NCBI GenBank assembly: GCA_030710605.1
Contig: CP092877.1
Location: forward strand, 44,934,406-44,998,405
Source of the DNA: Cordylochernes scorpioides
Lineage: Eukaryota > Arthropoda > Arachnida > Pseudoscorpiones > Chernetidae
Reading direction: 5' to 3'
DNA: 64,000 nt
Part shown: one piece after another, positions 1 through 64,000 of the stretch
Layout: the number at the start of each line of letters is the position of its first letter
Numbering within the stretch: the first letter of the stretch is position 1
Notes under the pieces: model-generated
The model's database searches: none
What the model was told of the DNA's origin: nothing
The model's input: the letters and a program-made list of their open reading frames with translations, nothing else
Position numbers and translations under genes: made by a program

Positions 1-1293
1 TGATTGTTCTGAAAGAAATAGGTTTTTTTGTGTAGTTTAGGAATTATATAGAACTTTGGTATGTTTGGATTTTTGTAGTGATTATAAATTTTTAGTGAAT
101 TTTTAACGTTTTTGATGTCTTTTTTGATTTTTGTGGCTGTAGTTCTAGTAAAAGTGTATTTATTATTATTATCAATTTCCTTTTTTAGTATATCGTGGTA
201 TAGATTTTTACAAATTATAGATAAGTTATTGGAACATTTATCTATAGGAGTGATAATAAAGTCCTTCTGTAAATTAATTATATTTTCTTTAAAAGAAGGA
301 ATATCTGAATTAGGTTTTGTGTATTTAAGTGTATTATTATAATAATTTATAATTTCCTTTTAATATTATGTTTCCATTCCAGAAAAGTAAATTCTGGAAT
401 ACTGTATTTTATACTAGTTTTATTTATGAAAATATCTATATCTTTTAATATAGATTTAATTGTATTATTATAATTGTGTTTAATTTGAGGTATATATTTA
501 TACCCTTTATTTAAAATATCCTGATATTCTGGATTTAAAAAAGAAAAATTGCTAGTTAATATATGACCTGAGAACTTATATCTATCAATATAGTTGTTGC
601 AATTACATTTAATTTTTTAAAATTTGCCAAATTATTAATAAATTGGTTATAATTGCAAACTAAACTACCTATATTTTTGTTGTATCTCCAGATTGTTTTG
701 AAATTTAATTTTTTTATAGGGAAAAGATTATTGATGTTTTGGTTATTAAAAATATCATTAAATTTAATATGATTAAATAAATTGTTATTAAATTTAATGA
801 TAATATTAATGTTATTAGTAGATTGTTTAATTTATCTGTATTTAAAGATGTCGTGTGTGATATCTATTAATCTGTTAGTCAGATTATGAATTTTAATATT
901 TTCTATAAGTTTGATAAATTTATTATTATTTAGTTTAAATAATGTTTTAATAAATTTATCTACGAAGTTGTTAGTATACATTTGTTTTGGGTCCAGTAAT
1001 TCTTCAAATTCAATGTAACCTAATTTATTGGTAGTTTTACCTCTAGTTTTATTAGGTTTAGTTTTAAATTCATTTTTTTTTTTGTATTTGCAGCTGATTT
1101 CATAAGTTGAAATTTCTTCTGTTTGTGGTTTGTATGTGTAGTTTAATTCGTCATTAAGTCCATAAGGGAATAATGTGTTGTGTTTATAAATGTAGTTGTT
1201 TTCTAATAATAGTCGTTGTTTTTTGTTTTGACATATGTCTAGTATTTCTATCTTAAAGTTGTTAAAAGTATGTAATTGATTGTGTTCTTTCAT
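1..1293 (-). mobile_element. Penelope-like RT element, copy A (5' part, decayed)
   Basis: Read on the minus strand, this stretch parallels the plus-strand copy at 7768-9540: the DNA at 1-830 is a diverged reverse complement of about 7768-8300 (shared landmarks include the block encoding NFKT.W.YNKNIG and the block encoding FLEWKYKL). It also carries the N-terminal coding segment (832-1293) that copy B lacks. Downstream of that ORF the frame is broken by stops and indels, so the copy is dead. Its RT core would lie off the left edge. Family assignment rests on copy B, which shows the RT motifs. Confidence 0.5.
832..1293 (-). pseudogene. N-terminal segment of Penelope-like RT protein
   Basis: An open frame of 153 codons, very rich in Lys, Asn and Ile, starting at an ATG at 1293. 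Residues about 25-45 read RLLLENNYIYKHNTLFPYGLN; a TLxPYGLN-type motif occurs upstream of the RT in some Penelope-like RT proteins as I recall them, but this is family memory, not a search. The frame stops just before the part that aligns with copy B, so this is the front piece of a broken protein. No catalytic motif lies in this segment. Confidence 0.4.
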
Positions 1294-2188
1294 ATATATA
1301 TTACCAATTGATTTTTAGCGTGGTTTCTATGTAGGTTTATTCGTATATTTAATGGATTACGTTTGTCCTATATATGATAGTTGACAAATTTGGCATGTTA
1401 ATTTATAAATAGTATTTACTAATTTACAACTAGTTGTTTGAAATGTGTCATGGTTCTTAAGAGAGGGACAAGTTTGACAATTCTTTCTTAGTCAATTCTT
1501 AGCGAGTTTAAATTAACATAAAAGAGGTGCTAACCCAAATATGTTTGTAGTTTTTTTTTAGTTTTTTAGTTTGTTATTCTTTTGAAAATTTTTTTTTTTT
1601 AAATATATTTTTCTTAATTGTTTTTGTGGAGATTAAATTTGTAATAAAATGAATAATTAATCTATAAAAATATAGATATTACTGTTTGTTATCTGTTATA
1701 TTTTTAAGAATAACTAATAAAAAACATCTTTAAACTAACTAAACACTGAAAAAAACAAAAGTTCTGAAGTTATTTTTTCTAAAATTACTTTTATAATTTA
1801 CTTTTCATAATCAAACAATAAAAGATAATTAAAATCTGTATGGAGTTTTATTTATATTAGAATATCTAATATAATTAAATTTGTATATTATATTATATAT
1901 AAAAATATATCATAGAGCAAGCTCATATGAATTAATATAGTGTAAAAACTATATAACAAAAATATAACAGTGATTCCACATTTAAAACTCAAGGAGCAAA
2001 CTGATAAGAATGATAAATCATATCAAGTAGATTTGGTTAGATTAGCAAGCTAAATCTAAATTAATTATAACAATAAATAGTTGTATAGTTTTATAGTTAA
2101 GTTTTATATTAAAATTATCTTCATTATTTTGATTATTTAAATTCAAATTATAAAATTTGTAAATTGTTATTATTTAGTATAGAGAGAG
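1294..2188. other. AT-rich spacer, no gene seen
   Basis: About 0.9 kb of very AT-rich DNA between copy A of the Penelope-like element and the BEL LTR. It could include the 5' non-coding region of copy A. The segment GATTAGCAAGCTAAATCT near 2039 recurs as its reverse complement near 10757. I see no coding frame or RNA gene. Confidence 0.4.
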
Positions 2189-2535
2189 TGTCGCGTTCAG
2201 CGGCGCAGCGCCCAGGCTCTATTTTGCCCAGACGCCCGAAGTCTCTTATTCTGGTCCCTGGGAGGAAAAAATCCGTGGAATCTCAAAGGTAGAGAAGAGC
2301 GATTCCCAAGAAGTCAAATCCGCGGAAGTGTCTAAGGCAGGTATCAACCAAGGCGTAGACCTCTCGAGAGCGGGCCGAGAAACCACACGACTCTAACCAG
2401 TCAACTACTTTATTTTTGTCACGAATTTACATATAAATATTTACATATGGCAAATATGTTGCTTATAATGGATTAAATTTACATATATTTAAAAAAATAT
2501 AAATCTATAAGAAAAATAACATTCTTTTCCCAACA
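2189..2535 (-). repeat. BEL/Pao 3' LTR
   Basis: Begins (minus strand) TGTTGGGAAAAG and ends GCGACA. It matches the LTR at 7417-7767 almost base for base; the visible differences are a few indels in short runs and two or three substitutions. The GC-rich end carries the R/U5-like part and the AT-rich end the U3 part. Confidence 0.92.
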
Positions 2536-2606
2536 TACTCCCACCTTGAGTTTTTCTACAGAAACTCAACCAATAGTTGGGAAACGACCGTTTTCATTCC
2601 AGTTCT

Positions 2607-3920
2607 TTAGGATTGGGCTATCTTCGTAGGGTCCCTACTGGCTTCTCCTCGGGAGCCTCCCCGGCGTGGTTCCGACTGTATACTCCTCAAGGTACTCCCC
2701 AGATCGGCGGGTATCTCTAAATTGTAGAGCCGTTGAACCGGCCTAATCTGGACGCCCTTGCTGGTTCTCAACTTGGCGACCCTCACGGGTCCATCTCGGC
2801 CAGGGTAGACCTCCACAACTCTCGCCAAAGGCCAATTGACTCGCTTAGCATTATCTTGTCCAATCAACACCAGATCTCCCACCTTGATAGGTCTTGTCTT
2901 CGAGCGTCTTCTAGTCTCTTGCCTTGAGAATCCAAAATACTCCGTCCGGAATCTCTTCCGCAGATCTTCTCTTAACCTTTGTCTAAATCGGTATCTCTTC
3001 TGAAGACTAGCCCTTTCAATAGAGTCCAGATCTGGAACTCCTATTTCTTTGAGGTCGTGTAAGAACAAGGCAGGGGTTAATGGACTAAGATCTTCGACAT
3101 CTTCAGACATGTAAGTCAATGGACGTGAGTTCATCAAAGACTCTGTGTCACAGATAATGGTGTAAAGTTCCTCAAATTCCAAACGAGCTTGACCAAGAAT
3201 CTTCCTAAGGAGTTGTTTCAGCAAACCAATCAATCTTTCCCACCATCCACCCCACCATGGAGCCGACGGAGGGATAAACTTCCAATTAATATTTTGCTTG
3301 GTACTCTCTGATTGGACTACCGCATTGTCTAGATTCCCTAGAGCTCTGCTCGCACCACGAAAATTGGTACCGTTGTCCGAGTACACTACATAGGGGCGTC
3401 CTCTCCTTGCTACAAAACGTCTGAAAGCTTGCAGAAAGTTCTCGGTTGAAAGAGAAGTCACCAGTTCCAAATGGACCGCCCGATATACGGCACAAGTAAA
3501 TATAACAATCCACACCTTTCGCCTGTTCCTTAAAACAAGTGGTCCAGTAAGGTCTATCCCCACTACCTCAAATATTGAGGCATCCCTTACTCTATTTTCA
3601 GGTAATTCCACGGATTCAACAGAACCCGATTTAGCCGTGAACCGTCTACACTTAACACATTGATGTATGACCCTTCTTACAGTCCTCCTGAATTTCAAAA
3701 TCCAATAATCCTCTCTTAATAAATTCATCCAGGCAGTTACTCTCAATATCTTGTAGTAGTTTGAAAAGCGATAGTAGTACTGATCTTTTTCCCTTTCAAT
3801 ACATGTTGATGTTAAAACAATCTTTCTCTTTTCCGAGTTCACAATATCTGGGTCAGGGTATATTTCCCTATGGGGCCAATCTCTTCTTGGTCTTCTCAAC
3901 CAACTCGGGCCCTCCCACAC
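2607..3920 (-). pseudogene. BEL/Pao integrase part of Pol
   Basis: Third piece of Pol, 437 codons. A degenerate zinc-binding region (HQCVKCRRF) precedes the catalytic core. The three acidic residues are visible in DLTGPL, VYSDNGTNFRGA and WWERLIGLLKQLLRK, giving an intact D,D,E triad. A C-terminal basic stretch (KVGDLVLIGQDN...) is the typical integrase tail. The ORF ends at 2607, about 70 bp before the 3' LTR. Confidence 0.88.
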
Positions 3921-4332
3921 TGAGAGATCGGATCTCCATAACTCGATTCATTACAAAAGTCGCCCAGTTATCTTTTCCCTTGATCCAATGGAGTGCATTC
4001 ATGGAGTCTGTCCAATAAAATCGCTCCATGTCTTCAAATTTTAGGTCCCTCACAACGTTGTTCACCAAGCGGGCCCCAACCAAGCATGCCAACAGCTCCA
4101 AACGAGGAATGGTAGTCCCCTTCAAAGGAGCCACTCTCGACCGAGCCTGTACCAGTTGACACGTTACTTCCTGTTCGCTCTCGATGCGTAAAAAAATACA
4201 AGTGGCGTAGGAGGCCTTAGACGCATCACAAAAGACATGAAGAATAGTTCCAATCCGGTGTTCTTCTCTATAGCAAAGCCATCTCGGTATGGCAATAGAT
4301 TTCAGAGACTCCAATTTGGCCAGCCACCTCAA
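3868..4332 (-). pseudogene. BEL/Pao RNase H region of Pol
   Basis: Continuation of Pol in a second frame, 154 codons. FCDASKASYATCIFLR is the RNase H-like start with its acidic residue. LKGTTIPRLELLACLVGARL and FYWTDSMNALHWIKG follow with the E and D expected of the fold. The frame stops at 3868 after GPELVEKTKKRLAP, whereas the family sequence (GPEWLR-like) continues in the frame of the integrase ORF, so a second frameshift lies near 3905-3920. Confidence 0.8.
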
Positions 4333-6161
4333 AAACTCGCAAACAAGTTTTCAGGCAGAGGCTCATCCCACGACAATTTTAACAGCCACGTTTCCTGTAG
4401 GATAAGTCTCGGAACGAGGGTCACTGGACAAGTGAAGCCCACCGGATCGAAAATACGGCTTGCCAAGGAGAGTACCTTTCTTTTGTTTATTGGCCCCTGT
4501 ATTTCCAAATTCTCCAAAGAACAAGCCAAAGTGTCCTTTTCTTGATTCCAGGTCATGCCCAACAACCTTCCTCTATCAGACCTAGGACCATCACACATTA
4601 TACTGGTAACATTGCTTGTCCAATCACGCAAGTTGAAATGAGCAGAAGCCAACAATCTCTGTGCTTCGTCCACAAATTTTTCCATATCTGTGACTTTTGA
4701 GAAACTAGCCACACAGTTATCGATGTATAAAGACTCCCTCAATAATTCAGCTGTTTCTTGCCAGTGTTCAGGAGCCTTGTTCAAGTGGTGAAACAGCGCG
4801 GCAAGCAGGAGATATGGACTCGTCGTGATTCCGAAGACAACTCTCGCATGACGTAAAACCATCACATTTCCCTCTTTGTCATACCAGAGGAATCTTAGAT
4901 AATCTCTGTCTTCCTCCCTAATCCCAATTTGGAGGAAGGCCTTCTCTATGTCCGAGGAGACTCCTATCTCGCTCTTCCTAAATTTATTCAAAATTCTTGG
5001 GGTCGTTTCTATCATATTCGGACCTCTTTCTAGACAATCATTCAGTGAAAGTTTTCCCTTCTTCTTCGCCGAAGCATCAAAAACTGGTCTTACTTTGGTG
5101 GTTGGACTATTCTCTTTAAAAACTGGTCGATGTGACAAATAGTGCACGCCTTCACGTTTATATATATTGTCTATAACCCTTTCTATTATTTTATTCCTTA
5201 GCCACTTTTCGAGAATATCTTCATATTCTGCCAAATTTCCGGTATTCACAAGATGTTTCCTCACGTTTGCTAATCGTTTTTCGGCAACATCTCTATTGTC
5301 CGTGAGTAGTTCTCTTTCGCGAATCCAAGGAAGGGCAACCTGGTAACGCCCCTCACAATCCTGTGAAATAGTACGTGCAAAATATTCTTCCGTTTCTTTT
5401 TGTATCGAGTCGTCTTGACGAGCATCTGAAATACCAATAGCCTCTAATCTCCATAAATTCTCCAAATCGCTAGTCAACAGTGAAGTTGTGCAAAGTCCAC
5501 TAACGCTAGTTTCTTCTTCTGTGGCCGGAATATTGCCCATTAAAGTCCAGCCCAACCTCGTTTGCACCGCCACAAGCCCAGAAGGAAGTCTTCTATGCTC
5601 TCCGGTTAGTAATTTTCCAGCAATATCTGCTCCTATAAGAATCTCAAGAGGTCCCCTGTGTAGATCAGTTAATTCTATGTCATGAGCACTAAGATCTTGC
5701 ATCCATTTACCCTGATGGACCCTGGGCACGCTGTCGCAGATAACATCTTGGCTCAGTGCTTCAAAATTACAGCCATAAGATCCGTCTAAATTGCTCAACC
5801 TGATATCATAAACTCCATGTTCGTACAACTCTGTGTTCGATCCACCAAACAGAGAGTGGCGAAGAGACTCTTTTTTGGAACATTCATATCCCATTTCTTC
5901 CGCCGTGTCCTGGAGTACATAGGACCTCTGAGATCCCGTATCAATCAAAATTCGTCCTATTCTTTCTTTACACTTTCCTCTGATAGTCACTCTCAGTGTG
6001 GGCAACAACACCACAGGCGTCGTCAGATTGGTCAAAGTCTCATCCCTCATCATCCCTCGGGCTGGAGTAGCATTCTGGTTCTTCCTGGGGCACATAATCC
6101 TTGAATGTCTCAATTCCCCACAGCTGGTGCAACTTGTCTTAACTTTGCAGAATTTGCTCAA
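4329..6161 (-). pseudogene. BEL/Pao protease-reverse transcriptase part of Pol
   Basis: A 610-codon open piece of Pol. It opens with a zinc knuckle (CTSCGELRHSRIMC), then an aspartic protease with LIDTGSQRSYV (catalytic D-T-G intact, ~residues 70-80), then the RT with RPVFDASAKKKGKLSLNDCLERG and DIEKAFLQIGI. The RT active site reads SLYIDNCVAS where YxDD is expected, so the second catalytic Asp is Asn. The frame ends at PENLFASF because of a one-base shift near 4331; translation of the same protein continues in the next frame. Confidence 0.85.
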
Positions 6162-6202
6162 ATGACCATATTTCAGGCATCTGAAACAAGCCCCTTTCTT
6201 CT

Positions 6203-7348
6203 TTAATTTCCCAATTTATCTTCCAATGTCAAATTTTCCGCGAATTCGCACTTTGTACTTTCATGATCTCTTTCACAAAAGGCGCAATTCTTCCTCTTAT
6301 TCACTGCTTCAGAGGCATTCAAAAAACCAGCAGCCGTGGGCAGGGGATTCCTCTCATTTCTTCGATACTTCACGATAGAGCTTTGTGACTGAGGGTGCTC
6401 ATTTGATGGTTGGCCGGCTGTTATTTCGTCCCGCGTACCGAACGTGCTTTCTAATGCAATCAATTGTCTCTCCAAAAATTCAATAAAATCTCCAAGAGAA
6501 AAAGCTCCTGTGAATTCCCGGTGTAATTCAAGCTTTAAGTCTGATGGCAATAGCTTGAGGAGTAAAGGGCACAATAAGTTACCGTAGCTTTCAACGACAA
6601 CACCCAATGACTCCAAACTTCTAATCTGCACCAGGATTCTGCCGTACAATTCTCTGAAAGCCCTCACGTCCTTTGTCACTCTAAGTGGTTTCAAGGCCAA
6701 GAGGTTGTTCATATGCACGTCGATCAACCTTTCCCCTTTTCCGAAGCGTTTCTTCAACAATTCAACGGCCTTATCGTAATTTTCCTCAGATAGGCAAAAT
6801 CCTTCCACAGTTTGGGCCGCCGTTCCACCCAAGTAGGCTTTAAGATAGTTAAATTTATCTATCTTGGTCAAGTGTTCATTCCTATTGATTGATGAATCGA
6901 AGGCATTCCAAAAATTTAACCACTGGCTAATTTCCCCGTAGAATCTTTCCATTGTCAATTTGGGTAACTTAACCATCCCAGTTAGAGTCGGTCGACCGAT
7001 TTCTCCTGGATATTCCTTCTTCGTGGCAGTTGCAGTTTCCCTCTGCATTCCTTCCGCTACCACCAGACTTCTTTTCTTTAACAAATATTTCCACGCCACG
7101 GCCTTTTCCCGGTATTCCTCTACCATCTTTAGATCTTTCTCTAGATCTTTGATGTCAATCAGCTTACCGATTTCTTCGTCTACCCGCCTCAGTTCTTCGT
7201 AGACATCCGAAAGCTGCCCCAGCAGTTCCTCGTGGTCACACTCCTTGTGCACGTCATATTCCTCTATTCTTTTCCCGTACTTGGATAAAGACGTGCGGAG
7301 TATGGTTCTCTTCTTCTTGAGTCTCTCTAGCGCTTCTTCTCTCTCCAT
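6203..7348 (-). pseudogene. BEL/Pao Gag (frameshifted at its end)
   Basis: Retrotransposon structural protein that packages the element RNA. The most plausible start is the Met beginning MEREEALERL at 7348, just inside the 5' LTR; the frame is open further upstream but runs into the LTR. The first ~110 residues are heptad-like and Lys/Glu-rich (coiled coil). Then follows the conserved BEL/Pao Gag block (LPKLTMERFYGEISQWLNFWNAFDSS..., the DUF1759-type region). A cysteine motif CAFCERDHESTKC lies near the end. The frame closes at 6203 after LEDKLGN; a second zinc knuckle (CFRCLKYGHLSKFC) continues in another frame across 6161-6200, so a small indel near 6205 separates Gag from Pol. BEL elements normally encode one Gag-Pol polyprotein. 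Confidence 0.85.
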
Positions 7349-7416
7349 CTTCTGATCCAAAAGGGTTCCAAATATAGGCACGGCTTTCCTCCTCGCGTCC
7401 CGGCTGGGATGCCAAA

Positions 7417-7767
7417 TGTCGCGTTCAGCGGCGCAGCGCCCAGGCTCTATTTTGCCCAGACGCCCGAAGTCTCTTATTCTGGTCCCGGGAGGAAAAAATC
7501 CGTGGAATCTCAAAGGTAGAGAAGAGCGATTCCCAAGAAGTCAAATCCGCGGAAGTGTCTAAGGCAGGTATCAACCAAGGCGTAGACCTCTCGAGAGCGG
7601 GCCGAGAAACCACACGACTCTAACCAGTCAACTACTTTATTTTTTGTCACGAATATATATACATATAAATATTTACATATGGCAAATATGTTTCTTATAA
7701 TGGATTAAATTTACATATATTTAAAAAAATATAAATCTATAAGAAAAATAACATTCTTTTCCCAACA
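7417..7767 (-). repeat. BEL/Pao 5' LTR
   Basis: Partner of the LTR at 2189-2535, in the same orientation. On the minus strand it lies upstream of Gag. The right neighbour at 7768 is directly Penelope-like sequence. Confidence 0.92.
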
Positions 7768-8036
7768 ACATTATTATTAAATTCAATAACAAATTATTTG
7801 ATCATTTCAAATTTAATGATATATTTAATGACCAATATATTAACAGTTTATTTCCTATAAAAGGTTTAAATTTTAAAACTACCTGGAAATATAACAAGAA
7901 TATAGGCAGTATATTATGCAATTATAACCCGTTTATTAATAATCTAACAAATTTTAAAAAATCTAAATGTAATTGCCACAATGTTCTAGATAAATATAAA
8001 TTCACAGGACATATTTTAACTAGCGATTATTCTTTT

Positions 8037-8651
8037 TTGGAACCAAAACTCCAAAACATTTTAAATAGAGGATATAAATATATACCTCAGATCAAACACA
8101 ATTTCAATAATACAATTAAATCTATATTAAAAGACATCGATATATTCATTAATAAAACTAGTATAAAACACAGAATTCCTGAATTTACTTTCCTAGAATG
8201 GAAATATAAATTAAGTAAAGAAATAAAAAACTATTATAACAACACACTAAAATACACAAACCCTAATGAATCGGAAATTAATTCCTTAAAAGACAATTTT
8301 GAAAACTTACAAAAAGATTTTATCATATGTCCAATAGATAAATGTTCAAATAATTTATCTATTATATGTAAAAACTTATATCATGACCTTCTAAAAAATG
8401 AAATTAATAACAACAGTAAATACACTTTCATAAAAACAACTGAAACTAAAATCAAAAAAGATATTAAAAATGTAGAAAACACACTAAAAATCATTAATTA
8501 CAACAAAAACACAAACATACCGAAATTTTATATTATTCCTAAATTACATAAAACACCAATCTCATTTAGAACAATCACATCAGAAATAAACTCAGTCATA
8601 AAAAAACATAGATTTAAGACTAGCTTCAACACTTCAATTCATAATAAATAA
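8037..8651 (+). pseudogene. Penelope-like RT, fingers region
   Basis: A 204-codon frame covering the N-terminal linker (Lys/Asn-rich, with FLEWKYKLSKEIKNYYNN) and the first RT motif IPKLHK with the following Arg (SFRTIT), which contacts the incoming nucleotide in this family. A frameshift near 8620-8655 separates it from the palm motifs. Confidence 0.55.
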
Positions 8652-9030
8652 AATAACTAACAAACATAATTATAAATTCATAGATTCTAATAAAAAATCA
8701 TTAACTTCCTAACAAATAACCTACAAAAGATCAATACAGTTCATACATTTGATTTTGAAGATCTTTACTCTAACATACGTTTAGAAGACCTTAATAATAA
8801 AATACACAGCTTAATAAATGAATTCATTAATGATAAAACATTCCATATTCAAATTATTCACAACAAATACAAAACATTTAAATTAGATAACAAAACAGCA
8901 AAAACATTACTTGAAACCTTCTTAAACTTCAATTATATTAATTTTAAAAACAAAATATACATTCAATCTAAAGGTGTTCCAATGGGAACTTCATCCAGTC
9001 CTCTACTAGCAAACTTATTACTTTTTTGGT

Positions 9031-9354
9031 ATGAAAGAGAGTTTCTTCCTACAGAATGATGTAAATTGGCATATGTTCCGCTATGTAGATGACATCATTA
9101 TCTTGAATAACCCACAATTCAATAATGTCATTTACAAAATATACCCTAAATATTTGAAACTTAAAAATAATGAAAAGATAACTAATAACAAGGAGGTTAA
9201 CTTTTTAGACTTAAATATAAACCTTGCAAACAAGAGTCAATTGGAACATATGACAAAAGAAATTGTTATAATTTTAAAATTATTAAATTCTGTAATATCA
9301 ATTCCAACATATCATCAAATTGCTGCAAAGGCATATATTTTGGTCAATTTTTAA
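9031..9354 (+). pseudogene. Penelope-like RT, palm fragment with YVDD
   Basis: A 107-codon frame containing FRYVDDIIIL, whose two aspartates are the catalytic pair, followed by VNFLDLNINL. The preceding motif GVPMGTSSSPLLANLL sits in another frame just upstream (8960-9030), so at least one indel separates them. A further shift near 9350 leads to the remaining C-terminal residues, ending about 9540. Confidence 0.55.
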
Positions 9355-9540
9355 GATTTTATAGAATCAACAACATTAAAACAAACTTTATTAAAGACAT
9401 TAAAAATCTTAATAAAGAGTATTTAAACAATGGTTTTAAATACAAAACAGTAAAGTTTTACAATAGGCTGTCAATACACAAATACCTAAGCAATAATAAA
9501 TATAATTATAAATTTGAAACTTCAAACTTCTCCAATTAAT

Positions 9541-12500
9541 CTAACCAACAACTTATATTCTACTCTTATACTAAAACAAATGATAGAATTACTAAATATA
9601 TTTCCTATGACTTTAAATATATTAATTATATGATAACGATTATAAAGAATTAAATTCATTCAATTTGATCTCCAGTTACTGTGGGAGGGAACTGGAAAAC
9701 AAATATAAATGAATTTGAAGCATAATAAATGTTTTATTATTCAATTAATTTATAATTTTAATAAAAATGTAACTTATATCAAGTGAAACAAAATTTTAAT
9801 ACATATTTTCACAATCTTTAAAATTTCTAATGATTCTTTTCTGACAGCTTTTCTAACTTCAAACAATTTTAAAAATAAGATTTCCTAGAAGAGGGAAGGT
9901 TACTTTTAGAACAATGTCGGCGGGTCCCTGGCAGACAGATGTTACATCCACACATGTGCGCTGTCTCTAGGGAGCGGCAGACGCCACTTTGAATAAGTAA
10001 GTAAGCAGCCTCCTTCTATGTTATCTAATATTAATTTAATTATACAGTTTAATGGTCGAAGAGAAATCAATCCATAATGAAGTAAGGGTGAAATGGGGTG
10101 TGGTATTTTCATCTGAAGAGCCCTGATACCACAGATTTCTCTCTCCAATAGATTTTCCAATCTCCTTTTTGTGTAATGTCCTGGTCTACCATTAGGGTTC
10201 CAAAAATAATTTCTAATAAGCAAAGATTTAAAATATGTTTATCTATCCTTAACTAGGCAAAAACATTATATCATATTATTCTTACTCTTAGAAAAAAAAA
10301 ATCTAAAATTATATAGGAAAAAAAAAATTATATAAAAAATTACAAAAACTATTAATTAACTAAAATAATACTAACACCCTTTCAATTCTCTACCTGTTTG
10401 AAATAAAAGTGTATGGTTCTTTCTTTATCTCTTTCCTCTCTTTTACTAAAAAATAAATATATAATCATTATAAATCTCTTCTTTATTCCTATTTATTTTA
10501 AGAGTATGTCTAAATGACGGGTAAAAGCCGATGCTAAAAGACGTTACGTTGTTAAATCTTCTTTTCTTGTTAAATTTTCTTTTATTTTTCAAAAATTTTT
10601 TTTCTATCTAAAATAAAAACATATTATTCTAACATATAATTACTTTTATTACATTTTTCCCTCCTAAATAAGATATAAATATAATACATATAAACAACTT
10701 TTTAATCTCATCTAACTTAAACACAAAAATAATTATCAACTTTTATCTTATATAATAATTTAGATTTAGCTTGCTAATCTAATAGAATTTCCTTTTTATA
10801 TATAAATATTACTATTATTAAAAGTTTTAAATATAGTTATATCAATATATAAATCCATCTTAACTCACTCTATAATATCAACTTAATTTAAATTATATTT
10901 AAGATTTAAAATTTTATTTGATAAACTTTATTATTTACATTTCATATATATATATATGAAATATATATTCTCTATAAATTTATAGAGAATTTATATCTTC
11001 CTAAATTATTTAATTATTATTTTTATTTTTTATTATTTTTGCATATATTTAAACTTGTAATATATTTTTATTTATATTTATCAACACAACATATTGAATC
11101 ATAATCCCTACTCATTTTTATTTTCTAATATTTATCAATCTTTTCATTTATTTAATCAAATGGTTATTTAATTGTATACTCTTTTAATTATTATTAAATA
11201 TAACCATTGTACATATATTTTATATACAGTGAAATTTTCATCAGATAGTTTCTTACTTTGATCTTGTATAGCATGAGTGGATCACATGCCCACGTGATTT
11301 AGTTTAAATCAAAAGCCTTGATAAAGAGAGGCGTGTTGCTCCTAGAAATATTGGCCGTTTAATAAATTCAGATCCAATATATGCTTTATATTATTTATAG
11401 ATATTATTATGGATTGCTCAATCTTTAATATATATATATATATATATCATTCCTTTTTTATCACCTTTTTCTTCTTTTCTATCCCTCTGGAGTCTCCTCG
11501 AAACCCGTCATCGGGAATGAATCCCGATATTGCACTAGCCCACTTTGATATTTCAGGAGCCCTTTCTGGGAATCTACCCTCCCCTGCCACTTCTTATCAA
11601 AGCTAACGACCTGCCCCCCTATTTGAAAGGAGAAAAATTCCTCTTATTCTGTCTCCCCCTGACCTTCCCCTTTTCAGGAGATAAGCTTATCTCGAAGGCC
11701 TTAGAAATCCTGTCTAGGCTGGTCAGTAAACACTTTACTGTTGTCATTGGGAATTTGACAAGTCAATCTTCTTTAGTACTGTCTCCCACTAAACGAGATA
11801 GGGCAACCTTATCATGGTAAAACAGAGATATATATGTACAAAAGTCGGTTAAGTCTTAAAACTTAGCTGAAAAATATTCCCTTCAAGAAATTATGCAAGC
11901 CTTTTACAGATATTGTAGATTCTAGATGCTAACTATAACTTGGTATAATCTTATAAATATTGTACGCAGGTTGATTCAGACTATGCAATTCCTCTCGTGT
12001 TCCTTAAAAAAAAAATTCTTAACATTATGGACAACTCTTAACTCACAGAATAGTAGCTCATAGAACTAGGTCGCTTGTCTAAGACATATTCATGCGGGTG
12101 AATGAAGTCTTTCTTGCAGGTCATAAATGTTCATCTGGGAACAGTTGATCTAGATAAATTTATTGTCTTTATTGTCATGCGTCTTTACGTTAAGCAACAG
12201 GAGATGTCGCTCCAAAGGACCTTAACATTAGGGTTAAAACTCGTTGCTCCTTTCAGAATGAAGTGGTTGTCAAAACATTGACGTGGAAGGAATCGTATAT
12301 TTGACCAGTGTAAATTGTTGAACTTATACTATGTCGTCATTCTTATCGTCACCCAGATACTTTGGGGTGTTTCTTGGTCTCTTTCTACTCTCCCTTGACG
12401 ACATGAATTGTTACACGCGAATCCCGACCGGTATTCAATAAGTACTATGGTGATCTTTGTCACGTCTAGGAGGCCATCCCTTATGCGACTAAATCAACTT

Positions 12501-13802
12501 TCTCCCGACTTAAAATACCGTTCTCATCGCGGTAATTAAAATTAACTGAATCCAAGGAGAAATCTTGATCTTGTATATCTTCGTTAATTTTATTAGTTCA
12601 ACTGTCTTCTCTATTCCTTCTTAATACACTGGCCTGACACACTGCACTTCCCTTAATCAGCAGCAAGTTCGATCAACCCCAATGAGAAGGCCACTCTAAG
12701 GCGTCAGCTCCTTGTTAAACTCATGCATGGTTCCGAAAAAAAAACTTACATATTTCATAGTGGTATTTGCTCCCACTGATGTTAGTAACCAATATGGGAT
12801 CTTTCTATTTTATTTATTCAACTGTTATTAGTCGGACCACTGTAATCCTTTCTCATCATTACTCCAGACTCCCGCGCAAACATTGTCTTTGACATGACTA
12901 ATTCCTCAAAGTTCTGCTTTTTGAACATACTGTTAGTTAGAGTTGTCTTAATTAATCACTGGAGTTATCTGCGATGAGTGGATTGAGTCTCCCTATCTAG
13001 ATTTCCACTCTAACTCCAGGATCTAGACTGCTCAGATCATTCACGAAGAGAAAAAAAACTATGCCTAAAACACTATTGTCGTGGAGAGAAACCACACGTC
13101 TGATTCACGAGCATAAGTAAAGCTTGCCTCTATAAATCAATATAATTATAAGAATTCTGTAAATCCATATAATGAATCAGCATCGTTGAAATATTTTGCT
13201 CGTCTTCTCCAAGGGGAAGTAGGTTTTATTTTTAAAAAATGCTCAAATTCACACCATTAGAATACCCATGACTTTTGTTACTATATATTCTCATACATAT
13301 ACCATGACAAGGCAATCTTTTCCCCGTTAGTGTTGAAACAAAAACTCAACTCGTCTTGTATGATTTCTAGGGAATTCTCATTGAACGAATAACTAGACCT
13401 TTTTGATATAGATACATATCCAGTATCAGGATATAGCTTACTGTCCACTTTCTTTATTTTATGACGGTGCCAAATTATAACAAAAGAAAAGGCTAAATAT
13501 ATGACGGGCTTAAATTTCATGGCATCTGATCAGACCTTCTGCTGGCAATTATTTATTGTAATTAAATGCTAATAAGATGCCTTTATTTGTCCTCATCCAA
13601 GGATAAGGGTTTCAGGAAAGGGGGATAGAATCGTTTGAAATTTCATCTAGGAAACTTTTTAAAAAAAATTGCACATTTATAACACTTCAAGGTGACCTTC
13701 TCATGCCAGTGTCTATAGGCATATCATATCCGTACAATATTTAAAAAAAAAATGAAAAATATGCTTGTCTAAATGTGAAGGAAGTTAAGTTAAAATAATG
13801 TA
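9541..13802. other. AT-rich unassigned region
   Basis: About 4.2 kb without a gene I can support. 9541-11400 is extremely AT-rich. 11460-13560 is closer to balanced composition and could be an old repeat, but its longest frames (11409-11606, 11545-11820, 13281-13520 minus) show no domain or motif. A minus-strand frame at 9942-10223 (93 codons) has no recognisable similarity. (TA)n runs occur near 10940 and 11430. Confidence 0.4.
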
Positions 13803-15126
13803 CAAGGTGTGGTCATTAATTTCCAGGACTGCTCTGTATCTTTGAAAAAATAAAACAAATAAAAAAACTAATTTAATATTTTTCAAAATATGCCCCTCCT
13901 GCCTCAATACACCTGTTCCATCTTTTTTTCCAATTGTCGAAGCAGGAGATAAAATCACCTTTTGAGAGGTTCCTCAAGGTTGCCTTCGATTCAGCTTGTA
14001 TCATATCAACGTTGTCAAATTTCCTTCCTTTTAACTTCATTTTCAATTTAGGATAGAGGAAAAAGTCATTGGGGGCTAAGTCGGGGGAATAGGGTGGATG
14101 AGGGATCTGTATGGTTGAATGCTTGGCCAAGAACTGCAAAACAACATGGGCTGTGTGCGTCCGCGCATTATCGACGTGAAGTATCCAGTCATTGTTTTGC
14201 CATCTTTCAGGTCTTTTAAGGCGCACTGCCTCCCTTAAGCGCCTCATTATCCCCAAATAAACCTCTTGATTAATTCTACGTCCGAAAGGAATAAATTCAT
14301 GGTGAACCAAACCATTAATACAAAAAAAAATGTAACAAGCAATGTCTTGACTTTGGATTTTGTAAATCTTGCCTTTTTGGGTTTCGGTTCCCTTCTTTCA
14401 ATCCATTGGCTGGATTGACGTTTGGTTTCCGGGTCATACTGATACACCCATGTCTCATCCCTGGTAATGATTTTTTGCATCCATTCTGGATCGGTCCGAT
14501 CATTTCAACCATTTTTTTGCAGACAACCACATTCTAACCTCCGTTTGTTCCTCTGCTAGAATCCGGGGAACAAATTTTGAAGACGTCCGGATCATGTCCA
14601 AATCTTTTGTTACTATTTGATGACACAGTCCTACAGATAGTCCAGTCTCTGAAGATTAGTCTTTAATAGAAATTCTTCTGTTAGATTTAATTAATTCCTT
14701 TATTTTGAGCTTGTTTTTCTCGCAACCTAATGATCTTGGACGCCCAGTATGCTGATCATCGTTTACCTTTTCCCGACCTTTTAGGAAGCGTGAAAACCAT
14801 TCAAAAGTTCTTGAATGGGATAAAACTGCATCGCCAAAAGCTTCTTTAATCAATTCATACGTATCAGTAGCACTTTTTTCAATTTAAAACAAAACTTAAT
14901 GCAGATTCTCTGCTCTTCGAAAATGGCCATTTTAAAATTAGAAATGCGAACCTTACAAGGAAGTTGTTTTGTTCTATTTTTAGATCGGCGCGTGAGCCAC
15001 GAGACTCGTGCTTTCAGTCAGGTGTGGTCGAATGTCCAATATTTAACTCTGTATAAAAATATTTTCTTTAGCTTTTTTATTTATTTTATTTTTTAAACAG
15101 TCCTGGAAATTATTGAACGCACCTTG
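13803..15126 (-). mobile_element. mariner element 1 (D34D)
   Basis: A 1.32-kb DNA transposon with terminal inverted repeats CAAGGTGTGGTCATTAATTT... on the left and the matching inverted end ...GAACGCACCTTG on the right, sharing TTTCCAGGACTG further in. It is flanked by TA on both sides, as expected for mariner. The transposase on the minus strand is broken into several frames, so the copy is non-functional. Confidence 0.92.
13873..14853 (-). pseudogene. mariner 1 transposase (frameshifted)
   Basis: A cut-and-paste transposase. The N-terminal helix-turn-helix region is in 14656-14853 (EAFGDAVLSHSRTFEWFSRF, typical mariner). The first catalytic Asp is in TRDETWVYQYDPETKRQS (14247-14480). The second and third are in LHVDNARTHTA and YSPDLAPNDFF (13873-14310); 34 residues separate them, which defines the D,D34D mariner class. 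The pieces lie in different frames with at least three indels. The C-terminus ends GGAYFEKY, as in many mariners. Confidence 0.9.
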
Positions 15127-15479
15127 TATACTCATTAAACGCTAGTAAAATATATAAGTAAATTAATACTGCTGTATCACTTAATGATTAGATTGGGCAT
15201 GACTGTGGAAATATTTTACTAAGTAAAATGTATTCCAAAAAGAATGAAATCAAATCTACTTTATAAAGGCGAAAGCTTCTTGATAAACCAATATATAAAA
15301 GAAATAAGCGGATTACAAATTCAAATAAACAAAGCTAGAAGGTCCATGGATAAGTAAGACTAAATAAATACAATTATGTATCAAAGCGGACATTTATGTC
15401 TGAACATTATATTCATATAACCACAAAATTACGCAAAATATTTTGAGGTAAATAGTCTCGATAAAAAAAAAGGTAAAAT

Positions 15480-16050
15480 GACAAGCGAAATCACTCGGAC
15501 GAATAAAGATTTTAAAAATATATATAAAAATTACTATACTTTGGTATAATATAAATTAAAAAATTATATGGCCTATACATTTTAAAAGAAATAGCAGAAA
15601 AGCTCTGAAATCATGCTTATCCTAGTAAGCTAAATATCCCCGCGATAACATGAGATATCAAGATAAACAACTGGATTACCAAGAAAAAAAAATAAAAAAT
15701 TAAAATTAATAGGCCCGTGAAAGAAATAGCAGAAAAGCTCCGAAAATATGCTTATCCTAGTAAACTAAAGATCCTCGCGATAATATGAGATATCAAGATA
15801 AACAACTGGATTACCAAGAAAAAAAAATTAAAAATTAAAAATTAAAATTAATAGGCCCGTGAAAAGAAATAGCAGAAAAACTCCGAAATTATGCTTATCC
15901 TAGTAAAACTAAATATCCTCGCGATAACATAAAATAAAGAATAAACAATTGGATTATCAAGAAATAAAAAAAAATTATAAGTAATAGGCGCTTGAATATG
16001 TCAAGCGAAATCACTCGGACGAATAAAGATTAAAAAAATATATATATATA
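15480..16050. repeat. Satellite-like tandem block, ~135-144-bp unit
   Basis: Three successive copies of a unit beginning AGAAATAGCAGAAAAGCTC start near 15587, 15723 and 15865 and contain CTTATCCTAGTAA and CGCGATAA landmarks. The motif CGAAATCACTCGGACGAAT flanks the block at 15486 and 16004. The same unit reappears at 17480-17740, on the far side of the inverted array. No coding. Confidence 0.75.
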
Positions 16051-16054
16051 ATTT

Positions 16055-17420
16055 ACACAAATAAACTTACTGGCAATGCGTTTCTTTTTTTAAATCTCTA
16101 CAGACCTTACTGCAATGATATGATTTAATGAATGAGAGGGCTTGGCTCATCAGTAGTGAACCCTCTCAGCGGTTTCGCCAAATTAATCTCTAGACCGCTC
16201 TACTATTGTATTGGACTGGTTTTGTTATATACCCTGCATTTTCTATGGAAGGCAGCTAAATGGTGTTTAGTGATCTATGGACATAAGCTTATAGGTCTGT
16301 AGAGGTACATACATATAAATTTCAAGGTATTGCATCGAGCAAAGCTCTTCCGCGCAAAACATGTTTTCATAACCATTATATATTAGTAAATTAAATTTTA
16401 TTGCCCTCCATCGCCAAAATTTTACACAAATAAACTTACTGGCAATGCGTTTCTTTTTTTAAATCTCTACAGACCTTACTGCAATGATATGATTTAATGA
16501 ATGAGAGGGCTTGGCTCATCAGTAGTGAACCCTCTCAGCGGTTTCGCCAAATTAATCTCTAGACCGCTCTACTATTGTATTGGACTGGTTTTGTTATATA
16601 CCCTAAAAAGAAACGCATTGCCAGTAAGTTTATTTGTGTAAAATTTAGGCGATGGAGGGCAATAAAATTTAATTTACTAATATATAATGGTTATGAAAAC
16701 ATGTTTTGCGCGGAAGAGCTTTGCTCGATGCAATACCTTGAAATTTATATGTATGTACCTCTACAGACCTATAAGCTTATGTCCATAGATCACTAAACAC
16801 CATTTAGCTGCCTTCCATAGAAAATGCAGGGTATATAACAAAACCAGTCCAATACAATAGTAGAGCGGTCTAGAGATTAATTTGGCGAAACCGCTGAGAG
16901 GGTTCACTACTGATGAGCCAAGCCCTCTCATTCATTAAATCATATCATTGCAGTAAGGTCTGTAGAGATTTAAAAAAAGAAACGCATTGCCAGTAAGTTT
17001 ATTTGTGTAAAATTTTGGCGATGGAGGGCAATAAAATTTAATTTACTAATATATAATGGTTATGAAAACATGTTTTGCGCGGAAGAGCTTTGCTCGATGC
17101 AATACCTTGGAATTTATATGTATGTACCTCTACAGACCTATAAGCTTATGTCCATAGATCACTAAACACCATTTAGCTGCCTTCCATAGAAAATGCAGGG
17201 TATATAACAAAACCAGTCCAATACAATAGTAGAGCGGTCTAGAGATTAATTTGGCGAAACCGATGAGAAGGTTCACTACTGATGAGCCAAGCCCTCTCAT
17301 TCATTAAATCATATCATTGCAGTAAGGTCTGTAGAGATTTAAAAAAAGAAACGCATTGCCAGTAAGTTTATTTGTGTAAAATTTTGGCGATGGAGGGCAA
17401 TAAAATTTAATTTACTTATA
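16055..17420. repeat. Inverted array of a 369-bp unit
   Basis: One full and one partial unit run in plus orientation (starts ACACAAATAAACTTACTGGC at 16055 and 16424, period 369). At about 16603 the array flips and two further units plus a partial run in the opposite orientation to 17420. Copies are almost identical. Within a unit, CTCTACAGACCTTA and its inverted partner TAGGTCTGTAGAG lie about 200 bp apart, which suggests the unit contains a small inverted-repeat element. The short frame at 16575-16796 is a by-product of the repeat. Confidence 0.85.
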
Positions 17421-17745
17421 TATAATTTACTATACTTTGGTATAATCTAAATTGAAAAATTATATGGCCTATACATTTTAAAAGAAATAGCAGAAAAGCT
17501 CTGAAATCATGCTTATCCTAGTAAACTAAAGATCCTCGCGATAACATAAAATAAAAATAAACAATTGGATTATCAAGAAATTAAGAAAAATTATAAGTAA
17601 TAGGCGCTTGAATATGTCAAGCAAAATCACTCGGGCGAATAAAGATTTTAAAAATATATATAAAAATTACTATACTTTGGTATAATCTAAATTAAAAAAT
17701 TATATGGCCATACATTTTAAAAGAAATAGCAGAAAAGTTTAAAAG
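17421..17745. repeat. Right flank of the satellite block
   Basis: Repeats the 15480-16050 unit: TACTATACTTTGGTATAAT followed by the AGAAATAGCAGAAAAG segment occurs twice (17427 onward and 17667 onward), with the CACTCGGGCGAAT motif between. Confidence 0.7.
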
Positions 17746-18030
17746 AGGATGAAATATTTTAGAGTGAAACCCTCTCGCAAACGCGAGAGGCAAAGGGAGT
17801 AAAACCCACCTTTTCGGTTCAGAGGCCAGGTATCGACTGACCCTATTGGCTCTCAGAAATTCCCGCCTAGAGTCTTCACATGTGTTGTTTTTCTCACGTC
17901 CATCTATTTTCATCCCCTTACAGATGTGGCCCTTTTTCCCCAGCGCGTCCCTAGGGGCTCTAAATTTGGATTTTTGTGGGAAGCTCTGAAGTGTGGGAAA
18001 ACACTGTTTTAAGCCTAACTTCATGTCCTA
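17746..18030. other. Moderate-GC block, function unknown
   Basis: A 280-bp island of ordinary base composition inside AT-rich DNA. A minus-strand frame (17692-18024, 110 codons) crosses it but has no recognised domain. A small hairpin CCTCTCGC...GCGAGAGG lies at 17770-17790. I cannot assign it. Confidence 0.3.
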
Positions 18031-18032
18031 AT

Positions 18033-18240
18033 ATTTCAAGATCTATATTAAAAGGAAGAAAATATTTCTTTAACACGTGAAATTAAAAAGATTTAAAATA
18101 ACACATACACAGAAGCACTATATATATTTTAAGTCAGGTAATTTCAAGATCTATATAAAAAGGAAGAAAATATTTTTTTAACACGTGAAATTAGAAAAAA
18201 ATTAAAATAACGCACACAAAAGCATTATATATATTTCAAT
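18033..18240. repeat. Two-copy tandem duplication, ~105-118 bp
   Basis: TCAAGATCTATATTAAAAGG...AACACGTGAAATTA is followed directly by a second, slightly diverged copy starting near 18146. Both end in an ATATATAT run. No coding. Confidence 0.75.
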
Positions 18241-18341
18241 TTTTAGGTAGAGACATAATTCTTAATCTTAGGGTCGTGGGCCTACTTCTTACAAATTTTT
18301 ATTAGTAATTTTCGGTAATTTCGGCGCCACGTTGGGCATCC

Positions 18342-19080
18342 AATGTTAAGTCGGGTTTAAGACGTGTCGAAATACGTTGTACATTTGAATAACAAATATC
18401 CCATTCTAACGTATTTCAAGGTTTTACGATTATACTAGATTATTACTAAACTCACCAAAAACACGCCACGGCAAACACACAAACAAAAAAAATACAATAT
18501 ACGATTAATATAAACACTTAAATATAAAGAATGGAGAATTTCATTCAAATCCTATGTTAACACACTTTCAAGTTTAGAAATTTATTTAGTACATCAAAGT
18601 CCATCTATGTGAAGTCCAACCCCCCATATCACAACATGGTACCGAGGGCAAACCTCAAAGTGAGTAAGCGAAAAGAAAATCTTAATACAACAATATTGTT
18701 GGGGCAATTTCTATCGTGGTGAAATGTACAATCATCACCTCTACGATTTGAATAACATACACCTCATTCCGATACACTTTAAGGGAATTTACAATTATGT
18801 TAGACTATTGGAAACCTGACCAAAATGGAAAAACACACCAAAGCATGATACACACAAACACAGGTTCGATTCTCAATGGGATGAGTATAAGCCACCACAT
18901 ATCTAAATTCAAACAATATATATATATATGCATACACAATAAAATTAAGGGAATGAAATTGACTTGAATGTTAACATGAGTTATATGATATATATATGAG
19001 CATATGTAATTGTTTATTGGTAGAATTGACCATGGAAATACCATTGTATGTCTAGTCTGGTATAAAACACACAAAAAAAT
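18342..19080. repeat. Diverged tandem pair, ~355-bp period (LTR-like)
   Basis: Segments starting TGTTAAGTCGGG (18342) and TGTTGGGGCAAT (18698) share a diverged common order: ...ACATTTGAATAACA..., CATTCTAACGTATTTCAAGG, a TTTACGATTATACTAGATTATT block and a run of CACACAAACA. Both start TGT and lie downstream of GGCGCCACGTTGGGCATCC, which resembles the reverse complement of a retroelement primer-binding region. They may be old LTRs, but no coding region connects them. Confidence 0.45.
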
Positions 19081-19717
19081 ACAAATTGATAAAAAGGAAA
19101 TATATATGAAATTTTATTATATCTAAAAATTATCTATATTATGAGACAAAAGGGAGAGAGTATATAAAGATAAAAGGTCTAATTCTTTGCAAGCAGTTAT
19201 TTACTTCCAATCTCATCGAAATATATAAAAATAACCACATTTTTTTATTTGGAATATACTATATAGTAGAGATTGCAACTTTACAAAAATAACTTAACAC
19301 ATTATACCAAAAAAAATAATAAAGAAAAGAAAAACTTACTAAATGTGATATGAAATTTCTATTCTATAAACGGGCCTTTTGACCCACAAAAAAAAAATGT
19401 TATAGGGTAGTTGACTTACCATTTAGTTATCTATACTTCCCTTCCATCCTCGAATATCTTGTTTTTCACCGCTCGGCCCGATAACTTTCAACTTCGGCTA
19501 CTCGATTCCAACTGACAAATTTCAAATCTCGCGTGACCAAAGAGAATTTTTTTATCTCCTTTACAGAGTAATATATATATATATATATATATATATTTAT
19601 TTCGTTGAATAAATTCGGAAATTAAGATAAAAAAAATTATTCTTTGGAATAAAATTAATTTTAAATTAATAATAAAAAATAATAAACTATATCAGGTCGA
19701 TTCTCTGAAATTTTAAT

Positions 19718-19882
19718 TTAGTGTTTCTTCTTAAAATTTTTATTGTTATCTTTAAGATACCTAATCTATCTAGAGTATATATTTAATTTATTTATTTAAT
19801 CTAGTATTTCTTCTTGAAATTTTATTGTTATCTTTAAAATACCTAATCTATCTAGAGTATATATTTAATTTATTTACTCTAT
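19718..19882. repeat. Two-copy tandem duplication, ~80 bp
   Basis: The segment TTTCTTCTTxAAATTTTxATTG...CTAATCTATCTAGAGTATAT occurs twice head to tail (about 19722 and 19804) with few differences. Confidence 0.75.
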
Positions 19883-20054
19883 GTATTTAAATTTCAATGT
19901 GGTAATAAAAAAGAAATTCAGACCTTTTATCTTGTATATAAAGGAAGGGATTGGTTATCTATATATATAATTGCCTTATTTTGTCTGTCTGAAGCTCACG
20001 GATAGAATGCGCGCCCATTGGCTGCCGGCGAACACGTGATCTCCCTGCCCCCCT

Positions 20055-21170
20055 CTAGACAACCCTGTTATCAGCTGTGTGATACATACACCTGTCTATA
20101 GCGGCCATTCTAGACAACCCTGTTATCAGCAGTGTGTTACATCCACCTGTCTATACAGACCACCCTGTCTATAGCGGTCACTTTAGGCAACCCTGTAATC
20201 AGCAGTGTGTTACATCCACCTATCTATACAGACCACTCTGTCTATAGCGGCCACTCTAGACAACCCTGTTATCAGCTGTGTGATACATACACCTGTCTAT
20301 ACAGACCACCCTGTCTATAGCGACCATTCTAGACAACCCTGTTATCAGCTGTGTGATACATCCACCTGTCTATACAGACCACCCTGTATATAGCGGCCAT
20401 TCTAGATAACCCTGTTATCAGCTGTGTGATACATACACCTGTCTATAGCGGCCACTCTAGACCACCCTGTTATCAGCTGTGTGATACATCCACCTGTCTA
20501 TACAGACCACCCTGTCTATAGCGGTCACTTTCGGCAACCCTGTTAACATCAGTGTGTTACATTCACCTGTCTATACAGACCACCCTGTCTATAGCGGTCA
20601 CTTTAGGCAACCCTGTTATCAGCAGTGTGATACATACACCTGTCTATACAGACCACCCTGTCTATAGCGACCACTCTAGACAACCCTGTTATCAGCTGTG
20701 TGATTACATCCACCTGTCTATACAGACCACCCTGTCTATAGCGGCCACTCTAGGCAACCCTGTTATCAGCTGTGTGATACATCCACCTGTCTATACAGAC
20801 CACCCTGTCTATAGCGGCCACTCTAGGCAACCCTGTTATCAGCTGTGTGATACATCCACCTGTCTATACAGACCACCCTGTCTATAGCGGCCACTCTAGG
20901 CAACCCTGTTATCAGCTGTGTGATACATCCACCTGTCTATACAGACCACCCTGTATATAGCGGCCATTCTAGATAACCATGTTATCAGCTGTGTGATACA
21001 TACACCTGTCTATAGCGGCTACTCTAGACAACCCTGTTATCAGCTGTGTGATACATCCACCTGTCTATACAGACCACCCTGTCTATAGCGGTCACTTTAG
21101 GCAACCCTGTTATCATCAGTGTGTTACATTCACCTGTCTATACAGACCACCCTGTCTATAGCGGTCACTT
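20055..21170. repeat. 73-bp minisatellite inside the Helitron
   Basis: About sixteen copies of a 73-bp unit built of AACCCTGTTATCAGCTGTGT, GATACATCCACCTGTCTATA, CAGACCACCCTGTCTATAGC and GGCCACTCTAGGC. Some copies are shorter because they lack the 18-bp CAGACCACC segment. The apparent 60-110-codon frames are repeat artefacts without a coding signature. Confidence 0.92.
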
Positions 21171-21247
21171 TATAGACTGGTGAGCCTATAGCCTACTATT
21201 GAATTGAATTAAAACGTTTTTAAAATATATACGCACTCGGGTAAAAC

Positions 21248-21275
21248 CCGGGCGTTGCCCGGGCCATTCGTCTAG
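21248..21275 (+). promoter_or_regulatory. Helitron 3' terminal hairpin and CTAG end
   Basis: A seven-base-pair perfect stem with a three-base loop, then CCATTCGT and the terminal CTAG. In Helitrons this structure marks the end of transfer. Confidence 0.82.
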
Positions 21276-21310
21276 TAATACATATAATTACATATGTACA
21301 TTGTGCACCT

Positions 21311-21545
21311 TACTGCAGCGGGCCTCGGAATACAAGAAGCCCAGAGCTTGCCCAGGTCCTCCATCTGGACCTTACTACAGCTGCCCTCGGAATACAAGAA
21401 GCCCAGAGCTTGTCCAGGTCCTCCATCTTACTACAGCGGGCCTCGGAATACAAGAAGCCCAGAGCTTGTCCAGATCCTCCATCTTACTGCAGCGGGCCTC
21501 GGAATACAAGAAGCCCAGAGCTTGTCCAGGTCCTCCATCTGGGCA
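21311..21545. repeat. Tandem repeat, four copies of a 56-62-bp unit
   Basis: The unit GGCCTCGGAATACAAGAAGC...TTGTCCAGGTCCTCCATCTT starts at about 21321, 21383, 21439 and 21495. Frames run through on both strands because the unit lacks stops, but there is no sign of a gene. Confidence 0.88.
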
Positions 21546-22364
21546 GCAAACACTTCGACAAGACACTGTACATATATGATGTAATATGTTTACATCATTG
21601 TTGGGTTCGTTTTGTGAAAAATGGCCCAACACCATCTTCCTCGATTTTGCACTTGAACATACCAGGGTTACCATGATTGGAAGTCGGGTCGAAGCGCATC
21701 ATCAGGCTTCTGCGACCGCTTCACCAAATATCAAACAATTGACGATGTATAACTATATTCACCCTGTCGTCCTCATATAAGTAGGAGAGTCAGATCTTAG
21801 CAGACTTCCCTGCATCGTCAAGCTTCTACGGTCGGACCTGTTCATTGATGAAACATAGGATGTATTAACAAACGTTACTGTCTGCTCCAAAATCCTTCTT
21901 TGTCGGAACTCATGCGTTCCCTCTGAGCCAAACGTCGCTCCCTTTCCAATTATACAGACGACAACTCCATTTTCGAAGAGAAGCTAAAACGTTACCTCAA
22001 GTAGGCGCTTTGCACAGGCTCGCGGTTCGGCTGAAGGCATTGCCGACTTTTTCGGCTTAAGAGACTCCCTTGGAGTCAAACATCTCTTTGGCGAGGATTG
22101 TGAAGATTTTATTTGATCCTTTGTGGATCTCATAAAATCAAAGCCTGTCGAGGACTGACGAGGGTCATTAGCCCGAAACCATGGTCTCCGGGTGGGTGCT
22201 TCTCAGTTTGCCAAAGCTGGTGTTGTGGATTTGTTACCGCTAGTTTGCGGAGACATTGAATAAATGGTGCCTAGTTGTTGGAATCTATTTTGACAGGAGA
22301 AGCGACCTTTATTTTTATAGATCATTATCCTCCTGGAAAATTTTTCATTTATATTTGTATATTA
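21546..22364. other. Unassigned region of moderate GC
   Basis: About 0.8 kb with broken frames only. The composition resembles decayed coding DNA, but no motif is recognisable. The last 90 bp (22275-22360, TTTTGACAGGAGAAGCGACC...) are related, partly inverted, to 24212-24295 on the other side of mariner 2. Confidence 0.35.
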
Positions 22365-22462
22365 AAAATAATAAGGGCATATCCTGACCAAAAGCACGTG
22401 TGCTTTTTAGTTGGCAGATGTACTTTTGGTCAGGATATGCCCTTATTATTTTTAATATCAAC
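22365..22462. repeat. Foldback, ~33-bp arms
   Basis: AATAATAAGGGCATATCCTG ACCAAAAG and its perfect inverted partner ending ATATGCCCTTATTATTTTT enclose a ~30-base loop. It is a short hairpin element or precursor-like structure; I see no gene around it. Confidence 0.85.
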
Positions 22463-22886
22463 ACCTGAACTTTTTATTTTTTCTATCGTTTTTTTTTTTT
22501 AAATATTTGTATATATATTCATATATAACATTAAAAAATACATTTAAAAGTAGTATAAAAGAGCATTTTATGACCCTTACATAAGTATTTTAGATGGCAA
22601 AGCACCATTTATAGCGGAACAAAAATACACTAAACTTAAGGTTTGTTTCATAATATTTGACCAACACAATTTCTTGATAAACCAAGAAAAGTCAACCACG
22701 TTGGTATTTCAGGCTGTTGACCCTTGTCAGCATGTTGCAAGCTGTACCTCAATAACCAAATCCTGAGCAATGAAGAAATGGGTATTTAATACTGAATTTG
22801 CATAATTACGTTGAAAATATGAAAAAAAAACAAGAATATTTTTTTTAAATATATTTTTTCTTATTATTTTTTTACATATATATATA

Positions 22887-24208
22887 CAAGGTGTGTCCAA
22901 TAAACAATGAGACTGGTCAAAAATAAAGAAAAATAGAATGATTAAAAATATTTTATTAGTATTTTTCAAAATAGTCCCCTCCCGCATCTATACATAATTT
23001 CCATCTCTTCTCCCATGATTTAAAACATTTAGAAAAGGCATCTTTCGGGATGTTCTTCAAGACCTTTTTCGAATCCGCTATGATGGACTCTCTAGTGTCA
23101 AATCTCCTTCCTTTTAGAGCCATTTTGAGTTTTGGAAAGAGAAAAAAATCATTTGGAGCTAGATCTGGGGAATAAAGAGGTTGTTGAAGTATTTGGATGC
23201 CGTGTTTAGCCAAATAAGTCAGTACAGATGTAGCGGTGTGTGGTGGTGCATTATCATGATGGATAATCCAATTTTTGGAACTCCACATTTCACTTCTTTT
23301 CAGACGAATTGATTGAATTGATTCACGTACAGTCTCATAATGTTTAAATAAGACTCCTTATTGATTGTTTGACCTTCCTCTAGATATTCATAATGCACAA
23401 TTCCCTTTGTGAAACGTGACCAATAAGACTTTGTTTTTTGACTTGCAAAGTCGGGATTTCTTCGTTCTTGGTTCATCTTTTCCTTTCCACTCCATGGATT
23501 GGCGTTTTGTTTCCGGGTCATACCCGTAAACCCATGTCTCGTCTCCAGTTATTACTTTTTCCTTCCAATTAGGGTTTTCTTCCACCATTTCAAGCCTTTT
23601 TTTTTTTGGAAACTTCAACGCGATTCTCCTTTTGTTGGATTGTGAGCATTTTAGGGACAAATTTTGAAGGTGTCTTCTTTAACTGCAAGTCTTCTTTAAT
23701 TATCGATCCAACTAATGATTTTGATATACCTGTTTCTTCCTCAATGTCCCGTAACCCTATTCGTGGATTTTCTTTTATCAAATTTGAAATTTGGCTCACC
23801 TTTTCAGGGTTCCTGTGCAGAATTGGACTCCAACACGCTTCTCATCTTTCACCGATTCCATTTCATTTTTAAATCGTGAAAACCATCTAAATGTGGTGGG
23901 CTTATTTACATTTTCATTTCCAAATGCCAATTTCAACAAATCTAAAGTTTCTGAAGCCGATTTCCCAATTTTGTAGCAAAATTTAATACAAATTCGTTGT
24001 TCGAATTTTCTATCCATTACAAATTAGAAGTTGTTATGCAAGGCGTTCTTTTTACAAGCTTACAATTTATCGACTGCGAGCGCAATCACGTGATGTGATA
24101 TACCGCAGTGTAGTTGAAGCTTTCTATTTTTTAATAGACTTTTTTTTTTAATTATCATTTCATTTTTCTTTGTTTTTGACCGGTCTCATTATTTATTGGA
24201 CACACCTT
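22887..24208 (-). mobile_element. mariner element 2 (D34D)
   Basis: A 1.32-kb DNA transposon with inverted ends CAAGGTGTGTCCAATAAACA (left) and the matching ...TTTATTGGACACACCTTA (right), flanked by TA. It belongs to a different subfamily from mariner 1: the TIRs share only CAAGGTGTG and the proteins differ clearly. The transposase on the minus strand is frameshifted. Confidence 0.92.
22956..24017 (-). pseudogene. mariner 2 transposase (frameshifted)
   Basis: Starts MDRKFEQRICIKFCYKIGKS (24017). A helix-turn-helix region with TTFRWFSRF and the second DNA-binding part ISKSLVGSII follow (23590-23799). The first catalytic Asp is in TGDETWVYGYDPETKRQS (23388-23660). The second and third are in HHDNAPPHTA and YSPDLAPNDFF (22956-23288) with 34 residues between them. 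It ends GGDYFEKY. All key acidic residues are present, but the protein is split over four frames. Confidence 0.9.
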
Positions 24209-24676
24209 ATATATAGAGACAAAGGTCGCCTCTCCCGTCAAAATGTTGTCTCCATAGATCAATTTCCTCCCGGCAAAATTTCCATCTGTATATACGTGTG
24301 TGGGGGAAAAAGTTTCAATCTTAATCACATTTAATAACTTTTTCCACATTCAGAGACAGACATCCCCCCTTTATTAAGATGATCATCATACTTATGGTCA
24401 ACACAAATATTTAATTGACATTTATTTTTAGTTGAAATGACTAGAAAAACAGATCTTACTGAACGTACATAGTACACAAACAATTATTCTTGATGTAAAA
24501 TATTTGTAACTTTTATGTCAATCAGAACTAAAACTTTTTTGAGCATTAGCTTTCGAATATTTTTATTAGTTTGATCCAAAAAAAAAAATTGTTCACTGTT
24601 ACTTCACATAAAACTGAAAATATTTCCATACCATTAAGTATTACTTGATTCATTGTTGGGCAAGGAAGACTTTTAA
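24209..24676. other. AT-rich spacer, no gene seen
   Basis: Between mariner 2 and the LINE. It includes the 24212-24295 segment related to 22275-22360. No coding or RNA gene is apparent. Confidence 0.35.
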
Positions 24677-26432
24677 TCAATTTTTAAAATCTTCTCTTGC
24701 AAGAAGCAATTGAAACAGTCTAAAAAATGCACAATTTGGATTATATATTATTCTATATACAGTTACGAGCGTCATGGCCTCTGTCACGGTTTGCTGGCGC
24801 CCTCCTATTGGTCGGCTACGATCACGCCACAGGATTTTGAGCCTATTTTTGGCTTTGCTTATCATGGTGCCAATATGTTTTTTAAAAGTGAGCGCAGGGT
24901 CGAATGTGACACCAAGATATCTTGGGGAATCTGAATATTGGAGTTTTGAATTATTTAAGGAAATATTTGGGGTCCAGTGGCGAAGGTGGTTGTTGATGGT
25001 GAAGAGGCCGATTTCAGATTTGCTGATGTTGATGGATAATTTTAGTTTCTGAGTTACCTTTTGCAGATTTTTCATAGCTTTATTCAGAGATTGTTCTGCA
25101 TCGGAGAGGTTGTTTTTGGAGACACAGATGATTATGTCATCTGCGTAAAGGGAAATTTTAGCTAGTGGTTTGATAAAAGCGTGTACATCATTTAGGTAAA
25201 TATTGAAGAGAATAGGGCTTAGGATTGATCTTTGGGGTAGACCTTGGTAAATACAAGTGGTTTTTGATTTGATGTTGTTGAAGTTGACCTGTATGGTGCG
25301 TTTGGATAGAAAATTGCTGATCCAACTCAGCATACTTCCCTCTATTCCAAGTTCGTCGAGTTTGAGAATTAGCTTTTCCTTCCAGACTCTGTCGAAGGCT
25401 TGAAAAAGGTCGATGAAGGCTGCTATAGTAGATTTTGTAGGAAGCTGTCCTGGATTTGTTGAACGAAGTAAAAGATTGAATCTTCTGTGCTTTGATATTT
25501 TTTAAAATCTCTTTGATGAGGGTCTAGTAGGTTGTTGAGGTTAAGATAAAAAGTTACCTATTGAGAATCATGTGTTCCATGATTTTGCAGGGAATAGAGG
25601 TCAGAGAGATAGGTCTGTAATTGGTTGGGTGGTTCTCAAGCTTGCCTGGTTTGTGGATGGGGATAATTGTGGCATGTTTCCACTCTTTAGGGAGGGTAGA
25701 CAAGCTCCAACTGTAATTGAAAATGCTTAAGAGTTCTAGTTTGGCATGGGAACTGAGGTTTTTCAACATGGGTCCAGTGATGTTGTCTGGACCAGGAGCT
25801 TTTGTAGGGTCAAGATGACTCAAAGCTTCGTCCAGTTCATGCTCTTGAAAAGGTTTACTGAAAATGTTGTGGCAGGGTTTGTATTTTGCAAGGTTTCTGG
25901 TGAGCCTAGATTTTCTAGCTATTATTTTATCCTGTAAATTAAAATTAAGTTTTGTGGTGGAGCTGAAATGGTGGGCAAAATAATTTGCAAGGCTGTATTT
26001 GTCTGTGAGGGGATTTCCAGAATTATCCTTGAAGGTATTTGAGCTGCTGTGAGATGGAGTGTCCTGATTGAGGGCATGTAGTAGTCTCCATAGTTTTGTG
26101 TCGCTGGTTTTTGGGTCAATTGAAGAGCAGTGTTCAATCCACTTATTCTGTTTGATTTGGTCGGCCTTAAGCTTAATTTTTGCAGCAAGGTGATTGTAAT
26201 CTCTGATGAGGAGGGTGTTGTTGTTCACAATGAGGTCTTGGTAAACTTGGTTCCTATCTTCTATTTCATCTTTCAAAAGATCTAGTACCTCTCTATATCC
26301 AGGAATGTAGAATTTTCTGTTTCCTCTGGGGATATTTTGTTTGGCAGAAATTAGGACTGCAGACTTCCAGTTCTTCCACCTGTCTTCCAAAGAGGAATTT
26401 GGTGGGATTTTGCTGAGAAGACTATCTAACAA
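24677..26432 (-). pseudogene. LINE reverse transcriptase (two frames)
   Basis: The first part (25554-26432) holds the linker, KAPGPDNITGPMLK and NYRPISLTSIPCKIMEHMIL. A gap of about 220 bp contains the next motif (AFIDLFQAFDRVW-like) in broken frames. The second part (24677-25333) holds GLPQRSILSPILFNIYLND and LYADDIIICVS; the catalytic FADD/YADD motif is intact as YADD. The extreme C-terminus is unrelated sequence after the deletion point. Confidence 0.8.
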
Positions 26433-26603
26433 TGTTTTTAATTAAAATACAGGAGGTTTTCTTATAGTTCCAGAAAAGTCTTTGTGAAGATTTTGGGAGG
26501 GAGGTGAAGATTTCTGTTAGCAGAGGAAGATGGTCGCTTCCGATGCTTTTCAGGGTGCTGTTTTTTATGAACTGTTGCATAGATGGAGAGGTGATGGTGA
26601 GAT

Positions 26604-27143
26604 CTAGTGTTTGCTGAGTTCCATAGGAGTGAGAGATGTAGGTAGGACCATGGGACACAATTGTGAGGTTTTGTCATCAATGAAGGTGCTGAGGATAGAG
26701 CCCTCAGTGTTTTTGAGGCAACAGCCCAAAGATTGATGCTTGCTGTTGAAGTCTCCAAGGATGAGTATATTGGGGTCAAGTAGGTGTGCAATTAAGTCTA
26801 GTTCTGAGCCTGGTTTTTGGGGTGGGTGATGATTATTCACAATTGTTAGGGGTCTCTGATTGGGTAGGTGTATTTTGAAGGCCTGTAGTTCAGTATGAGT
26901 TGTTGAAGGAGTGCCAATTTCTTCAAAGGAAAGGTCTTTGATGAGGGTCAGGAGCCCTCCTCCTCCATCTGCTGAAGGCCTGTCTTTTCTCAGTATTTTG
27001 AAGCCCTTTACCTTAAAAAGGTGGTTGGGCTTAAGCTTGGTTTCTTGCAGACAAATGATATTAGCACTTTTGGAATCCGCCAGTGATAATATCTCGTCCA
27101 GTTTAACCTTGCTCTTATTAGTAGATATTCCATTGATATGCAT
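26604..27143 (-). pseudogene. LINE endonuclease (AP-type) domain
   Basis: Nicks target DNA to prime reverse transcription. Visible motifs: NIICLQETKL (catalytic Glu), GGGGLLTLI and LILGDFNSKHQSLGC (the GDFN motif of AP endonucleases). The frame shifts near 26610, so the C-terminal part with the expected SDH motif (GSDHLPLLTEIF) is read in another frame at 26422-26658. Confidence 0.82.
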
Positions 27144-27215
27144 TTCACAAACCAGAAACTTAATTTCTTCTTTCTTTTCATGATGGTTGTGAATTCCTTA
27201 ACTTTAATGGAGTTA

Positions 27216-27538
27216 TTTTTTTGCTTATCCCTAGTACACATGGTACAGGCCATGATATTCATGATGGGTTGAAGTTGGCGACTGCTTTTACTATAAGTGC
27301 ATCAAATGTCTACACATGTGAAAAGCAGTTCGACTTTGCGCTTACAAATGTGCCAGAGCCCCGTTTGGTTACTTGCACTCGCTGGTGGGGTTAGACTTTG
27401 CAAGAATCGGGGGCCATTGGAGCATTTAAAAAAATAAAAATAAAAAAAATATATAAAAAAAAAAAAAAAAAAAAAAAAAAGCGCCCGGGTCGTAGCGGAC
27501 GAAAACCAACGGTTTAGACCATCCTTCCACCGACCCCC
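27216..27538 (-). mobile_element. tRNA-derived SINE, copy 1
   Basis: The head at the right end reads (minus strand) GGGGGTCGGTGGAAGGATGG, then a tRNA-like part with A-box- and B-box-like motifs, an A-rich internal stretch, a ~200-bp body and a terminal A-run at the left. The interval 27199-27538 is flanked by an 18-bp direct repeat TGATGGTTGTGAATTCCT (27181-27198 and 27539-27556), the target duplication. The internal poly-A has expanded to about 30 bases in this copy. Confidence 0.85.
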
Positions 27539-27688
27539 TGATGGTTGTGAATTCCTGCAATGAAGTTGTAGTGGAACTAAACCAAGGAATTTTTTTTTTT
27601 TTTTTACTTATCCTTTTAGTCTAAATTAGACAAGATCTTGGAGGTCGTGCTCGTAAAGAAGCTCAATGAGGAATGAGGAAGTTGATAT

Positions 27689-27883
27689 TGTCATAACCAA
27701 AAATGTACATAGCTTGTAACTGTAAAGCTTGGCAAGTACGTTACATTCTCTGCGCACGCTCGAGAGTTAACTCTGTTTATCTCTATTTCTTTTTATCCCT
27801 CAAACTTATTCACTATTTAAAGTTATCTAATAAACTATTATTTTATTCTATCCAAACGACTCGTCACCTTCATTACTGTGACA
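27689..27883 (+). repeat. gypsy-1 5' LTR
   Basis: Starts TGTCATAACC and ends TGTGACA with a short inverted TGTCA/TGACA. It contains an AATAAA-like signal (TCTAATAAACT) in its second half. It matches the right LTR apart from a few bases and a GC-repeat length difference. Confidence 0.92.
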
Positions 27884-28078
27884 TTCTGGTGGAGACAAGC
27901 TGGATCATCCCTTCGCTGCCCAAGCTATAAGAAGTCGTAGAATCCAAGGATTAAACCCATTGGAATATTCTAAGATGCAACATGAAGGAAGAGAGACCCC
28001 ACAGGGTGAGTACCACTTCAAACATATTAGAAACCCTTCTATATTTTCGGGGAACCGGGCCAAAGCCCGGAGAAGTGG

Positions 28079-29148
28079 TTGAAAGAGTACCATCGTGTAG
28101 CTCGCTACAACTGCTGGGACACTTCCATGTGCCTAGCAAATGTTTACTTCTTCCTCTCAGGAACGGCCAAAGTCTGGTTCGAGAATGTAGAGGAACAAAT
28201 AACCTCATGGGAACTTTTTGAGACAATGTTGTCTCAGGCCTTTGGGCATTACGCAAGCAAAAAAGATCAAATTTTAGAAAAACTAAAAGCCAGGGCCCAA
28301 GGAAAGGGAGAGTCTAGTGAGGCGTATATTCAAGACGTCCTCTATTTATGTCGGCAAATTAATCCCAACATGAATGAAAATGAAAAAGTTGCTCATTTAG
28401 TCAAGGGGGTCTCTGAGGTATTTTACAGGGCAATTGTAACCTTTGAAATTGCCACCACCGAGGAGTTTATAAGGTGGTGTCGAAAAATCGAACTATCTCA
28501 AAAGAAGCGTGTGAATACGCTGATAGTTTTTGACAGACTACCGAATGCTGCCGCCATCAACCCAGCAGAATCGGAATCTATGGAGGACCTCATTAGACGT
28601 ATCGTCCGAGAAGAAATCCACCATGCATTGAATCCCGAGCCAGCCACTCTCAAACCATCTTCCCTGGATCTAATTATTCGAGAGGAAGTTGAAAGGAACC
28701 TGTCTGCAATTTCGCAGCCCGTTCAAACGCCAATGCCACGACAGCAGTACTCTAACCGACCCCAAATATTCAGATGCCACGACAGCTGTTCCTGAACCAA
28801 AGAACACCGGCACCCAACCAGACACCACCACAGAGAAGAACTGATGAATGGAGGACACACGAAAACGTTCCAATATGTTTCCATTGCGGTCGCCCGGGAC
28901 ATGTAGCCCGATATTGCCGAGACAGAAGGCGTGTTTTCGAGGAAGCCAGGGTAAAGAGGCCGACCTACTCCAATAATTACAACACCTGGTTCAATCAAAA
29001 TGCCGAAGAAGTTGAGTTTGTAGATCGCCGCTTTCGAAACCCGTCGCCCTATCCTGGCCGTGGAAGATCCCCCTCAAGACGAAATGCAACGCCGTCACCC
29101 TCTCGTCGATCCAGTCAATCTCCTCGCCGCCTAAGCCAGGGAAACTAA
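28079..29148 (+). pseudogene. gypsy-1 Gag with CCHC zinc knuckle
   Basis: The capsid part (28079-28795) contains VYFFLSGTAKVWFEN and TSWELFETMLSQAFG, the retrotransposon Gag signature. A shift near 28780 leads to 28774-29148, with CFHCGRPGHVARYC, a perfect C-x2-C-x4-H-x4-C nucleic-acid-binding knuckle, and an Arg/Ser-rich tail. The N-terminal part upstream of 28079 is in another frame. Confidence 0.82.
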
Positions 29149-29220
29149 GGAGAGCGACCGAGACTGGAGGTAAGGCCGCTGACAAAAGTAGAAATCCTCC
29201 CTCTATTATAACTGCGAACA

Positions 29221-29778
29221 TGAAACGGAACTACGTTGGTATCATCATAAATGGACAGAATGTTGAGGCCTTAGTCGAATCTGGAGCCGATTATTCCGTA
29301 ATCTCGGAAAATTTTCGCTGATATTTGAAAATTCCCTTCTTTGCAGAAAAAGGGCCTGTACTGAGAGTCACCAATAGGAAGCATATCAAAACTCTGGGGC
29401 GCTGCAACTTAAAAGTGTCGTTTGAAAAACTTGAGATTTTATTTTACTTTTGTTGTCTTCTCTGAATGTAGCCATCACATAATCCTTGGTCTTGATTTAT
29501 TTCGAGCCACTAGTGCAGTGATTGATTGTGGAAAAGGTGAAATACATTTGAAGGAAAGCGTGAACGACGGCCTAGAAGATCTGCCTACACATGCATTAGA
29601 AGACTGGTTTATTCCAGCTCGCTCAATTAAGAAAATCACGGTTATTAACGAAGATATTCGAGGCGGAAAAGATCTAATGATAGAAGGAAGCAAAGATCTC
29701 ATCTTAAAAAAAGAATTGGTCATACCATCATCCATAATTAACTCCCATCACGGGCAGAGGGGAGATATGGGTAACTAA
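29221..29778 (+). pseudogene. gypsy-1 protease region
   Basis: The aspartic-protease active site reads EALVESGADYSVIS: the catalytic Asp of D-S/T-G is Glu. A TGA follows at about 29321 and another shift before the flap region. The later half (29422-29778) contains HHIILGLDLFRATSAVID, the conserved C-terminal ILG-D motif of retropepsins. Non-functional. Confidence 0.7.
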
Positions 29779-30099
29779 TGGGACTTCTCAGAATCAAATA
29801 ATCCCAGCTGGTATGCTTGTAGGATACCTGAGGAAAATTGGAAGTAGCGGAATCTACAGTGTTGACACAGCCGAAGACGATAAAACTCAATCAAACATTA
29901 AGAGTGAGGATAGACGCCAACAAATCTTATCTCTGGTAGACGAGAGATTAGATAAAGAACAAAAGTCAATGATTGCAGAATGTCTAGAAAAGTACTCGGA
30001 GGTTTTTGATTTTGAGAGAAAATCCTTCAGTACAACCTCCAATGTGAAACATAAAATCGACACCTCAGACAGCCGTCCTATTAAACAATGACCATACCG

Positions 30100-31761
30100 G
30101 GTGTCTCCTGTCGAAAGACGAGCTATACAAAGTGAAGTCGATAAAATGATAAAGATGGGAATTGTACAACCGTCCGAAAGTCCTTGGTCGTCTCCAGTAG
30201 TTTTGGTTAAAAAGAAAGATGGGTCCTGGAGATTTTGCGTATAGACTACCGAAAGCTTAACAAGGTCACCAAAAAGGATGTGTATCCTTTACCTAGAAAA
30301 GATGATGTTTTGGATAGCTTAACAGGAGCTAAATTCTTTTCCAGCATGGACCTACGTACAGGATACTGGCAGATAGAAATCGATGAGGAAGATCGGGAGA
30401 AGACAGCTTTCATCACCCCTGATGGCTTATATGAGTTCCGGGTGATGCCCTTCGGTCTATGCAACGCACCGGCAACATTCGAAAGAATGATGGACAAGCT
30501 ACTAGCAGGATTGAAATGGACAATTTGTCTTTGTTATTTAGACGATATAATTGTTTATGCTACATCCTTTAAAGAACATATTGAACGCCTAGGGAAAGTT
30601 CTCAGATGCATCCAGCAAGCGGGCTTGTGTATTAATCATGAGAAGTGCCGTTTTGGGTCAAGAGAAATCAAAGTGTTAGGACATCTGGTTACAGAAAGCG
30701 GCATTCGCCCTGATCCCGACAAAATTGAAGCAATTACAAATTTCCAGACTCCAAAAACAGCAACTGAAGTAAGAAGCTTCATGGGATTGTGTTCATATTA
30801 CAGGCGATTTGTGAAGGATTTTGCAAATAAAGCAAAGCCGTTACACGACCTCCTGAGGAATAACGTGAAGTTCTTTTGGTCTAACGAACAAGAACAATCT
30901 TTCCAAATATTAAAATCAGCCCTAACTACCGATCCTGTGCTTGGCCATTTTAAGGAAGATGCTGAGACACTTGTACATACAGACCTGAGTGGATATGGCG
31001 TCGGAGCAGTGTTGACCCAACTGGTAGGAGGAAAAGAAAAGCCTATCGCCTATGCATCAAGAACCCTTAACACCGCAGAAAGAAATTATTCCACGACGGA
31101 GAAGGAATGCCTGGCTGTAGTTTGGGCCATTTACAAGTTCAGACCATATTTGTTTGGAAAACACTTCACCGTCGTCTCCGACCATCATTCCCTGTGTTGG
31201 CTAGCTAATGTAAAGGATTCATCGGGAAGGCTAGCCAGATGGGCCTTGCGACTTCAAGAGTTTGACATATCTATTGTGTATAAGAATGGTAAAAGACACC
31301 AAGATGAAGATTGCCTCTCAAGAAGTCCTCTCCCCCAATCCAACGAAGATAACATACCAGAATTGTCTTCAATTACCGACATAAGAAAAGAGCAGAGAAG
31401 CGATGTCCAGACCAAAAAAATAATTCAGGAAATTGATTCCAAAAGTGAAAGTGGATACAAAATAATCGATGGGATCCTCTACCGCAAAAACTACGATCCC
31501 ATGGGCAAACCTTGGCTCTTAGTAGTGCCCAAACAAATGAGGGTTGACATTTTGAGTGAAGCCCACGATGCACCAATGGCGGGACACCTGGGATTTGCAA
31601 AAACATACGACCACATTAGAAGAAAATATTTCTGGCCCGGCTTGCATAGATCTGTGCGACAATATGTGGCTCATTGTCGAGAATGTCAACGGCGAAAAGG
31701 TTCTACCGAATGTCCACCAGGACAACTTGTGCCAATTCTGCCGGTTGCACAACCTTTTTAG
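30100..31761 (+). pseudogene. gypsy-1 reverse transcriptase, RNase H and integrase N-terminus
   Basis: After a TAG at 30241 the frame stays open for 508 codons (30235-31761). RT motifs: SSMDLRTGYWQIEI, FGLCNAPATFERMMD and CYLDDIIVYA (catalytic YLDD intact). RNase H follows (HTDLSGYGVGAVL, STTEKECLAVVWAI, VSDHHSLCWL), then the integrase HHCC zinc finger (H...H...CRECQRRKG). The first RT motif (SPWSSPVVLVKKKDGSWRFCV) lies upstream of the stop. The frame closes with TAG at 31759. Confidence 0.9.
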
Positions 31762-32433
31762 AAAATAGGGATAGATTTGTTAGGAAGATTCCCTACCTCG
31801 AACGATGGCAATAAATGGACCGTGGTCGCGACAGACTATCTAACAAGGTATGCTATGACCAAAGCCATACCAAATGTAAGTTCGGAAGAAGTTGGAAAAT
31901 TTATAGTAGATGTGATCCTTAAACATGGAGCCCCCAAAGAATTGATTTCAGACCGAGGTCGAACGTTTATATCTCACACAATAAGGGAGATTAACAACCT
32001 CTGTGGAACCGCACATCGCTTTACTTCTGCCTACCACCCCCAAACAAATGGCCTGACCGAGAGACTCAACAAGACACTTGGTGACATGCTGTCTATGTAT
32101 GTTGACGTAGACCAAAGAAACTGGGACTCAGTTCTCCCTTACGTAACTTTTGTCTATAACACCGCCAAACAGGAAACCACGGGGTTTAGCCCTTTCTATC
32201 TTGTACATGGACGCGATGTCGAGACCCCATTGGACACCATCCTGACGTATAGAGAGGAAGCCAATCTGGAAGACTACGTGGAGTGTTTGGTCACAAATGC
32301 CGAGGACGCATGCCAGCTGGCCCGTTTGAACATTTTGAAGGCGCAAGAAAGACAAATCTTGATACGACCAAAGCCACAGACCTGTCCAGTATCGCGCGGA
32401 AGACCTTGTGTGGATGTACACACCTGTGCATAA
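31762..32433 (+). pseudogene. gypsy-1 integrase core
   Basis: Continues in frame after the TAG at 31759. The acidic triad is visible as VATDYLTRY, LISDRGRTF and QTNGLTERLNK (D, D, E). The frame shifts near 32390; the C-terminal region (KRYFGPYKVVRQLSEVTYEV, about 32457-32520) follows in another frame. Confidence 0.88.
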
Positions 32434-32682
32434 ACAAGGGCTGTCGGAGAAGCTACTTAAAAGATACTTCGGCCCCTATAAAGTTGTGAGACAACTGTCT
32501 GAAGTAACTTATGAAGTAGAGGCCTTGGAGAGGAGACCCTGACAACGGAATATCAAAGACATCGTCCACGTCCTGCAGATGAAACCATACAGAAGCCCAG
32601 AAGAACAAACACAGGACTGATTTCAGAGTGAATTTTTTTTTTTTAAGCAGCGGGTCGCTGCTTATTTTTGAAAAGGGGAGTA

Positions 32683-32881
32683 TGTCATAACCAAAAATGT
32701 ACATAGCTTGTAACTGTAAAGCTTGGCAAGTACGTTACATTCTCTGCGCGCGCGCGCTCGAGAGTTAACTCTATTTATCTCTATTTCTTTTTATCCCTCA
32801 AACTTATTCACTATTCAAAGTTATCTAATAAACTATTATTTTATTCTATTCAAACGACTCGTCACCTTCATTACTGTGACA
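32683..32881 (+). repeat. gypsy-1 3' LTR
   Basis: Partner of 27689-27883; it carries an expanded GCGCGCGCGC run. It is followed by ATAT, the target duplication. Confidence 0.92.
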
Positions 32882-34554
32882 ATATTAATGCATCTATTAT
32901 ATATTTTTTAAACTGCTTCAATTCAGGTTTTAACCCAAACCATTGTTGTTCATCATTTTATAATCAACATGAGTTGATACATAGGTAAAAAAATAATAAT
33001 AATAAAACAAATATTTTATGATAAAAATGTTTTTATTTTGACCCTAAAAACTTAAAAAGAATTTCACTGGTATTGTTATAACAAAAAAATAAGGGGAGGG
33101 GGAGTAGTGGAAGGTTTGGGGGAAGAAAAAAAAATGCAGACACAATTTTTCCAAAAAATAATAATAATAAATAAAGAACAAATATTTTTTATCAAGTCCT
33201 TATAAGCCTTTGTAAATTGACCACAAAAACAATGAAAGATGATACACTAAGAAAAAAATTACAATAAAAGGGAGAGAAAACCAATTTGATGAAATCAACA
33301 ACAAATGAACAAAAAAAAAAAACTATTTGATCAGTGACAAAAAAAAATCAATTATTTTACAAAAAAAAAAAAAAGTCTTGAGAGATGAAAAGAAAGTAAA
33401 TAAGCCGTCTATACACAAGTATCTCTCTCGTTATTTTTTTTTTGTTCAATGAGGTTTAAAAAAAAAAAAAAAAATTTATATATTATAGATTACTAATAAA
33501 TTAAGGGCAGGTGAAAAGTGGGATCATGGGAAAAAGTTAACATTAATAAAAAAAAAACTGCATTCAATCCAGTAATATCATTACGGAGTAAATATATGAT
33601 TTAAAAAAAAAAGGTTTTATCAATGATATATTTGCAATGTGCAAAAATTTAAAAAGGCAGTCTCCCTTTTTGTTTTGTTTTTTTCAATATATTATCAGTT
33701 TTATCAGACTCCTTAAATATATTTATACATATATTATTATTTATATATACTACACAGAGAAGGGTTTTTGTCAATAAAAAAAAAAACCTTGAGGGGGAAA
33801 AACAAACAAACAACCTCTATGGTTTCACAATTTGTGACAAAAGTTTTAAGAGGATAAAAAAATAATAAAGTTTGGAGTCCATCAAAAATAAACAACAAAA
33901 AAGTATGGTACTTTTTTTTTGTTTTAAGAATAGGGGGGAATTAAAAAATAAATATATATAATGCAATAAATATTTTTTTTTCCCTTTTAAAAAATATTTA
34001 TATTTCTATATATATTTAAAAGAAAGTTGTGCCTCAACAATGAAATGGGAGGTTGTTGTTAGACAAAAAGAGGTAAAACCTTGTTGTATAAAAAAGGGGA
34101 GCTAAAGAGATTAAGTTTTTATACACTGATCTGTCAAAACTGTGGTGAGAAGCAGCGAATCTATAACATTCATATGACAATCAAGAGCTCGTAGTTTATA
34201 TATATATAATGTAGACCATATATGATATATAGGGCAAGGAGTGGGGATAAAAAAAAATCATGACCCAAAAAAAAAAGCTGCTGGATGACCACAATTCCAG
34301 CGGAAGAAGAAGAAGGAAAAAAAAAAAACCACATCGTCAATCACCCAGCGCATTTTATTTAATTATTGCAGCAGCAGCAGTACTTGCAGTTCTAACTCTG
34401 CTAGAGAAATGGAATTGTTAAAAAAAAAAACTTGCTGTACAATGAAGGAAGGAAGGAAATGAGTACATAACAAGTGAGACAATTCCTCCTGACCAAACCA
34501 AAACAACAGAGTGACCTAGCACAAGTTCCACAGGAAGAAGGAAGCTATCATCGG
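32882..34554 (-). other. Low-complexity region; likely PRRC2 3' UTR and downstream flank
   Basis: Extremely AT-rich with many homopolymer runs and no gene on either strand. It lies directly downstream of the PRRC2 stop codon (minus strand). Minus-strand AATAAA hexamers occur, for example about 200 bp after the stop (34354-34359) and near 33031-33036, so polyadenylation could be at either. The end of the mRNA cannot be fixed from sequence. Confidence 0.45.
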
Positions 34555-35175
34555 CTAGTCCGAGGTCTGAGAAGGCTCGGGCGGGTGGGTGTCGGAGGTG
34601 TCATCAGGCTTGGCAGTGTTGCCCCCGCTGCGGGCGAAGAAGAGGTGAGCTTGCTGAAGTGCCTCTTGGCGTTGCTGCGCCTGCTGAGCAGAGGACATCT
34701 TCCCTGGATGTCCCAATAACTTGGATGTGCCAGGCGGAGGCAGCAGGCCAGCTGAAGGCCGCTGAATGGGAGTAGGGTAATGGGGGGCGGCCGTGGCTCC
34801 AACAAACTGTGTCTGGGCCCGGTACAGCACTGGCCTGACTGTTGGCCCAAACTTGGCCGCAGCGGCAGCCTGATTGAAAGGGTAGTAAGCCTTGGCTGCC
34901 TGGGAGGGGGCCTTGGGTGCGGCAGAGTTGCCAGACTGGAAGAGAGCCAGACTGTCCACTAGAGTGGGGGAGCTGGGCTCTGGCTTGAACTGTCCAAAGC
35001 CCCTGAAGCCAGGCTGCTGCAAGTAGCTCTGCTGGGAGAAGTAGCCCTGGCCAGCAGAATTGGAGTAGTAGGAGGAGGGGGCCAGGTGGGAGGGCCGTGA
35101 CTGCACCAGCTGGGAGCTCAGCAGGTGGGCTGGACTGGGAGCCGCTTGCGTGTTCAACACCTGCACACCCAGGGG
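34555..35175 (-). CDS. PRRC2: PRRC2 last coding exon
   Basis: 621 nt including the TAG at 34555-34557. The acceptor is GTGCTAG|CCC; an in-frame TAG immediately upstream shows the exon cannot extend further. It encodes PLGVQVLNTQAAPSPAHLL, SYYSNSAGQGYFSQQSYLQQ, Ala-rich tracts, QQAQQRQEALQQAHLFFARS and the end SQTSD. Confidence 0.87.
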   Translation of the reverse strand, partial: PLGVQVLNTQAAPSPAHLLSSQLVQSRPSHLAPSSYYSNSAGQGYFSQQSYLQQPGFRGFGQFKPEPSSPTLVDSLALFQSGNSAAPKAPSQAAKAYYPFNQAAAAAKFGPTVRPVLYRAQTQFVGATAAPHYPTPIQRPSAGLLPPPGTSKLLGHPGKMSSAQQAQQRQEALQQAHLFFARSGGNTAKPDDTSDTHPPEPSQTSD

Positions 35176-35430
35176 CTAGCACATGCCTGACACTAACAAA
35201 TATCAAGATTAATGAGCCAAGATTAAAGCAGGTAAAATTTGAAACAATACTTTAAAACTAAAGCCATGTAATCCTGTTAGTACCTGTGCTAACCCATGCT
35301 TTACAGTTATTTCTTCTAGGAGTACCCTCCCCCTCAAGGTATGTCTAACTGTCAACAAGAGGTACTTGGGCCAGTTCTAGAGTATTTCCAAGTTGTTTTG
35401 TTCTATCATGGAGGTTTGTAAATCACTTAC

Positions 35431-35731
35431 TGCAGTGGTGGTGTGCTGGGTCTGAGGATAGGGAGGTCCACGGAACTGTGTGGAAGAATAGAGATCTTGG
35501 GTAGGCTGAGGGGGCGGCATGTAGAGGTTCTGTAAGTTCCCCTGGGGGTATGGAGGGTAGGGGGGCTGCTGGGGGGCAACAGGGAAACCCCTGGAGTAAA
35601 GGTTGGGTTGGTTGAAGAGCAGCGCAGCTGGAGGTGGTGGGCTGGGGAGCTGGACTGGAGGAGGAGGAGGCGACTTCAACTTGGGCCCTTCCTCCACAGC
35701 TGCAGCAGCCTTCAGGCCCGTGCCAGCAGGC
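35431..35731 (-). CDS. PRRC2: PRRC2 exon 9 of window
   Basis: 301 nt. The acceptor GTATGTAG| and donor ACTGCA|GTAAGT fit. Pro/Gln/Tyr-rich: SPPPPPVQLPSPPPPAALL, APQQPPYPPYPQGNLQNLY and PPPQPTQDLY. Typical PRRC2 C-terminal low complexity. Confidence 0.85.
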
Positions 35732-35781
35732 CTACATACCACAGTGAGAACAGGATTGGTGGCATCCCAGAAACAACTTAC

Positions 35782-35924
35782 CCAAAGTTGACTTCATGCT
35801 CCTGGGCTTCCTTGAGCTGTGGGGCTGCTGGAGGAGGGTCAGGGGTTGCAGGTCCCGGAGGTGGGGTGTAAGTACTGTCTGTGGGGAGAATGGGGGGCAG
35901 ACCATCCCATACCTTGTAACAGGC
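35782..35924 (-). CDS. PRRC2: PRRC2 exon 8 of window
   Basis: 143 nt. The acceptor GTATTGCAG| and donor TTTGG|GTAAGT fit. It encodes ACYKVWDGLPPILPTDSTYT followed by PPPGPATPDPPPAAPQ and EAQEHEVNF. LINE-derived DNA begins immediately upstream of the acceptor. Confidence 0.83.
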
Positions 35925-36415
35925 CTGCAATACCAACCAATTCCTGTAAAAACCAGTTCAATAAAATTGAAAGACACAAATACAATAGCAAAACTCATTA
36001 CAAAAACCAAAATACCCCAGCCCATATGCAACCTCAACAATAACAGAGAATTAATAACAACAATTTCAAGAATCAGAACAGGACATTTCAAAGGAATGAA
36101 GATAAACCCAGACATGACTAGATCCTACAGGAACTGCAATAACTGTTACAACACCCAACTGACTCCAGACTATATATACAGTTGCCCGGCCATCCTTGCA
36201 GCCCTCTATATAGCAGACATCAATCAAGAAGAAGACACCCATATGGACAAGGCACCTCAGTTGGCGGGTATTGTGATCAGGGAGCATGGACCGATCTGAT
36301 GTGCTCCATGAGCAAGACACCACCACCATACCAATTCAGGTACACAACTCCCCTCTCCTAGAGTTGGAATAAAACTTTGGTAAACTCCACTCTATGTTGA
36401 TATGTAAATAAGTCA
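35925..36415 (+). mobile_element. LINE ORF2 C-terminal fragment (family C) in PRRC2 intron
   Basis: On the plus strand, opposite to PRRC2, a frame reads ...RIRTGHFKGMKINPDMTRSY, RNCNNCYNTQLTPDYIYSCP, AILAAL..., the RTGH...C..C......H/Y....CP zinc-like C-terminus of RNase H-bearing LINEs. It fills nearly the whole 523-bp intron 35925-36447. No tail or duplication is identified. Confidence 0.65.
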
Positions 36416-36447
36416 AAATAAAATATTTCTGGGGAAAGACCACCCAC

Positions 36448-36609
36448 CTTTTTGACAGGGGCGGCGACCATCTTAAGATCTTCAGTGGACGGAGGAGAAG
36501 CAGCAGCAGTCTCAGCGGGGTGAGATGTTAGGAGGCTGGACTTGGAGAGCTGGTTGAGGTCAGATTCCAGGGATGCAAAGTCAAGCTCCGCTGGAGTGGG
36601 GTCCTCTCC
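36448..36609 (-). CDS. PRRC2: PRRC2 exon 7 of window
   Basis: 162 nt, phase 0 at both ends. The acceptor GACTGCAG| and donor AAAAAG|GTGGGT fit. It encodes GEDPTPAELDFASLESDLNQ, LSKSSLLTSHP and an Ala/Ser/Pro stretch ending APVKK. Confidence 0.83.
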
Positions 36610-36629
36610 CTGCAGTCAATGTTCTTAGT

Positions 36630-37015
36630 AGGGACTTTTTTATTATTATTATTTATGGGTTTCTTATATTATTGGGATGTATTATAGCAATGGGACAGAA
36701 CTGTGGTTCACTATAGCCATGGTTTGTTATAGCCATAGTTCACTGTATTATAAACCTTTCCGAATTGCACCAAATGTCAGGATTTTACAGCGAGCCCAGA
36801 ACACATAATGCAATGCATCAGGCATTGCCGAACAGACATCTACACCGACCCAGCTGTGGTCATCGAGGCGATAGAGGCATGGCTTTCAGGATCTGGTCTA
36901 GACTTGAAGTCCAGACCTGAGAGAAGAAAAAAAGAATAATAATAAAATAAAATAATGGAAGGTTCGTCGCTATATCCCAAGTTCGTTTCAGCGAAGTTTT
37001 ACTGTATTTAGTAGT
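36630..37015. mobile_element. Tigger-like fragment with inserted LINE stub
   Basis: Both ends carry the CAGTAAAACCCC-family end sequences (GGTTCACTATAGCCATGG near 36690; GAAGTTTTACTGTATT near 36998). Between them lies a plus-strand LINE C-terminus (SPEHIMQCIRHCRTDIYTD, AVVIEAIEAWLSGSG; 36788-36938) followed by a TAA/AAATAA-rich tail. That tail resembles the TAA tails of I-like LINEs. Confidence 0.6.
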
Positions 37016-37294
37016 CTCCCATGAGCAACCACCATGGTAAAAAGAAAAAAACTTTCCATTGTTAGCCTACTATAATGAGACTACCATGAATGGCCAGCAA
37101 CCACTAAAATTTTTTTTTTGGTCTCTCATGAGAGACTATTAAAAATAAATTTTGATATTTAAAGTTAAAATAAATCAGATTTGAAAATTTAAAAAAAAAA
37201 AAAATTGTTGTTAAATATTTTGCAACACAATTATCACTTTTTGCCCAAAAGAACTATACTTACTTTGTCATTTCAAAACATCTTGTGTTTTGTT

Positions 37295-37460
37295 TTCTAA
37301 TTACAATAAAACCCCACTAAAATGAACCTGGGATATAGCAAACCTTCCTTTATAAAGAGCTTAAAATAATCCCCATTTATATTTTATAATACAGTGAACT
37401 CTAGCTATAACAAACCATTGCTATAGTGAACCACAGGTTCAGTCAGAGTACAGACGCTGC
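37295..37460. repeat. Tigger-like end fragments
   Basis: AATAAAACCCCACTAAAATG and, 80 bp on, ACAGTGAACTCTAGCTATAAC are diverged copies of the TIR found intact at 42019 and 57550. Confidence 0.5.
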
Positions 37461-38325
37461 TCATCTTGTATCCCTGGATCAGGAGCCCTTACAGGGTACT
37501 ATCAGCCAGGCCAGCTGAGCCCAGGTTTTTTAGTGAGCTTGTTACTGCTCCCCCTCCTCCTTTTTCATTCAGGCTTAGGACCTTGGGAAAGTGATTAAAA
37601 AAAAAGTGTGCTTACAAAGAAAATAGAACAAAGAGGCAGGCAATAGAGGCTGCTGGAACAGCAGACACACATGGCATTTTACAGGTACATTGGGTCAGCT
37701 GACAATGCCTCCAACCCACTGATAAAGAGGTAAGAAGGTATGGGACAAGATCCTTGTATACGTGAATTTTCATTGGCCGCAGGCAATTTTATATTTATTT
37801 TTAGAATTCGGGGACGGGAATTCGCACTTTTATTTTTCCGTTCATCATTACTCTTCACAATTCATCCTTTCATACTTCATCCCTTAGGATAGAAATAATC
37901 ATTATTTCTCCTTTAAATAAATTATGATTTTTCATTTAAAAGAAACATTTGCTGTAAAACTTGTCAAACGTCGTTTTACAATCATAAGCCACATTATATT
38001 GTATTATAAATTAACTCTTTAGATTATAATAAAATGAAAATTACATTCTTAAACGATTTTTATATATTAAAAAATTTTTTTTATAAACAACGATATTTTT
38101 ACTGCTCAGTAGACCATGCAACTCTGGAATTGTCCGTCCTCAAAGTTTTAACATATTACAAGGTAGTTTTTTTAATAAAAAATAATACAAGATCAAAACA
38201 AAATTTTATAATCTTTAAAATAACCCTTTTCCACATCTAAACGCCAATGCCATCTTGTTTCTCAATTTTCATTGCATTTATTAAAGTCATCTTCTATCAA
38301 GTCTCTGAGGAACACTTCGGTAATA
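37461..38325. other. Intron sequence, no gene seen
   Basis: Part of the 16-kb PRRC2 intron. It includes a moderate-GC stretch (37440-37740) of unknown origin and AT-rich DNA. A 68-codon frame at 38034-38240 has no recognisable feature. Confidence 0.35.
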
Positions 38326-38500
38326 CAGTAGAACTTCCCTTTAGCGGACACTAGGCTAGTGGATACCTCTCCACAAAGGACAGTTTTCATTTGAAAAATT
38401 ACCATTTTTACAATTTAGCAACTCTCCTGTAAAAAGACACCTCTCCCTAAAGGACACTTTGGCTCTACAATTAGGTATCCTTTACAGGAAGGTTCTACTG
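38326..38500. mobile_element. CAGTAGAACCTC MITE, copy 1
   Basis: A ~175-bp inverted-repeat element: CAGTAGAACTTCCCTTTAGC at the left and ...ACAGGAAGGTTCTACTG at the right, with internal AAAGGACA motifs on both strands. It carries no ORF. Confidence 0.82.
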
Positions 38501-38729
38501 AATAGGTATTTTAAAATATTTGAATTGGATATTAAATTAATGTCCGATAATTCTAAGTAACTATTAATAATTTTTTATTTGTCAACTAGCGGGAATGTCC
38601 ATTATATATAAAATCAATAAATAATGTAATGGGAAAATATCCGTTGTTTGGATATATCTGCTAGGGAGTGTGAGTGAATTTTCAATGGAAGGGCAATTTT
38701 GGAGATAACTTTCAGTTGCTTGGAGGGTA

Positions 38730-38889
38730 CAGTAGAACCTCCCTGTAAAGGACACCTAATTGCAGAGCCAAAGTGTCCTTTAGGGAGAGGTTTCCTCTTA
38801 CCGGAGAGTTGCTAAATTGTAAAAATGGTAATTTTGTAAATGAAAAATGTCCTTTGTGGAGAGGTGTCCACTAAAAGGAGGTTCTACTG
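38730..38889. mobile_element. CAGTAGAACCTC MITE, copy 2
   Basis: CAGTAGAACCTCCCTGTAAA to GGAGGTTCTACTG, flanked by TA. The same internal order as copy 1, in the reverse sense. Confidence 0.85.
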
Positions 38890-38934
38890 TATCTGTTAAT
38901 GTGGAGGTTGTTCTACTGTAACTCTTGAGAGGGG

Positions 38935-39041
38935 ACAGGACCTTTGGGAAAGGCCGCTGCTTATCATAAAACAGCTCGAGGAGCATGAACTCATGGAACC
39001 ATGTAATCTTTACACAAGGGGATAAGAAACAACAACAATAC
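38935..39041 (+). mobile_element. LINE-B 3' stub 1
   Basis: Matches the last ~110 bp of the LINE at 58617-61318: ACAGGACCTTTGGGA..., AAACAGCTCGAGGAGCATGA, ATCTTTACACAAGGGGATAA and the AAACAACAACAA tail. A 5'-truncated insertion. Confidence 0.8.
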
Positions 39042-39403
39042 TTTTTTCTGCTTCAAGAGCCTACCATTCTTGTTGTACAATTCAATCCCACAAGTGCAGT
39101 GAGAGTGCACTTATAGTAAAATGTGGTCGCCAACTCGTCATTATGATTTTGTACTATGCATGCTTATTTTTATGGGAGGGGGGGGGGGATAAAGTAAAAA
39201 AATATTAATGATAAATACTGATTTATTGATGTAGAATCATGATACTGGACCTTTGCCATCTTTCATGAGCTTCACGGGTGATTCGTGAAATCTTCAGAAT
39301 TCACCAAAAAAGTACAGTTATCAAAGTGACCAATCCTATGGCATTTATATACAGTCTAATCTCACTAAACAACATCACTTGGAACAACGATCTTATGCTG
39401 TTA

Positions 39404-39579
39404 CAGTAGAACCTCCCTGTAAAGGACAACACCTAATTGCAGAGCCATAGTGTCCTTTAGAGAGGTGTCCTCTTACCGGAGAGTTGCAAAATAGTAATAA
39501 TGATAATTTTGTAAATGAAAACTGTCCTTTATAGAAAGGTGTCCTTTAGTGAGATTGTCCTCTCATGGAGGTTCTACTG
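39404..39579. mobile_element. CAGTAGAACCTC MITE, copy 3
   Basis: CAGTAGAACCTCCCTGTAAA to GGAGGTTCTACTG, with TA on each side. Close to copy 2. Confidence 0.85.
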
Positions 39580-39876
39580 TATAACCATGGTTAACTTAAA
39601 ACTAAGTTACTGTTTGTGTTATTTTACACCAGAGATGGGAGACCCTGTTGATAATTTTTTGTGTCCAACAAATATGTATGTATCTCTAGCCAGCTGGCCA
39701 TTTTCAAGGACATCTCTGACAAAAAATTGAGGTCAGTTGCCCAAGAAGCACATACACAACTGTACAAACCCACCTTTGTAAATAAATTGTCCTTCCCAAA
39801 GAATGAAACTTCCTGCCTCAACTTTCTCTACATTTTATAATAATGTTTCTTATGACATATATTATTAAAAATAATC

Positions 39877-39953
39877 TCTGCAGACCTTACTGCAATGATA
39901 GAAATTTTCAGTAATATATAATTTCTATCATTGTAGTAGGGTCTGCAGGCATA
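39877..39953. repeat. Short foldback, ~28-bp arms
   Basis: CTGCAGACCTTACTGCAATG ATAGAAAT pairs with ATTTCTATCATTGTAGTAGG GTCTGCAG with about two mismatches and a short AT loop. The arm start is nearly identical to the CTCTACAGACCTTACTGCAA sequence inside the 369-bp units at 16055-17420. Confidence 0.82.
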
Positions 39954-39961
39954 AATACACA

Positions 39962-40100
39962 ATAGAACCTCTCTGACACCAAGTGAGAGGGCTAAAGTAT
40001 CCTTTAGAGAGGTATCCTCTTATCGGAGAGCTGTATTGGCAATGTTGGTTATGTAAGACTTTCCTTTGTGTCCTCTAGTATGAGTGTCCTTTGATAGGCG
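39962..40100. mobile_element. CAGTAGAACCTC MITE, diverged partial copy
   Basis: AATAGAACCTCTCTGACACC, then GTATCCTTTAGAGAGGTATCC and TCCTTTGATAGG; recognisable but more decayed than its neighbours. Confidence 0.6.
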
Positions 40101-40456
40101 ACAATTAAAATTCAATGTTTATTAAGGTCAAAACTGCCAGTGTGTGAGTCCAACTTTATATTAAGGTTACCCCATTATAAAGGTCTCAAAGCTCAGAAGA
40201 CTACACTAAAGCTTTACTGAATTAATTAATGTATAACTATCTATAACAAAAGTATACATAAGATGAAAAACTAACCCAGAAATATTTGCAACTTCAATTT
40301 TGCTAAGATTTTTTACTGCACATATACTGTACAACAAACCTGGTATATAGAGCATTTTTATTAAATCATTATTTATGAAATTATTTGTGCATATACCTTT
40401 ATGTTTCTTAAATATTTGACCAATATGGCTGAAATTTTAATAGGATATAGTATATA

Positions 40457-40629
40457 TAGTAGAACCTCCCTGTAAAGGACACCTAATTGCAGAGCCAAAG
40501 TGTCCTTTAGGGAGATATGTTCTCTTACAGGAGAGCTACTAAATAGTAAACAAGGTAATTTTGAAATTGAAAACTGTCCTTTGTAGAGGTGTCCTTAGCG
40601 TGAGTGTCCTCTCATGGAGGTTCTACTGT
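40457..40629. mobile_element. CAGTAGAACCTC MITE, copy 4
   Basis: TAGTAGAACCTCCCTGTAAA to GGAGGTTCTACTGTA. A truncated fifth copy (AAACTCTCTGTAAAGGACAC, 40653-40705) follows and is cut off by the SINE. Confidence 0.82.
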
Positions 40630-40731
40630 ATCTGGAAGGAGGCTGTCACATTAAACTCTCTGTAAAGGACACCTAGTTGCTAACATGTCCTTTAGGGAGA
40701 GATAAGACAACTTTTTTTCATTAAAACTATA

Positions 40732-41046
40732 GGGGGTCGGTGGAAGGATGGTCTAAACCGTTGGTTTTCAACCGCTACAACCCGGGTTCAATTCCCCCAT
40801 TGGGCACTTTTTTTTCTGATTTAAAAAAAAAATGCTTCAATGGCCCCCGATTCTTGTAAAAGTCTAACCCCACCAGCGAGTGCAAGTAACCAAACGAGGC
40901 TCTGGCACATTTGTAAGTGAAAAGTCGAACTGCTTTCACATGTGTAGACATGTGGTGCACTCACAGTAAAAGCAGTCACCTATTACTACCCACCATGATT
41001 ACCATGGCCTGTATCATGTGTACTAGGGATAAGCAAAAAAAAAAAA
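40732..41046 (+). mobile_element. tRNA-derived SINE, copy 2
   Basis: The best-preserved layout. The head is GGGGGTCGGTGGAAGGATGG; the A-box-like TGGTCTAAACCGTTGG and B-box-like GGTTCAATTCC sit at polymerase III spacing. Then come an A-run, a body with CCCCGATTCTTG, CACCAGCGAGTGCAAGTAAC and ACATGTGTAGACATG, and the end GTACTAGGGATAAGC plus poly-A. It is flanked by the 12-bp duplication ATTAAAACTATA (40720-40731 and 41047-41058). Confidence 0.92.
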
Positions 41047-41058
41047 ATTAAAACTATA

Positions 41059-41599
41059 ATAAACACATTCATAAATTTTTCAAGTAGCTCTCTTATAAAT
41101 GAGGATACAATTTAGAATAAATGATATTCAAATTAAATTCAATAAGTAACAAATTGACATTATTATTTACAAATCCCTAGGACAATCGTGAAAAATGTGG
41201 CATGCTAAAGGATGGGTTCCACAAAAACTCAAAATAGTTTCTACCAGAAAGTACTCAAGTAAAAGCAAGATGAGAACTAAGAATGATCACCTTCCACGAT
41301 GGACTAAGATGAAGCTTTAAAGGTATTGAAAACAAGTGTTGGATCTTGATTGTGTAAAACACTAGACTTGGGGTGAAGTGAAGGATAAACAAAATATAAA
41401 AGTTTGCTTGTGTGCTCCTCATCTATTTCTATGCAAAATTTATAAAGGACATCCGTTTAGTTCTGGAGTGATAGTTTTAAAGCCAGTGTGATAGTTTTAA
41501 ACCAGAAATAATGAGGGTAGGGTGAGAGTTCAAGCCTACTCTGGGTTCAAGTCAAGCTGACTTTGAGTATTACCACTACACAAATATGGGTGTGTTTGA
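41059..41599. other. Intron sequence, no gene seen
   Basis: AT-rich PRRC2 intron DNA between a SINE and a LINE stub. A near-direct repeat AGTGTGATAGTTTTAAA occurs twice near 41470-41505. Nothing coding. Confidence 0.35.
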
Positions 41600-41742
41600 A
41601 TGTTGTTGCTGTTTCTTATCCCCTGTGTAAAAATTACATGAATTCAATGAGTTTATCTTCCTTTAGCTGTTTTATGATAAATCAGCGGCCTCTCCCAAAG
41701 GTCCTGTTTAGTGAATCTAATGCAAGCCAAAATGTGTTCTGG
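41600..41742 (-). mobile_element. LINE-B 3' stub 2
   Basis: Reverse complement of the LINE-B end: TGTTGTTGCTGTTTCTTATC CCC..., then TTTATGATAAATCAGCGGCC, TCCCAAAGGTCCTGTTTAGT and GCAAGCCAAAATGTGTTCTGG. 5'-truncated copy. Confidence 0.82.
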
Positions 41743-42018
41743 ATAATAGTATATGACGTTTTGGTGACAGTGTTGTTATCATTATCAAACAAAAGTAATG
41801 AATGAGAAAAATTATTATGGTAACAACGCCGTTACTGAAACATCTCTATTAATCACATTAATTTATTTGGATTTGGTCTTATTTTCTTGTAACTATAATC
41901 TATAATCCAAATTGTGATTTATGATGCAAAAAAAAACATGTGTGATAAAAAAAGCATTTATACAAATGCATTTGGTTAAAACCCTGCCCAGTAATTTGCC
42001 TGGTTATATATATATATA

Positions 42019-43278
42019 CAGTAAAACCCCGCTAATACGAACCCTGGATATAACGAACCTTCCCTTATAACGAACCCACGCCAATTCCCAATTCCATTCC
42101 ATTGAAAATACCATCGTTATAACGAACTTTGCGATTTTTAGAATAACGAACTACCCCTATAACGAACCTATTTCGGTTCCCAAAATGATAAAATCTATTA
42201 AAAATACTATGCTTATAACAAACTTAGAATTGTAATTTTAAAAAAATTAAAACAACAAAATTTTGAGCATGTTTCAGCTCGCAATCGCGATTTCAAAACA
42301 ATAAATTTAACGGCATTGTTTGTTTTGATTTTTGCTGTATGTTTTATAAATTTTTACACATTATACTTTTTATTAAACAGAATATCTTTGCATCCATTAA
42401 AATTGAAATATAAAAAATGCAAATGGCTTCCAAAATGAAGAAAACAAAGCATTTTAAAAACAAAAGCGTTATTTCTTTTTAAAAAAAGGCCATTTTCAGA
42501 ACTTTTCAAAGTGAAACAACATAGGCAAAATGTTAAGAACATATTAAAATAAGATAATATAACTTTTCTATTATAAAATATAAAGTTATTAAAAATTGTT
42601 ACAATGAGGAATCAACCTCAACTTTTGCCGCGATCGTGATCGTACGTTTTAGGGCTAAAAAAAAAAAATCCAAATAAACGGTCCCGTGATGAAACAAAAA
42701 TTATTTTTATGCCATTAACCATGGTGATTTTAAGTCAGCAATGTTCTGCATGACAAGTTAAAAAAAAAAAAACGAAATCTAGACCTAGAAGAATATGTGG
42801 AAACATGAAATGGAAGAAAAACATTAACTTTATTTGAATGGTGCAATGCTTGAAGAATGCTTTGAAACAACAAGATATTAGAGCCATTTTTTCAAGTAAA
42901 AATTGTATTATATAATGTGATAATGATGTTTTAAAATCATTTCATATCTTTGAATATATATTTAATAAAACTTTGCCTAGGATTTGTCTTGATTTTGAAA
43001 TTAGACATAGAGGTACATGTATGTTAATGATAAGAAGAACCTATCATCTAATGATTTATTTTATTATTCAGTATTAATGTATGGAAATTGGTCAATTAAG
43101 GGAATTAAAATAAAGTGACCACTATTAAGAGGCAGCCTCTTCTTGTGTGTATGGCTGTTTTTTAATTATAGTCTAAAAATTTTGAAAAGTAAAAAAAAAA
43201 AAAAAAAATAGCCAAACCGTGGCTATAGTGAACGAAAAGCTCTGTCCCATTGGGGTTCACTATAGAGGGGTTTTACTG
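42019..43278. mobile_element. pogo/Tigger-like DNA element, copy 1 (uninterrupted)
   Basis: 1.26 kb with inverted ends CAGTAAAACCCCGCTAATAC and ...CACTATAGAGGGGTTTTACTG, flanked by TA. Subterminal repeats GTTCGTTATAACGA-like (ATAACGAACCTTCCCTTATA...) recur several times near one end. No transposase frame, so it is non-autonomous. The CAGTAAAACC(C/T)C end and TA target suggest pogo/Tigger, but I infer that from the ends only. The copies at 44552 and 57550 are the same family, reversed. Confidence 0.78.
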
Positions 43279-43683
43279 TATATATATATATAAAGGCCCA
43301 ACTTAGTTGCCTAACATGTAGTTGACATTCATGTCTTGTGCTGTTCTTACAAGTTGTTTATCTGTCAAAAATGAAATAAATGTTTCTAACAAAGAAAAAT
43401 GCTGCCAAAGCAAGTTGTTTGCTTGAGGACACCTACGATAAACATGCACCATCAAAATCTCCATACTTAAAAAACCTGAGTTCAACTGACCCAGTTGATG
43501 GACCTCAGCAAAGGTCCCAATTCAGGGATACGGAGGAGCTGCGTCTGTGCTCATGTTAGTCAGCAGCAAAGGCTTCCATGTTGGGAACGGCCTCAAATTA
43601 CAGGCAAAGTCAGACTTTCACCAAAGTGTGCCTGGATCATGGTGCCATGATCAAGGAAAGCTGCACCCCTATACCTCATTCCA
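43279..43683. other. Intron sequence, no gene seen
   Basis: PRRC2 intron DNA. Frames at 43303-43485 (minus) and 43547-43732 show no domain. Confidence 0.35.
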
Positions 43684-43741
43684 TGAGATCATGAACTCAT
43701 GGAATTCGTGTAATCTTTACACAAGAAGATAAGAAACAACA
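43684..43741 (+). mobile_element. LINE-B 3' stub 3
   Basis: Only the last ~58 bp of LINE-B: CATGAACTCATGGAATTCGT GTAATCTTTACACAAG...ATAAGAAACAACAA. A very short 5'-truncated copy. Confidence 0.75.
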
Positions 43742-44209
43742 AATCTCCCTACAAAGATTAGTTTAAATATTTCAGAAGTGGCCATTTTAACACTGAGGAC
43801 AAGAGCAGTCTAAAAGACCAAAATTTCAATGAGGACGTTGATCTGCAAGAGTTATTGGATGAAGATGATGCACAAACAAAAATCTACTTGCAAAAGCATT
43901 AAACATGACTCGTCAAGGTATTGTCATGGGGGGGGAAAATGCCATAGGAAGGAAAATGGGTGTCAAAAATCTTGGCTTTCAATTTCAAAGCATCATCATC
44001 AACAATACAGGCAAAAATTGGTTCAGAAAGAAGACAATGTACTGCATTTGGTGGGATTGTGGACTATGAGTTGCTGAAACCTCGTGACTGTGAAAGGGCA
44101 TTGCTGCTAACAAGTTATAAATTGATCTGTATTACTAAAAAAAAACTGCCAGAACAGGAAACAAGACAAAAATGAATGCTACTACTGAAAGATAATGGCC
44201 TACTATATT

Positions 44210-44335
44210 GCGCTTCCTTCGTTCAGGACACCATCAAAACATTGAACTGTTACTGCACCCGTCATATTCACCAGACCTGTCCCTTTCAGATTATCATTTG
44301 TTCTGGTCGTGGCACATGGTATGGCTAAATACAGC
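44210..44335 (+). pseudogene. Fossil mariner transposase fragment
   Basis: One plus-strand frame reads GHHQNIELLLHPSYSPDLSL then SDYHLFWSWHMVW. HPSYSPDL..SDYHLF is the region around the third catalytic Asp of mariner transposases. The upstream part (43830-44175) has ordinary composition but broken frames and may belong to the same relic. No terminal repeats seen. Confidence 0.65.
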
Positions 44336-44640
44336 TAATATGAAGTGCAAATTTGGTTAGATCAGTCCAAAGTAACATCGCTTCAATATTCTTGAATTGA
44401 ATGGAAGGAAAATGAGCAGATGAGGAGAGGCAAAGACTTGAAAAAACCATTTTTGTATATGTCTTAAAACTTTCAAATTTCCACTGATAAAAAATAGTTG
44501 TGATATACAAGAACATTAGCTTGTTGACCATCCGATGTAGAAACTTAAGTACAGTAAAATCCCTCTATAATGAACCGAATTATGTCTCAATGGGACCAAC
44601 GTTTAGTTCACTATAGCCATGGTTTAGCTTTGTATGTATA

Positions 44641-44764
44641 ACACTGATAGACAAAACTTAAGGAAGTTGTACCTTATAGCATATATATATCGGGATTCAG
44701 AAAATAACTGAAAGATATTTGATGCACAGTGATATATACTTCCTTAAGTTTTGTCTATCAGTGT
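44641..44764. mobile_element. Tc1-type MITE, 124 bp
   Basis: Perfect 27-bp inverted ends: ACACTGATAGACAAAACTTA AGGAAGT and its reverse complement at the right. CACTGATAGACAAAA resembles Tc1-type TIRs. No ORF; the interior is only ~70 bp. Confidence 0.85.
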
Positions 44765-45049
44765 AATTAAAGGACAGTCATACAGAAAAAGTTTCTCTCT
44801 TAATGATTGTCCACTTATTTTTAATTCACTAAATTGAGCCATTTCCTTACATTAATGCTTAATATCAAAATAGCCACAAAATATATTGTTACCTTGTGTG
44901 TTTCTAATATATAGTCCAAATTGTTCCTCATAATCTTGTGAAAAGAAGTCCTTTGATATAATAAATGGTTCTTCTTATCATTAACATATATCTACTCTTA
45001 TGTCAAATTTAAAAATAAGACTAGTCCTAAGCAAAGCTTTATTAATCAT

Positions 45050-45290
45050 GTATATATTGAAATATTTAATTAAAAAGGCATATATTGGATTAAATATCAT
45101 TTATTTTACCAATATTTCAGTTGGCTGAACGCCAAACTTTATCAAGGTGCTATAACATATTTAATGTGTGTCAACAACAAACTCAGCGCCAAAAAATGTT
45201 AAAACACCTTGATAAAGGTTGGCGTTCAGCCAACTGAAATATTGGTAAAATAAATGATATTTTGATTCAATATATGCCATTTTAATTAAA
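45050..45290. repeat. Long foldback, ~70-bp arms
   Basis: ATCATTTATTTTACCAATATTTCAGTT..., with GGCTGAACGCCAAACTTTAT, is matched in inverse at 45200-45265 (AAAGGTTGGCGTTCAGCC...ATAAATGATAT). The loop is ~75 bases. Mismatches are few. Confidence 0.85.
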
Positions 45291-45414
45291 GATTTATTTA
45301 TGGATTGCTTTATTTTCAAAAAATATTGAATTATGTAAAATTATTTTAAACAACTTATCATACAAAGTGAAAAAAAAAGTACAAATGTGATATTGTACTG
45401 AGATAAGGTTCATA

Positions 45415-45575
45415 AATTGAAAAAAATATAAAAGGCATCTCCTCATTGGGCAACTGAAAGTTGCTGATGGCTTGCGCCATCAAATCAACGAATAGTTGAT
45501 ATTTATTCCAATAGATGGTGCAAGCCATCATCAACTTTCAGTTGCTTGATAAAGAGATGCCTTTTATCTTTTTTT
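45415..45575. repeat. Long foldback, ~65-bp arms
   Basis: AATTGAAAAAAATATAAAAG GCATCTC...GCAACTGAAAGTTG is mirrored by ...CAACTTTCAGTTGC...GAGATGCCTTTTATC TTTTTTTCAATT. Arms are slightly imperfect around a ~25-base centre (ATCAACGAATAGTTGAT, itself palindromic). Confidence 0.85.
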
Positions 45576-45969
45576 CAATTTATCATACAAAATTACTTTG
45601 AAAAATGTCTTCTAATACTTTGTTGCTAGAAAGCACTCTCCAAGTAGGGTTGAACCCGTCCAAATAAGGTTGATAAATATATTTCTTCCATTTCCAGTTT
45701 GCACATATTTGTCTGAAGTCTAGATTTAGTTTTGAACCTGTCATGCAATAAAATAATAACCTTTGGTTGCATAATGGGACTGTTTATTTGACATTTTTTT
45801 AGCCTAGGTTGAACTAGCTCTCTTTCTCTCTAGATATATAGAACACTTCTGACAGGGGATGCTAACATGTACGATCGCAGAAAAAGTTAGAATTGTTTCC
45901 TCTTTGTAGAAATTTTAATAGCCTTTTATATTTTTATCTCTTATAGTAAAAAAGCTATATTTTTTTATT

Positions 45970-46193
45970 TTAACATGTTCTTTTGCCTGTTTTTCACACT
46001 TTCAAAAGATTTTATAGTAGCTTTTTTTATTCTAGTAGTAAGCTTTTTAAAAACCCCTTTTCTTTTTTTTTTTTGGAAGCCATATGCATTTTTTTTTTAC
46101 ATTTCAAAATTGAAAACAATTCAAAAATTAAATTCAAAGAAATTCTATAAATTGAAGTATAATGTAAAGATATACAAGAATGCGTGTGTGTGG
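45970..46193. other. Tigger copy 2 interior, low complexity
   Basis: A T-rich stretch giving a 91-codon hydrophobic-looking frame (45975-46250). It is part of the DNA element interior; the frame has no support as a gene. Confidence 0.45.
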
Positions 46194-46499
46194 TTTTTTT
46201 TCCTTATCCCTAGTACACGTGGTACAGGCCATGATAATCATGGTGGGTAGTTAGCGACTGCTTTTACTGTAAGCGCACCACATGTCTACACATGTGAAAA
46301 GCAGTTCGACTTTGCACTTACAAATGTGCCAGAGCCCCCGTTTAGTTACTTGCACTCGCTGGTGGGGTTGGATTTTTGCAAGAATCGGGGGCCATTGGAG
46401 CATTTTTTTTTTAACAGAAAAAAGTGTCCAATGCGGGAATCGAACCCGGGTTGTAGTGGTCGAAACCAAACGGTTTAACCAGCCTTCCACCGACCCCCG
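46194..46499 (-). mobile_element. tRNA-derived SINE, copy 3
   Basis: Minus orientation. It carries a canonical B box, GGTTCGATTCC, within CCCGGGTTCGATTCCCGCAT (46430-46450), and the same head, A-run and body as copy 2. Flanked by GTGTGTGGT on both sides (46186-46194 and 46501-46509). Inserted in Tigger copy 2. Confidence 0.88.
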
Positions 46500-46693
46500 A
46501 GTGTGTGGTAACCTATGTAAGCAAACAATGGTGCTAAATTTATTGTTTTGAAATCGTGATCTGAGAGTTGAAAAACATGCTCAAAATTTTGTTTTAAAAA
46601 ACCTATGAATCAAAATTTCGGTATAAGCCAGGTATTTTAATTAGAATTTATTATTATGGGACTTAAAATTAGGTTTGTTATAGGGATAGTTTA

Positions 46694-46817
46694 TGTTTTA
46701 ATGTCCATCCATACAGAGTTCAAAACAACAACTCACTCACCCGTGCAGGCAAGGTCACGCTCCGCTGCGTCACGTGGGAAAACATACGTACATGTTTTCG
46801 TACATGTTCTCAGCACA
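46694..46817 (-). repeat. gypsy-2 3' LTR
   Basis: 124 bp. Identical to 49601-49724 except one base (CACCCGTGC here, CACCAGTGC there). Contains GCGTCACGTGGG and a repeated GTACATGTT. Confidence 0.95.
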
Positions 46818-46876
46818 TCCCCTTTTTAAGATTTGAAACATATATATACATTACAAACTTTAAATGCATAATATAA

Positions 46877-48601
46877 TTAATAATGAAGGCAATCCACAGG
46901 TTTAACAATTCGTCCACTCCGGGTTCTTATCTGGCCGTCTTCTGAGTCGTTAGAGGGATAATCCACAACTGGGGTCTTTTCATTTTCAACCAGTTCCTCC
47001 CCTGAAAAGGTCGGCGTCGATGGGTCGGCTGGATATTGCACTGTAACTCCTTTTCGTAGATGGAACCTGTTTCGACGTAAAGTCCCAACTGGAGTATCAA
47101 CCATATATGACCTTGGTGTCGATGCCTTCTGCTTTACAATCCCCCAGGTTCGCATATCTGTAATCCAAACCATGTCACCTTCGGATAGCTCCTCCATGTC
47201 CGTAGCTCCGCAGCGTCGATCATATCTGGATTTCATATCCTTTCTCCTTCTCCCCTCCTTTCTTTTCAGGGTCTGAGAGTCCACCAACTTTGGATTAAGA
47301 TTCCCTGGTGCAATTGGCAAGGTCGTTCGGAGTTTACGTCCCATGAGAAGCTCAGCAGGGCTGTAACCGTTCTCCAAAGGGGTCGATCGATACTCCAGGA
47401 GTCCAAGCGATGGGTCTTGATTTTTCTTGAGGATCAACTTAGCAATTTTCACACCTGCTTCTGCCATCCCATTGCTCTGCGGGAATCGAGGACTTGAAGT
47501 GACATGTGTGAATCCGTACTGCCTTGCGAAATTTGCAAATTCACGAGCAGCTCCAAATTGCATCCCATTATCGCTTACAACAGTTTCTGGTATTCCATGT
47601 CGGGCAAATATGGATTTGCAACTACGCACCACCACACTGGCAGTGAGCCGATCCAGCTGAATCATTTCAGGAAAGCGAGAATAATAGTCAATGACGACTA
47701 GATACCACTTATTCTCGAACTTGAACAAATCCATTCCAATCTTTTGCCACGGTCGTGTAGGAAAGTTGGTTGGTATCAAAGGTTCATGTTTTGAGACGGC
47801 TTCCTGGATACAGACACTGCACTTTCTGACCGTTTCCGCGATCTCTTCCGAAATTCCAGGCCACCATACCGTCTCACGTGCGCGAAGTCTTGTTTTTGTA
47901 ATCCCGAAGTGCCCAGCGTGCAACTTATCTAGGATCTCCAGTTTCATACTTGCTGGAATAACAAGACGACAGCTACGCATCAGTAGTCCATTTTGAACGC
48001 CGAGTTCATCCTTGACATGCCAATAAGAGAGCAGAGCCTGTGACATCTTCTTCTTATCTGGCCAGCCTTGCTCAAGGTAGTTGACTACTGCTTTCAGGGT
48101 CGTATCTTCTTGTTGAGCATTAAAAATTTTCGTCAAGATCTCGTCTTTGTCGAACTCTTCCAATCTTGTTTTGAGCTTTTCCATCAAAGGTACTGTTACC
48201 CGTCGAGGAGTATGCACAGCATATGGTTTTGCTCCAGGTTTCAATTTGATTTCGTAAGGGTTTCCGATCTGTCCCAGTCCTTCAAATACTTCGGGGAATT
48301 CCTTGATCGGGTTAATTCTCGTCGCAACCACTTCAATCCGCCTCGCCAGGTTCAAGAGCTCACATGCCCGGCGACTCAGAAGAGGTTCACTCAAACGACG
48401 AATGACATAAATCTTCTCCTTGATTTCATAATTGCCATTTCGCAGCGTTGATATAAACATACCCACAGTCTGAAGTTCGGAGAATTCAGCAGCTCTAATG
48501 TTGAAATCACTTTCCACTAGTCGTTGCTGTCCCATTATCTTCTTGAAGAGACACAGAGGAACACATGTAACATCCGCCTGGGAGTCGAGCTTAAACTTCA
48601 C
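46877..48601 (-). CDS. gypsy-2 Pol remnant: protease C-part fused in frame to integrase
   Basis: One intact 574-codon frame. The protease site reads KFKLDSQADVTCVP (Asp-Ser kept, Gly of D-S-G replaced by Gln). The frame passes RRACELLNLARRIEVV and reaches KPYAVHTPRRVTVPLMEKLK, the extreme N-terminus of RT. At EEFDKDEI|LTKIFNAQQE it jumps to the post-RNase H linker. The integrase is complete: zinc finger (HAGHFGITKTRLRAR...CSVC) and acidic triad in GMDLFKF, VVSDNGMQFG and PQSNGMAEAGVK. The conserved YxDD of RT and the whole RNase H are missing. A +1 in an A-run at about 48605-48610 separates it from upstream protease residues (WTAEIQVNGKK). Confidence 0.85.
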   Translation of the reverse strand: MKFKLDSQADVTCVPLCLFKKIMGQQRLVESDFNIRAAEFSELQTVGMFISTLRNGNYEIKEKIYVIRRLSEPLLSRRACELLNLARRIEVVATRINPIKEFPEVFEGLGQIGNPYEIKLKPGAKPYAVHTPRRVTVPLMEKLKTRLEEFDKDEILTKIFNAQQEDTTLKAVVNYLEQGWPDKKKMSQALLSYWHVKDELGVQNGLLMRSCRLVIPASMKLEILDKLHAGHFGITKTRLRARETVWWPGISEEIAETVRKCSVCIQEAVSKHEPLIPTNFPTRPWQKIGMDLFKFENKWYLVVIDYYSRFPEMIQLDRLTASVVVRSCKSIFARHGIPETVVSDNGMQFGAAREFANFARQYGFTHVTSSPRFPQSNGMAEAGVKIAKLILKKNQDPSLGLLEYRSTPLENGYSPAELLMGRKLRTTLPIAPGNLNPKLVDSQTLKRKEGRRRKDMKSRYDRRCGATDMEELSEGDMVWITDMRTWGIVKQKASTPRSYMVDTPVGTLRRNRFHLRKGVTVQYPADPSTPTFSGEELVENEKTPVVDYPSNDSEDGQIRTRSGRIVKPVDCLHY

Positions 48602-48613
48602 CTTTTTTCCCGT

Positions 48614-49518
48614 TCACTTGGATTTCTGCTGTCCATCGCCTCCTGCACTCGTCTTCATCATTATCGAGATTAGATGAATCCTCCACAGCTGAGACCTCCA
48701 GGAGTACACCAATTTCTTCATCAAGTTCAGAAACAGCTTTGCTTCCGCAGTCTTCGCCTGCTTATCTGGGCAGCAATTTGCAAAATGGCCAGTTTTTGAA
48801 CATAGGTTACATCTTTGTCCTTCAGCACGGCAAGCCTGTCCTTCCCTGTGGGTGAAACCTCCGCATTTTGGACTTCGTGATCTTGTTTTGGCTGACTTCT
48901 CCTTCCTCGAAGGCTGCTGTTGTTGTTTCGGTGATCGTTTCTTCGAGTTGAACTTCACCTGATTGACCTTTTGGCTTGTTGAGGGACGCTGCAGGTCGAC
49001 TTGCTGCTGTCGAACGGCTTCCTGCTGTCGAACCATTTTCACCGCCTTTTCCAAAGTCAGTTCGCTGTCCAACTGCATTCTTTCAGATAAAGCTTTGTCC
49101 CTCACTCCAACCACTATTCGGTCACGGATCAACTGCTCATGAAGACCCTCAAATTCGCAACTATCAGCCAATTTGTACAATGAAGTGATGAATTCGTCCA
49201 CTGGCTCCCGATCCTCTTGGTTTCTTGAATTAAATTTCGCACGTTCGTAGATAATATTCTTTCTGACACAGAAGTGGCTGTCGAATGCCTTGAGGACGGA
49301 ATCAATTTTCGTTGCCTCTTCCTCCTTTTCGAACTTGAAGGTCTGAATATATCATCCGCACGGTCACCCATCAAGTACATGAACAAATCGATCTTGTCCG
49401 CCTCCTCTTTCTTCTTCATTCCACTGACCACGAGGTATCGTTCGAATCTCTTCCTCCATTTGGGCCATTCGTTGGGAGTCGAGAAGTCGAAAGTTTCTGG
49501 AGGTTGAATCTGAGCCAT
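48614..49518 (-). pseudogene. gypsy-2 Gag (frameshifted)
   Basis: Starts MAQIQPPETFDFSTPNEWPK (49518), the usual start of Mag-type gypsy Gag. A frameshift near 49300 moves the capsid into the frame of 48614-49201 (DEFITSLYKLADSCEFEGLH, LIRDRIVVGVRD, LQLDSELTLEKAV-like). It ends with zinc knuckle CNLCSKTGHFANCC (C-x2-C-x4-H-x4-C). The Pol frame is reached by a -1 shift near 48725 (…KAVSELDEEIGVLLEVS…). Confidence 0.82.
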
Positions 49519-49600
49519 GTTGAATTATCTTCCAAGGTACGCAAAAATCGATATTTTGCAATATACGGGTTCGTATTTTATCCAGTTATCGCTGCCACCA

Positions 49601-49724
49601 TGTTTTAATGTCCATCCATACAGAGTTCAAAACAACAACTCACTCACCAGTGCAGGCAAGGTCACGCTCCGCTGCGTCACGTGGGAAAACATACGTACAT
49701 GTTTTCGTACATGTTCTCAGCACA
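49601..49724 (-). repeat. gypsy-2 5' LTR
   Basis: Partner of 46694-46817. On the minus strand it begins TGTGCTGAGAAC and ends ACATTAAAACA, followed directly by TGGTGGCAGCG. Confidence 0.95.
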
Positions 49725-49919
49725 GTTTATTTTAAAATATCCCAAAGTTTGTTATAACCCTGGTATCTTAAATAGGATGGAATTACTATCATTATAAGGG
49801 AAACTTCTCTATATCCTGGGTTTGTCTTAACAGAGGTTTTTACTGTATATCTAAACAAAATACTAAGCTTTTTCTTTTATAGTTTTAACATTGCCAAACC
49901 TTCCCAATATATTTTTCAT

Positions 49920-49985
49920 AGCAGTAAGGACAGTAGAAGTTTGTATTGCTTATATAAAAAAAAAAAAAAAAAAAAAAACACCGGA
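49920..49985. repeat. Half-copy of a foldback element
   Basis: CAGTAAGGACAGTAGAAGTTTGTATT matches one arm of the foldback at 51170-51340, followed by a poly-A run. Confidence 0.55.
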
Positions 49986-50185
49986 GCTAAGTCGGCCTGC
50001 CACTGAGTAGTGCTCCCAGTCTTAATGACAAAGGCAGACGCATTCTACTTCACCCAGTGTGGAGATAAGAAAGAAGAAGAAGATATATTTGAAGGGTGTT
50101 TCAAAATTAGTGCAAGAAGCAATTTTATAGAAAGCACAAGTTTTTATACCTAAAAATTTATTGATTAATTAAGTATATATAGGTT

Positions 50186-50483
50186 GGGGGGGGTCAGTAG
50201 AAGGAGGGTCTAAATCATTGGTTTTCAACCGCTACGACCCGGGTTGGATTCCCGCATTGGCCACTTTTTCTGATATATAAAAAAAAATGCTTCAATAGCC
50301 CCCGATTCTTGCAAAAGTCCAATCCTACCAGCGAGTACAAGTAACCAAACAGGGCTCTGGCACATTTGTAAGTGTAAAGTCGAACTGCTTTTCACATGTG
50401 TAGACATTTGGTGCACTTACAGTAAAAGCAGTTGCCTATGTGTACACGTGTACTAGGAATAGGCAAAAAAAAAAATATATATA
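50186..50483 (+). mobile_element. tRNA-derived SINE, copy 4
   Basis: Same head and body as copy 2 with several substitutions (head GGGGGGGTCAGTAGAAGG; end GTACTAGGAATAGGC plus poly-A). Flanked by the 12-bp duplication TATATATAGGTT (50174-50185 and 50484-50495). Confidence 0.88.
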
Positions 50484-50495
50484 TATATATAGGTT

Positions 50496-51165
50496 ATAAG
50501 TAATATATATTTCATAATTTACATAATACCCAAGAGGTATAATTTATTTTCGCCAAAATAAGTATGTTAAACTGTAAATATGTTAAGTTTGTGTTAAAAT
50601 GTAAATACAAATTCATCCATCTATAAATACACTACAAAATAAATGTGGGAGCCAGCTCAGGCGAATGCTACGGCACACCGAGTGTGTGCGCTCACTTGTG
50701 TGGAACTAATTCTTTGAAGTTTACATGGTTGCACCCTTCCATTCGATCACGACAGATACGACAAATATATATATAGGTTATGGTTAGGTACGGAATAATA
50801 TATTGGGCTTCCAATGTTTTGCTGGCATATAGTATTCTTTTGTTAAAATGTTCTATGATCAAAAGAGGTAGCTGAATTATGTTTATCATCCTTATCAGTA
50901 CAGAGGCAGCTTTGATTTCATAACATCCTATACGAGAGTCCCAACATGACCCTATACTTAATGAATAAGAAATTAATAATTTTTAATTATAAACCTGTGT
51001 GAGACACCCTGTAGTAAAACCTCCCAGTAATATAAGAAGACCACATCTAGCCTCCAAGTACTATAAGTTGTGAGTGGATACAATATTTTGTATGTAGTAG
51101 AGCCTCTTTAATTTGACCAACTAAACACTGCCAACCCAGTTAACTACTTCAATACTTTATATAAA
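50496..51165. other. Intron sequence, no gene seen
   Basis: AT-rich PRRC2 intron. Two weak MITE-end-like strings (TAGTAAAACCTCCCAG near 51013, TAGTAGAGCCTC near 51098) are present. No coding. Confidence 0.35.
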
Positions 51166-51169
51166 TATA

Positions 51170-51340
51170 AAATGAAAGGATTTAAAAGCACAAATGTTTC
51201 TTTTATACATAATACAAACTTCTACTGCCCTTACTGCGATTAAACAATATATTGGGAGAGCAGTAGAAGTTTGTATTATGTATAAAAGAAACATTCGTGC
51301 TTTTAAATCCTTTCATTTTATATGTATAGATGGCGCGTTA
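51170..51340. repeat. Long foldback, ~60-bp arms
   Basis: AAATGAAAGGATTTAAAAGCACAAATGTTTC... and its inverted partner ending ...GTGCTTTTAAATCCTTTCAT enclose ~30 bases. Arms also contain CAAACTTCTACTGC on one side and GCAGTAGAAGTTTG on the other. Nearly perfect. Confidence 0.88.
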
Positions 51341-51469
51341 TTGCTTTGTGTTACTTTATATAAATAGGAAGCAGCTTTCCCTTTTTTAAAGAATAAAGAG
51401 GTTTGTATGATAATGCACAATTAGGATTATAGATATACAAGATCTAATCCAAATAAGTTAATAGTGTGT

Positions 51470-51625
51470 GACGTGTCTGCAACGGCGTTGTTACCATCTT
51501 CAGACAAAAGAATAAAAGTAAATTGATAACAGTACTATTTAAGAACATGCTGTGATATTTTTTCTCGTTTATTCTTTTGTCTGATGATGGTAACAACGCT
51601 TGTTGGTGAAATGTCACAATTTATT
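51470..51625. repeat. Foldback, ~40-bp imperfect arms
   Basis: GCGTTGTTACCATCTTCAGACAAAAGAAT pairs with ATTCTTTTGTCTGATGATGG TAACAACGC. Outer parts (TGTGACGT... and ...ATGTCACA) also pair loosely. A related sequence sits at 41750-41835. Confidence 0.78.
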
Positions 51626-52695
51626 TTTCTTGTAGGTTTAATTGTAGTTTTAATTCGATATTTATTAAGCTTTAACACTGGCTCTATTTCAACCACAACA
51701 ACAACAAAACTATTATAACCCCCCTTTTCAATTAAAAAACAACTAGAATTAAAAAATTTCTTTCCTCTTTAGTTTTGCGATCAATTCTATTTCACAAATT
51801 AGGTTATTCAATCTTGGGTTGAATGGGCAGATGAATGGAGTAGGTGTTGTTGAACCCTAATACTTGTCTTAATCAACAAGCTTGTAACATGGCCTCCCAA
51901 CCCATTTAGCCTCTCTCTACCTCATAGTATTAGCTCAGTTGGAACTGTTGTAGCCATTTTAATAATACTGCCCCATGCCAGGAGAGGATTAACACAGCCT
52001 ACCAGAAACCTACATCAACAATTTATCAATTCAGTAGAACCTCCAGGAGAGGACAGGCTTCATTGCCAAAATGTTTAGCAGCATTCTGGTAAGAGGACAA
52101 CTCTCCCTAAAGTTTCAGAGCCAAAGTGTCATTTAGGAAGAGGTTCCATTAGGCAGTGTTATGTGTGAATCCTGTAGAAAGGCCTGAAAGTTTGAGAAAT
52201 GAAAGTAGAATGTATGGATGGGTATTTTCTACTTGTGTAATCAACCTTCCAGGAGTATTCAAGGAAGCCTCCTGGTTGGATCCTTGAGAGTGACAAAAAT
52301 ACATAATTTTTAAAAAGTGGATCAGACAGCTTCCATTGATTGGAACTTGCTGGTCAGAAAGTATGCAACCCCATTTAATAGAAATTTATTTTTAACCTAA
52401 GGTAGTTATTTAGCTCACATGGATTAAGAATGATCACAATTGTACTCTTTATCCTGTTAATTGGGATTTAAATATTTAGCAATTTTCAATGTAAAGGGGA
52501 GATCTAAATCAGTGGGAACTGTGGGAATCCACAATTGACTGTGTTTGTCTGTCACAAGATATAAAGTAGCAATTACAAAAGGTCGTAGGTAAGGGGACAT
52601 GAAAAATTCCATATTTATTCAATATATTATATATATATAATCTAAACAGTAAATACACAGATATATACAATGAACTACCAACGTATGATACGAAC
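51626..52695. other. Intron sequence with a decayed MITE
   Basis: PRRC2 intron. It includes a degraded CAGTAGAACCTC copy at about 52032-52165 (CAGTAGAACCTCCAGGAGAG, then CAAAGTGTCATTTAGG). Otherwise unassigned. Confidence 0.45.
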
Positions 52696-52824
52696 CTTCG
52701 AGCCCAGTTTGGTGTGGACAACACCTCCACCTACAAATTTATCAAGCACGGCGTTCTCAGCCTTGAAGTTCTTGTTCTCAAAGATGACTGTACACATGGG
52801 TTTCTCTGTGTCGATTTCTCCCGA
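52696..52824 (-). CDS. PRRC2: PRRC2 exon 6 of window
   Basis: It encodes SGEIDTEKPMCTVIFENKNF and KAENAVLDKF, then GGGVVHTKLGSK. VIFEN..(Y/F)K is a PRRC2 block. The acceptor is GTGTGCAG|. The donor is either AAG|GTTCGT (52696, used here) or TTT|GTAGGT (52735); both are phase 0. The next exon is 16.1 kb away. Confidence 0.8.
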
Positions 52825-52959
52825 CTGCACACACCACTAGGAGTTAGCTTTAAACATGCAATTAGTGACTGCTACAATAAATGACAAAAGAGATAACCCT
52901 GAGGGCGGAAGTTGGTGATACAACACCCCATCTACACTACTGACCATTAAAATTGCTAC

Positions 52960-53187
52960 GATTTCGAACAGGCCATCTCAACCATTGAAGATAGAATATA
53001 ATAACAAAATCTACCCCACTTTCTCAAAATGTAGTTTGGCACCTGCAGTTCCAAAACACATTTTGGCTTGCAATAGAGGAACTAAACAGGACCTTTGGGA
53101 GAGGCCTCTGCTTATCATAAAACAGCTTGAGGAGCATGGAGACTCATGGAATTCATGTAATCTTTACATAAGGGGATAGGAAACAAC
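52960..53187 (+). mobile_element. LINE-B 3' stub 4 with target duplication
   Basis: Matches the last ~230 bp of LINE-B (CGAACAGGCCATCTCAACCA, AATAACAAAATCTACCCCAC, GAGGCCTCTGCTTATC, TTCATGTAATCTTTACATAA, AAACAACA). Flanked by an 11-bp duplication AAAATTGCTAC (52949-52959 and 53188-53198), proving a 5'-truncated retrotransposition. Confidence 0.88.
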
Positions 53188-53198
53188 AAAATTGCTAC

Positions 53199-53921
53199 AC
53201 CAGAGGAAGAAATGCAAATAACAATATATTCATGGGACATATTCATACTTGGAGGTATGGATTCAGAGAAACCAGTACTCAGAAGAAGCACCTATGGAAG
53301 CAATAACTAATATGCTGGGCATTGAGTCAAACAGATTGAATGGCATGTACAGCTTCAACATGGTATCTCAGTGCATTGACAGTAGTGACTGGAGTGTGTG
53401 GACGAGCCATTCACTCGGCAGCCATTGGTGATAGATCAGGAGAATGTAGTGGCTAGGATAGCAGCCAAACATTTTCTACATAAAGGAGAGTCTGTACAAT
53501 ATGCATTATCCTGATAAAACTTTCCCCTGATGGCAGTAAATACGGATGTGGCCATCATGGTGCTGTAAACACAACCTGGATTCTTAAGAACACAAAGTCT
53601 CGCCTTTCCTGCAAGCTCATCTCTGGTTACACCATTGAAAGCACTCATGTCTATAATGTAGCTTAGAGGGTAGCCAAAGCCATGGTCGTCTAGCTGACAG
53701 TCCATGCTGCTTCCTGCATCAGCAAATTGTGCAGACACTTTTTGACTTGCAAATGACCCAATTTCTTTGGCTCTTGTTGACACAAAAAATGTTCAAGATT
53801 TTTTTAAATCACTTTTAATGAAAGGTTTTTTTTAATAATTAAAAAAAATTACTCTATAATATAAAAAAAAACTCTAGTCGAGTAGGCACAAAAATGATTT
53901 AAAAGAATGGATGGAACTGAC
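53199..53921. other. Intron sequence, possible old repeat
   Basis: 53200-53790 has moderate GC and a 115-codon minus-strand frame (53436-53783) with no recognisable domain; the neighbouring plus frames look equally plausible, so I treat it as a decayed repeat rather than a gene. Confidence 0.35.
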
Positions 53922-54154
53922 CAGATCATGGATGGAGTCAGCAGTGACTGTGGAGGGAGCTGTGGTGGTGGTGGTGGGAGTCTTGCCCTCATTGGAGGGG
54001 GAGGAGCGCTGGGAGGAGGTGGAGGAGGCAGGCTGGTCACTGCCCACGTCTATGCCACTGTCGTGCTGCTGCTCCACACTGGCTGACTTGCAGGCTGTTA
54101 GCGGCTTCTCCCAGGCATTGACTGGGGGCGGGGGGCACTTCTGCCACTGCCATT
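53922..54154 (-). CDS. PRRC2: PRRC2 exon 5 of window
   Basis: It encodes QKCPPPPVNAWEKPLTACK, then QQHDSGIDVGSDQPASSTSS, QRSSPSNE and a Thr-run, ending IHDL at the donor CTG|GTCAGT. VNAWEKPL is diagnostic. The 5' edge is uncertain: the only phase-compatible AG is AAAGAG|AATGG at 54154, a weak acceptor; a better-looking GGCAG at 54166 would break the frame. Confidence 0.82.
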
Positions 54155-54647
54155 CTCTTTGTTAGCTGCCAATATACTTTAGCTAAACACTTAACTGACA
54201 TGAAACTTCCTTCTAACTTGCTTGGCCAACAGTCTTAATATGGGGAAAACAACTATAATGATCTCTCCTCTTTATCTCTATAATGATATCTTCTCTCGAA
54301 TTGAGTCACAAAAAATGTCCAATATTACAAGAGAAAATATCAAATGCACAATCTTTCTCTCCCAAATATTATTAAAGTCCCTATAGCAATTCTCATAAAA
54401 TCCCTTAAAAGTTCAATAGCTTAAGGTTTTAAAAGCCTTGTAAGCCTAAGGTATCTCTATTCCCTGGAGGAGGGAAATCAGGGGAAGGCTCACAAATCAA
54501 GATTTGCTTTCAGCTGAACAATAAAGATGTAGAGAATGTAGAGTAAATTGCCTGTTAGTAACCCCTTATGGCACTTTTTGAAATGACACAACAATTCCAC
54601 TGAAGCTATTATTGCTACCTCAGCTTAAGCCAATTGAAGTAGCTTAC

Positions 54648-54801
54648 CTTTAAAGGAGGTAACAGGGGTGGCTTCAAATACAGCAGCTGGGGCCACAACA
54701 GCAGCTTTGTTTTCTCTCTGCTTGGCTAGCCGTGGAGGAAGGCATTTCTGTCGGGGCCAGGAGCTTCCTCCAGACTTGCCACCCTTGTTGCCGCTCTGTA
54801 C
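54648..54801 (-). CDS. PRRC2: PRRC2 exon 4 of window
   Basis: 154 nt. The acceptor CTGTAG| and donor TTTAAAG|GTAAGC fit. It encodes VQSGNKGGKSGGSSWPRQK, CLPPRLAKQRENK and an Ala/Val-rich end. LPPR.AKQRE is a conserved PRRC2 motif. A second AG (…GTACAG|) four codon positions in could be used instead without changing phase. Confidence 0.87.
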
Positions 54802-54896
54802 CTACAGATCACTTAACATCAGCTGTCTGTACACTTACTGGTTTACTCTAGGAACGCCATAAAGAGATGGGAATAAATATTAAGGAATCGCCTTAC

Positions 54897-55042
54897 CTCT
54901 TTCTTAACTTTCTTAACATCATTTTCGGCAGCCACTTTGTGATGCCTCTTTTTGGAGGTGACCTCCTGGAAGCCATCTTCAAGGTCCCCCTGGAGATTGT
55001 CTCCACTGTGATCCTCGGGCCTGTCGTCGATAACCACTACGC
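54897..55042 (-). CDS. PRRC2: PRRC2 exon 3 of window
   Basis: 146 nt. The acceptor GGTGCAG| and donor AAAGAG|GTAAGG fit consensus. It encodes VVVIDDRPEDHSGDNLQGD, LEDGFQEVTSKKRHHK and a Lys-rich end (NDVKKVKKE). DGFQEV.SKK is a family-wide block. Confidence 0.9.
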
Positions 55043-55433
55043 CTGCACCAGGGGGACAACTGTCTGTCTGAGTCTAGGGACACCATTTTCCACAGATGAT
55101 TTAAATTATACCCCACCATCCACCTGTGTTCTCATCCTCCAGAGAAACCAAGGGTGTTAATGTCTTTTAAACGGTCTCTCATTGAAGCTCTTTCAGCATA
55201 TAGCAGGCACATTTCCAAGAATTTAGGCAAATCTAAAAATTATAGCATTTATAACAAGGCCTAATGTGTGCTAATATGAGCTAAAGTAAATATATATAGA
55301 AGTAAAAATAATAATAATAACAATTGTAAAGTATCAACTAGATGGAAAAAGTATATGCCAATTGTCTGTTCAAACTATGGTAATCATACATGGAAACAAG
55401 GAAGATTAAACAACAAGTTATAGGATAACATAC

Positions 55434-55525
55434 CTGCATAGTTATTGAGATCATAACCTTTGAGGTTGTTGGCTTTTTCTGGCTTGTTGATTTTTGAGAT
55501 GGCCTGAGGTTCAGCCTTTCCTTTC
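55434..55525 (-). CDS. PRRC2: PRRC2 exon 2 of window
   Basis: 92 nt. The acceptor TATAG| and donor TATGCAG|GTATG fit consensus. It completes the Arg codon from the previous exon and encodes KGKAEPQAISKINKPEKANN and LKGYDLNNYA, leading into the VVVIDD block. Phase matches both neighbours. Confidence 0.87.
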
Positions 55526-56260
55526 CTATACATCACACATTATTGATGGCAATAAACATTTACAATAAATGATTTACATCAGTTAAACGGCCTATACCTC
55601 AGTATTATTACTTTTCAAAACAAGTTTTTTAAAAAGGTAAAAATATATACACAATAAGGGCAGGCAAAACATGTATAAGATTGCTTTATTACTTGTTGCC
55701 TACACAACCACGTTGTTCAGGATATGGAAGTCAGCCAGCACAGAATGCCTGCTTCTACACAATCTTGTCATTTCTAAAAACAGACCTATTTACACACAAT
55801 CCTTCTTTGGTCGACACTCGATACTTCATGATATATTCCTCCAGTAAGGTCATCTCCTATGATCCATAGAAGAAGCAGAGTGAAGATTCTTGTATTGATC
55901 TTGTATATTTGAAGCCAATTTGTAAAATCCACATGGAGTTATAGCACACTGGTGCATTTGGATTTTAACGTTCAAATACAGCATTCTATGTAGAAACAAT
56001 AGAAAGGCTTGAGACAAGCCAGGTGTGCACCAGCATTGTATGAAGGATTCTCATGAAAGGACTGATCATTAAAACTCAGGGTTGGTTCAATGAAATTGTG
56101 TGTATAGGACCAAGGTTTTATTATAACCATGATGTTATTAATAAAATTAGAGGAATTGTAATGAGGTCCCACTGTATATAAGCAATATTTGCTTGTACAT
56201 CTGTCTAAATTAAATACTTTTTAAAATGAAGAACACTATTTATAAAAGCTAAAAAGTAAA
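55526..56260. other. Intron sequence, no gene seen
   Basis: PRRC2 intron DNA upstream (minus strand) of exon 2. A weak Tigger/MITE-like tail (AAGGTTTTATTATAACCATG...CCCACTGTATATA) lies at about 56110-56175. Confidence 0.35.
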
Positions 56261-56504
56261 AAAAAAAAAAAAGAATTGGCAAACGTGCAAAATATAGGAA
56301 TTATTCTTGAAAATATGAAAAATATATGGGAATTATTCATGACAAGCACTCAGTTTGTTATCACCTCAAAACAGCTTTTAAAATCTTGCATATTTTGTGG
56401 AAGAAATCTGACAGAATGGTATCACAAAATCATTTATCCGATGCTTGGAAAAAGGAGAGCTATTGGGAAGATGGAAGCACGCCAATCCTAGACAAAATCA
56501 ACCA

Positions 56505-56715
56505 TGAACAAACCCAAATCCCTATGACTCTGCTAAGCATCAAAAGCAGCTAGCTACTCAGCTCTGGAGAACAACAGTTTAAAACAAACTGAAATCATCA
56601 CCATAAGACCAGGCCTGAAAAGATGAACCACGAACAAGTCCAAATTCCTATCCCACTCTGCTAAGTATCAAAGGCATCTACTCAGCTCTGGAACAACAGT
56701 TTAAAACAACTGGTT
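56505..56715. repeat. Diverged tandem duplication, ~120-bp period
   Basis: ATGAACAAACCCAAATCCCTATGAC...CTCAGCTCTGGAGAACAACAG at 56503-56575 recurs as CACGAACAAGTCCAAATTCC...TCAGCTCTGGAACAACAGTTTAAAAC at 56626-56710. Confidence 0.75.
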
Positions 56716-58616
56716 TATCAATGACTTCAGGTTAGTAGTCTTTTTAAGCAGGATGACCACTAATGCACAAGCATTAGTGGGCCCATTTACCCTTTGGTCA
56801 AGTGCTTAGATTCAGTTTAGACATTGACTAGGACCTGCTTCCTTATCATTAACACCAGATAGAGGGTCTCGTGGTTCAGTTCTAACAGGGGGTGTCATTA
56901 GCTCCCAGGTGACAATACTCATCTCCATGCTAGTCAATGATTGCCTTGAGAGCTAGGACATTCAGAGGATAGATTGGCCACATCTCCTGACCAATATAAC
57001 TTATCAATACACCTTTTCAGAATCCTCCTCAAACTTAAATCTCTTCCTTCAGAGTGGGATTTATTGCCCAAGAACTCTTTCAAAGCCATGAAAGCTCATT
57101 GTAAGAGTGGTATAGCTTTTAGAGGTAACCATACACTCTACCTATTGATCTACATTTCTTGGGAGATTTGCTGCCTCATTTTTTGTGTTTTAAAAATTTA
57201 TTTTTTTATTTTTCAAATCCATAGAGCGAGATTGATTAACTATAAAATAGGCAATAATATTTAAATACTGTATTAACATTCACACGCAAGATTTTGCTGA
57301 GTGCCATAAGGTCTTGAATATATAGAAAAGGCATCATTTAATAAAGTCTATAGAAGAAACATTGGTGCACAGCTATGTCCAGCTGACCTGGCAAGATCAA
57401 ACTTTGACATGACATAGAGATTGAAAAGAGACACTGTCATAGTTTTGACCTCAGAATATGTTAAGTACTCTGATAAAAAGCCATTTTAGATATATTCTGT
57501 TTACACAACATATTTCTGCAATACTTGACCATGTAGTGGAAACTTAATACAGTAAAACCCCTCTATAGTGAACCCCAATGGGACAGAGCTTTTGGAGCAG
57601 TTTGGCCTTTTTTTTTAAACTTTTCTAAATTTTTAGACCGTATAATTAAAAAACAGCCATACAAACAGATAAAGGCAGCCACTTGATAATGTTCACTTTG
57701 TTTTAACTCCCTAAATTGACCAATTTCTTTACAGTAATGCTGAATATCAAAAGAAATCATTTGATAATAGGTTCTTCTTATCATTAGACTACATGTTTAT
57801 ATATAAACCTCTATGTATTATTTAAAAATTTAGCCAAATCCCCTAGGCAAAACATTATTAATTATATATTTAAAAGGTATAAGAGTATTTTAGAACATCT
57901 TTCTCAAATAATATAATACTATATTTATTTGAAAAAATGCCTCTAATACCTTGTTGTTTGACAGTGAAATTTGAAAATCAGAATTATTTTAAAATATCAT
58001 TATTTCCATCAAAGGAATAAAGTTCAGTGTATTCTGAATCAATTGAGGATGAATCAAAAGTATCCAATTCAGAAAAATCAGACGTGAAACATGTTGATAC
58101 GATAGCGCGATCAGTAAAATTGCGAATAAAAAACACCAATTTACAAACACAAAATCGGTGGTAAAACGGCCGGCCAGGGGGGAATATCCGCGAACCCTGA
58201 ATGAGTCATATACCTAACAAGAATTCCATTCTAAAAATAGAACTGTAGTGGTAGTTTTTGAGAATTTATAAGTCGATTTGTTTGTGGCTCATGAGACACG
58301 GGAAACTTGGGGAAACTTTTTTTTTTGTCTTCTTCTTCCAATTCAAGTTTCCACCTATTCTTCTGAAGTGTATATTAAATTTTGTTTTAACCTGTTATTC
58401 AAACCATTTCTGGCTTTAAAATTATTTGTAATTATTTTTTAGCCTAGGTTAAACTTGATATAGAACACTTCTAAAGGGGAATGCTGCCACTGTTTTTTTT
58501 AGAACGCCATTCTTTGTTTCTTTTCTTTATTTTGGAAGCCATTTGTATTTTTCTTCTATTTCAAAATTGTCGAATGCAAAGATATTCTATTAGATAAAAG
58601 TATAATGTGTAAAAAT

Positions 58617-60287
58617 GGAATAATAATAATGGAAAAATGGAAACAAACTTGTGAAAACCTGAACCCAAGAAACCCGAATACAAAACTTTGGCATTTGGCA
58701 AAACAAATTGACAGAGCCCAGCCACAAACTGAAAACACAAATATGATTAAGAATACGGTTGGTACCCCAGCAACTAATGACAAAAATGCTGCTAATCTTT
58801 TAGGTAATTCATATCAAATAAGTAGTAAAATCAAATTCGAAATAAAAGATAAGAAAGTTGAAAAAAAGGCCCGAAAGATTATTCATGACTGTAAAAATTT
58901 CACCAGCACTCATAATATTTTCCATGAAAAAATCAATATGAAAGAGCTAGATTATGCATTAGAAAACTCTGACCTAAACAAGACTCCTGGGCCAGATGGA
59001 ATCCATGGCCAAATGATATCAAACTTGGGCAAAAATGGCAAAGAAATACTTCTTGATATTTTCAATAACTCCTGGAAAACTGGAAAATTGCCTCAAGACT
59101 GGAAAACTGCAACAATAATTCCTATTAAAAAACTTGACAAATCTGCTGATGACCCAAAAAACTACCGACCTATCTCCCTCACAAGTATTTGCTGCAAATT
59201 AATGGAAAAAATTATACTCAGACGACTTACCTACCACCTTGACACAAGAAATCTCTTACCAGAAGAACAATATGGATTTAGGAAAGGACATGGGACAATA
59301 GACCAACTCTTATTTTTCACACAAAAGGTAAAAGATGCACAAAACAGAAAACCAACTAGCCACACCATAGCTGCTTTTTTAGACCTTACACAAGCTTTTG
59401 ATAAAGTATGGAAAAACAAGTTGATTACAAAATTATACAAGCATTTCAAAATTGATGGAAAAGCTATCACTTGGATAAATGATTTCCTTAAAAATAGATA
59501 CATCAGGGTCAAATATAATGGAACTCTATCTAAAACCTTCAAATTGTACCAAGGATTACCACAAGGATCAGTCCTTAGCCCAACTCTCTTCACCCTATTT
59601 ATTGCAGGCATAGAAGAAAAAATTTCACATAAAACCAATATTGGACTTTTCGCTGATGACATTATTCTATGGAGCAGTAACACTAACTGGAAAAAAGCTG
59701 AAAGGGATTTGAACAAGACTTTTCTCCACCTAGAAAAATTTGCTAATAAACATAAATTAGAATTTAACCCCCAAAAATCTGAAACCTGTCTTTTTACTAC
59801 CGATAAGAAACTATACAAAATAAGGCCAAAAATTATTCTGAAAGAACAACAATTACAATATAATAAACATCCTAAATATCTTGGCTACACCCTGGATCCA
59901 GAAATTAACTCCAGTAAACATATTGAAGAAGTTATTAGAAAAGGAAGAGACCGACTAAAAATCCTGAAATATATTTCAGGAAGAGAGTGGGGAGCCGATG
60001 CAACCACACTAAAATTAACTTACACGTCTCTAATTAGACCTATCCTGGAATATGGATATCAAATCTATGGTACAGCATCTGAAACAAATCTAAAATCACT
60101 GGAAAGGATACAACTAAGTGCAGCTAGAATTATTACAGGTCTTCGAAATACCTGCCCTAACGATATTGTACTTTACGAGGCAGACATTATGCCCTTAAAG
60201 GATAGAAGAAGCTACAATCTGCCAAAAATATATAAACAAAATCAAGAGTTATGGAAACAAACACGGAACTTCCAATTACATACTTAA
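58617..60287 (+). pseudogene. LINE-B reverse transcriptase (truncated 5', frameshifted 3')
   Basis: About 556 codons open. The apparent ATG at 58605 lies in the target duplication and is not the native start. Motifs: KTPGPDGIHGQMISN, NYRPISLTSICCKLMEK, AAFLDLTQAFDKVW (catalytic Asp), GLPQGSVLSPTLFTLFI and GLFADDIILWS (catalytic FADD intact), then the thumb region. The frame breaks after NFQLHT; a one-base change near 60285 joins it to the RNase H part. Confidence 0.9.
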
Positions 60288-60289
60288 TT

Positions 60290-61281
60290 GGGAATCCAAT
60301 CTAAGACTCAAAAAAGAAGGTCCTCTCCACCTGGCCAAAAGAAATGGATTTTTAAAATATAAAGTAGAAAAAAATTATTTAGCAGAAAAAATTTCTCCAT
60401 GCGAACCACTACAAAATGTTATTTTTAATGACACTTTAAATGAACCCACCAACAAACAATACCAAAATCCAGAATACTTAAAACAATTATCATTAGAAAT
60501 AATTAATAACATTCCTAAAAATGCAATAACTATTTATACCGATGGTAGCAGAGATGAGTTGGGACACACTGGCAGTGGCTGTCTCATCAAAACTAAAAAT
60601 GGCATTGAGAAAATGAACAGAAGAAACCCAGATTTTTGCTCAGTCTTCAGATCAGAACTTATAGCCATCTATGAAGCCTTAAAATCCATCAGAAATACTA
60701 ATTATCAAGATATCTGGATTCTTACTGATAGTAGAAGTGCCATACAACACTTGAGTCACACAGGGGAACTCGGAGACAAAGTAAGCAGGAACTTAATTGG
60801 TTATCTCCAAAAACACTCAAAAACCTCAAAAATTCACCTTCAATGGATACCCTCACATGTTGGAATTGAAGGCAATGAAGCTGCTGATGTTCTAGCGAAA
60901 AAAGGCACAAAAGAACCCTTGCCACAGAAAAATAAACTTACTTTTAAAGAAATAGAAACAGTAGCCAAAACAAAAATAAACAAGAACTGGAGGATCCCAC
61001 CTAGGCACAGTTGGTACAGTGGAGTGAACCCAGGAGGAGCTCTAAACATCAGAAATAGACAGCATCAAACAACACTAACAAGATTTAGAACAGGCCATCT
61101 CAAGCCATTGAAGATAGAAAATAATAACAAAATCTACCCCACTTGCCCAAAATGTAGCTTGTCACCTGCAGCTCCAGAACACATTTTGGCTTGCATTAGA
61201 TGCACTAAACAGGACCTTTGGGAGAGGCCGCTGCTCATCATAAAACAGCTCGAGGAGCATGAACTCATGGAATTCGTGTAA
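60290..61281 (+). pseudogene. LINE-B RNase H and C-terminus
   Basis: Read in the shifted frame. RNase H motifs: IYTDGSRDELGHTGSG (first Asp), FRSELIAIYEAL (Glu), WILTDSRSAIQHL (Asp) and SHVGIEGNEAADVLAKK (His/Asp). It ends with a zinc-like motif (TRFRTGHLKPLKIE...CPKCSLSPAAPEHILACIRC) typical of RNase H-bearing LINEs. The ATG at 60559 is internal. Confidence 0.9.
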
Positions 61282-61837
61282 TCTTTACACAAGGGGATAA
61301 GAAACAACAACAACAACAATAATGTGTAAAAATTTATACAACATACAGAAAAATAGAATGGAAATGAAAACAAACAATGCCGCTAATTTTTTGTTTTGAA
61401 ATTGCGATCCGTGAGCTGAAACATGCTCAAAATTTTGTTGTTTTAAAAAATTTTTAAGTTCGTTATAAGCCTAGTATTTTTAATAGATTTTATCATTTTG
61501 GGACCGAAAATAGGTTGGTTATAGGGGTAGTTCATTATTTTAAAAATCGCAAAGTTCGTTATAACGATGGTATTTTCAATGGAATGGAATTGGGAATCGC
61601 CGTGGGTTCGTTATAAGGGAAGGTTCGCTATATCCAGGGTTCGGATTAGCAAGGTTTTACTGTATAAGTTATTCTGATTATAGAGTAATTGTTATAGTTT
61701 CATAGAGTGAGGGTCTCATAGTCTCTACACACTCTTTAAAAATATATAATAATAAAAAAAATAATAGTCCAATTTTATGGGGTCAGATAATGAACAATAA
61801 TGTATGTTGGGCAAACATTTACTCAGGCAGAACTTAC

Positions 61838-63315
61838 CTGTTGGTGAGGTCGGAGAGAGCTGCTTGGATGTTATTGGGATCTTCCACACTGAGTTCATTC
61901 ACCCTGTATACCTGGGTTGAAGGGGAGTTGTTATTCTTGGCTGAGAAGTTAGGTTTTTGGGTCTGTTCATTAGTTTTGTTTTTACAGTTCCTTTCTGAGG
62001 TCCTGACATTGTCATTCCTCTTTCCCCTGCCTCCTCGGTAATTGTTGGGCCGGCCATAGCCCTCCTTGTACTCAGAGGACCTGGGATTTCTGTGGTTGGG
62101 AAAGTACTTGTTCTCGCTGTTGTACCCGCCGGAGAAGTTGCCCTTTCTCTGGCCCTTCTCTGCAGGGTCCTTAGATTGGATCATCTCCTCCTTCTTCTTG
62201 CGATCCTTCCTGTCAGCAACGTCACTGCTCTCTGAAGCAGTCTCCCATTCTTCATTAGCGGCATCTGACTCTTTCTGAGTCTGGGGTGGAGGGGGGTAGT
62301 TCCTAGGACCCCTTCCCCTGTAGTGGGACTGGCCATCAGGGTTGGGCTGCCTCTTCTGAAGCCTGGGGGGCAAGCTGTCGTACCTGTTGGACTTCCTGTG
62401 GCCTCTGGGCTTGTCCCTCCCCTGCTGCCCGGCATCTCCAATGGCCTCACTGTTCCTTGTCTCCTTGTTGGAGTACTCTTCAAACTTGCCACCAGCATTC
62501 TCATCCATCTTGGGAGATCGTTTATAGCTGAAGGCAGCTTTAGAAGGTGGGCCGTAGCGACTGGGGCCACCTCCACCACCTCCCTGCCTGGAGGGACCAC
62601 CTCTCCTAAAGGACATGGATCCACCACCTCGTCCTCTGTGCCCATCCCCACCCTTGGGGGAGTATTTTTCGTCCTTGCTCCTCTCCTGAGAAGGACTCTT
62701 GTGCCTCTCATTTCTCTTGGGCTGATGGTGATCTCCCTCATTCTCCTGCAAGTCTAAAGACTTAGCTGGCTCAGCATTCTCCCCTTTGTCTTCTAGAGAT
62801 TTGGGATGATGCTGGTTATAGTCCATGTAATTACCTCTTCTGTCATTCTTGCCCTGTTCACTGTCTCCTCTCTCCTTGTGTCTGTCAAATCGAGGCCCCT
62901 TGGGGTCCGCCCTAGAGCGTCTATATTCCCTGCTCTTGCCCCTGTAGTCCTGAGAGTTGCCCCCTTGGGCATTGCGAGGGTGGCCGGCAGACTCATAATT
63001 GTAGTTATTGGAGCCTCCACCACGGCCCCCACGAGGCCTCCTTCCTCGACTCTCCCCCTGGTGTTTCCTCAGAGGATAATGTTCATTCTTCTTCTCACCT
63101 GAGGGGTCATTGGAATTATTTACATCACCCTGCTGTGGCAGTGGATGATCAGGCTGGTGATCTGGGGTTTCAAGCAGGGATTTCTTATTGGTCTCTAAGG
63201 GATGATGATGCAGAGGAGGAGGAGCAGTGGAGGAAGCTTCTGCGGAAGACCTGCCCTTTTCTTCTTCCTGGACTTTGGGCGGAGGGGGCGGCTCTTCCTT
63301 TGTCTTTGGGGGATC
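61838..63315 (-). CDS. PRRC2: PRRC2 exon 1 of window (large RGG-rich exon, 5' end lost in gap)
   Basis: At least 492 codons open from the gap edge. It starts DPPKTKEEPPPPPKVQEEEK and continues with a His/Pro stretch, RGG-type motifs (GRRPRGGRGGGSNNY, RGRGPRNYPPPP), many Arg-Ser/Gly tracts and EEWETASESSD, the most diagnostic PRRC2 block. It ends LSDLTN plus two bases of Arg; the donor is AACAG|GTAAGT at 61838/61837. The Met at 62826 is internal because the frame is open and compositionally the same upstream. Probably disordered and RNA-binding. Confidence 0.88.
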
Positions 63316-63415
63316 NNNNNNNNNNNNNNNNNNNNNNNNNNNNNNNNNNNNNNNNNNNNNNNNNNNNNNNNNNNNNNNNNNNNNNNNNNNNNNNNNNNNN
63401 NNNNNNNNNNNNNNN
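63316..63415. other. Assembly gap, 100 N
   Basis: Exactly 100 N, a length conventionally used for gaps of unknown size. It interrupts the large PRRC2 exon. The sequence on its right side does not continue the PRRC2 frame in an obvious way. Confidence 0.95.
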
Positions 63416-63552
63416 TCACATTTTGGCCTTGCGCTTCTTCAGTCTCATAATCTTTGTTGTATTCCAATTGATTACACACAGCGTTCAACGTTAATTATAC
63501 TTTCCTTATTAACTACAAGGTAAAGGGATTATATATAGATTAAATAGTAAAC

Positions 63553-63750
63553 ATGGAGAGAAAAGAAAAAGTCAGCGATGGCGAGACGCCGCTTGCAGAG
63601 GTTACATCATCAGCAGGAAGTGTGACGTCAGCTCCAGAGTTGCCGAACCAACCACCGCGGCCGTCAGCATTTTCTAATGATTTACAAAACCTTTCCTTTT
63701 ATATAGAAGCATTTCTTTCAATAGTCTCCATCAATATTGTTACATCATGA
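63553..63750 (+). CDS. Possible first exon of an unknown divergent gene
   Basis: A 65-codon frame starting at AAACATGG, a good animal start context. The first ~45 residues (MERKEKVSDGETPLAEVTSS, AGSVTSAPELPNQPPRPSAF) are acidic/Ser/Pro-rich and sit in a GC- and CpG-richer patch (63580-63665) unlike the surrounding AT-rich DNA. That fits a promoter-proximal exon, and a donor could lie before the AT-rich tail. No domain is recognised. It could equally be a 5' UTR or CpG-rich promoter of something else. Confidence 0.25.
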   Translation: MERKEKVSDGETPLAEVTSSAGSVTSAPELPNQPPRPSAFSNDLQNLSFYIEAFLSIVSINIVTS

Positions 63751-64000
63751 TTAATGGCGTATTTCTTATATTATTTTAATATATTTGAAATTTAAATTAT
63801 ATTTTTATTTATTTTAATATTCTGTGATATTTATTTAAAACAGATTATCATCATTTGTATTTAGGTACACGTGTGACTTCACTGCTCTCTTTCATGTGAG
63901 AAAATAAATAAAGGATTCTGGAGGCTACTTAAAGAAGACTTATCTCGTTATTCCCTTTTATAAAGTTGTAGGATTGTTGAAACACGCTCTGGTAAGATGC
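63751..64000. other. AT-rich end of window
   Basis: No frame or motif of note. A TAAATAAAGG string at 63906 could be a polyadenylation signal on the plus strand, but nothing upstream supports a gene confidently. Confidence 0.3.

What the first reader, a model, noticed from the sequence alone, without database searches (positions are those of the whole stretch)
46694..49724. Young gypsy element that lost RT and RNase H but keeps a long integrase ORF
Direct observation: near-identical 124-bp LTRs (one difference), a perfect GTTTA duplication, and one 574-codon frame running from protease remnant through the first residues of RT straight into the post-RNase H linker and complete integrase. The junction EEFDKDEI|LTKIFNAQQE removes the RT-RNase H core without breaking the frame. 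LTR identity implies recent movement, so it was probably mobilised by RT supplied in trans. A Gag-plus-integrase non-autonomous LTR element is an unusual architecture, unlike LARD/TRIM types that lose all coding.
Basis: partly seen in the sequence, partly recalled or inferred. Interest (0 to 1): 0.75.

Follow-up and report, generated by a model that had tools for sequence, protein, structure and literature searches.

The report
Retrotransposons copied without own reverse transcriptase
This is one copy of a jumping gene that lost the enzyme needed to copy itself yet still spread widely in its host genome, evidently by borrowing that enzyme from complete relatives with which it keeps exchanging sequence.

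Summary

It is not a lone copy. The junction 23-mer occurs at 187 genome places, control 0. Eleven LTR-bounded copies carry it with 11 different perfect 5-bp target duplications, so the deletion moved repeatedly. Six of the 11 keep one open Gag-protease-integrase frame of about 880 codons.

A full-length relative has RT and RNase H in the gap. Two more in-frame deletion classes exist: another RT-less one (288 places) and one keeping RT but lacking RNase H and the integrase core (205). An RNase H pattern occurs 722 times. SNPs are linked to the junction only within about 50 bp, suggesting recombination with RT-bearing copies. Gag-protease shows constraint; integrase does not. Precedents: mouse IAP 1-delta-1, wheat Sabrina.

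The parts
46689..46693 (.). target-site duplication GTTTA, left copy
46694..46817 (-). 3' LTR (element sense is the minus strand), 124 bp, TG..CA ends
46818..46827 (-). polypurine tract AAAAAGGGGA next to the 3' LTR
   Evidence: read from sequence
46880..48613 (-). 578-codon frame: protease region, stretch leading into RT, linker after RNase H, integrase
47486..47758 (-). integrase core (Pfam rve); second D and E of the DDE motif found by pattern, all three seen in the alignment
47804..47959 (-). integrase zinc-binding domain (Pfam Integrase_H2C2)
48150..48152 (-). class A deletion junction: 3-bp microhomology CGA; 1266 bp (422 codons) holding RT and RNase H missing relative to full-length copies
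48153..48613 (-). protease region (motif DSQ, also in other family members) and the stretch leading into RT
   Evidence: no Pfam protease match
48614..49518 (-). gag region, broken in this copy by frame changes; zinc knuckle at about 48767-48811 (Pfam match weak, E 0.14; motif seen)
49582..49600 (-). putative primer-binding site next to the 5' LTR (tRNA not identified)
   Evidence: read from sequence
49601..49724 (-). 5' LTR, 124 bp
49725..49729 (.). target-site duplication GTTTA, right copy

Best explanation
The element belongs to a non-autonomous subfamily (class A) of a Ty3/gypsy LTR retrotransposon. One ancestral copy lost 1266 bp (RT plus RNase H) in frame at a 3-bp microhomology, most likely by template switching during reverse transcription (inferred). 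The deleted RNA kept LTRs, putative primer site, polypurine tract, Gag, protease and integrase, and was packaged and copied by RT/RNase H from full-length relatives of the same family (inferred). It then inserted at many independent sites (shown). Co-packaging with other family RNAs (inferred) let the deletion recombine onto many backbones (shown, short of recurrent mutation). Gag-protease was kept by selection while the family spread, and integrase shows no detectable constraint, so the element's own likely contribution is Gag (suggestive). The window's copy is a recent member whose gag has since broken, or was broken when copied.
For: 187 genome places for the junction 23-mer, reversed control 0. 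Eleven bounded class A copies with 11 different perfect 5-bp duplications. LTR pairs of 10 of those 11 differ by 0 or 1 substitution; the eleventh by 7 of 112. A full-length copy carries RVT_1 and RT_RNaseH in the missing stretch; a tubeworm homologue likewise. RNase H 23-mer at 722 places, a possible helper pool. One of 6 full-length copies read has an open gag-pol frame. Single origin: r2 0.74 and 1.0 with class A at positions 1533 and 1592; low beyond 100 bp. 22 four-gamete sites against the junction, 21 not CpG. Gag-protease, 16 class A rows plus one full-length reference row: shared N:S 12:18 against single-copy 94:38, p=0.0024; integrase, 15 plus one: 26:12 against 58:31, p=0.84.
Against: No RNA, protein or particle data. 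15 of the 22 four-gamete sites are A/G changes, which editing or RT error could repeat; 4 are transversions. The rank correlation of linkage with distance is only rho -0.23, p=0.07, and the 0-of-300 permutation result for sites within 300 bp includes the columns of the junction itself. Trees are star-like with few supported branches; the gag tree does not cluster class A (7 changes, shuffled mean 8.9) while the integrase tree does (3 against 9.0). Pairwise pN/pS of integrase in class A is 0.57, below 1, though single-copy changes show a similar N:S. Shared gag constraint could have been inherited from full-length copies through recombination. The one search test treats linked sites as independent.
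Confidence: 0.87

Rival explanations
1. A dead copy: a full-length element inserted here and lost RT-RNase H in place, with no later movement.
For: The window alone shows one copy; LTRs and target duplication date the insertion, not the deletion.
Against: Same junction pattern at 187 places and 11 bounded copies with different target duplications.
Confidence: 0.01
2. Passenger only: class A RNA is packaged and copied because it keeps cis signals, like a defective interfering genome; its proteins do nothing and the frame is open only because copies are young.
For: Integrase shows no constraint (shared against single-copy N:S p=0.84). 5 of 11 bounded class A copies, the window's included, lack the open frame.
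Against: Gag-protease is constrained in the class A rows (p=0.0024). Three of three deletion classes keep Gag-protease and lost multiples of 3 bases.
Confidence: 0.3
3. The junction arose many times at one microhomology hot spot instead of once.
For: The backbones of class A copies are as mixed as the whole family; the gag tree shows no single clade, though one clade is not rejected (AU p 0.179 for gag, 0.432 for integrase).
Against: Two flanking SNPs are strongly or fully linked to the junction, hard to explain by repeated origins on random backbones. Class B used other breakpoints.
Confidence: 0.08
4. Spread by segmental duplication or an assembly artefact instead of retrotransposition.
For: Three class A places on C2 lie about 15.2 kb apart (65939552, 65954772, 65969973), so some places are probably duplicated blocks.
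Against: Eleven bounded copies on different contigs or far apart have different target duplications.
Confidence: 0.02
5. The deletion is a reverse-transcribed spliced RNA.
For: All three deletions keep the frame.
Against: By my reading of the breakpoint sequences, no placement of the class A or class C breakpoints within their microhomology gives GT...AG ends; they sit in 3-bp and 7-bp repeats. Class B was not examined for this.
Confidence: 0.02

Closest known systems
Mouse IAP 1-delta-1 elements (PMC6466679, PMC7060167; passages read)
   Same: [quoted passage not shown] its fusion protein is reported to help in cis.
   Different: Class II ERV of mouse; a 1.9-kb deletion that also removes part of gag. 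Here the deletion spares Gag and protease, the element is Ty3/gypsy, and several deletion classes coexist.
Wheat RLG_Sabrina and RLG_WHAM with RLG_Wilma (PMC9744471; passages read)
   Same: Gypsy elements lacking RT and integrase; a semi-autonomous Sabrina variant keeps GAG and protease; described as parts of a cooperative complex.
   Different: A separate family from its helper and without integrase; here the deletion classes differ from full-length copies by only a few per cent and appear to recombine with them.
Wheat RLG_Quinta with RLG_Cereba (PMC11302176; passages read)
   Same: Non-autonomous gypsy partner that contributes Gag while the full element supplies the enzymes.
   Different: A lineage dated by its authors to 28-35 million years, without integrase.
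Bovine ERVK[2-1-LTR] D-type elements (PMC10924933; passages read)
   Same: Defective elements dominate new insertions, are assumed to be complemented in trans, and show recombination with competent ones.
   Different: D-type elements lack functional genes; class A keeps an open Gag-protease-integrase frame in 6 of 11 bounded copies.
LARD / TRIM elements (PMC3286476; passages read)
   Same: Non-autonomous, LTR-bounded, thought to move in trans.
   Different: LARD and TRIM lack coding sequence.

Membership tests
Ty3/gypsy LTR retrotransposon | LTRs with TG...CA ends and a 5-bp target duplication | tested here: met
   also 29 of 29 other bounded own-genome copies tested for the duplication: 15, L029 after re-cutting and 6 more, 7
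Ty3/gypsy LTR retrotransposon | pol order protease, RT, RNase H, integrase | tested here: met
   met in full-length relatives; RT and RNase H absent in this copy
Ty3/gypsy LTR retrotransposon | integrase related to Ty3 with zinc-binding and core domains | tested here: met
   Pfam domains; Ty3-G and PFV chains among the best PDB matches
Mag lineage of Ty3/gypsy | clustering with Mag by RT; short LTRs; single ORF; tRNA-Leu or -Ser primer | tested here: inconclusive
   short LTRs and a single frame seen; no tree with Mag and no tRNA match made; the lineage name is recalled, its traits partly from passages of PMC3286476
Non-autonomous subfamily mobilised in trans | several copies share the same deletion and have independent target duplications | tested here: met
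Non-autonomous subfamily mobilised in trans | helper activity shown by experiment | not testable with these tools
   no RNA or protein data
LARD / TRIM | no coding sequence | tested here: not met
   open integrase frame here; open Gag-protease-integrase frame in 6 of 11 bounded class A copies
IAP 1-delta-1 | IAP (class II ERV) sequence | tested here: inconclusive
   best PDB matches are PFV and Ty3-G; no chain named IAP among the 21 listed, but none may be held; no direct comparison made
Ginger DNA transposon (gypsy-like integrase without RT) | terminal inverted repeats, no LTRs | tested here: not met
   direct LTRs and gag present; definition recalled, only the listing of PMC2836005 seen

The most novel reading that the evidence does not exclude
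The family behaves like a split, quasi-multipartite retrotransposon: full-length elements plus RT-less Gag-protease-integrase elements (classes A and B) and a Gag-protease-RT element without RNase H and integrase core (class C) are maintained together, share particles, and exchange everything except the deletion junctions, with Gag as the part each must keep. RT-less and integrase-less forms could partly complement each other, with RNase H dependent on full-length copies.
Probability: 0.3. Interest if true: 0.8.

Novelty: new variant of a known kind. Interest (0 to 1): 0.62.

Why it matters
Non-autonomous LTR elements that keep most of their coding capacity are rarely caught in mid-spread. Here one genome holds junction patterns of three in-frame deletion classes at 680 places in all (187, 288 and 205), with copies read only a few per cent apart, beside 722 places with RNase H. 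Parasitism versus cooperation among retrotransposons, Gag supply in cis, and recombination between co-packaged RNAs can therefore be tested by counting and sequencing alone.

Tried and rejected
Rejected: a protease killed by a DTG-to-DSQ change (DSQ found in 25 of 29 rows); dead copy in place; spliced-RNA origin; frame lesions confined to gag as proof of selection on integrase (p 0.04, dropped once other copies were read). The 928 places are not all full-length: 3 of the 4 places first fetched from that list were class C.

Led nowhere: integrase protein in viral contigs and genome contigs; degenerate and LTR patterns in viral contigs; PDB match for the protease piece; Rfam and tRNA scans. One search's 'linker+IN' row was spoiled by class C misalignment and was replaced. 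In one search the LTR difference of L037 (86) and that of L046 (8) came from wrong cuts; searches give 0 and 7. A class A count with the commonest allele was asked for and never answered; 187 uses the window's own allele, one step from the commonest, and is a low count.

Rows dropped: L029 and L030 (other deletions) from linkage, trees and N:S counts; L022 from all of these; L009, L010 and L011 where a segment was missing; class C from integrase counts. L031, L035, L038 and L039 were not tested for target duplications because two LTR hits of 115 bp or more were not found. Class A copies L031-L040 were chosen by junction similarity, class B and five of six full-length copies by LTR similarity to the window, so class ages cannot be compared fairly and I claim none.
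Full report
What is in the window. The element lies at 46694-49724 and reads on the minus strand. LTRs are 124 bp, TG...CA, with one difference, flanked by GTTTA. A polypurine tract and a putative primer-binding site sit where they should. Joining the flanks gives the continuous sequence of a diverged repeat seen at 61364-61666 and 42011-42322, so this is a precise insertion. The 578-codon frame contains Integrase_H2C2 and rve and no RT or RNase H. The gag region changes frame: relative to an open copy of the same class it carries indels of -1, -3, -1 and +1. Two contaminant contigs of a tubeworm in a bacterial MAG hold homologues. In L001 gag and the stretch before RT lie in one reading frame, with a stop inside; in L002 the 423 codons between the two sides of the junction encode RT and RNase H.

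Is it one dead copy? No. The host genome (2.62 Gb, 24 contigs) answered after many busy replies. The 120-bp junction query gave 271 candidates, of which 40 were scored; all 40 (the window included) match over positions 2-120 or better at 95-100%. The 23-base junction pattern with up to one mismatch is present 187 times, the window included, reversed control 0. I read 16 class A rows (window, L011, L023, L031-L040, L045-L047). Eleven are bounded by two recognised LTRs and all 11 have perfect target duplications, all different. Substitutions between the two LTRs are 0 or 1 in 10 of these 11 and 7 of 112 in L046. So the deletion existed before these insertions and was carried by retrotransposition many times.

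What was deleted. Full-length copies are about 4.2-4.3 kb (L017, L018, L019, L024, L028, L041). The stretch missing in class A encodes RVT_1 and RT_RNaseH in L024, the one copy given to Pfam. The breakpoints share 3 bases (CGA) and remove 1266 bp, a multiple of 3.

Two more deletion classes. Class B (L012, L015, L016, L020, L021, L025, L027; partial L009, L010) removes a net 1149 bp with other breakpoints and keeps 117 bp more of the stretch between RNase H and integrase; its junction pattern occurs 288 times. Class C (L042, L043, L044) removes 1425 bp (RNase H and integrase core) at a 7-bp microhomology and keeps RT; its junction pattern occurs 205 times. An RNase H pattern occurs 722 times and the 5' RT-side pattern 928 times, close to the sum of RNase H-bearing and class C places (927). 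All three deletions are multiples of 3 and keep the gag-protease region. Seven of 7 bounded class B copies and 3 of 3 class C copies also have their own, different target duplications.

Coding state. An uninterrupted frame from the gag ATG into integrase is present in 6 of 11 bounded class A copies (6 of 16 rows) and 2 of 7 bounded class B copies, the corresponding Gag-protease-RT frame of 828 codons in 2 of 3 class C copies, and the whole gag-pol frame in 1 of 6 full-length copies. The window's copy is not among them.

Recombination. In 27 rows (13 class A, 9 class B, 5 full-length; L029 and L030 dropped), sites near the junction are linked to class A (r2 0.74 at 1533, 1.0 at 1592; columns 1571-1576 are the junction itself), while beyond 100 bp the bin means are 0.02-0.10 and no site passes 0.20; label permutation of the near sites gave a mean of 0.04. 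The near-site excess (0 of 300 permutations as high) includes the junction columns, and the rank correlation with distance is weak (rho -0.23, p 0.07). Twenty-two sites show all four combinations with the junction, each at least twice; 21 are not CpG changes and 4 are transversions, two on each side of the junction. In trees of 26 rows class A clusters by integrase (3 changes, shuffled mean 9.0, 0 of 500 as low) and not by gag (7 against 8.9, 67 of 500). The reading is one origin of the junction followed by recombination with RT-bearing and class B copies, as expected when two RNAs share a particle. Against it: trees are star-like, and 15 of 22 sites are A/G changes that could recur.

Which part is kept. 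In the class A rows plus one full-length reference row, changes shared by two or more copies have N:S 12:18 in gag-protease against 94:38 for single-copy changes (p=0.0024); in integrase 26:12 against 58:31 (p=0.84). With all usable classes the gag-protease contrast is 27:31 against 150:61 (p=0.0009, 33 rows), integrase 40:16 against 100:51 (p=0.51, 29 rows); RT in 9 class C and full-length rows 2:4 against 22:7 (p=0.06). Pairwise pN/pS is 0.34 for gag-protease and 0.57 for integrase within class A, 0.32 and 0.41 within full-length copies. The sites are linked and the numbers small, so this is suggestive.

Comparison with what is known. Mouse IAP 1-delta-1 is an internally deleted element with a gag-pol fusion, moved in trans and helped in cis by its own protein (passages of PMC6466679 and PMC7060167). 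A wheat RLG_Sabrina variant keeps GAG and protease and is called semi-autonomous within a cooperative complex (passages of PMC9744471); RLG_Quinta keeps GAG (passages of PMC11302176); bovine D-type ERVs are held to be complemented and recombine (passages of PMC10924933). The present case differs in keeping Gag, protease and integrase in a Ty3/gypsy element, in the coexistence of three in-frame deletion classes including an opposite one that keeps RT, and in linkage confined to the surroundings of the junction. I saw no title or abstract start describing such a gypsy set in the listings; the library holds only open-licence papers, and only the papers named here were opened. The Mag-lineage placement is recalled and only partly supported.

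Noticed in passing
window 2189-7767: BEL/Pao retrotransposon with LTRs about 350 bp, 98% alike, coding region in successive different frames.
   Followed up: partly
window 28031-32430: A second gypsy-like element with gag-like, RT, RNase H and integrase pieces in broken frames.
   Followed up: no
window 58503-61278: LINE-like open frames with RVT_1 and RNase H domains.
   Followed up: no
window 27216-27427, 40732-41041, 46195-46498, 50189-50439: Dispersed repeat of about 210-310 bp, about 88-92% alike, that looks like a SINE; no tRNA gene found.
   Followed up: no
window 20050-21172 and 16052-17426: 73-bp tandem array and a 369-bp tandem array with inverted copies.
   Followed up: no
L022 4319-5233: 915-bp derivative of the same family with LTRs and target duplication GTAAA, lacking most of the internal region.
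   Followed up: partly
L031-L044 against the window LTR: Copies found by junction or RT pattern have LTRs about 89-97% like the window's, while the copies found by LTR are 96-99%; internal regions differ by only a few per cent, so LTR variants have been exchanged or change faster.
   Followed up: no
L029, L030: Two further copies with other deletions around RT (2917 and 3285 bp), possibly more deletion classes.
   Followed up: partly
L001, L002: Gypsy elements, presumably of the tubeworm Escarpia, binned in a bacterial endosymbiont MAG: contamination of a public genome.
   Followed up: partly
protease motif of the family: DSQ in place of the usual DTG/DSG (recalled) in 25 of 29 rows, in class A, class B and full-length copies; the motif was not found in the other 4. 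An unusual active-site motif if the protease works.
   Followed up: partly
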